A stretch of DNA of 64,000 nucleotides from Colwellia sp. MB3u-45. Its GTDB lineage: Bacteria > Pseudomonadota > Gammaproteobacteria > Enterobacterales > Alteromonadaceae. Made by a program: the position numbers and the translations under genes. Under the pieces are notes generated by a model, which worked only from the letters and a program-made list of their open reading frames with translations, had not been told where the DNA came from and did not search any database. Shown in pieces: positions 1-64,000 of the stretch (positions within the stretch are counted from its first letter, which is position 1; each line of letters begins with the position of its first letter). The stretch covers positions 496,001-560,000 of the forward strand of contig NZ_JACGVC010000044.1 in assembly GCF_014077005.1 (NCBI RefSeq), written 5' to 3'.

Positions 1-198
1 AGCTCTAAGCTCAAAAAATTGCGCTACTCGCTTGTAATACCAAGAAAAATACTGATAACTAAACTTAGTGCGCCATAAGATGAAACTATAACGGTGAGCG
101 TTACACTATGCAAGTGATCTCTATGGTTTTTTCTGGAATCAAGGCTATGCCAATGTTAAGATAGCTAGCAATATCCCCCTGATTGAATTTATATTTTT

Positions 199-768
199 AT
201 GTCTGATAACACCGCTTTAGATTTTTCCGCCGCACAAGCGATATTAACCAGTGAAGGTATTGAGGCACATGCTGCTGAAATTCACGGTGTGCTAACAGGT
301 TTGATTTCTGCAGGCTTTGAATTTGAAAGTAATGATTATATCGCTATGGTTAATGACATGCTTAATAATGCTGAAGGTTTACCGGTAGCCATTAAAAGCT
401 TAGTTAAAGACATTTATAGTGATATTTGGCAAAAAATCCTTGATGACTCCTACGGCTTCCAATTAATGCTACCTGATGATGACGACTCAATTATTGAACG
501 TGGACACGCACTAGGTAAGTGGGTGCAAGGCTTCAACTTAGGCTTTGGTTTACAACAAACAAAAAATGCCGCTTTGTCTGAAGATGTTAAAGAAGTATTG
601 GTCGACTTTGGCGAAATTGCTAACTTGTCAGATGAAATGGAAGAAAATGAAGCGACCGAGCAAGCGTATTTTGAAATTGCTGAATATGTTAGAATCTCTG
701 CACTATTGTGTTTTACTGAATTAGGCGCGCCACCTGCGCAACAAGACACAAGCGCGACCTTGCACTAG
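199..768 (+). CDS. ygfB: YgfB/UPF0149 family protein
   Basis: A 189-residue acidic, largely helical protein with the UPF0149 (YecA/YgfB) pattern. The family runs about 190 residues, so it is full length. Visible family features are an N-terminal helix pair, the segment HGVLTGLISAG near residue 29 and GKWVQGFNLGFG near residue 106. It has no signal peptide or membrane segment and is probably cytoplasmic. The molecular role of the family is poorly defined; in Pseudomonas a YgfB protein affects beta-lactam resistance through AmpDh3 expression. It lies just upstream of pepP, as in Escherichia coli. The ATG follows an AT-rich leader without a strong Shine-Dalgarno sequence. Confidence 0.9.
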   Translation: MSDNTALDFSAAQAILTSEGIEAHAAEIHGVLTGLISAGFEFESNDYIAMVNDMLNNAEGLPVAIKSLVKDIYSDIWQKILDDSYGFQLMLPDDDDSIIERGHALGKWVQGFNLGFGLQQTKNAALSEDVKEVLVDFGEIANLSDEMEENEATEQAYFEIAEYVRISALLCFTELGAPPAQQDTSATLH

Positions 769-921
769 CGCTTCGCGGTTAAATTTCTTTAGTAATAAAA
801 CGCTTAACGCTGACCTTTTAACGCTGAAATTTTAATACTAATAACTTAAAAATCAGCTTAAAACACTCAAGGTTGAAAACCTAACTGTCAAAATTTAATT
901 ATAAAAAATAAGCTGGTATCC

Positions 922-2259
922 ATGATCAAAAACACCTTATTGCCCGTTGCTGAATTTTGTCAGCGTAGAAATGATTTTATGGCGCAAATGCCGGTAAATA
1001 GCATTGCATTAATTTCTGCTGGTCAGGAAGTTACCCGCAGTAATGACACCGAATATCCATTTTGCCAAAATAAGCACTTTTATTATCTTAGCGGTTTTAA
1101 TGAACCCGATGCCATTTTAGCCCTAATTAAAGGTGATGACGCAAGGTCAGCAGAAAGTGTTTTATTTTCTCGTGAAAAAGATCCTCAGCAAGAAATTTGG
1201 CATGGACGACGTGTTGGTCAAGTGCAAGCTGTTGACGTTTATCAGTTTAATCAGTGTTTTAGCTTAGCAGAAATTGATGAGCAATTATTAGCGTTAATGG
1301 CAGGTAAAACCGCCGTATTAATTTGCCAGCATGAACAAAATGCATTCCAGCAACAAGTACTTTCATGGTTAGCCGAGATTAAAAAGGCAGCTCGCACGGG
1401 TGTTAAAGCACCAACGACCTTAATTGATTGCAGTGCCTTACTAGATGAAATGCGCTTACATAAATCAAATGCTGAACTTGATATTATGCGCCAGGTTAAT
1501 GTCATCAGTGGCGGCGCTCATCAAAGAGCAATGCAACAAACTAAAGCCGGTAAGTTTGAATATCAAATAGAAGCAGAGTTATTGCACGAATTTGCCACTA
1601 ATGGTGCGCGTTACCCGGCTTATGGCTCGATTGTGGCTGGCGGCGATAACGCCAATATTTTACATTACACTGACAATGATGACGTGCTAAACGACGGCGA
1701 CTTATTACTTATTGATGCCGGTGGTGAATTAGCGGGTTATGCTGCTGACATTACACGCACATTTCCGATTAATGGTAGATTTACTGCGGCACAACAAGTG
1801 ATTTATCAATTAGTGCTTGATAGCCAAAACCTTGCCATTGCCGCGATAAAGCCAGAACAAAACCTTGCTGAATTAAACCGCATAGTGTGTGATTTTCTGA
1901 CCAGAGGTTTGCATGATTTAGGCATTCTCAAAGGCAATTTAAACATATTATTAGTTCAACGAGCCTGCAAAAAATACTTTATTCATGGCCTTGGACACTG
2001 GTTAGGTCTTGATGTTCATGATGTGGGTGATTACCATGCGAGTCAACAGCGAGAGCAATTACGCCCTTTTGTCGCCGGTATGGTGATGACTATTGAGCCG
2101 GGTATTTATATTCCAAAAAATGATCAAACCGTGGACGAAAAATGGCGTGGTATTGGCGTACGTATTGAAGACAATGTGCTAGTAACCCAAACAGGTTATG
2201 AAAACCTAACGGTCAATGCACCAAAAACCATTGCTGAAATTGAAGCCTTGATGGCTTAG
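922..2259 (+). CDS. pepP: Xaa-Pro aminopeptidase (aminopeptidase P)
   Basis: Cytoplasmic metallopeptidase that releases an N-terminal residue preceding proline. At 445 residues it matches the usual length. The N-terminal creatinase-like domain covers about residues 1-170 and the pita-bread M24B catalytic domain about 175-440. The five dinuclear-metal ligands are visible: D265 and D276 (IDAGGELAGYAADITRTF), H359 (GLGHWLGLDVHD), E392 (TIEPGIYIP) and E416 (GVRIEDN). It sits between ygfB and ubiI, the conserved gammaproteobacterial order, except that ubiH, often found next, is absent. Confidence 0.95.
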   Translation: MIKNTLLPVAEFCQRRNDFMAQMPVNSIALISAGQEVTRSNDTEYPFCQNKHFYYLSGFNEPDAILALIKGDDARSAESVLFSREKDPQQEIWHGRRVGQVQAVDVYQFNQCFSLAEIDEQLLALMAGKTAVLICQHEQNAFQQQVLSWLAEIKKAARTGVKAPTTLIDCSALLDEMRLHKSNAELDIMRQVNVISGGAHQRAMQQTKAGKFEYQIEAELLHEFATNGARYPAYGSIVAGGDNANILHYTDNDDVLNDGDLLLIDAGGELAGYAADITRTFPINGRFTAAQQVIYQLVLDSQNLAIAAIKPEQNLAELNRIVCDFLTRGLHDLGILKGNLNILLVQRACKKYFIHGLGHWLGLDVHDVGDYHASQQREQLRPFVAGMVMTIEPGIYIPKNDQTVDEKWRGIGVRIEDNVLVTQTGYENLTVNAPKTIAEIEALMA

Positions 2260-2403
2260 TTGTTAGGGAGTCAATCAATGTTGACTTGCCGGTGATTTAA
2301 GCCTTAAAGCTGGCTTGCTGCTCCAAGTGCATAGGCAGGAAAATAATCAGCTACCTACAACCTTCTAGGCTTGTGAATGTGAATAACATAAATGTGAAAA
2401 ACA

Positions 2404-3804
2404 ATGCAAAAATTTGATCTATTAATTGTCGGTGGCGGTACGGTGGGTTTAACACTGGCACTTGCTATTCGCCAACAAAGTCAGTTAAGTGTCGCTATTG
2501 TTGATAACGCACCTATTGAAGCGTTAAGCGTTGAACCTGAGGTGCGTGTTAGTGCTATTAATGCCGCCAGCCAGCAAATATTTAGTCAGCTTAATGTTTG
2601 GCAAGACATTATCGCGCAACGTGCCCAGCCTTATTACGATATGCACATTTGGGACAAGGCCGGTTATGGACAGCTAAACTTTGCTTTAAAAGATGTTAGC
2701 CGCTCAGCTTTAGGTAATGGCCCAGAGCAATTAGGTTTTATAATTGAAAATAAAGCCATTCGTAACGCCTTGTGGCAAAAAGCGGCGCAAGACAGCGGTA
2801 TTGAGTTTTTTACTGACAGCAAACTCCAACAATTAAATCCTAGCGATAACGAAGTTTTTGCTACCTTCGAACATAACAGCCATACCAACAGCCAGCCTAT
2901 GCCGATAGTGGCGAAATTGGTGGTTGGTGCTGACGGGGCAAACTCTTTTGTACGTCAACAAATGAACGTGCCATTAACCTTTCGAGATTACGATCACCAC
3001 GCGATTGTCGCTACAGTTAAATGTCAACAAGGCCATCAAAGCACGGCTTGGCAAGTATTTTTAGATACCGGCCCATTAGCACTATTACCTTTATATCAAG
3101 CTGACTTATGTTCCATTGTTTGGTCAACAAGCCCTGAAGAGGCGATTCGATTAACTGCCTTGTCAGCAGAAGACTTTGGCAAAGAACTTACCGCCGCTAG
3201 CGATGGTAAGTTAGGGCAAGTATCGCTAGTAGGTGAGCGATTTACCTACCCGTTAACTATGCGTTTTTCTCAAGAGTTTGTTAAAGGCAGAATGGTATTG
3301 GTGGGTGACGCAGCACATACTATTCACCCGTTAGCTGGGCAGGGTGCTAACTTAGGCTTGCTTGATGCTGCCGCTTTGTCACAAACCATTAGCGAGCAAC
3401 TTCGCAAAGTACAAGCTAAAGGCACGCTTGATGATAACGCATGGTATAGCAACAAATCTTTACAACAATTTGCCCGCTGGCGCAAAAGTGAAGCAGTAGA
3501 AATGATTGCCTCGATGGAAGCGATAAAACAAGCCTTTACACCTCAGCAAAGCGCGATTAAATTACTTCGTGGCTTGGGTATGTCGTTACTCAATAATATT
3601 AAACCGGCAAAAGCGTTAATGATTAATCAAGCCTTGGGTTTCAAAGATGATTTACCCAAATTAGCTACCGCACTTTCACAGCAAGTGCCGCAAAAATTAT
3701 CAGAACAAGTCTCACCACAAGTTTCACAAAAAATTCTACAACAATCATCGCACTCACCAAAACCAGTGCCACAACAAGTACCACAACAAAAAAATCGCTC
3801 ATAG
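2404..3804 (+). CDS. ubiI: Ubiquinone C5-hydroxylase UbiI (VisC), with a long Q-rich tail
   Basis: FAD-dependent aromatic hydroxylase of ubiquinone biosynthesis (UbiH/UbiF/VisC family). The FAD motif VGGGTVGLTLALAI is at residues 9-22, and the second FAD motif GDAAHTIHPLAGQGANLG lies near residue 301. Segments RVSAINAAS, NVWQDI and CSIVWSTSPEEA match UbiI/VisC better than UbiH by recollection of the E. coli proteins. UbiI normally ends near the LPK/LPEW segment at about residue 418. Here some 45 extra residues follow, rich in Q, S and P with repeated QQVPQ/QVSPQ, which looks like a disordered extension. A strong terminator follows. I see no ubiH between pepP and this gene. Confidence 0.88.
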   Translation: MQKFDLLIVGGGTVGLTLALAIRQQSQLSVAIVDNAPIEALSVEPEVRVSAINAASQQIFSQLNVWQDIIAQRAQPYYDMHIWDKAGYGQLNFALKDVSRSALGNGPEQLGFIIENKAIRNALWQKAAQDSGIEFFTDSKLQQLNPSDNEVFATFEHNSHTNSQPMPIVAKLVVGADGANSFVRQQMNVPLTFRDYDHHAIVATVKCQQGHQSTAWQVFLDTGPLALLPLYQADLCSIVWSTSPEEAIRLTALSAEDFGKELTAASDGKLGQVSLVGERFTYPLTMRFSQEFVKGRMVLVGDAAHTIHPLAGQGANLGLLDAAALSQTISEQLRKVQAKGTLDDNAWYSNKSLQQFARWRKSEAVEMIASMEAIKQAFTPQQSAIKLLRGLGMSLLNNIKPAKALMINQALGFKDDLPKLATALSQQVPQKLSEQVSPQVSQKILQQSSHSPKPVPQQVPQQKNRS

Positions 3805-3823
3805 CGTCACACTTACCGCGTTA

Positions 3824-3858
3824 TTTTGTTGACTACTTAGTCAACAAAAGCGTTTTTT
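3824..3858 (+). terminator. Intrinsic terminator after ubiI
   Basis: A perfect 12-bp stem, TTTTGTTGACTA (3824-3835) with TAGTCAACAAAA (3838-3849), is followed by GCG and a run of seven T. It lies 20 bases past the ubiI stop and separates ubiI from gcvT. Confidence 0.85.
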
Positions 3859-4195
3859 TGCTCAGTCAGCCAATAACAAATGGGTAGGTTGAGTAAAATA
3901 GTACTTTTATTCTTTTCAGCAATATAAAATTTAAGTTTGCTACAAGCTAAATTTTCATACGCTCAAGGAATTATATTTTTAAAAGAGGTCGTTTTGAAAA
4001 TATAATTTTAAATAGTTTCTTTAGTCGGTTTTAAATTTCAAATATGCTTTCTTATCTGTTGAATCAACAGTTACTCAGGGCTATAATCCTTAGCACTTTT
4101 TGTAAATCTTCCGTCTTTATCCTAGGTTTAATCGTGATGCTTATTTTAAGCACTGACAAACTTAGATAAAACAACTAACGTGAGTGAAACGTACG
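3859..4195. other. Noncoding leader upstream of gcvT
   Basis: About 340 AT-rich bases without a convincing gene. I looked for a glycine riboswitch and found none of its conserved helices. The only structure I see is a small palindrome, CTGTTGA-A-TCAACAG, at 4056-4070. It could be an operator in the gcv promoter region, but nothing identifies its regulator. Confidence 0.4.
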
Positions 4196-5284
4196 ATGAC
4201 AAATAAAACAGTATTACATGCTAAGCACTTAGAAGCTGGCGCTAAAATGGTTGATTTTTATGGTTGGGAAATGCCGATCAACTACGGTTCTCAAATTGAA
4301 GAACATCATGCGGTGCGTAAAGACGCTGGTATGTTCGATGTTTCACACATGACTATTGTTGATGTTCAAGGTGTTGATGCACAGGCATTTTTACGCCGCT
4401 TAGTGATTAACGACGTAGCCAAGTTAGATGTTGTGGGTAAAGCACTTTACACAGGCATGTGTAACCTTGAAGGTGGCGTTATTGATGACTTAATCGTTTA
4501 TTTTTTCAGTAACACCGATTACCGCTTAGTCGTTAACTCAGCGACTCGCGTAAAAGACTTAGCTTGGATCAACGAGCAAGCATCAGCATTTGACGTAGCA
4601 ATAACTGAACGTCCAGAATTTGCCATGATCGCCGTGCAAGGCCCACAAGCTAAAGCCAAAGTAGCCACATTATTAGACGCTGAGCAAACGGCTGCTGTTG
4701 AAGGCATGAAGCCATTTTTCTCGGCACAAGCCGGCGACTTATTTATCGCCACAACTGGTTACACCGGTGAAAACGGTTATGAAATAGCCTTACCTGCTGA
4801 CCAAGCTGCCAACCTATGGCAACAATTGCTTGATGTTGGTGTCAAACCTTGCGGCTTAGGTGCTCGCGATACTTTACGTTTAGAAGCCGGTATGAACCTT
4901 TATGGTTTAGACATGGATGAAAGCGTTTCGCCATTAGCCGCCAATATGGCCTGGACTATTAGCTGGGAACCTGAAGATCGTAACTTTAACGGTCGTGAAG
5001 TATTAGCGGCGCAACGTGCTGCAGGCGACCAACCTAAACTTGTTGGTTTAGTGCTTGAAGAAAAAGGCGTATTACGCAGTGGCCTTAAAGTGATCACTGA
5101 AGCAGGCGAAGGCGTTATTACCTCAGGTACTTTTTCTCCAACTTTAGGTTACAGTATTGCAATGGCTCGTTTACCACGTAGTGTAGCGATAGGTAGCACA
5201 GTAGAAGTTGAAATGCGTAAAAAGCTAGTTAAGGTTCAAGTCATTAAGCCAAGCTTTGTGCGTAATGGCAAAAAAGTTCTTTAA
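4196..5284 (+). CDS. gcvT: Glycine cleavage system T protein (aminomethyltransferase)
   Basis: Transfers the methylene group from lipoyl-bound aminomethyl on GcvH to tetrahydrofolate, releasing ammonia. With the ATG at 4196 it has 362 residues, normal for the family. Conserved segments are [10 protein letters not shown] (near residue 18), DVSHM, and [11 protein letters not shown], with the C-terminal GcvT barrel from about 275. An in-frame GTG lies four codons upstream (4184). I prefer the ATG because homologues begin at this point. It is followed by gcvH and gcvP with spacers of 178 and 307 bases, so one transcript is possible but not certain. Confidence 0.95.
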
Positions 5285-5462
5285 CTACTAAGGCTAGGTC
5301 AACGCTCATTAGTGAGCCGTAAAAGCTAGTTAAAAAATGCTAAAAATTTAAGCTATAATATGGGATGATTAGCGCAGGCAAGCTTCATACTATAGTCGTT
5401 AGTACCAATTAGTTAATCTGCTTGGTATATCCAATTTAAAAATAAAGATTAGGACAAAATCA

Positions 5463-5852
5463 ATGAGCAACATTCCTTCAGAATTAAAATATGTAACATC
5501 ACACGAATGGGTACGCAACGATGGCAACGGTGTTGTTACTGTTGGTATTACTGAGCACGCACAAGACCTTTTAGGTGACATGGTATTTGTTGAATTACCT
5601 GAAGTGGGCGACACAGTGAGTGCGGGCGACGATGTTGCTGTAGCAGAATCGGTAAAAGCTGCATCAGACATTTATGCACCAATGAGCGGTGAAGTAATTG
5701 AAGTGAATGAAAATCTTGAAGACTCACCTGAGTTAGTTAACTCAGAGGCCTTCGTTGGCGGTTGGTTATTTAAATTAAAAATTGCAGATGAAAGTGAGTT
5801 CGACAACTTACTTGATGCTGAAGGTTATGCAAACTCAATCGACGAAGATTAA
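5463..5852 (+). CDS. gcvH: Glycine cleavage system H protein
   Basis: Small lipoyl carrier that shuttles the aminomethyl intermediate between GcvP, GcvT and dihydrolipoamide dehydrogenase. The 129-residue length is typical. The lipoylated lysine is K65 in [10 protein letters not shown], followed by [13 protein letters not shown]. The segments [12 protein letters not shown] at the N-terminus and GGWLFKLKI near residue 100 are also characteristic. An AGGA sequence lies shortly upstream of the ATG. Confidence 0.96.
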
Positions 5853-5988
5853 ATTTTAGGCACATTATGCTGCGACACACCTTGTTTCTGTTATTTTTTG
5901 TGATCATTTAGTCTACTAAACTCGTAAAACTCATAACATCAATCGTGTTGCTTATATTGTAGTAACTACTGAGCTCAAAAACTTAACC

Positions 5989-6034
5989 TAAGTGGCTAGT
6001 TTAAGTGCCAAGTTTAAGTACTAGGTTTAAGTTT
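5989..6034. repeat. 13-bp tandem repeat in the gcvH-gcvP spacer
   Basis: Three and a half degenerate copies of a 13-base unit, TAAGTGCCAAGTT-like, at 5989-6001, 6002-6014 and 6015-6027, then a partial copy. They occupy the middle of the 307-base gap between gcvH and gcvP. No function is visible. Confidence 0.7.
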
Positions 6035-6084
6035 GCAGCCATTTATTTGTGCCTAAAAGCCGATTGTTATCAAAAACGATATTT

Positions 6085-6126
6085 AAGCCCTTAACTCGAT
6101 CTAATAGTTCAGGGCTTTCTTTTTAT
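6085..6126 (+). terminator. Terminator or attenuator between gcvH and gcvP
   Basis: AAGCCCT (6085-6091) pairs with AGGGCTT, with an inner AACT/AGTT extension across one mismatch and a loop of about nine bases, then TTCTTTTTA. It ends about 35 bases before the gcvP start codon. It would cut read-through from gcvTH into gcvP, so gcvP may have its own promoter or be attenuated. Confidence 0.7.
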
Positions 6127-6159
6127 TAAATATTATTAACTTTATAGTGAAGCTGTTTT

Positions 6160-9060
6160 ATGACTACTCAATATAATGACTCTTTATCTTTGACTGAATT
6201 AGAGCAAAGACAAAATTTTATTCGACGTCACATTGGTCCAAGTGATGAGCAAACACAAGCCATGTTGAAAGATATCGGTGCAGAATCTGTCGATGCCCTT
6301 ATCGATGAAATCGTACCTAGTGATATTCGTTTAGCTGATTTACCTGCTATCGAAGAAAGCAAAACTGAAGTACAAGCTTTAGCCGACTTGAAAGCGGTCG
6401 CAAGTTTGAACAAAGTAAACGAGACATATATTGGTTTAGGTTACTACGGCACACTAACGCCTAACGTTATTTTACGTAACGTGTTAGAAAATCCAGGCTG
6501 GTACACGGCATACACGCCATACCAACCAGAAATTGCTCAAGGTCGTTTAGAGTCATTATTAAACTTCCAACAAATGTGTATCGACCTGACGGGTTTAGAA
6601 CTAGCGTCGGCGTCATTACTTGATGAAGGCACAGCCGCAGCTGAAGCCATGGCATTAGCTAAGCGGGTATCAAAAAACAAGAAATCAAACTTGTTCTTTA
6701 TCTCAAGTGACGTTTATCCACAAACTATCGACTTAGTTAAACAACGTGCTGAAATGTTTGGTTTCGACATCCTTGTAGCACCGGCTGCAGAAGTGGTTGA
6801 ACACGACGTATTTGGCGCCTTATTACAGTACCCAAGTGCCACAGGTGAAATCACTGACATCAGCGATTTAATTGCCAAAGTACATGAGAAAAAAGGTATT
6901 GTTGCCGTTGCTGCCGACATCATGAGCTTAGTGCTATTAAAATCACCAGGCGAATTAGGGGCTGATGCCGTTATTGGTTCAACTCAACGCTTTGGTGTGC
7001 CCATGGGTTACGGCGGACCACACGCCGCTTTTTTCACGACCTCTGAAAAATACAAACGTTCATTACCAGGTCGTATTATTGGTGTCTCAAAAGATACACG
7101 CGATAACCCAGCACTGCGTATGGCCATGCAAACACGCGAGCAACACATTCGCCGCGAAAAAGCCAACTCAAATATTTGTACCGCACAAGTATTATTAGCG
7201 AACATGGCGGCGTTTTACGCGGTTTACCATGGTCCTAAAGGTTTAAAAACTATCGCACAACGTATTCACCGTTTTGCTGATATTTTATCTTTAGGTACGG
7301 CAACAAATGGCTTGCCAGCACTTCATCAGCACTACTTTGACACCTTAACCTTTAACGTTAGCAATAAAGATGAAATTGTTACCCGTGCATTAGCTAATGG
7401 CGCTAACTTTCGCACTGATGTTGACGGTCAAATTAGTATTTCATTAGATGAAACAACTACCCGTGAAAACGTGCAAACCTTGTTTGATATTTTATTAGGT
7501 GCAGATCACGGCCTAGACGTAGCAGTACTTGATCAGCAAATTATCGACTCTGATCATTCGTCAATTCCAGCGGCCTTACAACGTGAATCTGCGATTCTAA
7601 CGCACCCAGTATTTAACTCGTATCACAGTGAAACTGAGATGCTACGTTACATCAAAAAATTAGAAAACAAAGATTTAGCGCTTAATCATTCCATGATTTC
7701 ATTGGGCTCTTGTACCATGAAATTAAATGCGACAGCACAAATGATCCCAGTATCATGGCCTGAATTCGCTAACATGCATCCTTTTGCGCCAGTTGACCAA
7801 GCGCAAGGTTATAAGCACATGATTGACGAACTAGCCAAATGGTTAGTTGAGTTAACCGGCTACGACAAAATGTCAATGCAACCTAACTCCGGCGCACAAG
7901 GTGAATATGCTGGCTTAATTGCCATTCACAAGTACCACGAAAGCCGTGGTGATGCGCATCGTAATATTTGTTTAATTCCATCTTCAGCACACGGTACTAA
8001 CCCAGCGTCAGCGCAAATGGTCGGTATGAAAGTGGTGGTGGTTGCTTGTGATAAAGCCGGAAACGTTGATATGGCCGACTTAAAAGCGAAAGCAAGTGAG
8101 TTAGCTGACAGCCTGTCTTGTATCATGATCACTTACCCGTCTACGCACGGTGTATATGAAACCACCATTGCAGAAATTTGTAACATAGTGCATGAGCACG
8201 GCGGTCAGGTTTACCTTGATGGCGCAAACATGAATGCCCAAGTTGGTTTAACATCACCGGGTTTCATCGGTGCTGACGTTTCACACTTAAACTTACATAA
8301 AACCTTTTCTATTCCACACGGCGGTGGCGGTCCAGGTATGGGTCCTATCGGCGTTAAAGCGCACTTAGCACCATTTTTACCTGACCATGCATTAATTAAT
8401 GTTGATGAAGAAACTAAAGGTAACGGTGCGGTATCAGCAGCACCTTATGGTAGTGCCGGTATTTTATGTATCTCATACCTTTACTGTGCCTTACTCGGTA
8501 AAAAAGGTGTTACCGATGCCACTAAATACGCTATTACTAATGCTAACTACGTAGCAACAAAGCTTAGCAAACATTTTCCACTGTTATATGCTGGGAAAAA
8601 TGGCCGTGTTGCCCACGAATGTATTATTGACTTGCGTCCACTTAAGGCAGAATCAGGTGTTACTGAAGTCGATATCGCCAAGCGCTTAATAGATTACGGT
8701 TTTCATGCGCCAACCATGTCGTTTCCAGTAGCGGGTACGTTTATGATTGAGCCCACTGAATCTGAGTCAAAAGTGGAACTTGATCGCTTCATCGAAGCTA
8801 TGATTTCTATTCACGGCGAAGTGCGTAAAGTAACCTCTGGTGAGTGGACAAGTGAAGACAACCCACTACATAATGCACCACATACACTAGCGGATATTAC
8901 CTCACCTTGGGATCGTGCTTACACGATTCAAGAAGCGGTATTCCCAGTGCCTGCGGCCGCAGCGAATAAATTCTGGCCAACGGTTAACCGTATAGATGAT
9001 GTTTATGGCGACAGAAATTTGATTTGTAGTTGTCCTCCGGTTTCTAGTTATCAAGACTAG
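6160..9060 (+). CDS. gcvP: Glycine dehydrogenase (decarboxylating), P protein
   Basis: Pyridoxal-phosphate enzyme that decarboxylates glycine and passes the aminomethyl group to lipoyl-GcvH. At 966 residues it is the fused single-chain form, with an N-terminal half (RHIGPS near residue 24, [18 protein letters not shown] near residue 120) and a C-terminal half. The PLP lysine is K714 in [16 protein letters not shown]. The chain is intact to the stop. An intrinsic terminator lies 20 bases downstream and closes the gcv region. Confidence 0.97.
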
Positions 9061-9080
9061 GTAATTGATATAAAATAATA

Positions 9081-9107
9081 AAAAGCGAGCTACGGCTCGC
9101 TTTTTTT
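9081..9107 (+). terminator. Terminator after gcvP
   Basis: AAAAGCGAGC (9081-9090), loop TACG, GCTCGCTTTT (9095-9104) with further T. The flanking A and T runs make it usable from both sides, which suits the opposing gene ending at 9110. Confidence 0.93.
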
Positions 9108-9109
9108 GT

Positions 9110-10831
9110 TTATAAGTTTAGTGATTGATAGATACTTGTTGCCATTTCTTTTGTTCTAATTTTGATATTATCTGCATTCCATGAATCTTTGTTAATCAGT
9201 GCTTTGTCTAATGGGTACGCTAAATCTTTTAATAATCTGAGTTTTTCATTAGGATTTTTATTTGATAAAGTAACAGCGTTGACTTGCTCACTAGTCAAAA
9301 TTAAGTTTCCTATACTTGCAACAATCTCTTGTGTGTTATTTTCTCCTATTGCAGATTGAGGGATTATGTGCTCAATAGTCATATTATTTAAATCGACAGT
9401 TAGGCCATTTTCACACTCAGATAGCATACTATTTAATGTGTATCTAATTATGCTTTTGAATTTTGTAATGTTTGATAAATAATGAAGCTCTGAGAATTTC
9501 ACTTCAAATTCGTTTTGCTCAGGAAGTTTATTTTTTAAAAAAACAATTAATTCATTTGATATATCCTGAAAATCATTCTTCTGTTTAATATTAGATAATT
9601 TTATGGCTAAGTTTGAATATTTAGTTGCAATACTTCCCGATGAACGCTGTTTTGTTATAGCATTGAAACAGTAGTGAAAACTTACAATTTTTGTAAGTGT
9701 ATTTTTTAGATTTTTTAAAGTTATTTTATTTTTGTAATATGCTCTCAAAAGAGAAAGAACAAAAGATGACTGTTGTTTAACTTTAAAAATATTTAGAGAT
9801 TCTAGAAGTCTTTTTACTTCTCTTTCTTCTTTATTCCATCTACAGCTATCGGGGCGAAGCATTCTACAATAATACTCAGCTGATTCATTTAAATCAGTTA
9901 TGAGTGTGTTAGCTCGGTCATCGCCATTTTTTAAGTGCAATTTAACTTTAGAGAACAGTGTTTTGTCAGTTGTATATTCATATTGAGACATCCAATAATG
10001 TAATAGATAAGATCCTAATACATCGATGTCACTTATATCGTCAAACTTCTTCGTTAGAGTTTTCCACGATTCTTTAGCTTTATCCAAAATAATATTTTTA
10101 TTTTGCAACTTTTTCAATAATAAGTTTTTAACCAAATCAGAAGTAGTTAAATCTTTACCTCGTGCATTAAGAGTTTCAAAAATTAAGTAGGCATCTTCTT
10201 CGTTTTCTAGCTGTATAAAAACGAGCTTTAATGATAATACCTTGTCACGTATTGCTTTTAACTGTTGAACTAACTCTGCATCATGGTTTGTAAATAATAA
10301 ATGTTGTGTTTCCTCATCGCTATAAGAAAGTAATTCTGGTAAGGATTCAAACAATTTTTTTGTCAAAAAGTCATAAGATTTTTTTAATTTTAGTTCTTCT
10401 GTTCCCACATCACAGTTTAATTTGAATCCTTCAAATGATTGAATATGAGATTGTAAATAAGGGAATGATGTTTCAGCTTTTAATACATATTCATCTTCGT
10501 TATCGATATTTGCCTTTTCTATATATTTATGGATACCTTTTGCTAGATTTTCTTCACCAATCTTAAGAAAAGCATTTCTCAATACTGATAAAATCAAGGT
10601 AATGGTTGTTAATCGTTGCTGTCCATCTACTATTCCAAAATAGGGTTTTTTTGCTTGATAGACAACCATAGAACCAATAAAGTAGTTCTCAGGATTCTCT
10701 TTGACTACATCATTCCAAAAACTCTCTACTTCATCAATCTCCCAAGAGTAAGGTCGTTGAAACCTTGGGATTTTGAAGTATCCTAATGAAAATATATCTT
10801 GGATTTCCTTATCATTAGCTTCAATTTTCAT
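9110..10831 (-). CDS. DUF262 and DUF1524 protein (GmrSD-like)
   Basis: About 573 residues. The N-terminal DUF262 domain is clear: KIPRFQRPYSWE near residue 20 and the ParB/Srx-like DGQQRLTT at about 69-76. The C-terminal DUF1524 domain carries the HNH-type motif TIEHIIPQS near residue 495. The same pair of domains makes up GmrS and GmrD, the type IV restriction system that cuts sugar-modified phage DNA, and related single-chain proteins occur in defence islands. An antiphage role is inference. I place the start at the second in-frame ATG because TTAGG sits seven bases before it. The upstream ATG at 10846 has no such site. The gene is AT-rich, stands alone and opposes gcvP. Confidence 0.85.
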   Translation of the reverse strand: MKIEANDKEIQDIFSLGYFKIPRFQRPYSWEIDEVESFWNDVVKENPENYFIGSMVVYQAKKPYFGIVDGQQRLTTITLILSVLRNAFLKIGEENLAKGIHKYIEKANIDNEDEYVLKAETSFPYLQSHIQSFEGFKLNCDVGTEELKLKKSYDFLTKKLFESLPELLSYSDEETQHLLFTNHDAELVQQLKAIRDKVLSLKLVFIQLENEEDAYLIFETLNARGKDLTTSDLVKNLLLKKLQNKNIILDKAKESWKTLTKKFDDISDIDVLGSYLLHYWMSQYEYTTDKTLFSKVKLHLKNGDDRANTLITDLNESAEYYCRMLRPDSCRWNKEEREVKRLLESLNIFKVKQQSSFVLSLLRAYYKNKITLKNLKNTLTKIVSFHYCFNAITKQRSSGSIATKYSNLAIKLSNIKQKNDFQDISNELIVFLKNKLPEQNEFEVKFSELHYLSNITKFKSIIRYTLNSMLSECENGLTVDLNNMTIEHIIPQSAIGENNTQEIVASIGNLILTSEQVNAVTLSNKNPNEKLRLLKDLAYPLDKALINKDSWNADNIKIRTKEMATSIYQSLNL

Positions 10832-10853
10832 ACTTTTACCTAACATTGTGATT

Positions 10854-10874
10854 GTTCTGATAATTTATCAGAAC
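10854..10874. promoter_or_regulatory. Perfect palindrome upstream of the DUF262 gene
   Basis: GTTCTGATAA (10854-10863), one T, TTATCAGAAC (10865-10874). A 10-bp perfect inverted repeat 23 bases from the chosen start codon is well placed to be an operator. It has no T-run in the useful direction, so a terminator is less likely. Confidence 0.5.
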
Positions 10875-11443
10875 ATATAAACAAACAGCAATGCAATACA
10901 GATCAAAATAAAAATTATATAATTAGAATTTATTACCTTTGTCGCAAAGGCGACAGATGATGAATCAAATAAGGCAGAGTCGTTGATTATATAAATTAGC
11001 TTTCTATACTTTAATTTCTTTGTTCTTTCTTTGTTCTTTCTTCGTGAGATTAATGAGGCTCGTTTACCCCAATAAAATTTACCTGATATACCTCAATATA
11101 TTGTTCAGCGAGGGGCTAATCGCTAACGATTTACGGAGTAAATAGAACAGCAAACGGCTAGGCCATCATCTCCTATATATTAAGAAAACCCCTTCATCGA
11201 TAGATCTGTTTTCATTCTTTTGATTTTTTGTTTGCTAAAACAAGTTTGCGATCAAAGAATCACGCAAGTGCAGCGTATAAAATCAGCTTGAAAATTCAAA
11301 GCTAATAAGGCGAATTAGGTTGGAACTTATAATTTTCACCTTGATGACTTTATACTAAGTTTGATAAAGAAATTTAAATTTATTATGAAATAACGAAATG
11401 AATAAAACCTCTGTTTTACATTTTGTAGAAAGGTATCCTCAAC
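10875..11443. other. Noncoding stretch with REP-like element and RAYT relic
   Basis: About 570 bases without an intact gene. It holds a degenerate REP-like palindrome at 10962-10989 (ATCAA and TTGAT arms around a GGCAGAGTC core), a run of TTCTTTG repeats near 11030 and the transposase relic described separately at 11058. The last 100 bases are the AT-rich leader of the flavocytochrome gene. Confidence 0.5.
11058..11126 (+). pseudogene. N-terminal relic of a REP-associated tyrosine transposase
   Basis: Read in the frame starting at 11058, the bases give ARLPQ-stop-NLPDIPQYIVQRGANR-stop. This matches the N-terminus I know for RAYT (TnpA_REP) proteins, roughly ARLPR-NLP-IPQH-VQRGNNR. Only some 23 codons can be recognised and two are stops. 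Its nucleotides also align with the start of the larger RAYT pseudogene at 17223. Confidence 0.7.
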
Positions 11444-12784
11444 ATGAAAAATATCAAATTAATCTATTTTATCATTTTGCTGTTTCTAACATTACTTTGG
11501 TTACTTGCAGACCCAATACTTTTTTCATCATATAAATTTTATCCACTGAGAAAATCTATGCTCAGTTACACCGGTATTATGGCCATTGCTGTGATGAGTA
11601 TTGGTATGATATTGGCAATTCGTCCTGTTATTATTGAACCTATTTTTGGTGGGCTTGATAAAAACTATCGTTTACATAAATGGTTGGGTGTCACAGGGCT
11701 TATCTTTTCAGTTTTACATTATCTATGGGCAATGGTGCCCAAATGGTTAGTTGGCTGGGGGTTAATGGCTAAGCCTGCCCGTCATAGATCAAATGAAGAA
11801 ATGAACACCCAATTACTTTTCTTTAAAGAACAACATGGTCTTGCTGAATCAATAGGTGAATGGGCCTTTTATGCCCTGATATTATTTATTGTTTTAGCCT
11901 TGGTTAAATGGTTTCCGTATCGATACTTTTTCAAAACTCATCGGTTTATCGCTGTTATTTATCTATTTTTAGTTTTTCACTCGATCATACTTATGAAAGT
12001 TGATTATTGGGATGAGGTCATAGCTTGGTTGACGGTATTATTAATGATTGCTGGAAGTGTTGCGGCATTTCTATCCTTGTCACAAAAAATTGGCGTTTCT
12101 CGACGTTCTGTGGGCAACATCAACAATATAAACTATCACAGTGACAATCGAGTATTGGGTCTGAGTATTGATTTAGAAAATAGTTGGAGTGGGCATCAGG
12201 CTGGACAATTTGCCTTTGTTACCTTTGATAAAAAAGAAGGGCCTCATCCTTTTACTATATCATCAGCATGGAATAACGACGCTAGGATTGAATTTCTTAT
12301 CAAAGGCCTCGGTGACTATACAAAAACGTTACCGAGTATCTTAAAAGCAGGAGACAAGGTTGAAATTGAAGGGCCTTATGGACAATTTGATTTTAGTACC
12401 GGTAAACCTAGGCAGATTTGGGTTGCAGGAGGGATAGGTATTACGCCATTTATCGCGCGTATTGAGGCTTTAGCTGCAAAAAAAACTGATAAACAAACTA
12501 GTAAATGTATAGATTTGTTTTATTGCACCAATGAACCTGATGAATCTTTCATTAACGCGCTAAAAAAATCTTCAGAGCTGGCAGGTGTAAAACTTCATGT
12601 TCTAGTCGCTAAAAAAGACGGATTATTAAACACAGACCAAATATGCGACCAAGTACCTGATTGGCAAGATTCAACTATTTGGTTTTGTGGACCAAAAGAG
12701 TTTGGCAAAACATTGCGCGCAGGCTTCTTAAATAAAGGGTTTATAAACGATGACTTTCATCAAGAGTTATTTGATATGAGATAG
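11444..12784 (+). CDS. Ferric-reductase-like transmembrane flavocytochrome
   Basis: A 446-residue membrane oxidoreductase. The N-terminal half has about six membrane helices with histidine pairs typical of the ferric reductase/NOX haem domain: HKWLGVTGLIFSVLHYLW near residue 79 and KTHRFIAVIYLFLVFH near residue 165. The C-terminal half is a FAD/NAD(P) reductase module with HPFTISSAW (about 273), GPYGQFDF and the nucleotide site WVAGGIGITPF (about 328). It probably passes electrons from cytosolic NAD(P)H across the inner membrane. The acceptor is unknown. It starts at an ATG with AAGG upstream. Confidence 0.85.
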   Translation: MKNIKLIYFIILLFLTLLWLLADPILFSSYKFYPLRKSMLSYTGIMAIAVMSIGMILAIRPVIIEPIFGGLDKNYRLHKWLGVTGLIFSVLHYLWAMVPKWLVGWGLMAKPARHRSNEEMNTQLLFFKEQHGLAESIGEWAFYALILFIVLALVKWFPYRYFFKTHRFIAVIYLFLVFHSIILMKVDYWDEVIAWLTVLLMIAGSVAAFLSLSQKIGVSRRSVGNINNINYHSDNRVLGLSIDLENSWSGHQAGQFAFVTFDKKEGPHPFTISSAWNNDARIEFLIKGLGDYTKTLPSILKAGDKVEIEGPYGQFDFSTGKPRQIWVAGGIGITPFIARIEALAAKKTDKQTSKCIDLFYCTNEPDESFINALKKSSELAGVKLHVLVAKKDGLLNTDQICDQVPDWQDSTIWFCGPKEFGKTLRAGFLNKGFINDDFHQELFDMR

Positions 12785-12901
12785 TGACAATTTCACTATA
12801 CGTTTTTCACTATACGTTTTTTACTAAACGTTAATAGATGTTTAATCAAATTAGCTAAAATAAATTCAAGACGCTACAAACAAGGCGTGGGTTTTGAAGA
12901 G

Positions 12902-12928
12902 TATCAATTGGGCCAGAGCCATTAATAC
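12902..12928. repeat. Degenerate REP-like palindrome
   Basis: TATCAATTGGGCCAGAGCC followed by ATTAATAC, a diverged copy of the REP consensus (arms TATCAATG and CATTGATA around GGGTCAGAGT). It lies between the convergent flavocytochrome and TSUP genes. Confidence 0.6.
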
Positions 12929-12950
12929 TATTTCTTAACTGGCTTAAAAG

Positions 12951-13826
12951 CTATAGTTCCAGACCAACGAGGCCAATAACAACTAGCCAAAAAGCGAAGA
13001 AAAGCTTGAGCTTGGTCGCTGACAAATGTGTGACTAGTGTTTTAGCTAAAATACCGCCGATTATCGCGCCAGGGCCGGCAAATAAGACCACTTGCCAATA
13101 CACCTGAAAATTAACCACAGTATAATGCCAAATACCTGTCCAGACAGTGATTGCTGAAACAATAACCGCAGCAGAGACCGCCAAGCTAATATCAAAGCGG
13201 CGAAGAATTAAATATACCGCCAGTAATTCACCCACGCCCACAGACAACCACGCCGTGATGGCGCCACCACTTAAACCAATAACTGACAAGGCTAACCAGT
13301 CAAACCATTGAATTTGGCTACGTTCGCGTTTGGGCTTAATAGCATAAACCGTTAAAATAATAGCGCAGCCTAATATTAATGAAAACCAGCTGAAGCTATG
13401 ATGTAAAGATGAGGGAGATGCAATGCCAAAACCTTGAACGGCTCCAATGCCGACTATGGCGGCAATACTGGTGATCACAATAATGCGTTTAAAACCTTGC
13501 CATAAACGCAGATCCGTTTTTTCAGTTTGATAGTGATGCCACCATGTTATCGCACCCGCAGTCATCCCAAAACACTGGATAGCAAAGCTAGTAGCCACTG
13601 ATTGAGTATCAGTGAAGCCTAATTCTTTGAACATGGGAATAAAAACGACACCACCACCGGCGCCCGTTGCGTTGGCAAAAATAGCGCCTATTATTCCTAA
13701 TAAACTGAACAAGGCGTAATCCATTAATTCAGTTATTTTAGCTGGGGCGAGATAAAGCCAAAGCAACCAGGCGCCGAAAAATAAGTAGATAAATTTTGCA
13801 TTTGATAAGCGAATAGGATTATTCAT
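12951..13826 (-). CDS. TSUP family (TauE/SafE) membrane permease
   Basis: A 291-residue inner-membrane protein with about eight hydrophobic segments. The two-fold TSUP pattern is visible: ATGAGGGVVFIPMF near residue 53 in the first half and GLSGGAITAWLSVGVGELLAVYLILRR near residue 190 in the second. TauE/SafE proteins export small sulfur compounds or organic anions such as sulfite, sulfoacetate or sulfonates. No neighbour fixes the substrate, though gamma-glutamyltranspeptidase on the same strand upstream also touches sulfur metabolism through glutathione. Confidence 0.87.
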   Translation of the reverse strand: MNNPIRLSNAKFIYLFFGAWLLWLYLAPAKITELMDYALFSLLGIIGAIFANATGAGGGVVFIPMFKELGFTDTQSVATSFAIQCFGMTAGAITWWHHYQTEKTDLRLWQGFKRIIVITSIAAIVGIGAVQGFGIASPSSLHHSFSWFSLILGCAIILTVYAIKPKRERSQIQWFDWLALSVIGLSGGAITAWLSVGVGELLAVYLILRRFDISLAVSAAVIVSAITVWTGIWHYTVVNFQVYWQVVLFAGPGAIIGGILAKTLVTHLSATKLKLFFAFWLVVIGLVGLEL

Positions 13827-14109
13827 TTAGATGACCGTTGGCGAATTAAAGTCATTAAATATCACCAGCGATAAAAGTGATGGCTGGTGTGGATAAACAG
13901 CGATTAGAGGCATGACTTTTTCCTAATATATGAGCTTTGTCTAAGGTAAATTTAGTGGGACAATAAAAGGGTGTAGTCATATTGCTCACTGAAAACTGAA
14001 AACGCTAGTGTAGCCATTCACTATGGCTGATGGTAGGTATTTTACATAAATTAGTCACTAAAGTTCTTTCACCCAATACTTTTGTTTATCAATGAGACTA
14101 TCTATCCAT
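13827..14109. other. Noncoding stretch downstream of ggt, before the RAYT relic
   Basis: Part of a roughly 490-base gap between two minus-strand genes. I see no gene in it. A REP element and a RAYT left-end relic fill the adjoining 14110-14208 and are listed separately. Confidence 0.4.
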
Positions 14110-14208
14110 TATCAATGGGGTCAGAGTCATTGATAGTGAATTATGTTTAACGCTGGCTTAGTTTACATAGATTAGTAAATAATAGGCTAAGACTGACCTG
14201 ATTAAGTC
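14110..14208 (+). mobile_element. REP palindrome plus left-end relic of a RAYT unit
   Basis: A near-consensus REP (TATCAATG, GGGTCAGAGT, CATTGATA; 14110-14135) is followed by about 75 bases that align with the stretch between the REP and the transposase ATG at 17166-17240. Shared blocks include TTTAACGCT, CTTAGTT and CATAGATTAGT/CATGGATTAGT. No transposase coding remains. This is therefore a third RAYT-unit fragment. Confidence 0.65.
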
Positions 14209-14315
14209 ATTAACTCCCCCCTAATTAAGCGACTTTTTTAACTAAATAACTTTCAATTCAATTCCAATTAGTTAGGGCTTTTATACCCTAACTAAAGTGA
14301 TGCTTTTTATATGGA

Positions 14316-16010
14316 TTATTTTATATCAATGACCTTTGAAACGCCTCGATCGCGAGAATCTGAAGCTGGAATGAGTTGTTCTCCATCCTTCCAGATAACT
14401 TGAATATCGCCATACTCCCAGCTGTGGGGTTCAACGCGATAACCTCGTTCGGTTAATGCCTTAATCGTACTTTGAGATAGCGGAAGAGAAGGGCTCTGGG
14501 TGATTAGATCGGGTGGTAATAATTGGTGGTGAAAACGGCTTGCGCTAGCGGCTTGATGGGGTGTCATTTTGAAATCTATGATATTAACAATGGCCTGAAA
14601 TACCGATGTGAAAATGGTCGAGCCGCCAGGTGTACCGATCACCATCACTGCTTTATCGTTTTGCAAAAGTATAGTTGGCGACATAGAAGATAACATGCGC
14701 TTACCTGGTTGTATTTCATTAGCGGTATTTCCTACAACACCAAATACATTGGCTACACCAGGTTTAACACTAAAGTCGTCCATTTCATTGTTTAATAAAA
14801 AACCTGCACCTTCGACAACCACGCCAGAGCCGTACGCCCAGTTAATAGTATAGGTATTTGAAACGGCGTTGCCATCAGCATCAACAATCGAGTAATGGGT
14901 AGTATTTGGTGACTCAAGGCCAGGGTTAACGGAAGCTAAACTCGATATCTCATGTGGTTTTACTTCCAACGCGCGCCGTTTGATATAGGCATCACTAATT
15001 AACTCAGTCATATCAATATCAACAAATGCAGGGTCGCCAAGGTATTCAGCGCGATCAGCAAATACTCTCTTTTCCATTTCTGCTACTAAATGAACATACT
15101 GAGCGGAATTGTGGCTAACACCTTTAAATTCGTCGTTTAGATAGTCTTTCATTTTCAACAATTGGATTACGCCAAACCCACCTGAACTAGGTGGTGGAGA
15201 TGACAGTATTTGATAGTCGCGCCAATTCGCTTTTAATGGCTCTCTCCAGACCGCTTTATATTCAGCAAGATCTTGGGCACTGATGATGCCACCGCTTTTC
15301 TGCATTTGCTTAACAATTAATTTCGCGGTTTCGCCGTGATAAAACTCTTTGCGGCCATTCTTTGCTATCCGTTTTAAGGTTGCTGCAAGTTCTGGTTGTT
15401 TAAATTTTTTACCTTGTTCAACACCGCCAAAATAGGTCTTAAAATTAGTCAGTCCATTAAAACGTTGGTAATTATTTTGAATATCATCGACGAGTATTTT
15501 TGCTGGAATAAACCCTTCTTCAGCAAGTTTAATCGCGGGTTCTATTAATTGACTCCATGGCAGTTTGCCAAAGCGTTGATGAGCTTCCCAAAAGCCCGCG
15601 ACTGTGCCGGGTACGCCAGGCGCTTTAGCACCAATTAAACTCAAGTTTTGAATAACGGCTTTTTCATCATTAAGATACATATCCCGATGGGCAGTTAAGG
15701 GCGCGGTTTCTCGGTAGTCTAAAAATAATGCTTTGCCGTCTATGTAGATCAGCATGAATCCACCACCGCCAATATTGCCTGCATCAATATAGGTGACAGC
15801 TAATGCAAAACCCGTTGCAATAGCGGCGTCGACAGCATTGCCGCCAGCGAGAAGAATGTCTTCAGCTACTTGAGCCGCATATTTATCTGGGATCGCTACT
15901 GCCGCTTGAGAAGCCTTTAGGTTAATTTCACTAGTAGCATTTGCATAATGAGAGAATGTTGAAAAAAATAAAATAAAAACAAAAGCATAAAAACGAGCGC
16001 GACTCATCAT
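14316..16010 (-). CDS. ggt: Gamma-glutamyltranspeptidase
   Basis: Periplasmic N-terminal-nucleophile hydrolase that cleaves or transfers the gamma-glutamyl group of glutathione and related peptides. The 564-residue precursor starts with a signal peptide (about residues 1-25). Self-cleavage before the nucleophile T370 in NTTHYSIVDADGN would give the large and small subunits. Other family segments are GGNAVDAAIATGFAL (near residue 53), GNIGGGGFMLIY, and SSMSPTILL with GTPGGSTIFTSVFQ in the small subunit. Upstream lies a head-to-head REP pair that may affect its promoter or mRNA. Confidence 0.95.
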   Translation of the reverse strand: MMSRARFYAFVFILFFSTFSHYANATSEINLKASQAAVAIPDKYAAQVAEDILLAGGNAVDAAIATGFALAVTYIDAGNIGGGGFMLIYIDGKALFLDYRETAPLTAHRDMYLNDEKAVIQNLSLIGAKAPGVPGTVAGFWEAHQRFGKLPWSQLIEPAIKLAEEGFIPAKILVDDIQNNYQRFNGLTNFKTYFGGVEQGKKFKQPELAATLKRIAKNGRKEFYHGETAKLIVKQMQKSGGIISAQDLAEYKAVWREPLKANWRDYQILSSPPPSSGGFGVIQLLKMKDYLNDEFKGVSHNSAQYVHLVAEMEKRVFADRAEYLGDPAFVDIDMTELISDAYIKRRALEVKPHEISSLASVNPGLESPNTTHYSIVDADGNAVSNTYTINWAYGSGVVVEGAGFLLNNEMDDFSVKPGVANVFGVVGNTANEIQPGKRMLSSMSPTILLQNDKAVMVIGTPGGSTIFTSVFQAIVNIIDFKMTPHQAASASRFHHQLLPPDLITQSPSLPLSQSTIKALTERGYRVEPHSWEYGDIQVIWKDGEQLIPASDSRDRGVSKVIDIK

Positions 16011-16047
16011 GGGTAATTCCTTGGTTGGTTACTATTTGGATAATACT

Positions 16048-16145
16048 AATCAATAGGGTTAAAGTCATTGATAATCTTAAATAGTTATTTTCTTCGCACT
16101 AAACTAGTGCTTCATTGATAGATTGATAATAGACCCTATTGATAC
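16048..16145. repeat. Inverted pair of REP-like elements upstream of ggt
   Basis: A plus-orientation copy (AATCAATAGGGTTAAAGTC then ATTGATAA, 16048-16074) and a minus-orientation copy containing GACCCTATTGATAC (16132-16145), with more CATTGATAGATTGATAA between. The pair sits between ggt and the divergent hydrolase gene. Confidence 0.65.
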
Positions 16146-16257
16146 TGGATAAAAATCAATTTGTTGTGCAAAGGCTATAGTTAGATATAGTCAAACATAT
16201 CTTTACTGTGTCATATTTGGTGTTTTACTATTTGAAGTTCTGCTAATGGAAATTGCA

Positions 16258-17121
16258 ATGAGTTATCGTTATGTTTTAGTCAGTCTACTGTTGAGTGTTT
16301 CTTTTTGTGTTCACGCTAAGCTTGAACAGGCGCAAGTAGAGGTTTATCCAAAGAACTCTGCTGAAGTTACCCTGTTATCTGATGGCAAACGTTTGCCCGC
16401 TATTTACTACGGCGCGCAGGGTAAAGGGCCTCACCCTACCATTATATTATTACATGGATATCCTGGCAATGAGAAGAATTTGGATGTCGCACAAGGCATG
16501 CGAGACGCTGGGTGGAATGTAATATTTTTCCATTATAGAGGTGCTTGGGGGGCAGAGGGTGATTTTTCATTTACTGGCTCGGAGCAAGATGTAACGGCGG
16601 TAACGAAATTCTTTCAACAACCCAAAAATGTCGAAAAGTTTAAAATAAACCCTAATAAAATATCTTATATTGGGCACAGCATGGGTGGACATATGGCGGT
16701 TGCAGGCCTATTTGATAATCCTGAAGTCGCTTGTGGTGTTGTGTACGACGGGGCAAATATTGGCGTTACATTTAAAAGTGACGATGAAAAAGTTAAAAAT
16801 ATGTGGGCTGCGTATGCAGATTCGTTGTTTATGCTACGTGGGTGGTCTGGGGAGGTTGCCACTAGAGAGTTAGCCAAGAGGGGAGAGCAATTAGATTTAA
16901 TCACCAGAGCTCATGAAATTGGTACTCGTCCCATACTCTTTATTCCCGCAGACAGTGACGTTATCCCTATTGCAGAGATAAATGCTCTAGCTAACGCCAT
17001 GCGTCAAGTCAAAGGTAATAATGTCAATTATAGGTTGATCAAAGACGATCATAGTTTTAATAATAACCGTTCAAAGCTTCTTAAAGTAACAGAAGCATTT
17101 TTAAATTCAAACTGTCGATAA
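16258..17121 (+). CDS. Secreted alpha/beta hydrolase (prolyl-oligopeptidase-like)
   Basis: About 287 residues with a signal peptide ending near VHAK. The alpha/beta hydrolase core is clear: oxyanion segment ILLHGYPGNEKN, nucleophile serine in the elbow GHSMGG (S141 from this start), a likely acid in PADSDVIP and a catalytic histidine in KDDHSFN. It resembles dienelactone-hydrolase and S9-type secreted hydrolases; ester or peptide substrates are both possible. I chose the ATG at 16258 because GGAA lies seven bases upstream. An in-frame ATG at 16246 is possible. A 50-base REP hairpin starts four bases after the stop and may end the transcript. Confidence 0.82.
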   Translation: MSYRYVLVSLLLSVSFCVHAKLEQAQVEVYPKNSAEVTLLSDGKRLPAIYYGAQGKGPHPTIILLHGYPGNEKNLDVAQGMRDAGWNVIFFHYRGAWGAEGDFSFTGSEQDVTAVTKFFQQPKNVEKFKINPNKISYIGHSMGGHMAVAGLFDNPEVACGVVYDGANIGVTFKSDDEKVKNMWAAYADSLFMLRGWSGEVATRELAKRGEQLDLITRAHEIGTRPILFIPADSDVIPIAEINALANAMRQVKGNNVNYRLIKDDHSFNNNRSKLLKVTEAFLNSNCR

Positions 17122-17125
17122 ATAA

Positions 17126-17175
17126 CTATTAGCCAAGTATCAATGGGGTCAAACTCATTGATACTTGGCTAATAG
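17126..17175. repeat. Large perfect REP hairpin
   Basis: CTATTAGCCAAGTATCAATG (17126-17145) and its exact reverse complement (17156-17175) enclose the REP core GGGTCAAACT. The 20-bp perfect arms extend the usual 8-bp REP arms. It marks the left end of the RAYT unit and lies directly after the hydrolase stop. Confidence 0.9.
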
Positions 17176-17222
17176 TGAACTCGGTTTAACGCTAACTTAG
17201 TTCACATGGATTAGTGGATAAT

Positions 17223-17955
17223 ATGGCAGACTTACGCGTTTAAATTTACCTAATATTCCACCACTGTTGTTCAACGCGGCAATAATCGTCACTTATGATT
17301 TTTTGCCGAACAGGACTATAAAGCCAACCTTGATAAACTAAATTCTTATGCTTAAAAATTTCAGTTCACAGTACATGCTTATGTGTTAATGACGAATCAT
17401 GTACATTTATTACTTACCCCCGCGACTGAAAAAGGTGTCAGTCAATTGATGCAATCATTGGGTTGTTACTATGTGCACTATATTAATTAGTCTTATTGCC
17501 GAACAGGCACTTTGCGGGAAGGGCGCTATAAATCTACACTCGTAGATAGTGAACACTATTTTTTAGTGTTGAGCCGATATATTGAATTAAAGCCAGGAAG
17601 GGCTAATATGGTTTTAGCGGCCAGTGTCTATTTATGGTCAAATTTCCAGCATAATTCATTAGGTAAAGCGAGTCGGCTAATCACTCCTCATTATTGTTAT
17701 CAAAATTGTTATCAAAATTGTTATCAAATGTTAGGAATAAATAGTGAGTTGAGACAACCGGCTTATTATGCATTATTTCACCAGCAGATATCGCCAAAAA
17801 TTTTGCTTGAAATACAAGAAGCAACAAATAAAGATTAGGTGCTTGGTAGTGAACAATTTAAAGCTAAAATAGCACAGAAAACAGGTAGAAGAGCAAGTCC
17901 CTTAACTTGAGGGGCTGATAAAAAATCATTTATATATCATGGAAGTAAATAAATA
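17223..17955 (+). pseudogene. REP-associated tyrosine transposase (RAYT), decayed
   Basis: Joining frames restores a Y1/HUH transposase of the IS200-like RAYT (TnpA_REP) family: LNLPNIP, VQRGNNR, VHAYVLMTNHVHLLLTPATE, then RTGTLREGRYKSTLVDSEHYF and SRYIELKPGRANMV. The metal-binding HUH motif NHVH lies at 17395-17406. A stop falls right before the SY-RRTGTL segment that should hold the catalytic tyrosine. There are several other frameshifts and stops, the first just after codon 2. An open stretch at 17512-17838 is only the surviving C-terminal part. It includes a small expansion, three copies of TGTTATCAAAAT at 17695-17730. REPs on both sides (17126 and 17968-18014) look like its cognate substrates. 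Confidence 0.88.
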
Positions 17956-17967
17956 ATTAATGAAAGT

Positions 17968-18014
17968 CATTAACACTGACCCCATTGATATTGTTAACTC
18001 TGACCCCATTGATA
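17968..18014. repeat. Two tandem REP elements at the RAYT right end
   Basis: Two minus-orientation copies, 17968-17990 and 17993-18014, each with the core CTGACCCCATTGATA. They lie just past the transposase relic and 90 bases before the TonB-receptor gene. Confidence 0.85.
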
Positions 18015-18103
18015 TTGATAGATGGATACACAAGTCGATAACATAAAAGCAACTGATTGATAATAGAACGAAATGGAGAGTTAATTACTATGGGAATAAT
18101 ACA

Positions 18104-20668
18104 ATGATACAGACTAAAAATATTAAATCACAGCTAAGCTTAATTACATCAGCTATCGCTTTATCTGGTTTATCAGCAATGGCATTTACCCCCAGTGCTT
18201 TGGCAGAAGAGGCTAAGGTGGATGAAAACATAGAAACAATTAGTGTTGTTGGCTCAAGACGATTAGGGCGGAGTGTTGAAGATAGTCCTGTCCCCATCGA
18301 CATCATAGACGCTGATGCAATTATGAATACGGGTCTTACTGAAACCAATCAAATTTTAGGGACATTACTCCCCAGTTTTAACTTTCCTCAACCTTCAATC
18401 ACCGATGGTACAGACCATGTTCGACCTGCACAATTAAGAGGCTTGGCACCAGATCACACCTTAGTATTAATTAATGGTAAGCGTCGACACAGTAGTGCTT
18501 TATTAAATTTAAATGGTTCTTCTGGACGAGGTTCATCAGCTGTCGATATGAACGCCATTCCTGCTAATGCCATTGAGCGAATTGAAGTGTTGCGTGATGG
18601 CGCTGCGGCTCAATATGGTTCAGATGCCATTGCTGGCGTCATTAATATTGTCCTTAAAAATGCTAATAGTGGCGGCTCAGCATCGGTAACCTATGGTGCT
18701 AATGTCTCTACAATGGACGGAGTGCCCAATTTAAAGTCAGTGGGTGTTGGTGATGATGGTGACTTAGCGTTTGTTGAGGGTGGGGATCGTAAAGTCACTG
18801 ATGGTCAAACACTAACATTAAGAGTTAACTCAGGTTTTGCGCTGGGTGAAGATGGTTTCGTCAATGTATCAGCAGAGCTTCGTAATCGCCATGCGGCCAA
18901 TCGCGCTGATTATGACCAACGAGAAAATTACGCACGACTTGATGATGGTAATCTAGACCCACGCGAATTAACAACGAATAGATATAATCATACTTACGGA
19001 AATGGCGAGGTGGACGACATCGCACTGTTTGTTAATAGTGGCTACTACCTTAACGAAAATGCTGAACTTTATGCCTTTGGCTCTTATAGCGGCCGAGAAG
19101 GTGAAGGAGGTGGGTTTTATCGCCGAGCACAAGACAGTCGTAATATACAAAGTATTTACCCCAATGGTTTTTTACCGGTAATTACGTCAGATATTGCTGA
19201 TTATTCTTTAGCTGCAGGAGTACGCGGTTATATCAATGATTATAATTATGATTTATCAGCAGTTTACGGCAAAGATGAGTTTCAATTTGGCGTCACTAAT
19301 AGCTTAAATACCTCATTTGGTCCTTCGAGCCAGACTGAATTTGATGCCGGTACATTAACTTATGATCAACTGACATTAAATGCAGATTTTAGCAAAGAAG
19401 TCGATGTTGATATGTTTGACAGCAGCCTCAACGTTGCTTTTGGTTTTGAATATAGAAACGAGGGCTATCAAATTGAAGCTGGTGAAACGGCATCTTACGA
19501 ACAGGGCACTTTTGGTAGTGGCGGTGCAGTAACTGATCCGATAAATGGTCCATTTGGCTCTGCGGGTTCACAAGTGTTTCCTGGATTTACACCCGCATCA
19601 GCAGGCGACAATAGCCGTCATAATGTCAGTGCCTATATTGATCTAGAAGCTGATATTACTGAAATATGGAATTTAACAGTAGCGACACGTTATGAAGATT
19701 ATTCTGATTTTGGCTCTACGGTAAGTGGTAAAGTTGCTAATAGGATCTCATTAACTGATGAGTTTGCACTGCGCTTTTCGGCTTCAACAGGTTTTAGAGC
19801 CCCTTCTTTACAGCAACAACATTTCACCTCTATTTCCACTGTTTTCGTTGATGCTGTACCAACAGAAACAGGTACATTTTCACCAAACAGTAATGTGGCT
19901 AAGGCGCTAGGTTCTCCGGGCTTAGACGCTGAAGATGCCATGAGTATTGGCGGCGGCTTTACTTGGACACCATTGGCCGAATTTAGCTTGTCGGTAGACT
20001 ATTACCGGATTGATATTGATAATCGGATTGTCTTATCAAACAACTTATCAGGCCCTGAAGTAGAGACTTTATTAGCAGGTAGTGGTGCCAACCGCGCACG
20101 ATTTTTCTTAAATGCTATCGATAGTACAACTAAAGGTGTTGATGTAGTTGCAACTTATTCTATGGATATGGCAGAGATGGGTAATTTATTACTTAATGCC
20201 GGTTTTAACTACAATAAAAATGAAGTAACTCATGTTATCGATCCACCAACGGTATTACAAAATGCAGGATTTGATCAGGATAATTTATTTTCTGGTAATG
20301 AATTGCGTCGATTTGAAGTTGGCTCACCAAAAAGTAAATTGAACCTTAGTGCGACCTGGAATAAAGATAGTTGGTATGCCACGCTAAGAACAACGCGTTA
20401 TGGAGAAACACAAGACCCATCTGACAACCCTGCTCGCAATGAAGTGTTACCTGAAAAGTGGGTGACTGATCTCGATGTGAGTTACGCGCTAACCGAAAGT
20501 GTTAAGTTTACTTTAGGGGCGAATAATATTTTTGATGTTTACCCTGATACAACGCGCGAGTTGGTTGAAGATGTAACCACCTTTTCTCGATTGTTTTCTT
20601 ACTCTGGCTTTTCGCCTTTCGGTTTTACTGGACGATATGTTTATGGAAAAATTAGTGTAACTTTTTAG
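18104..20668 (+). CDS. TonB-dependent outer-membrane receptor
   Basis: An 854-residue outer-membrane receptor with a signal peptide (about 1-35). A TonB-box-like segment ETISVVGSR is followed by the plug domain (PVPIDIIDADAI, LRGLAPDHTLVLINGKRRH, GAAAQYGSDAIAGVINIVLK, about residues 60-185) and a beta-barrel that ends in a C-terminal aromatic, KISVTF. Such receptors import siderophores, vitamins, sugars or aromatic compounds with TonB energy. The substrate is not visible. The next gene is an FAD monooxygenase, which hints at uptake of an aromatic or heterocyclic compound, but a terminator separates them. Confidence 0.92.
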   Translation: MIQTKNIKSQLSLITSAIALSGLSAMAFTPSALAEEAKVDENIETISVVGSRRLGRSVEDSPVPIDIIDADAIMNTGLTETNQILGTLLPSFNFPQPSITDGTDHVRPAQLRGLAPDHTLVLINGKRRHSSALLNLNGSSGRGSSAVDMNAIPANAIERIEVLRDGAAAQYGSDAIAGVINIVLKNANSGGSASVTYGANVSTMDGVPNLKSVGVGDDGDLAFVEGGDRKVTDGQTLTLRVNSGFALGEDGFVNVSAELRNRHAANRADYDQRENYARLDDGNLDPRELTTNRYNHTYGNGEVDDIALFVNSGYYLNENAELYAFGSYSGREGEGGGFYRRAQDSRNIQSIYPNGFLPVITSDIADYSLAAGVRGYINDYNYDLSAVYGKDEFQFGVTNSLNTSFGPSSQTEFDAGTLTYDQLTLNADFSKEVDVDMFDSSLNVAFGFEYRNEGYQIEAGETASYEQGTFGSGGAVTDPINGPFGSAGSQVFPGFTPASAGDNSRHNVSAYIDLEADITEIWNLTVATRYEDYSDFGSTVSGKVANRISLTDEFALRFSASTGFRAPSLQQQHFTSISTVFVDAVPTETGTFSPNSNVAKALGSPGLDAEDAMSIGGGFTWTPLAEFSLSVDYYRIDIDNRIVLSNNLSGPEVETLLAGSGANRARFFLNAIDSTTKGVDVVATYSMDMAEMGNLLLNAGFNYNKNEVTHVIDPPTVLQNAGFDQDNLFSGNELRRFEVGSPKSKLNLSATWNKDSWYATLRTTRYGETQDPSDNPARNEVLPEKWVTDLDVSYALTESVKFTLGANNIFDVYPDTTRELVEDVTTFSRLFSYSGFSPFGFTGRYVYGKISVTF

Positions 20669-20677
20669 CCGTAATCT

Positions 20678-20713
20678 AAAAGCTTGAGTGGTATTCGCTG
20701 CTCAAGCTTTTTC
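20678..20713 (+). terminator. Terminator after the TonB receptor gene
   Basis: AAAAGCTTGAG (20678-20688) pairs with CTCAAGCTTTT (20701-20711) over a 12-base loop, followed by more T. It begins ten bases after the stop codon. Confidence 0.9.
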
Positions 20714-20882
20714 TTTATATTGATATAATTAACAAGTATTAATGCAATAAGCGTCTAAGGGAGATTGACGAATTTAGAGGTATATTTTTAGCTTGTTAAT
20801 TAACGAATTCAATTTATTCTTCACTACTGCCTAATGCTTTTTGATAACCTTACCGACTTACCTCAATTATTAACGGGGTTAG

Positions 20883-20935
20883 CTATCAATGGAGTCATTT
20901 ATGTTGTTGATTTTTCATTGATATTGGACCCCACT
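20883..20935. repeat. Diverged REP pair inside a leader
   Basis: CTATCAATGGAGTCATT and, 20 bases on, CATTGATATTGGACCCCAC resemble REP halves in opposite orientation. They lie in the open frame upstream of the monooxygenase start, so translating from 20834 would give REP-derived residues, which is one reason I reject that start. Confidence 0.55.
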
Positions 20936-20971
20936 GAGGGGGAGGCAAGTCTAGATCCTAGGATAATTATT

Positions 20972-22183
20972 TTGAGTAAAAAAATTGTTATTGCTGGTGC
21001 TGGTATTGGTGGTTTGTGCGCCGCGTTAGCATTGGCTAAAAACAAATTTGAGGTGACTGTTTACGAACGAAATCCTCAACTGGCCGAAGTAGGCGCCGGC
21101 ATACAGCTTAGCCCTAATGCCATGCATGTATTACAAACACTTGGTATAGCAGACGAAGTTAAAGCCAAGGCTTTTAGTCCAGATGCAGCAGTGATGCGTC
21201 ATTATAAAACCGGCAAACCATACTTTACTGTGCCTTTGGGTGATAACGCCACACAAAAATATGGCGCGGATTACCTGCATGTTCACCGTGCTGATTTACA
21301 TACGGCGCTGTATAATGCCTGTGTAAATATGAAGGTAACTATTTACTTAGGTAAATCTATTAAAAGTTACCAGCAAACCCGAAAAAATATAACCATTCAA
21401 TTTGACAACAATGACAGTATCCAAGCTGACTTGTTAATCGGTGCAGATGGTATCAAGTCAAATATCCAAGCCTGTATGTTAGGCAAAAAACCAGCTGAGT
21501 TTACTGGACAAGTCGCTTGGCGTGGTGTGGTCGAAGCAAGTAAACTCCCGAAAGGATTAATTAAACCCAATGCCAACCTATGGGTAGGACCGGGCAAACA
21601 TTTTGTTAGCTATTATCTGCGTGGCGGAGACTTAATCAATTTTATTGCCGTGCAAGAACGTAAAAATTGGCAAAAAGAATCGTGGAATGAGCCCGGTGAT
21701 ATCAATGAATTACGCGAGACTTTTAGTGATTGGCATCCTGAGGTAAGCAAATTATTAAACGCAACAGAGCAGTGTTTTTTATGGGCTTTATTCGACAGAA
21801 AACCCCTTGGAAAATGGTCAGATCTAAAGGTGACACTTTTAGGTGATGCATGCCATCCCATGTTGCCATTTTTAGCTCAAGGTGCAGCGATGGCCATTGA
21901 GGATAGTTATGCCTTGGCATATTGTTTATCTCGTGATAGCAATATTGAAAACGCGTTGCAAAGCTATCAAAATATACGTTTACCGCGCACCCGTAATATT
22001 CAACTGAATGCGCGTAAAAATGCCGCTTTGTATCATATGAGTTCGCCAATAGAACAGGCCAAATTAGCACTGGTTTCAGGACTATCCCGTATTGGCCTCA
22101 GCGATAGAATCGCAGCGAACAAGCTCGATTCCATCTATGCCTATAATATCGTTGAGCAGTTATCAATGGGATCAGAGTCATAG
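20972..22183 (+). CDS. FAD-dependent aromatic monooxygenase
   Basis: About 403 residues of the salicylate hydroxylase/6-hydroxynicotinate monooxygenase group. It has the FAD motif VIAGAGIGGLCAALALAK at the N-terminus, the NADPH/FAD DG motif LLIGADGIKSN near residue 157, and LLGDACHPMLPFLAQGAAMAIED near residue 290. The reading frame stays open 46 codons further up to 20834, but that part is REP-derived and unlike the family. A TTG at 20972 with AGGA about nine bases upstream gives the normal N-terminus. The last codons (QLSMGSES) and the stop lie within a REP element. Substrate unknown. Confidence 0.85.
   Translation: MSKKIVIAGAGIGGLCAALALAKNKFEVTVYERNPQLAEVGAGIQLSPNAMHVLQTLGIADEVKAKAFSPDAAVMRHYKTGKPYFTVPLGDNATQKYGADYLHVHRADLHTALYNACVNMKVTIYLGKSIKSYQQTRKNITIQFDNNDSIQADLLIGADGIKSNIQACMLGKKPAEFTGQVAWRGVVEASKLPKGLIKPNANLWVGPGKHFVSYYLRGGDLINFIAVQERKNWQKESWNEPGDINELRETFSDWHPEVSKLLNATEQCFLWALFDRKPLGKWSDLKVTLLGDACHPMLPFLAQGAAMAIEDSYALAYCLSRDSNIENALQSYQNIRLPRTRNIQLNARKNAALYHMSSPIEQAKLALVSGLSRIGLSDRIAANKLDSIYAYNIVEQLSMGSES
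22161..22182. repeat. REP element forming the 3' end of the monooxygenase gene
   Basis: TATCAATGGGATCAGAGTCA and TA. The element supplies the last seven codons and most of the stop codon of the monooxygenase gene. Confidence 0.75.
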
Positions 22184-22403
22184 GTAACTGATCGAGTGTT
22201 AATAAAACCAATGTCGTTAGCGTGCTACAATAAATAAATAAATAATAAAATCGAGTAAGTTAACTGGCTCGAACGTTCCAAAAAAGAGAGTTATGCTTTA
22301 AGTCGCATATTTGTCATAAGCTTTTTAATATTATGATTAACTGGCGCGCTTAACGTTATTATTATTATTTTATATAAGTTTATTAATTTAAGGGATCCGC
22401 ACA

Positions 22404-22874
22404 ATGAATAAACTCACTCAAGTTGTTTTCACAAGTTTTATATTGTTAACGGGTTGTGCCGGAAAAGCACCAAACCTAGGTATTGAGAATGGGCAATTAA
22501 CCCAATGTCCAGATACACCTAATTGTGTTAGTAGCTTTTCAAATAATGAAAAGCACTATATCAAGCCCATTATGATTAAAGGCAAAAGGCTAGAAATCAA
22601 AAACGATATTGTGAACATTGTTAATGAATTAAAAAATTCAAAGGTCACAGTGACCGAAAATAGCTATGTTAGGGCTGAGTTTACCTCTAAATTTTTTGGC
22701 TTTGTTGATGATGTAGAATTTTATTTCCCAGAAACACAGTCTAAAGATACCAGCATACATATTCGCTCTGGCTCTAGAGTGGGTTATTCAGACTTTAACG
22801 TTAATCGAGAACGAGTTGAAAAGATTCGGCTTAAATTTGAGGTGCTTAATGTTAATGGATCTGAGTCAATGTAA
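22404..22874 (+). CDS. DUF1499 lipoprotein
   Basis: A 156-residue probable lipoprotein with signal peptide and lipobox LLTGCAGK. The mature cysteine is about residue 18. The DUF1499 pattern is visible: CPDTPNCVSSF near residue 35, then VRAEFTSKFFGFVDDVEFYF and IHIRSGSRVGYSDFNVNRERVEKIR. The family's function is unknown. GGATCC lies before the ATG as a plausible ribosome site. The final residues (VNGSES) come from REP sequence, as in the preceding gene. Confidence 0.85.
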   Translation: MNKLTQVVFTSFILLTGCAGKAPNLGIENGQLTQCPDTPNCVSSFSNNEKHYIKPIMIKGKRLEIKNDIVNIVNELKNSKVTVTENSYVRAEFTSKFFGFVDDVEFYFPETQSKDTSIHIRSGSRVGYSDFNVNRERVEKIRLKFEVLNVNGSESM

Positions 22875-22914
22875 TATCAATGAGGGCAGCGTCATTGATT
22901 CAGACCCCATTTAT
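22851..22914. repeat. Cluster of three REP-like cores
   Basis: GTTAATGGATCTGAGTCAATG, then TATCAATGAGGGCAGCGTC with ATTGATTC, then CAGACCCCATT. The first overlaps the 3' end of the DUF1499 gene, including its stop. The rest lies before the convergent methyltransferase gene. Confidence 0.7.
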
Positions 22915-22971
22915 TGCAACATGTTTCAGTATTGGGCTCTCAATAACATGCTTTTACAGCAGTTAGCCTTA

Positions 22972-23511
22972 TCATTTTTTTCTTATTTGATTAGCACATT
23001 CGGTTAAAACAATCGCGCCAGCGGTTGAAACATTGAGAGAGTTACCCATACCAAACATGGGAATGTGTATTTGTTGATGGCTGAGTTTTAATGCCGCTTC
23101 ACTCACGCCTTTACGTTCATTACCTAAAACTAATACGCACTTAGCAGGGTAAGTCACATCAGTATAATCAACTGACTCATGGCATAGCTCAACACTGTAA
23201 ACTGAATAACCCTCATCCAATAACGTTTGTAAACTTGAGGTGGTATTATCACTATATTCAACACAAACCCATTTAGCTTCATTTCTAGAGGCTTTTTTCA
23301 TCTTTTTATCTGAAATAGTGAGCGCGCCACAAACAATCACCTTGTCGATAGCAAAAGCATCAGCCAAGCGAATAAAAGCGCCGATGTTGTAGCTATTAGT
23401 GACATTGTCTAATACCACGATCAAAGGAATTTTTGGCTTGGTTAAGTATTCATCTCGAGTTGGCTTGCTTATTCTAAGGTCTTCTTTGCTAAGTTGTATG
23501 TTTGAATGCAT
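22972..23511 (-). CDS. SpoU/TrmH-type RNA 2'-O-methyltransferase
   Basis: A 179-residue SPOUT methyltransferase, short and without an extra N-terminal domain. The three family motifs are present: motif 1 LDNVTNSYNIGAFIRLADAF (near residue 35), motif 2 LVLGNERKGVS (near 129), and motif 3 IPMFGMGNSLNVSTAGAIVLTE (near 149). It uses S-adenosylmethionine to methylate ribose in tRNA or rRNA. The exact target cannot be told from sequence. It is convergent with the DUF1499 gene. Confidence 0.9.
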   Translation of the reverse strand: MHSNIQLSKEDLRISKPTRDEYLTKPKIPLIVVLDNVTNSYNIGAFIRLADAFAIDKVIVCGALTISDKKMKKASRNEAKWVCVEYSDNTTSSLQTLLDEGYSVYSVELCHESVDYTDVTYPAKCVLVLGNERKGVSEAALKLSHQQIHIPMFGMGNSLNVSTAGAIVLTECANQIRKK

Positions 23512-23529
23512 TATTTTTACTCTGATTAC

Positions 23530-23575
23530 TTACTACGACGACTTACTACGACGACTTACTACGACGACTTACTAT
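23530..23575. repeat. 13-bp tandem repeat
   Basis: Three perfect copies of TTACTACGACGAC (23530-23568) plus a partial fourth, about 20 bases upstream of the methyltransferase start on its leader side. Copy number of such a short perfect array may vary between strains. Confidence 0.85.
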
Positions 23576-23893
23576 GATTAAGTGCTGATGCTTTTTCCCC
23601 CCTACGGCCCCTGTTTCTGAGCATATAGCTGAGCTTATAGTTGAGCCGAGGATTGTGCGACTTTATCTAGCGAAGATCAAATTAATGTTGATAAGCCATT
23701 AAGCCAATTTACCTCCACGAGTAAAAGAAAATTAATCAGACATTCATTGTTAATTGAAAAATTCCCACGCCTCTACTAGGATTTATTCACCAGTCAAACT
23801 AAAAGGATTTTATTCGTTAATTATTATTTCCAACTTTTAGACCCCTACTCCCCAAAAGGGCTCCAACATAAATAACAAATGGATATTATTATT

Positions 23894-24430
23894 ATGAAAA
23901 AATTATTAGTCAGTGTGGCGCTATTATCTATGTCTAGTTTTTCTGCCTTAGCAGAGGAAAAAACCAATGATACAGTGACATACGATGTCAAACGTGGTTT
24001 TGCAGAAACATTTTCTGTCTCTCAGTTCGAGCAGTTAGGTAAGTTTCGAGTGGTGTTAAAACCCATTAGAGGATCAGATTTTGGCCGTGATAAATTTGTT
24101 TTAAAAGGTATTAGTAAAGGACTTTTGAATGCTGACTTTACCATAAATCATACTTTTGTTAACAAAGAGCGCACAGGTGTCTTATATACAGCAAATGACA
24201 CGATTACTATGGTTTATACGGGTGATCCAACTTGTGAAAACGGCGCCGGTAACATACCTTTTGAGGTTGAAGAAACATTACATATTGTCGCGGGCACAGG
24301 CATTTATGCGGGTGTTGAACCCGGTGGTTTTATTGTGTTAAAGGGAGTAATAAACAACTGCCCATCTCTAGCTAAATTTGGTCAAAATAATTTTGAGGTA
24401 GTAGGTGGCTCTGTAACCATCACTCAGTAG
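23894..24430 (+). CDS. Secreted hypothetical protein
   Basis: About 178 residues with a classical signal peptide ending near ALAEE. I do not recognise the family firmly. The mature part looks all-beta, with a cysteine pair (CENG and NNCPS) that could form a disulfide. The segment IVAGTGIYAGVEPGGFIVLKG recalls allene-oxide-cyclase-like small barrels, which is weak evidence. I chose the second ATG because GGA lies ten bases before it and the signal peptide then begins MKK. No operon partner is evident. Confidence 0.65.
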   Translation: MKKLLVSVALLSMSSFSALAEEKTNDTVTYDVKRGFAETFSVSQFEQLGKFRVVLKPIRGSDFGRDKFVLKGISKGLLNADFTINHTFVNKERTGVLYTANDTITMVYTGDPTCENGAGNIPFEVEETLHIVAGTGIYAGVEPGGFIVLKGVINNCPSLAKFGQNNFEVVGGSVTITQ

Positions 24431-25030
24431 GCTTTAAAAGCTTGATTATACAAAGGGGAATGCTCAGCATTTGAAGTGCATAATGACTAAGCAGCCCTTG
24501 CTAGCTCTATGTTCAGCCATTAATTTGACTGACTTAGGTTATTTAATTTTTTTGCCAAATGTTGAGCTTTGCTATCGAGGTTACTATTATTAGTGGCAGT
24601 ATCAATCTGGTCAGTATCAATGGGGGCAGAGTTTTTGATAGGCTTTTAATCATTAGCTGTCCCGTCCTGAAATACATTTAACATTTAGAACCTTATTAAT
24701 AAAAGCATCCAACAGACTCATCAGTAAACGCAGACAAGGTGATTATACTTTAGCTTTTAAATTAACTTTCAAATTAGCGGCTAATTGCTATCTTAAGTTA
24801 ACATTTTCATTGACGGGCCTTTATTTATAGCCACGGCTTTTATTCCATCCTAATAGTTAAAGATTCTTATCCACTTAAAGCTTTGTAGTTATGCTGTCGC
24901 TATAAAACTTAGCAGGGTGTCTAGTTATTTCCTCGTTGTTTCTCTAACACCAACTTTCTGTAAAATGCATTGATAGCTAGCGCAATATACGGCAATATCA
25001 TGCTATAAATAATTACTAAGAGAGCCTGAT
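24431..25030. other. Noncoding stretch with one REP pair
   Basis: About 600 bases without a gene. The only recognisable content is a REP-like pair at 24600-24640, TATCAATCTGGTCAG followed by TATCAATGGGGGCAGAG and TTTTTGATA. It is the last REP in the window. Confidence 0.5.
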
Positions 25031-26158
25031 ATGCCTGGATTGTTACCCAATATTGACCCTGATGGATTATTAGAATATTCCGTTGTTTACACCGATCGCT
25101 CCTTGAACCATATGTCTGGTTCATTCCAGCAGGTCATGCAAGATATTTCTGCCGATTTAAAATCCGTTTACCACGCCCATAGCGCTATTGTCGTTCCCGG
25201 TAGTGGCACTTTTGGTATGGAAGCCGTTGCTCGTCAATTTGCGCGTAACAAAAAAGTCTTGGTCGTTCGTAATGGTTGGTTCAGTTATCGCTGGAGCCAA
25301 ATTTTTGAAATGGGCGATATCCCTAGCAGTGAAACCGTATTAAAAGCGCAACAAATCCGTGATGACGCCCAAGCGCCATTTGCTCCGCCACCTATAGCCG
25401 AGGTAGTGGCCACTATTTTAGCTGAATCACCTGATGTCGTGTTTGCACCGCATGTAGAAACCTCTGCCGGTATCATGTTACCTGATGACTATATTCAAGC
25501 GATGGCAAAAGCCGTGCACCAAGTAGGTGGTATTATGGTGCTTGATTGTATTGCGTCAGGCACTATCTGGGTAGACATGCAAGCAACCGGTGTTGACGTC
25601 TTGATTAGTGCGCCACAAAAAGGCTGGAGTGCCTCACCCTGCTGTGGTTTAGTGATGCTCAGCGAACTGGCGCGCCAACAGATAGAGTCAACCACCAGTG
25701 ATAGTTTTGCTTGTGATCTGAAAAAATGGTTACAAATCATGGAAACTTATGAAAATGGAGGTCATGCCTATCACGCGACTATGCCAACGGATAGCTTGAC
25801 GCGTTTTAGAGATATTATGCAAGAAACCAAAAGCTATGGTTTTGCCAAAGTATGCCAAGAACAACTTGATTTAGGTCAACGTGTTCGCGCATTGCTGACT
25901 CAACATGGCATTAACAGTGTTGCCGCTGAAGGCTTTACCGCACCGGGTGTTATTGTAAGCTTTACCAGTGATGATGAATTTCAAAACGGTAAGAAATTTG
26001 CCGCTGTTGGTTTACAGATTGCCGCTGGCGTGCCATTACAAGTAGGTGAGCGTGCTGATTTTAAAACTTTCCGTATTGGCTTGTTTGGTTTAGAAAAACT
26101 GCATAATATTGACCGAACTGTTGCGCAACTAGAACAAGCGTTGATACGTCTCTTGTAG
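25031..26158 (+). CDS. Class V aminotransferase (alanine-glyoxylate type)
   Basis: A 375-residue PLP enzyme of fold type I. The PLP lysine is K197 in SAPQKGWSASPCCG, preceded by VLDCIASGTIW. The N-terminus has VVPGSGTFGMEAVARQF (near residue 55), which binds cofactor phosphate. The overall pattern fits the alanine-glyoxylate/serine-glyoxylate group. The precise donor and acceptor are uncertain; glyoxylate to glycine would fit with the glycine-cleavage genes of the window, but they are 16 kb away. It stands alone with long gaps on both sides. Confidence 0.85.
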   Translation: MPGLLPNIDPDGLLEYSVVYTDRSLNHMSGSFQQVMQDISADLKSVYHAHSAIVVPGSGTFGMEAVARQFARNKKVLVVRNGWFSYRWSQIFEMGDIPSSETVLKAQQIRDDAQAPFAPPPIAEVVATILAESPDVVFAPHVETSAGIMLPDDYIQAMAKAVHQVGGIMVLDCIASGTIWVDMQATGVDVLISAPQKGWSASPCCGLVMLSELARQQIESTTSDSFACDLKKWLQIMETYENGGHAYHATMPTDSLTRFRDIMQETKSYGFAKVCQEQLDLGQRVRALLTQHGINSVAAEGFTAPGVIVSFTSDDEFQNGKKFAAVGLQIAAGVPLQVGERADFKTFRIGLFGLEKLHNIDRTVAQLEQALIRLL

Positions 26159-26801
26159 ACGTATTTTGTCGTATGAACTTCGGGCGCTTGTCATGTATTT
26201 ATCCATGGTATTGATGGCAAGCCGTCCAGCATTTTGGTATTAACCTTGAGCGAAATTAGTCAGAAAAATCAACTTAACTCAATTTGATTTACTTAGATAT
26301 TCATAGTGAATATTAGCCACAAGCAAACCAGTATAGCGTTTAAATATCAGTTCAAACCTTTGCGCAACCTTTAGCAAGCTGCATTATGCCCATTGATCAT
26401 CTAGGCTTGTTCTTAAACCTTGAGCTGTAAGTGATGACGAAACGTAAGTTATTGCAAAAAATGTTCAGCTTAACGATTTGAGTTTAGTGATATCAGGTAA
26501 GACCACTACGCTCAATCGTCAATATTTGAGTGATTCTTTCGGTAAAATAATAAATCTCACTATTATATGACATGCCTAATTTATCCACGATTTATTTCCC
26601 AAACGCCGTTTAGTTAGGCTTTTTATTGAGTAATAACCGCACAATTTTTTTGAGCCATCTGTGAACTTATGCCTAGCTTTATTTTTTAATGTTTCTTAGC
26701 TGAGGTTTCTTCGTTAATCAGCTGTTAAATCTTGATTGATTGTGCTTACTGTTAATGTATAGAGTTGACTGCTGTATTTATTTAGCGTAATTTTGACTTA
26801 T
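26159..26801. other. Long noncoding stretch
   Basis: About 640 bases with no recognisable gene. Its last part (AGAGTTGACTGCTGT near 26761) resembles bases upstream of the HTH-receiver gene at 32824 (AGAGTTGATTGTTGT), so the duplicated regulator region may begin here. Confidence 0.4.
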
Positions 26802-26873
26802 ACGGAAAATTCAGAACATACGGAAAAATCGGAATAACCATAAAAGTCGGAACAATCGTAAAATCCAGAGCCA
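26802..26873. promoter_or_regulatory. 18-bp direct repeats, candidate regulator sites
   Basis: Four degenerate 18-base copies in a row. The first is ACGGAAAATTCAGAACAT, the next ACGGAAAAATCGGAATAA, and the last two are more diverged. The 16-base core CGGAAAATTCAGAACA recurs exactly at 32876-32891 upstream of the intact HTH-receiver gene. Shared position and sequence suggest a promoter element or binding site. Confidence 0.5.
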
Positions 26874-26899
26874 CTATTAATCTCCTTAAATGACGGAGT

Positions 26900-27040
26900 T
26901 GAAACTAAAATACTGCCAATTAATCCAGGTTAGTCGTTTACAACATGCACGACACCATCGTGGTCAGGATCAGATTTATTGAAAAATTGGTATACATCAG
27001 TGATCACCGTCGCTTTAATTGAGACGATATTGAAGTTTTT
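26900..27040 (+). pseudogene. Decayed copy of the MerR/BldC-type HTH-receiver gene
   Basis: Reading from 26940 gives TTCTTPSWSGSDLLKNWYTS, and after a frameshift DHRRFN-stop-DDIEVFRLN. The intact protein encoded at 32913 has TTRTIQLWSDSGILKAWKT, VGGHRRFNLEDIEALKAEL. Nucleotides align nearly end to end over about 100 bases. Only the HTH part remains; there is no receiver domain. It lies directly before the first repeat-protein gene. Confidence 0.7.
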
Positions 27041-27131
27041 AGGCTGAATTTAATCATGGGTATTTCCTCTTGAATTCAGGCGATTTTTTACTAAAATATA
27101 AAGATGATGAGGACCATTTACCTTGGGAAAT

Positions 27132-27761
27132 ATGGATAAACAGCATAATCAAAACAAAGTGAATGAAAAAAAAGCCAGTGAATTAGTCCTCGCTAACAAA
27201 GTACTGGCCTTGCAAAATAAAGAGAAAGATAAGCGTATTGATGAATTAGTGTTAGCTAATCAAGAAAAAGATAAGCTTGTAGATGAATTAGTACGAGCTA
27301 ATCAAGAAAAAGATAAGCGCGCCAATGAATTAGTGCGAGCTAATCAAGAAAAAGATAAGCGCGCCGATGAATTAGTACGAGCTAATCAAGAAAAAGATAA
27401 GCGCGCCAATGAATTAGTACGAGCTAATCAAGAAAAAGATAAGCGCGCCAATGAATTAGTGCTAGCTAATCAAGAGAAAGATAAGCGCGCCGATGAATTA
27501 GTGTTAGCTAATCAAGAAAAAGATAAGCGCGCCGATGAATTAGTGTTAGCTAATCAAGAAAAAGATAAGCGCGCCGATGAATTAGTGTTAGCTAATCAAG
27601 AAAAAGATATGCGTGCCGATGAATTAGTGTTAGCTAATCAAGAAAAAGATAAGCGAGCCAATGAATTAGTGTTAGCTAATCAAGAGAAAGATAAGCGCGC
27701 CAATGAATTAATTTTAGTTAATGAAGAACTTGACTTTTTACGGGGACTTTTTAAAAAATAG
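27132..27761 (+). CDS. Stand-alone 14-residue-repeat helical protein
   Basis: About 209 residues with no known domain. After about 30 residues it consists of twelve consecutive copies of a 14-residue unit, EKDKRADELVLANQ-like, then ends ELDFLRGLFKK. The unit is two heptads long and strongly helical and charged, so an extended helix or coiled coil is predicted. There is no signal peptide or membrane segment. The N-terminus resembles that of the next gene's kinase, which suggests duplication and possible co-assembly. An in-frame TTG at 27123 is a possible alternative start. The kinase gene starts 73 bases downstream, so one transcript is likely. Confidence 0.75.
   Translation: MDKQHNQNKVNEKKASELVLANKVLALQNKEKDKRIDELVLANQEKDKLVDELVRANQEKDKRANELVRANQEKDKRADELVRANQEKDKRANELVRANQEKDKRANELVLANQEKDKRADELVLANQEKDKRADELVLANQEKDKRADELVLANQEKDMRADELVLANQEKDKRANELVLANQEKDKRANELILVNEELDFLRGLFKK
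27222..27725 (+). repeat. 42-bp tandem repeat array, 12 copies
   Basis: Twelve in-frame 42-base units, each coding EKDKR(A)(D/N)ELV(L/R)ANQ. Several neighbouring units are almost identical at DNA level, so the array is probably prone to copy-number change in multiples of 14 residues. Confidence 0.93.
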
Positions 27762-27834
27762 CACTGTTGTATTTAGAGTTTAAATTTACCTTCTCATTTA
27801 ATTGATTGTTTACTAAAAATAACTAGGACTATTT

Positions 27835-30800
27835 ATGTTTAAAGATAATGATCAAAAACATAATCGACACGAAGCGAAAGAAAAAAAAGCCAATGAATTA
27901 GTCCTCGCTAACAAAGAACTAGCCTTTCAAAATGAAGAGAAAGATAAACGGGCCGAAGAGTTAATTCTTGCCAACCAAGAGAAAGAAAAACGCGCAGAAG
28001 AGTTAACGCTTGCCAACACAGAACTGGCCTTTCAAAATGAAGAGAAAGACAGATGGGCCGAAGAGTTAATTTTAGCTAACCAAGAAAAAGACAAGCGGGC
28101 CGAAGAATTAATTCTTGCCAATCAAGAGAAAGATAAGCGCGCTGAAGAGTTAATTTTAGCTAACCAAGAAAAAGACAAGCGGGCCGAAGAATTAATTTTT
28201 GCCAACCAAGAGAAAGAAAAGCGCGCAGAGGAATTAACGCTGGCTAACACAGAGCTGGCCTTTCAAAATGAAGAGAAAGACAGGTGGGCTGAAGAATTAA
28301 TTTTAGCTAACCAAGAGAAAGACAAGCGTGCTGAAGAGTTAATTTTTGCTAACCAAGAGAAAGATAAACGAGCTGAAGAGCTGATTTTTGCCAATCAAGA
28401 GAAAGACAAGCGGGCTGAAGAGCTGCTTCTAGCCAATCAAGAGAAAGACAAGCGGGCTGAAGAGCTGCTTCTAGCCAATCAAGAGAAAGATAAGCGGGCC
28501 GATGAATTAACGCTTGCCAACCAAGAGAAAGAAAAACGAGCGAATGAATTAGTGCTTGCCAACACAGAACTGGCCTTTCAAAATCAAGAAAAAGAAAAAC
28601 GTTCAGATGAATTAATCCTCGCCAACGCAGAGCTAGCTTTTCAAAATAAAGAGAAAGACAAGCGGGCCGAGGAGCTGATTCTTGCTAAAGAAGAAAAAGA
28701 AAAACGTGCTGATGAATTAGTCCTCGCCAACAAAGAGCTAGCCTTTCAAAATGAAGAGAAAGACAAGCGGGCTGAAGAGCTGATTCTCGCTAAAGAAGAA
28801 AAAGAACAACGTGCTGATGAATTAGTCCTCGCCAACAAAGAGCTAGCCTTTCAAAATGAAGAGAAAGACAAGCGGGCCGAAGAGCTTATTCTTGCCAAAG
28901 AAGAAAAAGAACAACGCGCCGATGAATTAATTCTCGCCAACGCAGAGCTAGCCTTTCAAAATGAAGAGAAAGACAAGCGGGCTGAAGAGCTGATTCTCGC
29001 TAAAGAAGAAAAAGAACAACGTGCTGATGAATTAGTCCTCGCCAACAAAGAATTAGCCTTTCAAAATGAAGAGAAAGACAAGCGGGCCGAAGAGCTTATT
29101 CTTGCCAAAGAAGAAAAAGAACAACGCGCCGATGAATTAATTATCGCCAACGCAGAATTAGCCTTTCAAAATGAAGAGAAAGACAAGCGGGCCGAAGAAC
29201 TCATTCTTGCCAAAGAAGAAAAAGAACAACGCGCCGATGAATTAATTCTCGCCAACGCAGAGCTAGCCTTTCAAAACGAAGAGAAAGACAAGCGGGCTGA
29301 AGAGCTGATTCTTGCTAAAGAAGAAAAAGAACAACGCGCGGATGAATTAATTCTCGCCAACGCAGAGCTGGCCTTTCAAAATGAAGAGAAAGACAAGCGG
29401 GCTGAAGAGCTGATTCTTGCTAAAGAAGAAAAAGAACAACGCGCCGATGAATTAATTCTCGCCAACGCAGAGCTAGCCTTTCAAAATGAAGAGAAAGACA
29501 AGCGAGCCGAAGAGCTCATTCTTGCCAACACAGAATTAGCCTTTCAAAATGAAGAGAAAGACAAACGGGCTGCAGAGTTAATTGTTGCCAACCAAGAGAA
29601 AGAAAAACGCGCCAATGAATTAGTCCTCGCTAATCAAGAACTAGCCTTTCAAAACGAAGAAGAAGATAAGCGTGCAGATGAGTTAGTTATTGCCAATGAA
29701 GAGAAAGATAAACGGGCCGAGGAGTTAATTCTTGCTAACGAAGAAAAAGAAAAGCGAGCTAATGAATTAGTCCTTGTTCACGAAGAGAAAGATAAGTGGG
29801 AACACGAGTTAATTCTGGCTAACAAAGAACTCGCTTTTCAAATAAAGCTAGACGGTTATCGTTCTGAAAGGGAACGTGTAGCTCAGGAATTAACCATATT
29901 TATGGATACTGCCAATGCCCCTATTTTTGGTGTTGATGCTCAAGGTAATGTCAACCAATGGAATCAAAAGTCAGCGGCTATTACTGGCTACCAAGCCGAT
30001 GAAGTACTAGGTAAAAACCTGGTAAAAGAATTGATCACAAAAGATTATCGTGAGTCAGTAAACCAAGTATTACAAAAAGCCTTAAAAGGCGTGGAAACCT
30101 CTAATTTCGAGTTGCCACTTTATACAAAAGAGAACAATCCAGTCTTGGTGCTACTCAATGCCACTACCCGACGTAATGCGAATGGCGAAGCTGTAGGTGT
30201 CGTTGGGGTAGGGCAAGATATTACCGAGCTTGATAGTTATCGTGCTGAAATGGAAAAAAAAGTAAAAGAGCGTACGCGTGAATTAGATACCATATTAACG
30301 TTAAGTCCAGATGGCTTTGTTTTAGAAAATGCCAACAATAATATTGTTTATATTAACCCCGCCTTATTAAACATGACCGGGTTTACAGAAGATAAGTTTA
30401 TTGGTAAAAGTGCTAAAATTTTTAGTGACGCAATGGCAAGTTTATATAATTCAGAACTAATGGAATATACCAATATTATTGGCAACGAAGATTGTGAACA
30501 TACCATTTATCTATCACGTCCGACCGTACGCATTATTAACTGTAAGCAAAGAACAATGCATGGCTTGACGGGTGAAAAAGAAGGCCAAGTCCTTTATTTC
30601 AGGGACGTAACCCATGAAACAGAAGTTGATAAGATGAAAAGTGATTTTTTATCAACAGCGGCTCATGAACTACGCACACCACTGGCCAGTATCTATGGGT
30701 TTTCTGAATTATTAATGAATCGTGATTATGATAAAAAAATGTCACATGAAATTTTTGAAACTATTCACCGCCAGTCATTAAATCTAAAAAAGTTATTAGA

Positions 30801-31317
30801 TGAACTACTTGATTTATCACGTATAGAGGCAAGAGCGGGAAAAGATTTTTATATGGATAATCATTCGCTTAAAGAACTTGTAGAGCAGTCATGTCTGGAA
30901 GCAGAAGGTGCCTTTAAGGGCCGTAAAGTGGAGGTCAAGTCAACAGGACGTTGGCCGGTAATTTCTTGTGATATTGATAAAATGCGTCAGGTATTTAATA
31001 ACTTGTTAAGTAACAGCTTTAAATATTCTCCTGAAAATGAAAAAGTACGATTAAAAACCAGCGAAAGAGAAAAAAATGGCATTAGGCAGTTTGGTGTTAG
31101 CATTATCGATAACGGTATAGGCATGACACCTAAACAACTTTCTCGTATTGGAGAGCGGTTTTATCGAGCAGACGACTCGGGTGCAACACCAGGTACTGGT
31201 TTAGGTGTGTCATTGGTTAAAGAAATTGTCTCGATTCATACCGGAGAGGTTGAATTTGCTAGTGATAACGAAAAAGGAATGGTGGTAACTGTGTGGTTAC
31301 CCATGGTTAAAAATTAA
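27835..31317 (+). CDS. Giant repeat-containing PAS-PAS histidine kinase
   Basis: A 1160-residue cytoplasmic-looking sensor kinase. Residues about 15-680 are repeats of the EKDKRAEELILANQ family, including eight 35-residue units. A PAS domain follows (about 684-800, with MDTANAPIFGVDAQGNVNQWN), then a second PAS (about 818-925), a HisKA domain with phosphoacceptor H944 in AAHELRTPLAS, and a HATPase domain (about 1045-1158) with N-box NNLLSNSFKYSP and G-boxes DNGIGM and GTGLGVSLV. No membrane segment is visible. The catalytic part closely resembles that of the kinase at 35513. AGGA lies seven bases before the ATG. The receiver gene follows after 18 bases, which makes it the likely phosphorylation partner. 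Confidence 0.9.
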   Translation: MFKDNDQKHNRHEAKEKKANELVLANKELAFQNEEKDKRAEELILANQEKEKRAEELTLANTELAFQNEEKDRWAEELILANQEKDKRAEELILANQEKDKRAEELILANQEKDKRAEELIFANQEKEKRAEELTLANTELAFQNEEKDRWAEELILANQEKDKRAEELIFANQEKDKRAEELIFANQEKDKRAEELLLANQEKDKRAEELLLANQEKDKRADELTLANQEKEKRANELVLANTELAFQNQEKEKRSDELILANAELAFQNKEKDKRAEELILAKEEKEKRADELVLANKELAFQNEEKDKRAEELILAKEEKEQRADELVLANKELAFQNEEKDKRAEELILAKEEKEQRADELILANAELAFQNEEKDKRAEELILAKEEKEQRADELVLANKELAFQNEEKDKRAEELILAKEEKEQRADELIIANAELAFQNEEKDKRAEELILAKEEKEQRADELILANAELAFQNEEKDKRAEELILAKEEKEQRADELILANAELAFQNEEKDKRAEELILAKEEKEQRADELILANAELAFQNEEKDKRAEELILANTELAFQNEEKDKRAAELIVANQEKEKRANELVLANQELAFQNEEEDKRADELVIANEEKDKRAEELILANEEKEKRANELVLVHEEKDKWEHELILANKELAFQIKLDGYRSERERVAQELTIFMDTANAPIFGVDAQGNVNQWNQKSAAITGYQADEVLGKNLVKELITKDYRESVNQVLQKALKGVETSNFELPLYTKENNPVLVLLNATTRRNANGEAVGVVGVGQDITELDSYRAEMEKKVKERTRELDTILTLSPDGFVLENANNNIVYINPALLNMTGFTEDKFIGKSAKIFSDAMASLYNSELMEYTNIIGNEDCEHTIYLSRPTVRIINCKQRTMHGLTGEKEGQVLYFRDVTHETEVDKMKSDFLSTAAHELRTPLASIYGFSELLMNRDYDKKMSHEIFETIHRQSLNLKKLLDELLDLSRIEARAGKDFYMDNHSLKELVEQSCLEAEGAFKGRKVEVKSTGRWPVISCDIDKMRQVFNNLLSNSFKYSPENEKVRLKTSEREKNGIRQFGVSIIDNGIGMTPKQLSRIGERFYRADDSGATPGTGLGVSLVKEIVSIHTGEVEFASDNEKGMVVTVWLPMVKN
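28630..29469 (+). repeat. 105-bp tandem repeat array, 8 copies
   Basis: Eight 105-base units in frame, each 35 residues (five heptads): ELAFQNE, EKDKRAE, ELILAKE, EKEQRAD, ELILANA or ELVLANK. Units differ by few bases. The flanks (27.9-28.6 and 29.5-29.8 kb) contain less regular 14- and 21-residue versions of the same family. Confidence 0.93.
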
Positions 31318-31335
31318 TAGCTTGAGGAATGAACG

Positions 31336-31707
31336 ATGAGTCAAAAAAGAATTTTAATTGTTGACGATCAAGGTGAATTAAGAAAATTAGTCCGAATGAC
31401 ACTTGATTTTGGTGATTATGAATTACATGAAGCAGAAGATGGCCAACGTGCATTGGCATTAGCCAAAGTGATCCAACCCGACTTAGTTATTCTAGACGTA
31501 ATGATGCCTGGTGAAGTTGATGGTTATCAGGTCTGTGAACAACTAAAACAAGACAGTAGTGTAAAAATTCCATATGTGATGTTGTTAACAGCGCGAGGGC
31601 AAAAGTCTGACCTAGAAGAAGGAGAACGTGTTGGGGCAGACAGCTACCTTGTTAAACCCTTTAGTCCATTGGAATTAATACAAAAAGTTAATAGTGCATT
31701 AACTTAA
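31336..31707 (+). CDS. Single-domain response regulator (CheY-like receiver)
   Basis: A 123-residue receiver with no output domain. Acidic residues VDDQ near 9-12, phosphoacceptor D54 in LVILDVMMPG, the conserved threonine in MLLTARGQ and lysine in YLVKPFSP are all visible. It lies 18 bases after the repeat kinase and 37 before the HD-GYP gene, with GAGGA before the ATG. It probably relays phosphate from the repeat kinase, acting through protein contact. Confidence 0.93.
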   Translation: MSQKRILIVDDQGELRKLVRMTLDFGDYELHEAEDGQRALALAKVIQPDLVILDVMMPGEVDGYQVCEQLKQDSSVKIPYVMLLTARGQKSDLEEGERVGADSYLVKPFSPLELIQKVNSALT

Positions 31708-31744
31708 CTATAAATATATCTACTAGAGAATAGAGAATAATCAA

Positions 31745-32638
31745 ATGTCAGTTCATCATTTTATTGGTAATGAAATGGATTCGCTTGTTAAAAAACTTGC
31801 TGCAACGCCAACAGACATAAATCTTGTCTGGGACGTCGTTAAAGTTATGGAGACAGAAAAAGAAGACTTACAAGCTCAGCTTTTTTGTTATGCACAAGAC
31901 ATTCAAAAACTACTTGCTGAGCGCGATATAGCGGCATTGAATGAAAATGAAAAAAATGCTGCCTATAAACAATTAGAGCGATTTAATCATGATTTTATGA
32001 TTTTGATGGCGCAAAAAGAAAAATCATATCAAGCGCTTGAATCATCTCATCTTGATACTATAAGACGTTTAGCGACAGCGGCAGAATTTAAAGATGACGA
32101 TACCGGCGCGCACATCCTTAGAATGAGCCGTTTTTCTTCCATAATTGCGCGTGCTTATGGTCAAGACGAAAAATACTGTAATCTACTTGAGCAAGCTAGC
32201 CCTATGCACGATATAGGAAAAATAGGTATACCTGATGATGTTTTGAAAAAACCGGGTAAATTAACTGAAGCAGAATGGGTCTTAATGCGTAAGCACCCCG
32301 AGTATGGCGCTAATATTTTAAGTGGTTCAGACGTTCCTGTTTTACAAATGGCGGAAGAAGTCGCATTAGCACATCATGAGAAATTTGACGGTAGCGGATA
32401 CCCCTCAAATTTACAGGGTGAGCAAATTCCTTTAAGTGCCCGCATTGTTGCTTTGGCAGACTTTTTTGATGCCCTAACCATGGATAGATGCTATCGCCCG
32501 GCATTCTCTGATGAAAAAGCACTTACTATGGTGAAAGAAAACAGCGGCACGCATTTTGATCCCAAGGTTGTTCAAGCTTTTTTCTCTGTCAGTAATGACA
32601 TTATTAATGAACGCGATAGAATTAATAAGGAAAATTAA
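31745..32638 (+). CDS. HD-GYP domain c-di-GMP phosphodiesterase
   Basis: A 297-residue protein with an N-terminal helical segment (about 1-110, coiled-coil-like) and an HD-GYP domain. Visible motifs are HILRMSRFSSIIARAYG (metal histidine near 121), H155-D156 in MHDIGKIGIPDDVLKKPGKLT, KHPEYGANIL, HHEKFDGSGYP with G218-Y219-P220, and ADFFDALTMDRCYRP. All key residues are present, so hydrolysis of cyclic di-GMP is predicted. It carries no receiver domain, so the adjacent CheY-like protein may regulate it in trans. Confidence 0.92.
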   Translation: MSVHHFIGNEMDSLVKKLAATPTDINLVWDVVKVMETEKEDLQAQLFCYAQDIQKLLAERDIAALNENEKNAAYKQLERFNHDFMILMAQKEKSYQALESSHLDTIRRLATAAEFKDDDTGAHILRMSRFSSIIARAYGQDEKYCNLLEQASPMHDIGKIGIPDDVLKKPGKLTEAEWVLMRKHPEYGANILSGSDVPVLQMAEEVALAHHEKFDGSGYPSNLQGEQIPLSARIVALADFFDALTMDRCYRPAFSDEKALTMVKENSGTHFDPKVVQAFFSVSNDIINERDRINKEN

Positions 32639-32874
32639 GCTTTGTTTGCGGCTGTAAGCGTTTTTATACTTGGCTGTTTTTTTGCCTATAAAGTAGGTCT
32701 CCTCACCAACGAAACTGTTATAAATTAACAGTTTTATCTCAGCGATAGATAACACAAAAATACCTGATAGCAGCTAAGTCTTAGCAGCACAGTCTTCGGC
32801 TGTTTTAACCATAGATTACTCTACAGAGTTGATTGTTGTCAGTGCTTAGTATACATTTGGTGTATGCGGAAAAT

Positions 32875-32892
32875 GCGGAAAATTCAGAACAA
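32875..32892. promoter_or_regulatory. Conserved motif upstream of the HTH-receiver gene
   Basis: GCGGAAAATTCAGAACAA, preceded by a partial copy GCGGAAAAT. It shares a 16-base identical core with the repeats at 26802 and lies 20 bases before the ATG. It may be an operator, possibly autoregulatory. Confidence 0.5.
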
Positions 32893-32912
32893 ACAGAAAG
32901 GAGCAAGATTGA

Positions 32913-33512
32913 ATGCATCAAGTCACTGATTTAAAAGTGAAACACTGTACCTCAAAACAAGCAGCTAGTTTGTTAGAGGTAACAACACGAACGATTCAGC
33001 TTTGGTCAGACTCAGGGATATTAAAGGCTTGGAAGACAGTAGGTGGACACAGGCGCTTTAATCTAGAGGATATTGAAGCGCTTAAGGCTGAACTTAAGCA
33101 AGAGACTAACCCTGCTGTCGAGCACAAGTTAGTACGTGTTTTAGTGATAGAAGATGAGCCTGATTTAATTATGTTGTATAAAATGACTATTGAAGGTTGG
33201 AATTTACCTATTATTTTACAAACGGCTAGCGATGGTTTTCAGGGCTTAATACACATAGGTGCATGGAAGCCTGATATTGTTATTACCGATATTCAAATGC
33301 CAAATGTAAATGGTATTCATATGTTAAAAAGCCTGGCCAAAATGGAAGAATTTAACGACATGGTGGTTATGGCGGTATCAGGATTATCAAAAGCAGAGAT
33401 TACTCAAAAAGGTGGCTTACCGGCAGGGATACCTATTTTCACTAAACCCATTCCATTTGATGAAATTGAAAAAATCATTAATCAGCAATGTAAAACACTG
33501 TTAAGTAGTTAA
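32913..33512 (+). CDS. HTH (MerR/BldC-type) and receiver fusion regulator
   Basis: A 199-residue protein with an N-terminal excisionase/MerR-like helix-turn-helix (about 12-65: TSKQAASLLEVTTRTIQLWSD, VGGHRRFNLEDIEAL) and a C-terminal receiver (about 72-192) with phosphoacceptor D126 in IVITDIQMPN and lysine in FTKPIPF. The DNA-binding domain precedes the receiver, the reverse of the common order. It is likely a transcription regulator phosphorylated by one of the local kinases. The soluble kinase gene starts 5 bases after its stop, which makes that kinase the prime partner. A decayed copy exists at 26900. Confidence 0.88.
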   Translation: MHQVTDLKVKHCTSKQAASLLEVTTRTIQLWSDSGILKAWKTVGGHRRFNLEDIEALKAELKQETNPAVEHKLVRVLVIEDEPDLIMLYKMTIEGWNLPIILQTASDGFQGLIHIGAWKPDIVITDIQMPNVNGIHMLKSLAKMEEFNDMVVMAVSGLSKAEITQKGGLPAGIPIFTKPIPFDEIEKIINQQCKTLLSS

Positions 33513-33517
33513 TCACT

Positions 33518-34624
33518 ATGAATAAATTATTTGTTAAACTTTTATCCCAACTTAGCGATGGCATTGTGATGTTTGATATAACAGGTAAGGTATTTTTTAG
33601 TAATTTAAAAAAATTAGGTTTTGAAGGCGTTGTGGTTGGCAATAAAATAGCCGATAACCGTGTTATGGAAGCCGTAGCTGAAATGCACACGAGTGAACTA
33701 GAGCAAGTAAAAGACATAAAGTTAAAAGACATAAAGTTAAATGGCATTGAGCAGGTTGAAAACAACAACCATACGCTTATCTTTCATGAAGAAAATATGT
33801 TTTGTCTATATATTAGAAAGGAGCTTGAAAGAGTAAAGTATCAGGGACTACAAGATAATATGTTTAAACTGATTAATCATGAATTACGTACCCCTATGCA
33901 AGCCTTTACAGAGGGAGCATTTTTTCTTTCTGAGCGACTTAACACAGACGAAATCAAGGAAAAAAATCTTGATGCTCTGATTGAACTAACCATTAACAGT
34001 GCTAAAGAAGTCACAAGCAAAATGGAAAAACTGCTTGAGTTGTCCGAAACTTATGGTGATGACCCCATGCGTAACAAAGAACGTATAAGCCTAGTTGAAG
34101 TGACTCGTAGCGCCATTAACTCACTTAGCGAAATGAGCGCCAGTAAAGGTATTGTTATTAGACTCAAGCAAAAAGGCGAGATTATTGGCAATTTATACGG
34201 TAGTTTTGGCTGGCTAAAACGTGCGATTACAGAATGTGTGCAAAACAGTATTGAACATAGCCATAAGGGCAGTGAAATTCATTTGCAGCTTAAGCAAAGT
34301 AGTCATTTTGCCCATATAACTATTCGTGATTTTGGACGAGGAATTTCACCAAAAGTAAAAAATACATTATTTGAACCCTTCATTGGTGGCGGTGATAAAG
34401 AGGGGTCTAGCAATCAAGGCCTAGGTATTGGGTTAAGTTTAGCTAAAACCATTATTAAAAATCATGGCGGCAATATAAAAAATGTCAATCTAAAAAATGC
34501 CGTACAATTTCATATTGAATTGCCGACCGGTGGTGAAAAATCGTCGACTAATGATTTGGATATACGCCAATCACAACTATATGCCCGCGATATGGCTTTA
34601 CTGATGAACAGAGACAAGTCATAA
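33518..34624 (+). CDS. Soluble histidine kinase
   Basis: A 368-residue kinase with no membrane segment. An N-terminal PAS-like region (about 8-95, DGIVMFDITGKVFFSN) precedes the HisKA domain with H121 in NHELRTPMQAF and a HATPase domain with N-box TECVQNSIEHS, DFGRGIS and GLGIGLSLAKTI. The N-terminal part has a short in-frame duplication, KDIKL repeated near residue 68. It lies 5 bases from the HTH-receiver gene and is probably co-translated with it. A hairpin terminator follows. Confidence 0.9.
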   Translation: MNKLFVKLLSQLSDGIVMFDITGKVFFSNLKKLGFEGVVVGNKIADNRVMEAVAEMHTSELEQVKDIKLKDIKLNGIEQVENNNHTLIFHEENMFCLYIRKELERVKYQGLQDNMFKLINHELRTPMQAFTEGAFFLSERLNTDEIKEKNLDALIELTINSAKEVTSKMEKLLELSETYGDDPMRNKERISLVEVTRSAINSLSEMSASKGIVIRLKQKGEIIGNLYGSFGWLKRAITECVQNSIEHSHKGSEIHLQLKQSSHFAHITIRDFGRGISPKVKNTLFEPFIGGGDKEGSSNQGLGIGLSLAKTIIKNHGGNIKNVNLKNAVQFHIELPTGGEKSSTNDLDIRQSQLYARDMALLMNRDKS

Positions 34625-34660
34625 ATTTCAAGCGTTATGCCACTATCCTAAAAGATGCTC

Positions 34661-34685
34661 ATCCTTTAAAAATAAAGGGTTTTTG
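34661..34685 (+). terminator. Hairpin overlapping the ribosome site of the PhnD-like gene
   Basis: ATCCTTTA (34661-34668), loop AAAA, TAAAGGGT (34673-34680), then four more T. It has the form of a terminator for the kinase gene upstream. Its right arm also contains AAGGG, the likely Shine-Dalgarno sequence for the ATG at 34688, so it may instead control translation. Confidence 0.6.
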
Positions 34686-34687
34686 AT

Positions 34688-35497
34688 ATGAAACAGATCA
34701 TAATATTATTAACAATCGTTTTTGCTACCCCTATGGCCCAAGCGGAAAAAGTATTAAGCTTAGGCGTAGTACCGCAACAATCTGCGTCGAGTTTGGCTAA
34801 AGTATGGGTGCCATTGGCAATGTTTTTGTCCAAAAAAACAGGTGAAAATATTCGTTTTGCCACCGCACCTACTATTCCAGAATTTGAAAAGCGCGTAGCG
34901 GCGGGCAGGTATGACATTGTTTACTTAAATCCATATCACTATACGCTATTCAGCAAATCTATAGGTTTGCGAGCGATTGCAAGACAAAAAGATAAGCGTA
35001 TTCAAGGCATTATTGTTGTAGCGAGTAACAGTGAAATATCAAATCTAGCTATGTTAGAGAAGGCAGAAATTGCCTTTCCTGCTCCTGCTGCATTCGCCGC
35101 AACTGTGCTACCACAAGCCAACTTAACGCTGCGTAATATAGCTTTCACGCCAAGGTATGTGTCTTCTCATGACTCTGTCTATGCCGGTGTTGCTAAAGGT
35201 TTATTTGTGGCTGGGGGCGGTATTGTTCGCACCTTATCTACTTTGCCTAAAGCGCTGTCAAATAAGTTAAAGATAATATGGCGCTCAGAAGGCTATACGC
35301 CACATGCCTTCGCGGTAAGCTCAACAATAAGTCCTGAAGCTGCAGTCAAGATTCAAAACGCTTTAGTGTCGTTAAATGAGCAAGAAGAAGGCAAAAAAAT
35401 TCTTAGCAAGTTAGGTTTTAATACCGGTATTGTGAAAAGTACTGATAGTGATTGGGATGATGTTAGGGCACTTAACATCAAGATAATAAAACAATAA
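34688..35497 (+). CDS. PhnD-like periplasmic binding protein
   Basis: A 269-residue protein with a signal peptide (about 1-19, ending AQAEK) and the PhnD/SsuA-like solute-binding fold: LSLGVVPQQSASSLAKVWVPLAMFLSKKTG, then YDIVYLNPYHYTLF near residue 78 and FAATVLPQANL. PhnD-type proteins bind phosphonate, phosphite or phosphate, but this branch often works with sensor kinases and not ABC transporters. No permease or ATPase gene is near. A membrane kinase gene follows after 15 bases, so a sensing role is inferred. Confidence 0.85.
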   Translation: MKQIIILLTIVFATPMAQAEKVLSLGVVPQQSASSLAKVWVPLAMFLSKKTGENIRFATAPTIPEFEKRVAAGRYDIVYLNPYHYTLFSKSIGLRAIARQKDKRIQGIIVVASNSEISNLAMLEKAEIAFPAPAAFAATVLPQANLTLRNIAFTPRYVSSHDSVYAGVAKGLFVAGGGIVRTLSTLPKALSNKLKIIWRSEGYTPHAFAVSSTISPEAAVKIQNALVSLNEQEEGKKILSKLGFNTGIVKSTDSDWDDVRALNIKIIKQ

Positions 35498-35512
35498 AAG
35501 AAACTCATACCC

Positions 35513-37612
35513 ATGTTTAAATTATCATTCAAAATAAAAACCATTATTGGTATCGCACTTATCGAAACTTTTTTTCTATTGATATTGGTGTTAGAAAGTC
35601 GATCAATTTTATATGAAACTATTGAATTTGACATCAAAGAACGTGCACACAACATTTCTACGTTATTAGCGACAGCATCAGTAGATGCCGTTGTTTCTGA
35701 AGATATTGCCACACTTGAGTCAATTGTAGAGTCAGCAATGATAACCTCGAATATTCTTTATATTAAGATACGAGGTTTAGATGGAGTATTAGCAGAGCGA
35801 GGTGAGCAAGCTTTTTTAGATCGTAAATTTAAGGCCGATAACTCTATCGCTGAAAGTGAAATAGACCAAAGTTTTGATACCTTTTCAGAGATATTTGTTG
35901 AAGGTTATCGATTTGGCCGTGTGGAAGTTGGACTTTCTTTAGCAGAGCAGAAGGCCATCATTAAAGCCGCAACACATAGCTTAACCACCATAGCGCTAAT
36001 AGAACTAATGTTTGTAGGGCTATTTTCATTACTGCTTGGTATAACACTCACCAAACGCCTTATATTATTGCAGGAGGCGGCGGTCAAGATGTCTCAAGGT
36101 GAAACGGGTTTACAAATTCCTCTTGCAGGTAATGATGAGCTAACAGATGCATCGCGGGCTTTTAATTTGATGTCGACTAAAATTTCAGCAGTCACTCAGA
36201 CGTTGAAATCTGATAACGCTCGCATGGATGCCATCATGAATACCGCGACAGATGCTATTTTTATGATCAGTTTAGACGGTGTAGTTCATTCTATGAATAG
36301 AGCGACTTATGTTCTTTTTGGTGTTCAAGAACAAGATATTATTGGCCAGAGTATGTTCGATTTTATTCCTGAACTGCATTTATGTGACATAGAATCATCG
36401 ACAGTTAGGCATGTACAGCGTATTAATGGCGTTACCTTTAAGGGGAAAAAAATTCCCCTAGAAATTCATTCAAGTGGCATGGAGTTCAATAATCAACACT
36501 ATATTGTGGGTGTAATACGGGATCTAACGACTATAAATCAGCTCAAAGTTGAATTAGAAGCGGTATTTAACTTAAGTCCCAATGGTTTTTTAATTCTTGC
36601 TAAAGATCTGTCTATTTCATATGTGAATCCAGCGTTCTACGCCATGTTTTCGTTAGTAACAGACTGTTTAAATGATCATGACTGGGAATGTTTTAAAGGG
36701 GTAATAGCTAAGTCAATGGACCATGAACAGCATAAAGATATGAAACTATTAGACGAGTTATACACTGAAAATATTTTGTATTTAAAATTACCGGTAGAAA
36801 AAATATTACGTGTCTCTCGACAAAAAATAGATAAAACTGATGTCGACTCTTCAGATATATTATTTTTTGTTGATATTACGCATGAAAGCATTGTAGATAA
36901 AATGAAAAGTGAGTTTTTAACGTCAGCGGCACATGAACTTCGCACTCCTTTAGCCAGTGTCATGGGTTTTAGTGAACTGTTAACCCTTTGCGATTATGGC
37001 CCAGAAAAAACCAAAGAAATGGCCGGAAGTATCAATAAACAATCAAAGCGTCTCAAACAGATAGTGGATGACTTAATCGATGTTGCCAGTATAGAAAATA
37101 AAACGCTGGGTATGCTTGATATGGTTCAAGACACCTTAAAAATAACGCTAACTGAACTCTGTGACGAATTTTCTGGCAGTGATAACTTTCATACTATCGA
37201 CTTACAGCAACCAAAATACTGGCCTCTTATTGAATTTGACTCATCTAAAATACGTCAGATTATCTCTAACATATTGAATAATTCATACCGATATTCTCCA
37301 AACAGCTCAGTTGTGAAAGTTTACACCACAATGAAAGTAACAGAAAAAACATCAGAATTTGGGGTGATAATTGAAGATAACGGTATAGGAATGACAGCAG
37401 AGCAATTATCCCATATAGGTGAGCGGTTCTACAGAGCTGATACCTCTGGAAATATACCGGGCACAGGTTTGGGCATAAGCTTAGTTAAAGACCTTATAAA
37501 TATGCACAATGGACGATTTGAAATAACAAGTATCATTGGACAAGGCACAATTGTAACGCTTTGGCTGCCTAATATAATCATGAATCACGTTAAGCTAGAT
37601 AAGGTCTTATGA
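35513..37612 (+). CDS. Membrane-bound PAS histidine kinase
   Basis: A 699-residue sensor kinase. Membrane segments lie at about 10-31 and 157-180 and enclose a periplasmic domain of about 125 residues. HAMP follows (about 180-235), then two PAS-like domains (about 240-345 and 350-450), HisKA with H474 in AAHELRTPLAS, and a HATPase domain with NILNNSYRYSP, DNGIGM and GTGLGISLV. Its catalytic half is clearly paralogous to that of the repeat kinase at 27835. It is flanked by the PhnD-like protein gene (15-base gap) and the porin gene (ATGA overlap), so the three are probably one operon. Confidence 0.92.
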   Translation: MFKLSFKIKTIIGIALIETFFLLILVLESRSILYETIEFDIKERAHNISTLLATASVDAVVSEDIATLESIVESAMITSNILYIKIRGLDGVLAERGEQAFLDRKFKADNSIAESEIDQSFDTFSEIFVEGYRFGRVEVGLSLAEQKAIIKAATHSLTTIALIELMFVGLFSLLLGITLTKRLILLQEAAVKMSQGETGLQIPLAGNDELTDASRAFNLMSTKISAVTQTLKSDNARMDAIMNTATDAIFMISLDGVVHSMNRATYVLFGVQEQDIIGQSMFDFIPELHLCDIESSTVRHVQRINGVTFKGKKIPLEIHSSGMEFNNQHYIVGVIRDLTTINQLKVELEAVFNLSPNGFLILAKDLSISYVNPAFYAMFSLVTDCLNDHDWECFKGVIAKSMDHEQHKDMKLLDELYTENILYLKLPVEKILRVSRQKIDKTDVDSSDILFFVDITHESIVDKMKSEFLTSAAHELRTPLASVMGFSELLTLCDYGPEKTKEMAGSINKQSKRLKQIVDDLIDVASIENKTLGMLDMVQDTLKITLTELCDEFSGSDNFHTIDLQQPKYWPLIEFDSSKIRQIISNILNNSYRYSPNSSVVKVYTTMKVTEKTSEFGVIIEDNGIGMTAEQLSHIGERFYRADTSGNIPGTGLGISLVKDLINMHNGRFEITSIIGQGTIVTLWLPNIIMNHVKLDKVL

Positions 37613-38949
37613 TGAAACTAAATATATTAATACTTATCAGTATGTTGCTCCTGTTAACTGGGACAGCGGCTCAGGCCAGTTCAGAAATTGAAACACTGAT
37701 AGATATGCTGCATCAAAATGGCACTATCAGTGATGCTCAGTACGCTCGCTTACAAGCTGAGTTAGGAGAGCGTAAGGTAAAAAGTAACCAACAAGTTGTA
37801 AGCTTAGACAAACAAGGAGTACAAGCGAAAAAATCGTCTGATGTTGAGGTGTCAGTAAAGGGGGCTGTAAGCGTTAAAACACCTGATGGTGCTTTTACAA
37901 CAAAAATTGGTGCACGTGTTATGGCCGATGCCGCCGCTTATAAAAATGACAATAACACCATGGGTGATGGTACTAAAATCAGGCGGGCTCGTATGTCATT
38001 GCAAGGAAAGATGTATCATGACTGGGCTTATAAGTTTGAATATGACTTTGCGACGGGTGAAATTAAAGGTATTGCTGATGCATTTGTTGAATATCAAGGC
38101 CTAGATGCAATGTCAGTCAGAGTCGGTAATATGAAAGACCCCTTCAGTCTACAATTTCAAATGAATGCAAACTATAACTTATTTATGGAGCGCTCACTAA
38201 CCAACGGTCTTAACACTGGGCGTCATATAGGAGCTATGGTATTTACCAATAGAAAAAATTGGACAGCATCCGCTGGATTATTTGGAGAAGCCGTACAAAC
38301 AGTAGGCAAAGAAAAGGACGAAGGCTGGGGATTGGGTAGCCGAGTTACCTATGCACCGATTAATAGTAAAGGTTCCTTGCTACATTTGGCAGTATCAGCA
38401 AATTATCGTGATGCAGGCGAGGTGGCTATATTGCGTTTTAAGCAACAGCCTGAAAGTAACGTGTCGGGTATTAATATCGTCGATACTGGCAATATAGCCA
38501 AGGTAGATTTTCATTCAAAATATGGCTTGGAAGTTGCGATGGTATCAGGGCCACTCTCTGTTCAATCAGAATATGTTGCTGCATCGGTTAGCCGCTATAG
38601 TGCTCCCAGTTTGGCTTTTAATAGTTGGTATATTCAAACCGGCTATCTATTAACCGGTGAATCACGTCAATATAGACAAGGTAAGTTTGGCAAGATAACA
38701 CCTAACTCTAGTGTGGGTAATGGTGGTATAGGTGCTTGGGAACTTGGCTTGCGTTACAGTACTATTAATTTAAATGACCAAAATATTATGGGTGGTGAAG
38801 CCAACAGTTTAACTTTAGGTGTTAATTGGTTTGCCACTTCGACCATCAGGTTTTCAGCTAACTATATTAATGTTTTACAGGTAAATGGTGGTCCTCTTGA
38901 ATCTGTTCATCCTGATATAATTCAGCTGAGAAGCCAATGGGCATTTTAA
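37609..38949 (+). CDS. Phosphate-selective porin O/P family protein
   Basis: A 446-residue outer-membrane porin with a signal peptide (about 1-24), a short N-terminal helical segment (ETLIDMLHQNGTISDAQYARLQAEL, about 26-50) as in OprP/OprO-type porins, and a beta-barrel ending in the aromatic QWAF. Family segments RRARMSLQGKMYHDWAYKFEYDF and VRVGNMKDPFSLQ are visible. It is translationally coupled to the kinase by a 4-base overlap. Uptake of phosphate or a related oxyanion is plausible and fits the PhnD-like neighbour. Confidence 0.88.
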   Translation: MMKLNILILISMLLLLTGTAAQASSEIETLIDMLHQNGTISDAQYARLQAELGERKVKSNQQVVSLDKQGVQAKKSSDVEVSVKGAVSVKTPDGAFTTKIGARVMADAAAYKNDNNTMGDGTKIRRARMSLQGKMYHDWAYKFEYDFATGEIKGIADAFVEYQGLDAMSVRVGNMKDPFSLQFQMNANYNLFMERSLTNGLNTGRHIGAMVFTNRKNWTASAGLFGEAVQTVGKEKDEGWGLGSRVTYAPINSKGSLLHLAVSANYRDAGEVAILRFKQQPESNVSGINIVDTGNIAKVDFHSKYGLEVAMVSGPLSVQSEYVAASVSRYSAPSLAFNSWYIQTGYLLTGESRQYRQGKFGKITPNSSVGNGGIGAWELGLRYSTINLNDQNIMGGEANSLTLGVNWFATSTIRFSANYINVLQVNGGPLESVHPDIIQLRSQWAF

Positions 38950-39010
38950 TCGAATTTCCCTGCTTAATATAAGTTTGGTTATTGCTTGCGTTTAGCCAAC
39001 AACTAAGTTG

Positions 39011-39067
39011 GCAAGCTCATTTGGTAAGAGCTTGCGATATATAAAGGCAATCGCAAGCCTTATTTTT
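39011..39067. terminator. Overlapping hairpins between convergent genes
   Basis: GCAAGCTC (39011-39018) can pair with GAGCTTGC (39028-39035). That second segment, read as GCTTGCGAT (39030-39038), can instead pair with ATCGCAAGC (39050-39058), which is followed by CTTATTTTT. The two folds exclude each other. The second resembles an intrinsic terminator for the porin operon. Confidence 0.6.
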
Positions 39068-39090
39068 CTGCTGTGTGTTTATGACACGAA

Positions 39091-40374
39091 TTAACTCTCT
39101 TGATTAATACTTGGCGTTACCAGCTCAGTTTTACTGATCACTAACTCGATGGTTGAAAAAAGCGCCTGATTTGGATATCCATCAGCAATCAGTTGATGTT
39201 GTAGTTGAAATGAGCGAATGGCATCTCTACTTTTAGGCCCCCAAATACCATCGGGTTTACCTGTTTTAAATCCCAAGCTATTGAGTTGGCTTTGGAGGTT
39301 TTTCATTTGGACAACACTAAAGGGTTTGATCTGCGTTTGCGCTTTGTTAAAAAGTTCGATGCCTTTAGCGCCAACTAATTTATTAGCTAATATGCCAACG
39401 GATAAGGCATAACTTTTTGAAAGATTCCAGGTCATAATGACATTGAAATTAGGGTAGAGTAAAAATGCTGGCCCTTTATGGCCTGAGGGTAGATAAAGCT
39501 CAGCCTGAATATCATAAGTGGGTAAGGCTTGCTGGTTGGTTTGTTGAACACCTAACTGCTGAAAATAATTCAGCGGGTAATATTGATCAAAAGCGACTTT
39601 GTCAAAGGCAAAGTTTTTCGGTAATCTAACTTCTCTGCCCCAACGCTCTTTTGACTGCCAACCTATTTTATTTAAGTAATTAGCCGCTGTGGTTAAAGCG
39701 TCAACCTCACTTTGCCAAACATCTACTTTTCCATCGTTGTCAGCATCAACCGCATATTTTAACAATGCGGTCGGCATAAACTGCATATGACCCATAGCAC
39801 CGGCCCAAGAGCCTTTTAGCTGCTCAACAGAGACCTGCTTACGCTCTATTAAGGTGAATAAGTTTAATAGTTCTAGGGTGAAAAACTCACTACGGCGTTG
39901 ATCACAAGCTAAGGTTGCCAAGGCATTTAATACCGACATTTTACCTTTGTGCTTGCCAAAAACAGTTTCTAAGCCCCAAAAAGACACTAAATATTGGCGG
40001 GGAATACCGTATTCTTTTTCTAACTTATCAAATAACGCTTTGTTATTTTTTAACTTTTCTTTACCGACACGAAGATGGTAAGCACTAACTCTTGCCTTAA
40101 TATATTGCTCAAAGGTTTGCGTAAACTCAGGTTGTTTTTTATCTAACGCAATAACGCGCTTGATGGGGGTGATATTATCAATAACCGTTTCAGTTATATA
40201 AGTAGAAAATCCTGCGGTTTCAGCGCGTTGCGCTAAATTAACTTTACATTGGAGAAAGTTTTCATCAGCAATCGTCGCATTGGCCAGCATAGGAAAAAAT
40301 AGACAGATGATGATTAATTTTTGATAACTAAAAAAATTAACACTTTGTTTAACAAAAGGGTTTGATGAGTTCAT
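39091..40374 (-). CDS. Lytic murein transglycosylase (MltB family) with peptidoglycan-binding domain
   Basis: A 427-residue envelope enzyme that cleaves the MurNAc-GlcNAc bond with formation of 1,6-anhydromuramic acid. The N-terminal signal or anchor is about residues 18-35, without a clear lipobox. The GH103/SLT-3 domain (about 38-330) has the catalytic E136 in FWGLETVFGKHKG, and GSWAGAMGHMQFMPT follows. A C-terminal PG_binding_1 domain (about 352-410) contains LQSQLNSLGFKTGKPDGIWG and RDAIRSFQ. This layout fits the periplasmic MltB-like proteins of Alteromonadales. It is a single-gene unit. Confidence 0.92.
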   Translation of the reverse strand: MNSSNPFVKQSVNFFSYQKLIIICLFFPMLANATIADENFLQCKVNLAQRAETAGFSTYITETVIDNITPIKRVIALDKKQPEFTQTFEQYIKARVSAYHLRVGKEKLKNNKALFDKLEKEYGIPRQYLVSFWGLETVFGKHKGKMSVLNALATLACDQRRSEFFTLELLNLFTLIERKQVSVEQLKGSWAGAMGHMQFMPTALLKYAVDADNDGKVDVWQSEVDALTTAANYLNKIGWQSKERWGREVRLPKNFAFDKVAFDQYYPLNYFQQLGVQQTNQQALPTYDIQAELYLPSGHKGPAFLLYPNFNVIMTWNLSKSYALSVGILANKLVGAKGIELFNKAQTQIKPFSVVQMKNLQSQLNSLGFKTGKPDGIWGPKSRDAIRSFQLQHQLIADGYPNQALFSTIELVISKTELVTPSINQES

Positions 40375-40806
40375 GAATGAAGCTTCCTTAGCTCAAAGTA
40401 AAGTTGAAAACGAAACTGAAAAATATAATACCATCGTTAGATTGAAAAAATAAAAATAAAAGTAAAGAAATTCACTAAAGCACCCCAGTGAGCCCAAATA
40501 ACTAGGCTAAAATAAATGCCGCTTGATGCCTCTTTGTTAGTTGCAGCACTCTGACCTCAAACAATAAAATAAAGGTTAAATGGGCAAGGTAAGTGAGTTG
40601 AAAAGGGTGCTTTATATTATTGACAGAATAGGGCATTAATTTAATAGAATTGGTATAATTTCACCCTGAGTAATTTCTCCCTGTATAAGGCTGGTAATGC
40701 TAGCCACAAATTATCTGATATAGCCGGACTATAGCCTGACTGTAGCCTTGTGGTATATCAAGCTGGGAATACAGTTCTAATCCTAATCTAAAGGCAATGT
40801 CAGTTC
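40375..40806. other. Noncoding stretch between divergent genes
   Basis: About 430 bases between the transglycosylase gene and the PhyH gene. I see promoter-like AT-rich sequence but no gene, repeat or clear operator. Confidence 0.4.
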
Positions 40807-41589
40807 ATGGTAGAAAATAGGAATCAATTGCAGCGCAATTATGACCAGCAAGGTTATTTTGTTATTAGAAATTATTTCACGGTGGCTGAAATTGCAGAGC
40901 TTAGAGCTGTGGTATTAAAGTTTCATCAGTTATGGCAACAAGACAATGCAAAATTTTATCAGGAGGAGGCTTTCAACTCTTCGTTAATTACGGGCAGTGA
41001 GTATTTAGCCTTTGATGATAGGGTGCAGCTGTTTAATTTTATCAGTTCAAAAAAAATCATGGATGTTGTCGAGGCGATTGTCGCGAATAATCCTGCCTTT
41101 ATGAATACGCAATTATTTTTTAATCCAGTTAACCTCAAACAAAAAGATTTTTGGCATCGAGACTGTCAATATGATCATGATGTTGCAGGGCAAAAGCTTG
41201 CTATAAAGCAGACACAAGTATTACATCTTCGTGTGCCATTATTTGATGAACTTGGCATGGAACTCGTGCCGGGTACTCATAAGCGCTGGGATAATGATGA
41301 AGAATTTAATGTCCGCCAAGAAGAAAAAGGCAGCCTTAGTAGTGACGACCTAGCTAGTGGTGAAAAAATTAAGCTAGCGGCGGGTGATTTGTTAGTTTTT
41401 TCAGCTGATATGATCCACCGTGGTTTATACGGATTAGACCGATTAGCGTTAGATATTTTAGTGTTTGATTCAGCCGGCGATTTTGCAGATTATGTTGATG
41501 ACGATTGTTTGCCTGATAGCTTAATGTTAGATAAAATTGACGATCCCAGGTTATTTATTAATACCCTTAACTTAAAGTCGAACAGCTAA
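40807..41589 (+). CDS. Phytanoyl-CoA dioxygenase (PhyH) family protein
   Basis: A 260-residue Fe(II)/2-oxoglutarate oxygenase. The facial triad is visible: WHRD near residue 117 supplies His and Asp, and the distal His is in FSADMIHRGLYG near residue 203, followed by an arginine for 2-oxoglutarate. VPGTHKRWDNDEE is also typical. Bacterial PhyH proteins hydroxylate many small molecules, so the substrate is open. The gene is monocistronic. Confidence 0.85.
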   Translation: MVENRNQLQRNYDQQGYFVIRNYFTVAEIAELRAVVLKFHQLWQQDNAKFYQEEAFNSSLITGSEYLAFDDRVQLFNFISSKKIMDVVEAIVANNPAFMNTQLFFNPVNLKQKDFWHRDCQYDHDVAGQKLAIKQTQVLHLRVPLFDELGMELVPGTHKRWDNDEEFNVRQEEKGSLSSDDLASGEKIKLAAGDLLVFSADMIHRGLYGLDRLALDILVFDSAGDFADYVDDDCLPDSLMLDKIDDPRLFINTLNLKSNS

Positions 41590-41812
41590 TATTTTAAAAA
41601 TACCCTTAGCTGTGCAGTGCGAGTTCAGTAGGCACTTAAGGTTAGAGCTTGACGCATGACTTTTGATTTACTCGCTGTTATGCACTACTAATGGCGTGAA
41701 AGTTAGCTGTTGTTATCAGTGGTATTCAGATAGAATTCGGCCCTTACTTTTTAGCGACTGGCAAAAAAGTAAGCGTTAACGCTCAGCAACTTCCTATTTT
41801 TTCTAAAACGGC

Positions 41813-42694
41813 ATGAAACAAACAATGAATGATAAAACAATAGTAACTCATAACGGTAATTTTCATGCGGATGATGTTTTCAGTATCGCTGCACTTAAAA
41901 GCATTCTTCCTGCTTTTACTCTTATACGTACACGAGATTTAGCCGTTATCGCCAAGGCTGATATTGTGATTGATGTAGGTGGTGAATATAATCCAGATGC
42001 AGGCCGCTTTGATCATCATCAACGTGGCGGCGCAGGTGAGCGTGAAAATGGTATTCCTTATTCTTCATTTGGTTTAATTTGGCAAAAGTATGGTCTAGAA
42101 ATATGCCACGGTGATGCAGATGTTGCTAAGTCGCTTGATACAGGTTTGGTATCAACCATCGACGCTATTGATTGTGGTCATGTTCAAGGGGTTTCAACCG
42201 GTATTAGCCTGAGCCAAACTATTTCAATGTTTAACCCAACGTGGCAAGAAGACAGTCATTTTGATCTTTGTTTTGATGAAGCGGTAGAGTTTGCCTCGCG
42301 AGTTTTAGCCCGTTTTATTGCTTCTGCAAGCGGTGGCATTAATGCTAAATCAATTGTGGCGAAAGCTGTTGAGAACGCAGCAGACCCAAGGGTTATCGTA
42401 TTAGAAAAATACACGCCTTGGAAAACAACTGTTCACACGCTATCTAAAGAAGCCTTGTATGTGATTTATCCGTCGGGATCTGGACCCTTTAGAATTCAAA
42501 CGGTACCGGTTGAACTAGGCTCATTTGAAGATCGCAAACCATTGCCTAAAGCCTGGGCCGGTTTAGCGGATCAAGCACTACAAGAAGTCAGCGGTATTGA
42601 TGACGCTATGTTTTGTCATAATGGTTTATTTATTGCCGGTGCACAATCGTTTGAAAGTGTGATGAAAATGGCCGCTATAGCACTAGCAGAATAA
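41813..42694 (+). CDS. MYG1 family protein (UPF0160)
   Basis: A 293-residue protein with the full MYG1 pattern: THNGNFHADDVFSIAAL near residue 12, DVGGEYNPDAGRFDHHQRGGAGER near residue 58, and DAIDCGH near residue 120. The histidine and aspartate motifs recall DHH phosphoesterases. Eukaryotic MYG1 is reported to be a 3'-5' RNA exonuclease, so a nuclease role here is by homology. Two ATGs four codons apart are possible starts. It is convergent with the class III aminotransferase gene. Confidence 0.88.
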   Translation: MKQTMNDKTIVTHNGNFHADDVFSIAALKSILPAFTLIRTRDLAVIAKADIVIDVGGEYNPDAGRFDHHQRGGAGERENGIPYSSFGLIWQKYGLEICHGDADVAKSLDTGLVSTIDAIDCGHVQGVSTGISLSQTISMFNPTWQEDSHFDLCFDEAVEFASRVLARFIASASGGINAKSIVAKAVENAADPRVIVLEKYTPWKTTVHTLSKEALYVIYPSGSGPFRIQTVPVELGSFEDRKPLPKAWAGLADQALQEVSGIDDAMFCHNGLFIAGAQSFESVMKMAAIALAE

Positions 42695-42783
42695 GCCTAG
42701 CACTTGTTAAGATAAAGTCTTAAGAGGTTAAATTAACTGTATTTAAGGTAAATAAATTAGCTTAAATACAGTTAAACAACGAT

Positions 42784-44109
42784 TTACTGCGCGTTAATAG
42801 CGGCTTGCATAGATTGCTCTGCTACTTGTTCTAACCAAGCAAAGTCTATTGTTTGGTGAGCTTCACAAATAAACCAAGGTTCGCGTGAATCAGGCTCTAA
42901 CATCACACCATTGTCGATTAAATTAAGCGCGAATTGGGTATATAAGTCGCTGTTAGTTTTTTTCCAGTCACGATAGTTTTGCGGTACTTTAGCGCCAAAG
43001 TGCACACCAAACATAGCATTTGGGCCAGCAAAACAATGTTCAATATCAAACTTGCTAAAAACACGAGAAAGTAAGGTTTGAATTTTTTGCCCTACATGGT
43101 CGATAGTTTCAAGCGCATCAGTTTCTTTGAGTATCGTTAATGTTGCTTTTGCCGCACTTAATGCCACCATGTTAGCGGTATAAGTTCCGCCATGAGTTAC
43201 GCCATTTTTGTCAAAAGAAATAGCGCCCATTACTTCGGCTTTACCACCAAAAGCAGCGACAGGATAGCCATTGCCCATGGCTTTAGCGTAAGTGGTAATA
43301 TCAGCGTGGATGTTATATAAAGCTTGAACACCACCTTTAGCGACACGAAAACCCGTTTTTACTTCGTCCATAATCAGTAAAGCGCCGTTGGCATCACAAA
43401 TGTCACGTAGTTTTTGCATGTACCCTTGCGTTGATGCAATAGAGCCACAATTGCCCATAATAGGTTCAATTAAAATAGCGGCTATGTCATCACCATGTTC
43501 GGCAAATACAGCGTCAAGGGCATTAAAATCGTTGAGCGGCACACTCACTTGATGTTCGCGGGTGCTTTGTGGAATGCCGGCGCCAAAAGGAATGATTTCA
43601 GGCGAGTTTATATCGTCTGCATCCCAGTTATCCACGTCAGATTTCCACATCACTTCATCATGTAGGCCATGAAAACCGCCTTCAACCACAACAATCTTAT
43701 TGCGCTGGGTATAACCCCTAGCAGTGCGCACAGCACCAATAACCGCTTCAGTACCTGAATTGGCAAAACGCATTTTGTCGATGTTAGGACAAAGTGATTT
43801 CACTAACTCAACCACGTCAGAGTCAAGCCCGGTAGAAAAGCCAGAAATAGTACCCACATCAGTAATGGCACTAATAACAGCGTTATCAACACGTTCATCA
43901 CGATAGCCTAAAATAATAGGGCCGTAGGCTAAACGAAAATCAACAAAGGTTTGCTCGTCGCAATCGGTTACTGTGCAGCCTTTCATGCTACTCAAAAATA
44001 CGGTATTTTCTTCTCCCCAATAACGGTAGCTATCGGCAACACCTAACGGCATATTGGTGTGGGCTCTTTTGAGCATTTTGGTACTATTGGGTTTGTTTTT
44101 TTTGGTCAT
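42784..44109 (-). CDS. Class III aminotransferase (glutamate-1-semialdehyde aminomutase-like)
   Basis: About 441 residues, a PLP fold type I enzyme. Visible are FANSGTEAVIGAVRTARGYT near residue 115, GGFHGLHDEV, LIMDEVKTGFR near residue 240 and the PLP lysine in TTYAKAMGNGYPVAAFGG near residue 270. It resembles HemL-like transaminases, but the genomic place next to porin, BCCT and bet genes suggests a catabolic or osmolyte role, not haem synthesis. I chose the ATG at 44109 because GGAA lies about eight bases upstream. An in-frame TTG lies at 44121. Confidence 0.85.
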   Translation of the reverse strand: MTKKNKPNSTKMLKRAHTNMPLGVADSYRYWGEENTVFLSSMKGCTVTDCDEQTFVDFRLAYGPIILGYRDERVDNAVISAITDVGTISGFSTGLDSDVVELVKSLCPNIDKMRFANSGTEAVIGAVRTARGYTQRNKIVVVEGGFHGLHDEVMWKSDVDNWDADDINSPEIIPFGAGIPQSTREHQVSVPLNDFNALDAVFAEHGDDIAAILIEPIMGNCGSIASTQGYMQKLRDICDANGALLIMDEVKTGFRVAKGGVQALYNIHADITTYAKAMGNGYPVAAFGGKAEVMGAISFDKNGVTHGGTYTANMVALSAAKATLTILKETDALETIDHVGQKIQTLLSRVFSKFDIEHCFAGPNAMFGVHFGAKVPQNYRDWKKTNSDLYTQFALNLIDNGVMLEPDSREPWFICEAHQTIDFAWLEQVAEQSMQAAINAQ

Positions 44110-44374
44110 AAGAGGTTCCAATCAAACTGATTTATTTCAATATTTGGACTATAAATTTAATGCTCGAGATAATACAGGGATAGTGCCAAGTCAGGAAGCG
44201 CTAGTTACATTTTTTCGAGACATAAGGCTGAAGGTTACTTTTTCTTAGCCAAAGTTTGCAGCTCAAGTGTTCAGTGAAAATTTCAGCTAAATTTATTACT
44301 GCACTTTAAGCCGTTAACCAATTAGTCGTTAACCAAAGCGGCGCTTTAGTATGAACAGCAAAATAAGTGCATAA

Positions 44375-44409
44375 AAAAAGCCCTTACCTATTACAGGTAA
44401 GGGCTTTTT
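44375..44409. terminator. Strong bidirectional terminator
   Basis: AAAAAGCCCTTACCT (44375-44389), five-base loop, AGGTAAGGGCTTTTT (44395-44409): a perfect 15-bp stem with A and T runs. It lies about 90 bases downstream of the TorF-type porin gene on the minus strand, so it most likely ends the BCCT-porin transcript. Confidence 0.93.
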
Positions 44410-44497
44410 AATTAGCGAACAGCTATTATAAAATTAATCCTTGTTCGCTAAAATGATCAACCTAAGGTGATCAAGCTCAGTTTTGTAAACTTCGCTA

Positions 44498-45217
44498 CTA
44501 TAAACCGAAAGTACGAGATACAGATAAAACAATGCGTGAATCTGCACTATCCATATCCATATTGGTATCTTCAAGTGCTAGGTTAAAATCAAAGCCTTCA
44601 TAACTAGTCATATATTCAACACGAGCATGATTGTACGCGTCATTACCATTCCATGACCATTCATTAACATCGCTTGATGTTGAACGATCGAAACTGGCTC
44701 TAACATTATGACCTGGTGCTACTTCAAAGGTATGAGCAATCATAGTGATATAATGCCCAGCATCAAGACCAAAATAGTCCCAGCTGTACCAAAAGTTTAA
44801 TTCGGTATTACCTACTGATGAAGTGTAGTTAAACTTGGCATAAGCCTCTGGATAATTATAAGTATCTGAAGCAGAATCACCGTGGTAGGTATAGTAAGCA
44901 ATACCCGCATCAAGGCCTGTTTTTTCGTCAAGTTGAAAGTAATTTCCTACGTAAACATCTAATTCAGCATTAGTGTCGTCAGCGCTGCCAAAATCTACGT
45001 TTGATGCCCAAGCGCCAGTATAAAAACCGTCAGCGCCTGCGTAATCTAAACTTGCTTGTAACGCAGGATCATTGCCTGTTTGGCTAACACCGTTAAAGGT
45101 ATAGTCAGAGGTTAAATTAACGGTTGTTGATACATCAGCTAATGCCGCTGAAGAAGTGGCTAGTAAAAAACTTGTTGCTAAGGCAATAATACTTTTATTC
45201 ATTATTTGTATACTCAT
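44498..45217 (-). CDS. TorF family putative porin
   Basis: A 239-residue outer-membrane protein with a signal peptide ending near ALAD, then VSTTVNLTSDYTFNGVSQTG, the hallmark of the TIGR02001/TorF family. The rest is amphipathic beta strands, and the C-terminal residues VSRTFGL fit a beta-barrel. It starts 4 bases after the BCCT stop, so the two are co-transcribed. A second ATG (45202) gives a shorter signal peptide and is a possible start. It probably allows outer-membrane passage of the compound taken up by the BCCT carrier. Confidence 0.87.
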   Translation of the reverse strand: MSIQIMNKSIIALATSFLLATSSAALADVSTTVNLTSDYTFNGVSQTGNDPALQASLDYAGADGFYTGAWASNVDFGSADDTNAELDVYVGNYFQLDEKTGLDAGIAYYTYHGDSASDTYNYPEAYAKFNYTSSVGNTELNFWYSWDYFGLDAGHYITMIAHTFEVAPGHNVRASFDRSTSSDVNEWSWNGNDAYNHARVEYMTSYEGFDFNLALEDTNMDMDSADSRIVLSVSRTFGL

Positions 45218-45221
45218 TTAA

Positions 45222-46439
45222 TTAGGTTACTTGTTCTAGTTTGGTAAAGTCGATTTTATTTTCTTCTGGTGAACTATCTATTGCCGCTACTTCGTTAAAT
45301 TTTCTTAACAGAATATAACCAAAGCAAGTGAAGAATAGTCCGATAACTACAGCGCCAACCCATTGGATTTGCAAGAAATCTAATTTGAATAGCAAGGTCA
45401 GTAAACTCAAGGCAATAATATTACCAAAGAAGTATTTAACTCTACCTATACGCGCTACGCCTATCTTCAAATTGTCTGTGTATAAGCGAATCAATGAATC
45501 GAGAGAGTTAATGACAAAAGTAATACCGACAAATGCCATGGCAAGATTATAGAAACCAGTAGTTTCTATGCCGTTCATGCTGTAGTAATACAAGACGCTA
45601 AACCATATTGCGATCGGAATAGACGGAAAGATCAACATCGCCAGTAGTACTTGATAAGTGCGTAAACCACTGACAAAACGGGCGGTAAATTGGCCAATCA
45701 TAATACTCCATGCAAACCACCAGTAGAGGTAGAACTCATGATAAGCATTCATTGGCAGCACAAATTCGTGGATGCTTCCAAAGTAGCCGCCCAACATGGC
45801 AAAGGTATTGGCAAATTCGCCAATGCTTGAGTTTTCACCAAAAAATGCGCCACCCCACATTACTGCAATCAACGCGATAAAAAGCCAAGTGGTAGACAGG
45901 CTCAAAATGCGCACATAACGTATGTTGGTACTTGAATACACCGCAAAGGCGATCACCAGTAATACAATTAAGTAAAAAATGCCAACCACAGACTCACCAT
46001 CACCAAGTTCTGGCATATACCAAGGTAAGTTAGACAGTAATAAATAAGCAGTAAAGGCACAGGTGCCGATAATCACAACGTTATTAATGAATTTAACCAG
46101 CGGAATTTCAAAAAATTTTACGCGCGGCTCAATAACACAAAAGTAAAAACAGGTAAGAAAGTAAAAGCTCCAAATAAGAAAGGCCCAAAAACCAAACTCA
46201 ATAGCTAAAGGATTGGTGAAACCATATTCAGGACTGGTGGCTAAATCGGCGTAGCCCGCAAACTCAGTTAATGGGAACATAATAAGTCCCACATCGAGTC
46301 CTGAGGTAAATAAAATGGCAATAAAGGTGAAAGTTTTAACGGGCGTTACACCAACACAGCGAATATTGCCCCATCGATATAATATAAATGCGATTGCGGA
46401 AAAGGTAAATAACATTCCGGCTGATAACCATGTGGTCAT
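45222..46439 (-). CDS. BCCT family-like transporter, divergent and short
   Basis: A 405-residue inner-membrane protein with about ten hydrophobic segments. BCCT carriers (choline, betaine, carnitine) usually exceed 500 residues. The segment EFYLYWWFAWSIMIGQFTARFVSGLR matches the BCCT signature region, but the first helices and the usual glycine motif are not obvious. Position within the bet cluster supports choline or betaine uptake, which remains inference. It is followed by the TorF-type porin and preceded by betA after 185 bases. Confidence 0.75.
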   Translation of the reverse strand: MTTWLSAGMLFTFSAIAFILYRWGNIRCVGVTPVKTFTFIAILFTSGLDVGLIMFPLTEFAGYADLATSPEYGFTNPLAIEFGFWAFLIWSFYFLTCFYFCVIEPRVKFFEIPLVKFINNVVIIGTCAFTAYLLLSNLPWYMPELGDGESVVGIFYLIVLLVIAFAVYSSTNIRYVRILSLSTTWLFIALIAVMWGGAFFGENSSIGEFANTFAMLGGYFGSIHEFVLPMNAYHEFYLYWWFAWSIMIGQFTARFVSGLRTYQVLLAMLIFPSIPIAIWFSVLYYYSMNGIETTGFYNLAMAFVGITFVINSLDSLIRLYTDNLKIGVARIGRVKYFFGNIIALSLLTLLFKLDFLQIQWVGAVVIGLFFTCFGYILLRKFNEVAAIDSSPEENKIDFTKLEQVT

Positions 46440-46624
46440 GATAGTGTCCTTATGATGTTTTTAATCAATATTAAGATAATTAACTCCTATTTTTTTCTTA
46501 TAGTTATAGTGTTCAATATCAAACTTTTAGGTTTGAAAAATTAATTATTTTTGCCATGTTATACACCTAGGTATATAACATGGCGATGATAATTAATTTT
46601 GCTTAGAACACTGATGATTACACT

Positions 46625-48310
46625 TTAGTTGGTGGTGCGTTTTGCTACAGTTGAACGTTGTTGCTCTTGCCAGTTACCCGCTATGGTAACTGCGGCGTTA
46701 GATGGCGCTAACAGTGCTCGAGAGCGAATCATATCGGCGGCACGTTCAGCAACCATAATGGTGGGTGAATTAAGGTTACCATTAGGAATTGTTGGGAATA
46801 TTGACGAATCAACCACTCTCAGTCCTTCAATCCCATGTACGCGCGTTTGTGGGTCAACCACAGCCATTGCATCTGTACCCATTTTGCATGAGCAAGAAGG
46901 GTGGTAGGCACTTTCAACCGACTGGCGTACAAAACTGTCAATTTCTTCATCTGTTTGCACATGAAGGCCAGGCTGAATTTCTTCGCCGCGATAGTTATCA
47001 AGCGCTTGCTGGTTGATAATTTCACGGGTTAGGCGAACACAGGCACGAAATCCTTCACGGTCTGCTTCGTGTTCAAGGTAATTAAAACGAATTTCTGGGT
47101 GTACCTTAGGATCGTTTGATATCGCCTTGATTTGTCCACGACTTTTAGGCTTATTATGGCCAACATGCACTTGAAATCCGTGACCTGCAAAAGCTTCTTT
47201 ACCGTCATAACGCATGGCTGCTGGTAAAAAATGATATTGTAAGTCGGGCCATTCAACACTGGCTTTAGAGCGAATAAAACCACAAGACTCAAAATGGTTG
47301 GTTGAACCTAAGCCTTTTTTACTTAATATCCAGCGCGTACCGATCAGTAGTTTACTCCACCAATCTAACTTGCCATTAAGGGTAATCGGCTGTTTGCACT
47401 TAAATTGAAAATAAAACTCTAGGTGATCTTGCAAGTTTTCGCCAACACCCGGTAAATCGTGTTTTACTTCAATATTAGCAGCTTCAAGCGCGGCTTTAGG
47501 GCCGATACCCGACAGTTGTAAAATGTGCGGTGAGCCAATAGAGCCAGCCGATAAAATAACTTCTTTATGCGCTGAGATATCAACCACTTTACCTTTGTGC
47601 TCGTACCTAACACCAACAGCTTTTTTACCCTCAAGTAGCACTTTATGTACTAGTGCATGGGTAATAACCGTTAAGTTGTTACGCACCATTGCTGGTCGTA
47701 AATAAGCGTTTGCCGTTGATGCACGCACGCCGTTTTTAACCGTCATGTGCATCGGGCCAAAACCCTCTTGTTGACCGGCATTATAATCTTGAGTTTCAAA
47801 ATATCCGGCTTCTACTCCCGCATCAATAAAAGCTCTGTAGAGCGGGTTTTTCATTTCATTGCCGTTGTTTACGCCCAGTGGGCCATCTTTAGCACGATAT
47901 TCATTGGCACTAAATGCCCAGTCTTCTGACTTTTTAAAATAAGGTAAACAATGAGCGTAATCCCACTCTTGTGCGCCATGTTGTTGCCATTCATCAAAAT
48001 CTTTGGCGTGTCCACGGACGTAAACCATGCCGTTGATTGAAGACGAACCGCCTAAAACTTTACCTCTAGGGCAATGCATACGTCGATCATCAAGAAACGG
48101 CTCTGGCTGGCTTTCAAATTGCCAAGCGTATTTTTTTGAATTCATCGGAATAGACAATGCGGTGGGCATTTGAATAAAAATACTTTTATCGCTGCCGCCG
48201 GTCTCAATGAGCAATACATTGTTATCACTGTCTTCACTGAGACGATTTGCTAAGACACAGCCAGCAGAACCTGCACCTACAATAATGTAATCAAATTTTT
48301 CGCTTTTCAT
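46625..48310 (-). CDS. betA: Choline dehydrogenase (GMC oxidoreductase)
   Basis: A 561-residue FAD enzyme that oxidises choline to betaine aldehyde. The ADP-binding motif [16 protein letters not shown] is at about 11-26. GMC signature 1 [19 protein letters not shown] lies near residue 82, signature 2 [16 protein letters not shown] near residue 255, and the active-site histidine in [10 protein letters not shown] near residue 468. Length and motifs match BetA. The C-terminal 25 residues are less conserved. It forms a cluster with betB (80-base gap) and betI. Confidence 0.93.
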
Positions 48311-48390
48311 TTTAAACCTTTTTAATAATTTACTGCATGAAGACCTTTTTACGATTTAACTATCGAACAATATTTGCGTTGTTCTGTGCG

Positions 48391-49854
48391 TTAAAAAGGA
48401 CTATCGAGTGGCTGTAATCCGATATACACCGCTTTAATTTGGGTGAAATAATTCAGCGTAGAAAGGCCATTTTCTCGACCAACACCTGAACTTTTGTAAC
48501 CACCAACAGGCATCTGCGCAGGTGAGGCGCCAAAGCTGTTTACCCAACAAATACCGGCTTCTATTTGATGAACAACGCGATGTGCACGCGTAATATCTTG
48601 GGTAAATACGCCCGCGGCTAAGCCAAATTCTGTGGCATTGGCTCGGCGGATCACTTCGTCTTCATCGGTAAAGGTTAATACGCTCATAACAGGGCCAAAA
48701 ATTTCTTCACGGCAAATAGTCATCTCGTCGGTACAATCACCAAAAATAGTTGGAGCAACAAAGTAGCCATCAGGTGCATTATCTGGCTTAAGTGATGTGC
48801 CACCATGCACAAGTGTTGCTCCTTCTTTAATACCAATATCAATGTACTCTTGTACTAATTTCATATGTTTAGCTGAAATTAGGGCACCAAAGTTAGTCTC
48901 AGGGTCCATTGGGTCGCCAACCACAATATTCTTTTTAGTACGTTCGAGTAGCTTTGCTATAAAAACTGGATACAGTGATTCTTGTACGAATACGCGCGTG
49001 CCGTTTGTGCACACTTCGCCTTGGGTATAAAAATTACCTAACATAGCAGCAGAAACAGCATTGTCGATGTCAGCATCATCAAAAATGATCAGAGGTGATT
49101 TACCCCCTAACTCCATAGTGACATCTTTTAGCGTACTCGCTGCAGCGGCCATCACTTTTTTACCTGTACCGACTTCACCAGTAAAAGAAACTTTAGCAAT
49201 CTCTGGATGATGGGTTAACCAAGCGCCTACTTCTCCAGCGCCTTGAACCACGTTAAATACGCCGTTGGGTAATCCTGCTTCGGTAAATATTTCTGCCAGC
49301 TTTAATGCGCCCAATGGGGTTTCTTCAGAAGGTTTAAAAATCATCACATTACCGCAAGCTAATGCAGGCGCTGCTTTCCAGCAAGCAATTTGTAATGGGT
49401 AGTTCCAAGCACCAATACCGGCGCAAATACCTAATGGTTCACGGCGTGTATAGTAAAAGTCACCATCAACAGCTTGTTGGGTTCCTTCTATGCCAGGCGC
49501 TAGCCCCGCAAAAAATTCGATAGAGTCAGCGCCGGACAATACATCAACTTCTGATGCTTCTTGCCATGGCTTGCCAGTATCAAGTACTTCAATTTTGGCT
49601 AATTCGTCATTACGCTCGTGTAACAAGGCTACGGCTTTCAGTAAAATTCGGCTACGTTGCGTAGCACTCATGGCAGACCAAGTCGCAAAACCAAGTTTCG
49701 CACTGGCTATCGCTTTTTCTTTAACCTGTTCGTCGGCAACTTCAACTTGATAAATAACTTTGCCCGTTGCAGGGTTAATCACATCAAATGTTTCACCACT
49801 GGCATTATCTATATAAGTACCATCGACATAATTTTTATAACGTATTACTGACAA
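48391..49854 (-). CDS. betB: Betaine aldehyde dehydrogenase
   Basis: A 487-residue NAD(P)-dependent aldehyde dehydrogenase that makes glycine betaine. Visible are the cofactor region [16 protein letters not shown], the NAD loop [11 protein letters not shown], the general base glutamate in [12 protein letters not shown] near residue 250 and the catalytic cysteine in [13 protein letters not shown] near residue 284. The C-terminus has [15 protein letters not shown]. It overlaps the 3' end of betI by 10 bases, a sign of coupled translation. Confidence 0.95.
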
Positions 49855-50450
49855 GTAATATCTCCATATTGGTTAATTTGTTCGTTTATAAAGTTTTTAC
49901 ATAATTGTTCAGCTTGGATAAATTCTGCATCAGGCCTCGGGCTTAATGCACAGCGCAGCCACAAGCCATCAATCATTGCAGCGGTTTTCATCGCCGCTAT
50001 TTTTGCTACATCGTCTGCTAGTAATTGACGATATGAAAACAGCAGATTGCTATATAAGCGCTTACTATTGATATGTTGTAATCTTTTCAGCTTTGGCTCA
50101 TGCATTGACTCGGTCCAAAAGCTCAGCCACGTTTTTATGGTGGAAGTAGAGCGTTGAAATGAGGTGAAGTTGGCCTCTACAACCATTTTAAGTCGCTCGG
50201 TTGCTTCAAGTTGTTGCCTAGGAATGCGCTCAAGCAAGGCTAACCTTAACTGTTCTAAAAGGTGCATTATAGTGGCTTCAATCAGGCCCTGTTTGCCACC
50301 AAAATAATGACTAATAATGCCCGAAGATAGGCCGGCAATACGACTAATAGTAATGATGGTTGTATTTTGTAAACCATACTCGCCAATCGATTCTATCGTG
50401 GCATTAATGAGTTGTTGTTTACGCAATGGTTTCATTCCAACTTTAGGCAT
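49845..50450 (-). CDS. betI: TetR-family repressor BetI
   Basis: A 201-residue TetR regulator that in other bacteria represses bet genes until choline binds. The N-terminal helix-turn-helix is at about 10-60 ([23 protein letters not shown], then [22 protein letters not shown]). The ligand-binding domain contains [16 protein letters not shown], as in BetI. It is the first gene of the betI-betB-betA block, and a near-perfect palindrome lies 22 bases before its start codon. Confidence 0.94.
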
Positions 50451-50471
50451 AAGCTTCTTTGTTTTTTATTG

Positions 50472-50485
50472 ATTGAACGTTCAAT
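50472..50485. promoter_or_regulatory. BetI operator
   Basis: ATTGAACGTTCAAT is a perfect 14-bp palindrome at 50472-50485, and flanking bases extend the symmetry to about 24 bp with one mismatched pair. The TTGAACGTTCAA core agrees with BetI/TetR sites I recall upstream of bet genes. Placement between promoter and betI start fits autorepression. Confidence 0.8.
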
Positions 50486-51064
50486 TAATATCTATACTAA
50501 CGGTTTTTGATGAAGTTATCAAACTTGCTTGCAATAATAAAAATAGCGGCAGGTACCGAAACGTGTGGTTTCTGTTGTTTTTACTGCGCTATAGGTGAGT
50601 AATGGTCGCTATAAAATATATGGCATAAGTACCCTTAAAGCTTAGGGGTCTAATGATAATTTTTTAATGAATTGACCTAGATGTTGTTACTTTTACTTAA
50701 GGGGGTTTGGACTATGTAATAGCAAGTTAATTAATTACCGGCTCATTTTTAAGGGGTAAAATGAAAAAAAACGACCTTATATAATTTATAAGGTGCATAA
50801 CTACAGACTACATTTTATTTCTCGTATTTAGCCCTTTTTTCAGACAAAAAAGTAGCATACTTAATCAAATTGGTATTACTAGAACTGGCCGGGGTAAATT
50901 TTCCTGCGCCTTTGATGCTAGCGGGAGAAAAGTAGTGTTGAATAAAGTGATGAGTATTTTTGTGTCTCAAGAAGTTAACAGCCAAAAGTAAAAGTAAAAG
51001 TCGTCACGCTATCCTATATACACGTTGCTTTTTGGGCCTTATAAAAGTCATAAAGCCCAGGCAT
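50486..51064. other. Noncoding stretch upstream of betI
   Basis: About 580 bases between betI and the 3' end of the ModF-like gene. It should contain the bet promoter next to the palindrome. I see no further gene, repeat or RNA structure that I can support. Confidence 0.4.
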
Positions 51065-52462
51065 TTAGAGTTTAATGTGTTGTGTAAAGGTGTCGAGCAA
51101 TTCGTCTTTTCTATGCGTGACAAAGAGTAGGGTGGAGTTACTCTCTTTCATGATCATTTTAATGATTTTCAATATACGATGGCGATTAAACTCATCTAAA
51201 CCTTGTGTTATTTCATCAAGGATCAATAACAAGGGCGCCTTAATCAGCGCTCTAACAATAAGGGCTAATCTTTGTTCACCAAAACTTAAATCATTAAATA
51301 ATATTTTTTCTTTATTATTTAAGCCAACCTTTTTTAACCATTGCTGAGCGTATGTTGTTTGAAATTTTTCAGTTTGTTGATACAAGCCGATAGAATCAAA
51401 AAACCCTGACAGTACCACTGTAAGCAGATTTGAGTTGACTCGATATTGACGATGTAATTCAGGCGTGACTATACCCATGTCTTTTTTGAGTTGCCAAATG
51501 CTTTCTCCACTACCTCGTTGATGGCCAAATAGGGTTAAATCATTACTATAGCATTGTGTACAATCGCCGGTTATTAAGTGTAATAACGTTGATTTACCGC
51601 TACCATTTGGACCGGTAATTAAGGTATGTTGTTGTGGTTTAACGGTTAAATTTAGCCCCTGAAAAACGGTTTTATTTTGATAGCGCACTGTGCCATTAAC
51701 TAATTTGATTAAATAATCATGCGGATATAACGCCGTGCTATAAAACTGTTCGGGCAGGGTTATTGTCTCATCATCATTTTTAAAAAAATCATCGAGCTTA
51801 GCTTGTGTATCAGCGCAATGTTGAGCGCCAATAACACTAAAGTCACCCTGTTTAATTATTGCTAATTGCTCACACCATTTGGGAATGTCGCTACGATTTC
51901 CTAATAAAAGAATGACGGTTATATCACTATTTTGGATAATGCTTTTAAACAATATCGATAAGGTTTCGCTACTTTCTTGATCTAAACTGTCAAAAGGGTC
52001 TTCACAAATAATCAGCTTTTTTTCATCTAACAGGGCTGAAAGTAACAGCAGCTTCCGCGCTTCACCTGAGCTTAATTGTCGGTAACCTGAGGTTAATAAA
52101 TGCGCTAAGCCTACTCGCTTGATCAATGGATGGTTTAGTTTATCTTGAGGTAAAAAATCTTGTACAAGTGTGCCAATATCTTGCTGATCTTTAAAGTCGC
52201 TGGTATCGATTTTTAACTCGTGTTCATAAATCTTTTGTTGTTGCTCAAAAGAAATAATAGCGATTTCATTTGGCGCAGGTAACAAGATTACCTCGACAGA
52301 ATGTGGTGTTAATTCCCCCGATAATAATTGAGCAAGCTGTTGTTTACCTGAGTCATTAGTGCCCATTACACACCAAGTTTTAGATTGTCCAATAGGCCAA
52401 CTCTCGATCATTAATTTTGTATGACAGTAACTTTTAATATCAAATTTATTCAAGATAACCAA
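51065..52462 (-). CDS. modF: ModF-like tandem ABC ATPase
   Basis: A 465-residue protein of two fused ABC ATPase domains and no membrane segment. The second domain is canonical: Walker A TGPNGSGKSTLL near residue 283, signature LSFGEQRLAL and Walker B LLLILDEITQGLD. The first is variant: Walker A reads GTNDSGKQQL, the signature LSSGEARKLL is good, and Walker B is KLIICEDPFDSLD. This layout matches ModF (PhrA), associated with molybdate transport in E. coli. No modABC genes are near, so the role is open. Confidence 0.82.
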   Translation of the reverse strand: MVILNKFDIKSYCHTKLMIESWPIGQSKTWCVMGTNDSGKQQLAQLLSGELTPHSVEVILLPAPNEIAIISFEQQQKIYEHELKIDTSDFKDQQDIGTLVQDFLPQDKLNHPLIKRVGLAHLLTSGYRQLSSGEARKLLLLSALLDEKKLIICEDPFDSLDQESSETLSILFKSIIQNSDITVILLLGNRSDIPKWCEQLAIIKQGDFSVIGAQHCADTQAKLDDFFKNDDETITLPEQFYSTALYPHDYLIKLVNGTVRYQNKTVFQGLNLTVKPQQHTLITGPNGSGKSTLLHLITGDCTQCYSNDLTLFGHQRGSGESIWQLKKDMGIVTPELHRQYRVNSNLLTVVLSGFFDSIGLYQQTEKFQTTYAQQWLKKVGLNNKEKILFNDLSFGEQRLALIVRALIKAPLLLILDEITQGLDEFNRHRILKIIKMIMKESNSTLLFVTHRKDELLDTFTQHIKL

Positions 52463-52776
52463 CTTTTTTAAAACACTATGCGCTATTATTTTCTACCACT
52501 TTGCGCTTTGCAAGCCTAATAATCGATATTGTTTTATTTCAGAGGTTAATTCCCTTCACGTAACTTCACTCGACACAGACCTTGATGCCGTGTGAATTCT
52601 CATCGAGAGACAAAAAGAAAAAAATCATCATCATGGCATGAAACTGACTTATAGCGGTTTTATTAATAAAAGGCTCTGCTTTATATACAGGTAAAATATG
52701 TACATACACAAGCCAGTAGTTGCTTGTTTTAGCAGGTGTAATGCTCAGAAAATTAATCAGCTTAGTCATCTGTTTT
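52463..52776. other. Noncoding stretch upstream of the ModF-like gene
   Basis: About 310 bases with no gene that I can support. It leads into the 12-bp tandem repeats and terminator listed next. Confidence 0.35.
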
Positions 52777-52836
52777 ATCGGCAAAAGTATCGGTAATAGA
52801 ATCGGCAATATAATAGGTAATATAATAGGTAATAAA
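52777..52836. repeat. 12-bp tandem repeat, five copies
   Basis: Five 12-base units, from ATCGGCAAAAGT and ATCGGTAATAGA to ATAGGTAATAAA. The array abuts the terminator downstream of dnaK. It resembles in style the 12-bp array at 56125. Confidence 0.8.
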
Positions 52837-52868
52837 AAACCCCTAATAATAAATATCAGGGGTTTGTT
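52834..52868 (-). terminator. Terminator after dnaK
   Basis: AAAAAACCCCT (52834-52844) pairs with AGGGGTTTGTTTT (52858-52870). On the minus strand the stem CCCCT/AGGGG with flanking AAA/TTT is followed by a run of T, about 60 bases past the dnaK stop. Confidence 0.85.
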
Positions 52869-52928
52869 TTTAGACTTTAGCTAGTCAGTGAATTAACCTC
52901 TAGCTAATAATGAATGAGACTTTAGCGA

Positions 52929-54821
52929 TTAACCGTTGCTAACATCTTCAAAGTCAGCATCAATAACATCGTCGCTTTTAGCTTCATCGTTGGCTGCTTC
53001 ACCTTGATGTTGTGCTTCTTGGGCCTTTTCCGCTTGCATTATTTTACTGTAGGCCTCTTGCAAGGTCTTTTGTCGCATTTCAATCGCGGCTTTGTCATCA
53101 CCATTAACCGCCATTTTTAGTTGCTCAATTAACGTTTTAAGCTCAGTTTGCTGATCATCACTCAAACTTGTCATTGATGTTTGCACCGTATGAATTAATT
53201 GATCCGCTTGGTTACGTTGCTCAACTAACTCACGCTTTTGCTTATCTTCAGTGGCGTGACTCAGTGCATCGTTTACCATGCGATTAACTTCGTCTTCTGT
53301 TAAGCCACTTGAAGCGGTAATTTTAATGCTTTGCTCCTTACCGGTTGCTTTGTCTTTTGCGGTGACATTTAAAATACCGTCCGCATCAATATCAAAGGTA
53401 ACTTCAACTTGCACTGAACCGCGTGGGCCAGGCTTAATATCAGTTAAGTTAAATTGACCTAACGATTTGTTGTCTGTCGCCATTTCACGTTGGCCCTGTA
53501 ACACATGTACCGTTACGGCGGCTTGATTATCTTCTGCCGTTGAAAAGGTTTCAGAAGCCCGTGTCGGTATGGTGGTATTTTTCTCAATAAGCTTGGTCAT
53601 TACCCCGCCTAAGGTTTCAATACCCAGTGACAATGGCGTTACATCAAGTAACAACACATCGCCCACTGTGCCTGACAACACACCCGCTTGTATGGCAGCA
53701 CCCATGGCAACGGCTTCATCTGGATTAACATCTTTACGTGGCTCTTTACCAAAAAAGTCTTTAACTGCTGCTTGTACTTTTGGCATGCGTGACTGACCAC
53801 CAACCAAAATTACTTGGCTAATATCTGCTTTGCTTAAACCCGCATCCTTCAATGCTTGTGCACATGGCGCAATAGTGCTTTTTACTAAGTCATCAACTAA
53901 TGACTCTAGTTTAGCCCGAGTCACTTGTATTTTTAAGTGTTTAGGGCCGCTAGCATCCGCGGTAACATAAGGTAAATTTATGTCAGTTTGTAAGGCTGAC
54001 GACAATTCTATTTTTGCTTTTTCCGCCGCTTCTTTAATACGCTGTAACGCTAAAGGGTCTTGTTTAATATCAATACCGCTTTCTTTTTTAAACTCATCAG
54101 CAAGGTAATTGATTAAGCGTAAATCAAAATCTTCGCCGCCTAGAAAGGTATCGCCATTAGTGGCTAATACTTCAAATTGTTTTTCACCGTCAACATTAGA
54201 TATTTCAATAATAGAGACATCAAAAGTACCTCCACCTAAATCGTAAACCGCCACTTTTTGGTCAGCTTTACTATTTTTGTCTACACCGTAAGCTAATGCG
54301 GCAGCGGTAGGTTCGTTAATAATACGCTTAACATTAAGCCCTGCAATTTTACCTGCGTCTTTAGTTGCTTGGCGTTGTGAATCATTAAAGTAGGCCGGTA
54401 CAGTAATAACCGCATCGGTGACTGTTTCACCTAAATAAGCTTCAGCATCTTTTTTCAATTTACGTAAAATTTGTGCTGACACTTCCTGTGGCGATAAGGC
54501 TTTACCATTTACTTCAACCCAAGCGTCACCGTTACTTGCTTTTATAATTTTATAAGGCGCTAATTTAATATCTTTTTGCACCTCTTTATCATCAAACTTA
54601 CGACCAATTAAGCGCTTAATTGCAAATAATGTATTGCTTGAGTTTGTCACCGCTTGTCTTTTTGCGGGTTGGCCGGCTAATGTTTCATTGTTGGCATAAG
54701 CCACAATGGATGGTGTGGTGCGGCTACCTTCTGCATTTTCAATAATTTTTGCCACGCCGCCTTCCATAACCGCGACACATGAGTTTGTTGTACCTAAATC
54801 AATACCGATAGTCTTAGACAT
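52929..54821 (-). CDS. dnaK: Hsp70 chaperone DnaK
   Basis: About 630 residues, full length. The ATPase domain begins [18 protein letters not shown], with the phosphate loop [17 protein letters not shown] near residue 190 and [14 protein letters not shown] near 335. The linker and substrate-binding domain contain [20 protein letters not shown]. The C-terminus ends [12 protein letters not shown], close to the usual acidic DnaK tail. The ATG at 54821 has AGGTGA upstream. The GTG at 54830 is less likely. No dnaJ or grpE is adjacent, so this may be a second DnaK or a rearranged locus. Confidence 0.95.
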
Positions 54822-55189
54822 AATAATCACCTATTCTTTTTAAAAGCACTTAATAAAAAAGGTCTGATGCTTTATGGCTATGACCAATAAGCAGTTTGAC
54901 CGTATAAACAACCTTGAATAAACCCATAACTCTAAGGGGTTAACGCAAGGTGCTTGGTTAGTGGCGCTATATTACGCAAGCTCATAAAATGCTTCTGTCA
55001 CAAATATGACAGTAGCGATGATTTTGTATTTTTTTTATTCTTTTACTTTTTTTAAAGATAAAAATCAGCAAATTAACCCGATAAATAGCGAAAATAAAAT
55101 GTTTGCCAAGCAATATTAGCTTTTGCTATATAGCGATAACTCGTTAGAATAAAAACACTTGCTATTGCAACCACTAAAGCTATTTATTT
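54822..55189. other. Divergent promoter region, dnaK and Crp/Fnr gene
   Basis: About 370 bases shared by two divergent genes. I looked for a sigma-32 heat-shock promoter in the dnaK direction and found none that fits. It holds ordinary AT-rich sequence. Confidence 0.4.
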
Positions 55190-55954
55190 ATGTATAAAAA
55201 TGTCACTCATTTACCGCAAAAAGCCAGTCCGGTACTCGTCAGGCAAGCTAATATTTTTGCCGACTTACCGATAAAGTTAATTGAAGACTTTCAACAAGAA
55301 TTTCAGCTTGATGAATGGCGCAAAGGTGATTACTTTAATTCCGACTTATTAACCCAGCGCTTTTTTGTGGTGATTGATGGCAGTTTAGAAATTAAACAAA
55401 GTAACCCTGAAACCGGCCGAGAAGCTACGTTAGATATGCTGTATGCCGGTGATTGCTTTGATTTAATGGTGTTATTAGATGACCAACCGCATGACGTTAT
55501 TGTTTCACCCTTAACCACAGTAAAATTACTGTCAGTAAAACTGGCAACAATGCGACATTGGCTGTGGACTTATCCTGAATTTAACCAACAGTTTATGCCT
55601 TATTTAGCGAAAAAAATGCGTGAAAAAGAGCAGCAAACTAGTAGCCTAGTTTTACACGATGTTACTACGCGTTTAAGCCGTATTATTTTAGAGCACATTA
55701 ATAAAATTAAATTTTATACCGGCGCTAAAACAGAAGAACATCAGCATCATTTAGTAAATGGCTTAAACGATGAAACCTTGGCGCGAATGACAGGCTCAGT
55801 CAGGCAAGTAATCAATAAACAATTACAGCACTGGAAAAAAGCGGGCACCATTGATAAAAAACGTAATCAACTGATTGTTAAAGATTTAGAAGCATTAGAA
55901 AAAGCGGCTAAATACAGCCAAGATTTAACGAATGCGCCTTCTATTAAACGCTAA
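55190..55954 (+). CDS. Crp/Fnr family transcription regulator
   Basis: A 254-residue protein with a cyclic-nucleotide-binding-like domain (about 22-140; FFVVIDGSLEIKQ, YAGDCFDLMVLL), a long dimerisation helix and a C-terminal winged helix (about 165-235; DETLARMTGSVRQVINKQLQHWKKAGTI). The FNR cysteine cluster is missing, so it is not an iron-sulfur oxygen sensor of that kind. The effector is unknown. It is divergent from dnaK, which it might regulate, but that is only inferred from position. Confidence 0.87.
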   Translation: MYKNVTHLPQKASPVLVRQANIFADLPIKLIEDFQQEFQLDEWRKGDYFNSDLLTQRFFVVIDGSLEIKQSNPETGREATLDMLYAGDCFDLMVLLDDQPHDVIVSPLTTVKLLSVKLATMRHWLWTYPEFNQQFMPYLAKKMREKEQQTSSLVLHDVTTRLSRIILEHINKIKFYTGAKTEEHQHHLVNGLNDETLARMTGSVRQVINKQLQHWKKAGTIDKKRNQLIVKDLEALEKAAKYSQDLTNAPSIKR

Positions 55955-56418
55955 TCGCGATAACAGCTAATGACTTAACCAAGCCATTATCACTTTGATA
56001 TGGAACGGGAGGTTTTTTATTGGTTATTGTTATGACTTTTTCCTATGCTAAGTCTAGGCTAATTTTTAGTACATTGAAGCGGGTGATCTTTATTAAGGTG
56101 AACGTTCTTGATAACACTAAAAAAATAACTAGATGGATAACTAGATAGATAACTAGATAGATAACTAAAAGAATAACTAGATGGATAATAATGGTTATTT
56201 TGAATAGACATGCAAGGAGATATTGGTTTATTCTCAATTAACCTAAAGTAGACGCATAGAAAAAAAGTGGCATTAGGCTAGACTCAGAATGATGGAATTC
56301 TGCACAAAACCTTCAAGTTTCTCATAAAAAACTGCAGGCCGCGATCCTAAAATCAATATTTACTTCAATGGTTACACAAGCTGTAGCACATGTTTTTTTG
56401 ATAATAAGGAGTTAAAAA
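55955..56418. other. Noncoding stretch with a 12-bp repeat array
   Basis: About 460 bases upstream of the repeat GGDEF-EAL gene. At 56125-56184 lie five copies of a 12-base unit, ATAACTAGATGG or ATAACTAGATAG, one diverged. The rest shows nothing I recognise. AAGGAG precedes the next ATG by seven bases. Confidence 0.6.
56125..56184. repeat. 12-bp tandem repeat, five copies
   Basis: Units at 56125, 56137, 56149, 56161 and 56173, consensus ATAACTAGATAG. They lie about 240 bases before the repeat GGDEF-EAL gene. Confidence 0.85.
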
Positions 56419-59091
56419 ATGTTTGGTTGGATAAAAAATAAAGATAAGCGAGCGGATGAGTTAATTCTTGCCAATAAAGAAAAAGATAAGCGCGCGGATG
56501 CGTTAGTCCTTGCCAACAAAGAGAAAGATAAGCGCGCGGATGAGTTAGTCCTTGCCAACCAAGAGAAAGATAAGCGCGCCGATGAGTTAATTTCTGCCAA
56601 CCAAGAGAAAGATAAACGAGCAAATGAGTTAATATTTGCCAATCAAGAGAAAGATAATCGCGCCGATGAGTTAGTCCTTGCCAATAAAGAGAAAGATAAA
56701 CGAGCAAATGAGTTAATTCTTGCCAATCAAGAGAAAGATAAGCGCGCCGATGAGTTAGTTCTTGCCAATAAAGAGAAAGATAAGCGCGCCGATGAGTTAG
56801 TTCTTGCCAATCAAGAGAAAGATAAGCGTGCCGATGAGTTAGTTCTTGCCAATAAAGAACTTGCCTTCCAAAACCAAGAGAAAGATAAGCGCGCCGATGA
56901 GTTAGCTATTGCTAATCAAGAAAAAGATAAGCGCGCCAATGAGTTAATCCTTGCCAATAAAGAACTTGCCTTCCAAAACCAAGAGAAAGATAGTCGCGCG
57001 GATGAGTTAGCTATTGCTAATCAAGAGAAAGATAAACGCGCCGATGAGTTAGCTATTGCTAATCAAGAGAAAGATAAGCGCGCCGATGAGTTAATCCTTG
57101 CCAATAAAGAACTTGCCTTCCAAAACCAAGAGAAAGATAAGCGCGCCAATGAGTTAGCTATTGCTAATCAAGAGAAAGATAAGCGAGCCGATGAGTTAGC
57201 TATTGCTAATCAAGAGAAAGATAAGCGAGCCAATGAGTTAGTGCTTGCCAACCAAGAACTTGCTTTTCAAAATAAGGAAAAAGACAAGCGAGCAAATGAG
57301 TTAATGCTTGCCAATAAAGAGAAAGATAAGCGCGCGGATGAGTTAACTCTTGCTAATAAAGAGAAAGACAAGCTAGCCGATGAGTTAGCTATTACCGCCA
57401 GTGTATTCAGCCATGCCCGCGAAGGTATCTCCATCACAGATTCAACAGGCACTATCATTGATGTCAATGCTACTTTCACGACGATAACGGGTTATAGCCG
57501 TGAAGAAGCCATTGGACAGAACTTACGTATTTTTAAATCCGGACGACAATCACCAGAGTTCTACGCCGATATATGGCAAACCGTATTGAATGATGGCTTT
57601 TGGTCTGGTGATATATGGAGCTGTCGTAAAAATGGTGAAGTTTATCCCGAAATGCTCAACATTAGTTCGGTCAAAGATATTGCTGGCCACATAAGTAACT
57701 ATGTTACCTTATTTACAGATATCACCTCGATGAAAGAATACCAGAGTCAATTAGAGCATATTGCCCATTACGATGTACTTACGCACCTACCCAACCGAAA
57801 GCTACTTGCCGACCGATTATCTCAAGCTATGTTGCAGTGCGACCGTCATCAGCTGTCACTCGCTGTCGCATTTCTAGATTTAGACGGTTTTAAAGCCGTT
57901 AACGATACTCATGGACATGATGTAGGTGATCAACTATTGACCGCACTCTCACTTCGTATGAAAGAGGTGTTGCGAGAATGTGATACCTTAGCGCGTATTG
58001 GCGGTGATGAATTTGTCGCCGTATTAGCGGATCTAGCCAGAGATGAAGATTGTAAACCGGTATTAGATCGTTTGTTATTAGTAACGTCTGAGCCGGTTTT
58101 AATTGGTAAGTTAGTCTTAAATATATCAGCTAGTATTGGCGTCAGCTTTTACCCTAAAGATGGTGTCGATGCCGACCAGCTCATGCGCTGTGCTGATCAA
58201 GCTATGTACGTGGCTAAAGAATTAGGTAAAAATTGTTATCACGTACTCGATATGGCTCAAGATGAGGCGGTGAAAGTGCAAAAAGAAAGCCTAGAGGCGA
58301 TTCAAAGTGCATTAAAGAATCATCAATTTTTGCTCTACTATCAGCCTAAGGTAAATATGAAAACAGGCGCGGTAATAGGGGTTGAGGCGCTTATGCGCTG
58401 GCAACATCCGACCAGAGGGCTATTAAAACCCGATGAATTTTTGCCTACCATGGAAAATAACGCCCTGAGTATTGAGTTTGGTGAATGGGTTATTGATACC
58501 GCACTAACACAAATTAGCCAGTGGCAAAAAACAGGGCTTAATCTCCCTATCAGCACAAGCGTAAACATTGTAGCAGCACAATTACGCCAACCTGACTTTA
58601 TCCAGAGGTTAAAGGCACTGTTAGCAGCCCACCCCGATGTTGAACCAGGCTATTTAGAGTTAGAGATACTGGAAAAAAATGCTTTAGATGATGTTCATCA
58701 TGTATCAACAATCATGCAAGCCTGTATGGCCTTGGGCGTAAAATTTGCCTTAGATGATTTTGGCACCGGCTATTCGTCCCTCACTTACCTTAAACGATTA
58801 CCAGCCAAGGTCATTAATATAGACCCGAGCTTTGTGCGAAACATGTTGCACGATGCCGATGACTTCGCCATTGTTGAAGCCGTGATAGCCTTAGCTAAAC
58901 CATTCAAACGCAGCGTGATTGCAAAAGGTGTCGAAACGATTGAACAAGGCATGGCGCTATTACAATTGGGCTGTGAATTAGCACAAGGTAATAGTATTGC
59001 CAAACCTATGCTAACCCGTGATGTTCCAGAATGGGTAGCTAATTGGAAGCCCGATGCAAGTTGGAACCCTGATGCGAATTGGAAGATATAA
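56419..59091 (+). CDS. Repeat-containing PAS-GGDEF-EAL protein
   Basis: An 890-residue cytoplasmic-looking signalling protein. Residues 7-325 are 14-residue EKDKRADELVLANQ units, interrupted by 7-residue ELAFQNQ inserts, the same repeat family as at 27-30 kb. A PAS domain follows (about 330-440). The GGDEF domain is intact at 528-532 (ARIGGDEF), so c-di-GMP synthesis is predicted. The EAL domain has E656-A-L, the asparagine in SVNIVAAQL and DDFGTGYSS, but the conserved lysine in the K-I-D motif is N800, the first Glu of E-G-V-E is K836, and QGY is QGN. These changes suggest a weak or dead phosphodiesterase, perhaps a binding site. The gene has a strong Shine-Dalgarno sequence and no operon partner. 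Confidence 0.92.
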   Translation: MFGWIKNKDKRADELILANKEKDKRADALVLANKEKDKRADELVLANQEKDKRADELISANQEKDKRANELIFANQEKDNRADELVLANKEKDKRANELILANQEKDKRADELVLANKEKDKRADELVLANQEKDKRADELVLANKELAFQNQEKDKRADELAIANQEKDKRANELILANKELAFQNQEKDSRADELAIANQEKDKRADELAIANQEKDKRADELILANKELAFQNQEKDKRANELAIANQEKDKRADELAIANQEKDKRANELVLANQELAFQNKEKDKRANELMLANKEKDKRADELTLANKEKDKLADELAITASVFSHAREGISITDSTGTIIDVNATFTTITGYSREEAIGQNLRIFKSGRQSPEFYADIWQTVLNDGFWSGDIWSCRKNGEVYPEMLNISSVKDIAGHISNYVTLFTDITSMKEYQSQLEHIAHYDVLTHLPNRKLLADRLSQAMLQCDRHQLSLAVAFLDLDGFKAVNDTHGHDVGDQLLTALSLRMKEVLRECDTLARIGGDEFVAVLADLARDEDCKPVLDRLLLVTSEPVLIGKLVLNISASIGVSFYPKDGVDADQLMRCADQAMYVAKELGKNCYHVLDMAQDEAVKVQKESLEAIQSALKNHQFLLYYQPKVNMKTGAVIGVEALMRWQHPTRGLLKPDEFLPTMENNALSIEFGEWVIDTALTQISQWQKTGLNLPISTSVNIVAAQLRQPDFIQRLKALLAAHPDVEPGYLELEILEKNALDDVHHVSTIMQACMALGVKFALDDFGTGYSSLTYLKRLPAKVINIDPSFVRNMLHDADDFAIVEAVIALAKPFKRSVIAKGVETIEQGMALLQLGCELAQGNSIAKPMLTRDVPEWVANWKPDASWNPDANWKI
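56437..57393 (+). repeat. Repeat array of 14- and 21-residue helical units
   Basis: About 960 bases coding the repeats of the GGDEF-EAL protein. Most units are 42 bases. Four carry a 21-base ELAFQN(Q/K) insertion, which gives a higher-order period. DNA of the units is nearly identical to that of the array at 27222, for example GAGAAAGATAAGCGCGCC. Confidence 0.9.
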
Positions 59092-59888
59092 ATAGCCATT
59101 TACTTGTTATTATCACGGTCCTCTTTAACCACTGATGCTAATTTCTTATTTTACTGTTGATGAAGACAAGCACTATGACTTGTTGTAGGTAGTTCTGTTG
59201 AATTATGAACTAAAATTATCGTTCAATATTTCACACTCAAACATGATTTAACTATTTGTTATACAGAATAATTTTTATTATTTGTGAGTGTATCTCTTCG
59301 GTTTATAAAGCACTTTTTTATTTGTAAGAAACAGTTTTAATTTACTGATACACTGCAAGCAGTGAATATTTTTGATTAACTAAGTCGTTAGGATTAAGCC
59401 TTAAGTGCAAAAGAATATTGCAGGGTGATAGCCCTAAGGTGAAAAAATCTTGATACTGAAGAGAAAAAGCGGTTTAATCATGTAACTTTTATAGTTATAC
59501 ATGTAACTAAGTGTGTGGTTAAATGTATAACTAAACATGTATAACTGAACAAATGTTTGACCTAGCGATCATATTGGTTAGTAGAGTTAACAAAGATAGT
59601 TAATAGTTTACAGGTAAGCAGGGACTAGACGCTTCGAAAACGCCTCGCGATATATCATTTTTCGACATGCCAATAATTAAAAGGAATTATTATAGCGTTT
59701 AGGCGCAGCTGAGGATAAATAATTTTTTGACAACTGTTGTGTTAGTAATGTGGTAAAGTTTTTTTTGCTACTTTTATCAATATCTTAGTGATTTTCTCAC
59801 TTTTTTTGAGTTTTACTATTTCAGTTAGCAAAAAATATAACAAGCACTGAGAAAAATTATAAAAACTACAAATCGAATCTATCAATAC
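59092..59888. other. Long noncoding stretch
   Basis: About 800 AT-rich bases without a gene. Around 59478-59555 there are repeated ATGTAAC and ATGTATAACTAA words, with short inverted matches such as TTATACAT and ATGTATAA. They may be binding sites or a decayed repeat. Nothing else is recognisable. Confidence 0.4.
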
Positions 59889-60998
59889 TTGTTTCCAAAG
59901 CGACAGTTAATTGTTCGTCAAAATGGTGAAATAAAATACATTAAAGCCTCGTCTAAAGTGCAGCTTAGCCTTGTTATATTGATGGCTTTAACCTTTACTT
60001 GGCTGTCGTTTAGTAGCTTAAAATATTTTTCACTGAACGATCAAGTGTCACAAAGCCAAAATCAATTGTACCAGTCACAAGCATCTCTGGACCAGTTAGT
60101 GTTGAAATATCAAGACAAACAAAGCCAGTTGCAGCAGCAGTTATTACAAGTACAAGAGCAACAAGAGTTACTGCAAAATGTATTGGACTCACTACCTGCA
60201 GCCATAGCGGATCCCAAGCATGAAACTATTGGGCAAACTAGTGATGCAACTCCTGCTGATATTGACCTTAGCGCAGAAACAACAAGTAAAACTGATGATC
60301 CCATATGGTCGGTTATGCAGCAAAGCCAGACTGATCTTGCCCAACTGAAGCAAAAGCAGCAATTTAGTTATCACCAATTAGAACAACAAATAAACAAACG
60401 CAAGCAAGTACTTGAGCAAGCAATGACACTGGCGGGCGTATCTAGTGAATCTGTGCTTAAGCAATGGTCAGCTCCTGCTTTGGGGCAGGGCGGTCCACTC
60501 AACCAAGTGCTAGCCGAAGAACTTGATATTGACAATAAAAACTTGATAGAGAAATTACTTAGTTTAACCGAGCTAGAAGCGGCACTGAGTAATATACCGG
60601 TAATTTTTCCGGCAAAAGATTATTATATTTCCAGTCTTTTTGGTATTCGCAAAGACCCGATGCTTAAACACCCTGCAATGCATAAAGGCATTGATATGGC
60701 AGGTTGGATAAAAACTGAAATATTTGCCTCGGCTGATGGCACTGTGCGTCGGGCAGGAAGAAACGGTAGTTATGGCCGTTTTATCGAAATTGATCACCAC
60801 AATGGTTTTATGACACGCTTTGGTCATCTACATAAAATAAAAGTAAAGAAAGGGCAAAAAGTCAGCAAGGATGATGTTATAGGTTTAATGGGCAGTAGTG
60901 GGCGCAGTACCAGCACCCATTTGCATTATGAAGTTCTTTTTAATAACAAACAGATCAACCCTCTTTCACTCATTAAGGCTTTGAAAAATGTTCTCTAA
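59889..60998 (+). CDS. M23 family metallopeptidase
   Basis: A 369-residue envelope protein. A single membrane segment (about 25-45) is followed by a periplasmic coiled coil (about 50-105 and 140-180, rich in Q and L) and a LytM/M23 domain. Zinc ligands are visible: H265 and D269 in MHKGIDMAG, H344 and H346 in THLHYEV. The core looks active, so endopeptidase activity on peptidoglycan is predicted. The open frame begins at a TTG at 59889; I see no better ATG upstream of the membrane segment, so the start is uncertain. It overlaps the bactofilin gene by 11 bases. Confidence 0.88.
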   Translation: MFPKRQLIVRQNGEIKYIKASSKVQLSLVILMALTFTWLSFSSLKYFSLNDQVSQSQNQLYQSQASLDQLVLKYQDKQSQLQQQLLQVQEQQELLQNVLDSLPAAIADPKHETIGQTSDATPADIDLSAETTSKTDDPIWSVMQQSQTDLAQLKQKQQFSYHQLEQQINKRKQVLEQAMTLAGVSSESVLKQWSAPALGQGGPLNQVLAEELDIDNKNLIEKLLSLTELEAALSNIPVIFPAKDYYISSLFGIRKDPMLKHPAMHKGIDMAGWIKTEIFASADGTVRRAGRNGSYGRFIEIDHHNGFMTRFGHLHKIKVKKGQKVSKDDVIGLMGSSGRSTSTHLHYEVLFNNKQINPLSLIKALKNVL

Positions 60999-61458
60999 AA
61001 ACAAAGGTAAAGACGTAGCAGTAGAAAATAAACTCAGTAAAAGTAGTAATAAAACCCCCTCGATTATTAGCCCTGACGTTAATATTGTCGGTAACGTATC
61101 TAGCGAAGGAGTGATCCAACTTGACGGTAGAATCGAGGGCGAGATACATGTTAGGCATTTAACGGTTGGTATTCATGGCCTAGTTGAAGGCGCTATTTTT
61201 GCTGAAGAAGCCATTATTAAGGGTAGTGTTACCGGATCTATCAAGGCGCAAAAGGTGATACTAGAGAAAACGGCAGAAGTGCGCGGTAATATTCAACATG
61301 AAGTTATCAGTATAGAGGCTGGCGCTGTCATCGAAGGTAACATCAATCATATAAGCGAAAATGTAACTGAGCTAGCCACGGCCAAAAAAAGCGCAAAACC
61401 GAGTGAAAAACTTAGTACAGATAAACCCAGTGCAGAAAAAATGGTACAAGAAAAATAA
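60988..61458 (+). CDS. Bactofilin
   Basis: A 156-residue bactofilin, a cytoskeletal protein that polymerises without nucleotide. The central beta-helix domain (about 25-120) starts SIISPDVNIVGNVSSEGVIQLDGRIEGEI and continues with regular glycine turns. The N-terminal tail has short basic and polar residues, and the C-terminal tail is lysine-rich. The overlap with the M23 gene implies co-translation. Bactofilin-M23 pairs in Helicobacter and Caulobacter set cell shape by localising the peptidase, so the same is inferred here. Confidence 0.93.
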   Translation: MFSKNKGKDVAVENKLSKSSNKTPSIISPDVNIVGNVSSEGVIQLDGRIEGEIHVRHLTVGIHGLVEGAIFAEEAIIKGSVTGSIKAQKVILEKTAEVRGNIQHEVISIEAGAVIEGNINHISENVTELATAKKSAKPSEKLSTDKPSAEKMVQEK

Positions 61459-62138
61459 AGTTCTCCTCAATCTCAGTCATAAGTCGACGAGCGTATTTGT
61501 TGAAAAGTATTGCCTCAGGTTCGAATACTTGTTAATAACAGATTGAATTAATTTAATAACATAAAAAATACCCTGTTATTCTGATGTTGATTATTTTAGC
61601 GCAGATTAATAAAGTTAAGCTTTATATCAGCGCCACAGCATAACAACATCAGTGTGGTTTAGTCAGTAGCTTATTTTTAAATAATAAGACAATGAAATCT
61701 TCGCATGGCTCAAGGGTCTGCCCAGACAAGTAATAAATCAATAATTACAGTACGGGGTAAAGCCAACACTATTGATAACAACCTACTTAACTAATCTTTA
61801 CAGATTTAAACTATATTACTTATCGAAGGGTTTATTACAAGCCTGTTCACATGCGCACAAATTTTCAGACACATTCTCATACATATATTCAGACACATTC
61901 TCATACAAATTAATATTTAATGCTCACTTTTGTTTTTTCATAGTTACTATTTTTAAATATATCTCTTAAATTATTTATTAAATATAACGATGTTGATTTT
62001 AGTTAACTATTTGAAATAACTTATAATACTCAAGTTTTTTACGGGTAAAGGTATTAGTTTTTTATGCTGTCATGTCTATAGTAGTCTGATGAATGTTAGT
62101 GTAATATGTTAAAAATTTATTACATTAAAGGATTAAAT
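61459..62138. other. Long noncoding stretch with a 24-base-period duplication
   Basis: About 680 AT-rich bases. The 20-base word TTCAGACACATTCTCATACA occurs at 61864-61883 and again at 61888-61907. I see no gene that I can support. Confidence 0.45.
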
Positions 62139-62225
62139 ATGTTGCGAAGAACCATTTTTACTACTCCCATTATTACACTTGGGTCCAGCCATCTTAATAC
62201 TGAGAGTAAATGTCGTGATAAATAA
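62139..62225 (+). CDS. Possible 28-codon leader peptide
   Basis: ATG at 62139 with AAGGA upstream opens a 28-residue frame, starting MLRRTIFTTPIITLG, that ends at 62225. This frame overlaps the likely GTG start of the next gene by 11 bases. It may be a leader that couples translation, or the true N-terminus lost to a frameshift. Only the ribosome site supports it. Confidence 0.35.
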   Translation: MLRRTIFTTPIITLGSSHLNTESKCRDK

Positions 62226-63459
62226 CTCTATCGATGGAGCGATACAAGGCCTAATATCGATAAAAGATATAAATAACTCTGATAGCGTCAATAATATGCT
62301 CAATAAAATATTGTCAATTGTGCGCAAACATCTAGACATGGAAGTGGCCTTTATTTCAAAGTTTATCAACAAAGATCGCGTATTCAAAATTGTTGATAGT
62401 AAAAATGAGATGTTGCCAATCAATGTCGGTGACTCAGATCCGATAGAAGAAAGCTACTGTGCAAAAATAGTCGATAATGTACTGCCAAATATTATCCACA
62501 ACACTAAAGAAAATGATATAACCAGCAAGCTCGCAATTACCGACAAGTTATCAATAGGCTCATACATAGGCGTGCCAATAAAATTATCTACGGGTGAAAT
62601 TTACGGTACCTTTTGTTGTTATAAACAGACACCAGATGAGACACTAAATCAACAGGACTTGTCTTTTTTAAACGCTATTGCCGATATTGCCAGTGAATTA
62701 ATTGAGAAAAATGTTAAAACAGAGTTCAGTTATAACAAAATGAAAGCAAAGATTACCTCGGTGCTAGAGCAAAATAAAATTAATATTCACTACCAGCCTA
62801 TTTTTAATTTTCACAGTAACAAAATCATAGGTTACGAATCGCTTTCTAGATTTAACACGATTCCTTATGAATCACCTGATATTTGGTTTGCAGACGCATC
62901 CCAAGTTAATTTAGGTGAAGAGCTTGAAATCTTGGCGATTAAAAGTGCAATTAAAGGCATTGATGAATTTAATCTAGATACATATATTGCTATAAATTCC
63001 TCGCCGGCATATGTGTTAAATGGAGCGGTAGCCCGTGCCTTACAGGGGGTAAATTTGGAACGTATTATTCTAGAGATTACCGAACATGCACCGATTGAAA
63101 ACTACCCTGATTTTCGCAAGGCATTGGAGCCACTTCGTAAGCAGGGATTACGCATTGCTATTGATGATGTCGGTTCTGGCTACTCTAGTTTCCAGCATGT
63201 TCTGGAGCTTGAAGCTGACATTATTAAACTAGACATTACACTGACCCAAAACATTAACTTTAGCCATAAAAAATATTTGCTAGCAAAAGCATTATGTGCA
63301 TTCTCGAAAGCGATAAATTGCAGCATTATCGCCGAGGGTGTAGAAACGCTTGAAGAGTTGAACTCACTCAGAGAATTAGGTGTTGATAGCGTACAAGGAT
63401 ATTTACTTGGCCGGCCAATGCCAATTAAAGACGCCGTATCTTATGTCAAAGTTTTTTAG
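62215..63459 (+). CDS. GAF-EAL c-di-GMP phosphodiesterase
   Basis: About 415 residues with an N-terminal GAF domain (about 20-165) and an EAL domain (about 180-410). All catalytic motifs are present: E-S-L in YESLSRF, AINSSP, ILEITEH, DDVGSGYSS, IIKLDI, IIAEGVET and VQGYLLGRPM. Active c-di-GMP hydrolysis is predicted, gated by a GAF ligand. I chose the GTG at 62215 because GAGAG lies eight bases before it. The frame is open back to a TTG at 62179. No membrane segment is visible. Confidence 0.85.
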   Translation: MINNSIDGAIQGLISIKDINNSDSVNNMLNKILSIVRKHLDMEVAFISKFINKDRVFKIVDSKNEMLPINVGDSDPIEESYCAKIVDNVLPNIIHNTKENDITSKLAITDKLSIGSYIGVPIKLSTGEIYGTFCCYKQTPDETLNQQDLSFLNAIADIASELIEKNVKTEFSYNKMKAKITSVLEQNKINIHYQPIFNFHSNKIIGYESLSRFNTIPYESPDIWFADASQVNLGEELEILAIKSAIKGIDEFNLDTYIAINSSPAYVLNGAVARALQGVNLERIILEITEHAPIENYPDFRKALEPLRKQGLRIAIDDVGSGYSSFQHVLELEADIIKLDITLTQNINFSHKKYLLAKALCAFSKAINCSIIAEGVETLEELNSLRELGVDSVQGYLLGRPMPIKDAVSYVKVF

Positions 63460-64000
63460 TATGGCAAACATACTAACCATATACTTGAGACAGAATATTT
63501 CTTAATAGATAGCTATAAAAATTTGTCAACCTTATGATCATTGCCACTGGTTTAAATAACCAACTATTGCTCAATAATATGCTGCTGTGTTGTTTTACGG
63601 ACTACATCGATGTAAATGGACGTGCAACCATGGATGGCTAGGAACGTCGACACCATTACCCATCGAGTGACTCGCTAAGATTAATATCGCTACTTACATC
63701 TAGTCTGGAACAATCAACATTTGCTCTAATTTATTTTCGCTGTACGTAACAAAATTATAAGTTGAATGAAAGTGTATTCACCGTAATGGACCTGCATCCA
63801 TGCAGGTAACATCTGAACAGTCCATTTTTAAGTCAATAGGATAATTGAGTTTAGTTGACCAATCTGACTCATTAAGTGTTGTACTTTTTCATTTTAGTCC
63901 TTAAAAGTGAGGCGATATTTAATCAGCTTGGTCAGTCGGCTAGTTATGCATCCACTTTTTGTTTAACATTCTCATTGTCATTCGCTAGTGCTTTTAAAGA
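63460..64000. other. Noncoding right end of the window
   Basis: About 540 bases without a convincing gene. A perfect hairpin ACCTGCAT-CC-ATGCAGGT lies at 63790-63807. A related word, ATGGACGTGCAACCATGGATGG, begins near 63617, shown here only as a diverged copy. They may belong to an intergenic repeat family. Confidence 0.45.

Follow-up and report, generated by a model that had tools for sequence, protein, structure and literature searches.

A gene cluster of Colwellia sp. MB3u-45 would combine two-component and c-di-GMP signalling around a histidine kinase that appears to begin with an expandable helix kept in heptad register. A neighbouring repeat-only protein (RO) would act as a dimerisation-only partner or cap. 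We give this reading as a whole about an even chance of being right. The cluster lies in a window, i.e., the complete stretch of 64,000 nucleotides that was analysed. A first-pass annotation had regarded it as a candidate new signalling system; to us it appears instead to be a known type of bacterial signalling in unusual form. A literature search by peptide strings and keyword combinations found no description of the repeat.

Gene content of the cluster

The genes listed in the first-pass annotation are all present, on one strand and in the order it gave (Table 1). The interval proposed for the locus, 26802-33512, does enclose genes of the cluster, but its start falls within 973 bp in which no open reading frame of at least 80 amino acids is listed, and its end precedes the soluble kinase. 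A third repeat protein, absent from that first list, is encoded in the same window about 25 kb past the RO-kinase cluster, with repeat anchors at offsets 13-307.

Table 1. Features of the repeat-protein cluster and of the third repeat gene (window positions).
Feature	Position	Strand	Description and basis
Repeat-only protein RO	27132..27761	+	209 aa (212 aa from TTG 27123); ORF, 42-bp tandem array
Repeat kinase	27835..31317	+	1160 aa; N-terminal array, PAS, ERT helix, PAS, HisKA, HATPase_c
KKVKERTRELD helix (ERT motif) between both PAS domains of the repeat kinase	30256..30288	+	Translation and offset
Lone receiver (REC)	31336..31707	+	123 aa; PF00072
Candidate HD-GYP c-di-GMP phosphodiesterase	31745..32638	+	PF13487; HDIGK and HHEKFDGSGYP motifs
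HTH_17/MerR-type DNA-binding domain fused to receiver	32913..33512	+	199 aa; domain matches
Soluble histidine kinase	33518..34624	+	368 aa; HATPase_c match; FKLINHELRTP by reading
Third repeat protein: array, PAS, GGDEF, EAL	56419..59091	+	890 aa; tandem repeats, domain matches

The repeat kinase is a two-component histidine kinase: it matches PF00512 and PF02518 above cut-off and carries the phospho-acceptor motif AAHELRTP. Its array is followed by a PAS domain (690-796), a second PAS (about 818-855), HisKA (934-999) and HATPase_c (1046-1157). The soluble kinase gave no HisKA match in the Pfam scan, and its H-box-like motif was found by reading only. The HD-GYP product has both the HD and the GYP motifs and is predicted to be a phosphodiesterase. 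RO had no match in Pfam or NCBIfam (E 0.001), nor among PDB sequences. Judging from domains and gene order, array and PAS would feed the ERT helix and, beyond it, the second PAS and HisKA. HisKA would then signal to the lone receiver, and probably to the HD-GYP and HTH-receiver genes.

Repeat arrays and their heptad phase

The array of the kinase covers about 640 residues and has 38 anchors, starting at 0-based offsets 20 to 657. The first-pass annotation saw about 660 residues of the same 14-residue repeats as in RO; the array is indeed long, but its 14-residue units (21 scored spacings) are interspersed with 21-residue ones (15). RO had likewise been described as made only of 14-residue repeats. 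It does contain 11 scored 14-residue spacings; in addition, its N-cap has a first unit of the 21 type, and it ends in a C-terminal tail of its own. At the DNA level, TRF reported 12.2 copies of 42 bp (92% matches) and 9 copies of 105 bp (92%) in the window.

All 224 scored spacings between neighbouring anchors in 20 proteins were multiples of 7 (anchors at most 16 residues from a core motif, spacings of at most 35, proteins with at least three anchors). Three of these come from L052, a protein interrupted by a contig end after 91 residues that may be RO or kinase and was counted as neither. When spacings of as much as 49 were admitted and the motif filter was a different one, the count was 144 of 144 in 10 proteins. 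Two genome matches, in G024 and G1179, were unrelated low-complexity repeats. The 7n spacing is partly inherited, since the units are homologous and expand whole. Conservation at unit positions 1, 2, 5 and 6 proves nothing because the search anchor favours them, and we dropped the invariant L2 and A5 as evidence because the anchor selects them. Outside the anchor, L9 was kept in 20 of 20 21-mers and A13 in 44 of 45 14-mers of the window.

Three related repeat kinases (window; Glaciecola pallidula, 942 aa; G1240, 586 aa) have arrays of 677, 453 and 96 residues. The PAS-to-His distance is 246 in all three, and up to the PAS domain their anchors lie in one phase modulo 7 (38/38, 26/26 and 4/4). 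The array is no fixed ruler, because its length varies 7-fold while the phase holds; the earlier idea of repeat number as a set quantity is not supported, given the same variation. We read the array as an N-terminal helix that can expand while staying in heptad register. Seven of eight GGDEF-EAL relatives share a phase, with 19/19 anchors in the window, 9/9 in Colwellia sp. MB02u-6, 15/15 and 34/35 in two G008 proteins, 15/17 in G005, 7/7 in G028 and 3/3 in G. pallidula (C6); a 3-residue difference between regex forms of the landmarks was corrected by hand. In the remaining protein, from G228, six of seven anchors lie in another phase, which counts against our reading. The outputs of 11 scanned array proteins with an output domain were GGDEF-EAL, HisKA and/or HATPase_c, HATPase_c-REC or HD-GYP.

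The kinase array is under strong protein-level selection, since third-position change far exceeds second-position change. Counting only units bounded by two anchors, per-site differences among its 14-mers come to 0.463 in third and 0.007 in second codon positions (0.425 and 0.010 without the four anchor-favoured positions). Array length would change by one or more entire units at a time, with slippage or unequal crossing-over of the 42-, 63- and 105-bp DNA repeats as the probable mechanism, and so neither the reading frame nor the heptad phase relative to the first PAS would shift.

The helical nature of the repeat, already suspected in the first-pass annotation, agrees with the AlphaFold2 model of RO, computed without alignment: a single predicted helix from 2 to 208 (pLDDT 93.5, pTM 0.39; one chain, which cannot show oligomers). 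A 611-aa kinase piece modelled from a two-row alignment was unreliable (pLDDT 42) and was set aside. If helical throughout, the kinase stalk would measure about 100 nm (0.15 nm per residue over about 640). A COILS-type score was no higher than in composition shuffles (mean P 0.18 for RO, 0.52 for the kinase, 0.14 for the GGDEF-EAL protein), and the scan of the three window arrays gave no single dominant register.

Charged single alpha-helices are characterised by a high density of i,i+4 salt bridges and a low share of hydrophobic residues. Since the classical coiled-coil score does not beat shuffles, we keep some weight on a related alternative that we nevertheless find somewhat unlikely, namely that the arrays are monomeric charged helices stabilised by salt bridges that expanded almost neutrally, RO then being a duplicate of the 5' end of the kinase gene, left over and of little function. 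The charged fraction of the window arrays (0.46-0.47) and the 7-fold variation in array length among related kinases would suit it, as would opposite-charge i,i+3 pairs that exceed all 500 shuffles in each of the three arrays (36 vs a maximum of 30, 96 vs 90, 58 vs 48). At i,i+4 the pairs number 95 in the kinase (shuffle maximum 95), 29 in RO (maximum 31) and 37 in the GGDEF-EAL protein (shuffle mean 34.9). Against it, LIVMF residues make up 0.21-0.24 of the arrays, hydrophobic positions are kept outside the anchor, and every scored spacing is 7n despite heavily diverged third codon positions. In the expandable-helix reading that we prefer, the array would keep a pair of kinase chains alongside each other in fixed register, and likely serves association with other array proteins and not length measurement. 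The kinases with 96-, 453- and 677-residue arrays in one heptad phase form a natural experiment on transmission by register versus length.

Origin and role of the repeat-only protein

RO was found in just one further genome, that of Colwellia sp. MB02u-6, where the orthologue has 265 aa from the shared ATG (27132 in the window). The upstream TTG could serve only in the window genome because of a 1-nt indel between TTG and ATG. The N-terminus is homologous in RO and kinase, the two share the repeats that the first-pass annotation saw in both, and an alignment shows the N-cap common to RO and kinases. The RO and kinase leaders match at 26 of 31 aligned bases (83.9%, gaps left out), with a mean of 61.3% and a maximum of 82.1% in 300 shuffles. 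This alone is borderline, so the N-cap alignment carries the claim of homology. RO is a truncated relative of the kinase N-terminus.

In the RO of both species the position of the kinase start codon reads otherwise, which could be decay. RO units show little third-position excess (0.101 at position 3 and 0.075 at position 2; 0.142 and 0.105 without anchor positions) and have been homogenised recently. Both points count against our reading, and the altered start region and weak constraint within the array fit the leftover duplicate described above. The dN/dS of RO, in contrast, is 0.08 over the 89 alignable end codons between the window and MB02u-6, against 0.06 in the flanking aminotransferase: RO is under purifying selection at the protein level, which speaks against a duplicate of little function. 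We also rejected a sequencing or gene-calling artefact, because the relative's copy is intact, in frame and has this dN/dS.

Among the genomes examined, RO and repeat kinase were seen together only in the window genome, and 13 of the 16 genus members gave no match in the genome search. In MB02u-6 the repeat kinase is gone from the RO site, where the 3' end of the soluble kinase remains. A kinase core is found elsewhere in that genome, with a receiver replacing the array and the first PAS; its DNA match to the window kinase begins at window position 30253, and domains have been exchanged near the ERT helix. That RO persists where no repeat kinase was found counts against our reading. Conversely, two Glaciecola-group genomes (G303 and G1240) encode the repeat kinase without RO. 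In G. pallidula a lone receiver (L096 6727-7101, 83% identical) lies directly 3' of the repeat kinase. A tblastn search with a 105-aa array piece found no match in plasmid and phage collections, a weak result because the low-complexity filter of BLAST may hide repeats. The HD-GYP gene matched 577 plasmid records, all below 60% identity, which is uninformative.

By the test that the first-pass annotation set for itself, a conserved RO-kinase pairing is not supported among the genomes examined. It had proposed that RO and kinase align lengthwise, so that the number of repeats determines spacing or signal strength. The genes are adjacent, separated by 73 bp in which a search found no terminator-like site, and share N-cap and array. 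Yet the pairing is seen in no second genome, RO has 209 or 265 aa in two close genomes and kinase arrays vary 7-fold, and we consider this proposal very improbable.

The partner of RO could instead be the GGDEF-EAL repeat protein, with RO modulating c-di-GMP output; this too we find unlikely. Both RO genomes carry the GGDEF-EAL repeat protein in synteny, which may be one event because they are close relatives. The RO 14-mers are on average nearer in DNA to the GGDEF-EAL units than to those of the kinase. Of seven proteins compared, just those of the two RO genomes have INID for IKID and IAKGVET for IAEGVE in the EAL domain; the other five keep IKID and IAEGVE. Repeat GGDEF-EAL proteins also occur without RO, e.g., in G008, G005 and G028, which counts against this alternative.

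Returning to the reading with which we opened, RO would be an array without output kept by protein-level selection. It probably pairs with other arrays, most likely as a cap or dimerisation-only partner of the kinase array, of the GGDEF-EAL array or of the two together. At its most far-reaching, RO would be a dimerisation-only regulator born from a sensor-kinase N-terminus that inserts in register into both stalks and couples phosphorelay with c-di-GMP, while variable 42-bp units lengthen the arrays and leave unchanged the heptad phase that sets signal polarity; we judge this full version decidedly unlikely. As a stand-alone, selected copy of the array, RO is a natural reagent for testing helix association between proteins.

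Comparison with known systems

MicroProteins are regulators that consist only of a dimerisation domain. RO resembles them in that, of a larger signalling protein, it keeps just the part presumed to serve association; it differs in that its role is one we infer. The catalytic half of the repeat kinase matches models of PAS-HisKA-HATPase_c kinases of the PhoR, PnpS and VicK type, and the solved kinases 4jas, 2c2a and 4i5s. Unlike these types, it has a repeat array in front and, by reading, no transmembrane sensor. Its PnpS equivalog score is 241 against a curated cut-off of 400 bits, and it stays below the cut-offs of its best equivalogs.

The S-helix is described as a helical segment of about 40 residues with an ERT signature in its central heptad, found in kinases and diguanylate cyclases (PMC1592074). 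The window kinase shares an ERT motif between its PAS domains (compared at the level of the motif). The array differs: it reaches about 640 residues, is N-terminal in the three window proteins, and a search found the motif in none of the kinase array, RO and the GGDEF-EAL array.

Length differences in multiples of seven and register coupling are reported for coiled-coil linkers of diguanylate cyclases and for engineered kinases in PMC9587094 and PMC11164954. In the coiled-coil linkers of phytochrome-regulated diguanylate cyclases (PadC), length differences are often multiples of seven (54% of PadCs), and selection is said to act on linker length (PMC9587094). Engineered linkers of several registers functioned in PMC11164954, so register need not be strict. 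PadC linkers and the array are alike in length differences that are often multiples of seven. The former connect a sensor with an effector, and their lengths differ by a few heptads, whereas the array differs by up to 83 heptads, is N-terminal in the window proteins and is encoded by tandem DNA repeats.

Gene content of the repeat locus

The gene set of the first-pass annotation was borne out by open reading frames and Pfam matches: a repeat-only protein (RO), a repeat kinase, a lone receiver, an HD-GYP protein, an HTH_17/MerR-receiver protein (MerR-REC) and a soluble kinase, all on the forward strand. The host genome comprises 4.17 Mb in 59 contigs. Pfam identified a PhnD-like binding protein, a HAMP-PAS kinase and a porin O/P on the 3' side of this signalling cluster, in a row that looks like a ligand-sensing cassette. 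As a query against its whole own genome, RO matched three arrays (RO, kinase and a GGDEF-EAL protein) and two further proteins that hold roughly one or two units (C41 and C44:575650, contig labels).

The EAL domain of the GGDEF-EAL repeat protein has the motifs INID and IAKGVET, as also found in Colwellia sp. MB02u-6; the five other compared repeat GGDEF-EAL proteins have IKID and IAEGVE. With these replacements, the phosphodiesterase may be inactive.

Features of the repeat locus and of related loci (window positions unless a fetched locus, L, is named)
Feature	Position	Remark
ORF-free stretch 5' of RO	26159-27131	973 bp without listed ORF of 80 aa
Tandem repeat	26824-26863	18-bp unit; inside the ORF-free stretch
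RO	27132-27761 (+)	209 aa
Repeat kinase	27835-31317 (+)	1160 aa
Lone receiver	31336-31707 (+)	
HD-GYP	31745-32638 (+)	
MerR-REC	32913-33512 (+)	
Soluble kinase	33518-34624 (+)	
PhnD-like protein, HAMP-PAS kinase, porin O/P	34688-38949	tight row; HAMP-PAS kinase akin to repeat kinase
Third repeat protein	56419-59091	repeat-PAS-GGDEF-EAL
Rearranged cluster, Colwellia sp. MB02u-6	27793-39085; L037 2496-3275; L044 11986-16343	
Receiver 3' of G1240 short-array kinase	L124 12142-12339	seen only as shortened frame
Array of uncultured Colwellia	L052 5980-6253	contig stops within array; RO/kinase N-cap present

Spacing, phase and distribution of the repeats

The 14-residue unit has the consensus ELVLANQEKDKRAD in RO and ELILANQEKEKRAE in the kinase, which also carries a 21-residue unit (ELILANAELAFQNEEKDKRAE). 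Across 20 repeat proteins, taken from the window and from fetched loci, 224/224 scored spacings were multiples of 7 (7 residues, n=3; 14, n=137; 21, n=81; 28, n=1; 35, n=2), although the units are homologous and the spacings therefore not independent trials. The 14-mers of the kinase differed by 0.463 per site at third and 0.007 at second codon positions (0.425 and 0.010 without the positions favoured by the anchor, the search motif marking each unit), and there was therefore time enough for other indels to arise.

Relatives of the kinase were found in Glaciecola pallidula (942 aa; 81% identity across the C-terminal 479 residues) and in the genome G1240, whose genus label is the same (586 aa; 77% across 478). 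The first anchor lies 677 residues from the PAS landmark in the window, 453 in G. pallidula and 96 in G1240. All three kinases have a PAS-to-His distance of 246. Their anchors share one phase, i.e., distance to the PAS landmark modulo 7 (38/38, 26/26 and 4/4, respectively). After correction of a 3-residue landmark difference, seven of eight compared GGDEF-EAL repeat proteins had one phase for all or nearly all anchors, the exception being the G228 protein, with a different phase. Length is free in the compared array proteins; phase mostly is not.

With RO as query (E 0.001), 6 of 40 relatives matched, own genome counted and including an unrelated repeat in G024. Three of the 16 other genus members matched, and RO itself was found only in Colwellia sp. 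MB02u-6. At 1e-8, matches occurred in 10/246 genomes of the family sample (own counted; that of G1179 is unrelated). Searched with 105 aa of the kinase array, the order gave matches in 5/394 genomes and the phylum sample in 4/398, own counted in both, and the class sample in 1/369, this one being the own genome; the samples overlap. A pattern scan over named species genomes gave 8 loci, and the output in the 11 scanned output-bearing array proteins is GGDEF-EAL, HisKA and/or HATPase_c, HATPase_c-REC, or HD-GYP. Among the loci examined, a short repeat-made frame closed at both ends occurred only in the window and in Colwellia sp. MB02u-6; the frames of L052 and G228:C166, which run off their contigs, could also be of this class. 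The L052 array could be another RO or a kinase.

Conservation of the neighbourhood and proposed origin of RO

The proposal that RO and the repeat kinase form a conserved pair was not upheld: no second pairing was seen among the genomes examined, and Colwellia sp. MB02u-6, G. pallidula and G1240 are unpaired. Contig C14 of Colwellia sp. MB02u-6 is collinear with window 16178-61532 and lacks 27793-34367 (kinase through the greater part of the soluble kinase) and 35004-39085; 16 bases from the RO match lies a 3'-end remnant of the soluble kinase. Its contig C15 carries a copy of 30253-34635 with a receiver in place of the array and first PAS, and the exchange boundary in this 507-aa kinase lies at the ERT helix (KKVKERTRELD in the window kinase). 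Relative to the window, dS is 0.86 for the C15 kinase core, 0.127 for the receiver, 0.159 for HD-GYP, 0.050 for MerR-REC and 0.202 for the flank. Since the kinase core is more diverged than all the others, the signalling cluster has probably recombined. MerR-REC itself shows more non-synonymous (14) than synonymous (6) changes against Colwellia sp. MB02u-6 (dN/dS 0.61), differing from the neighbours measured.

The order in G. pallidula is MerR-REC, repeat kinase, receiver; the 18-kb region holds neither an RO nor an HD-GYP relative. In G1240 the order is MerR-REC, repeat kinase and a shortened receiver frame, and no RO was seen at this locus. MerR-REC occurs in 13/246 family genomes (own counted) and 2/17 in the genus. 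Of the 10 further family matches, the surroundings of eight were fetched (G1220 and G1252 left out); none of these eight has a repeat kinase nearby, and some have other kinases or receivers.

RO of Colwellia sp. MB02u-6 starts at the same ATG and has 265 aa, with four 14-mers more. Of the changes in the 89 alignable end codons, 14 are synonymous and 6 non-synonymous (dN/dS 0.08; 0.06 for the flanking aminotransferase), and constraint inside the array is weak. By alignment, RO and the kinases have the N-cap in common, and perhaps part of the leader. The position of the kinase ATG reads ACC in the window RO, and GTG followed by a 1-nt indel in the other. The common N-cap and this altered position suggest that RO is a kinase 5' end severed after the array, with a shifted start. 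The DNA of RO 14-mers is on average farther from kinase 14-mers (mean 10.6-13.6 differences per unit) than from those of the GGDEF-EAL gene (6.5-10.8).

Proposed mechanism and known signalling helices

RO is predicted to form a long helix, the repeat kinase has an H-box and an ATPase domain, and a receiver lies 3' of it in the window and in Glaciecola. The kinase array would dimerise in register and RO would join such arrays; the lone receiver would take phosphate from the kinase, with HD-GYP and the HTH-receiver as outputs. Against in-register dimerisation, the coiled-coil score is no higher than that of shuffles, and the array charge patterns would fit a lone helix, too. The first-pass annotation saw a candidate new signalling system in which RO and kinase could align through shared repeats, their number setting spacing or signal strength; its observation on genes and repeats holds, whereas the signalling system does not hold as put.

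Signalling helices are of a known kind. Among PadC diguanylate cyclases, differences in linker length are often multiples of seven (PMC9587094). Engineered kinases repressed by light preferred one heptad register, though inverted ones were spread over several (PMC11164954), and the S-helix with an ERT signature was proposed as a switch (PMC1592074). The repeat-array locus belongs here, and is set apart by its unusual natural series of array lengths and by an unusual stand-alone array, RO.
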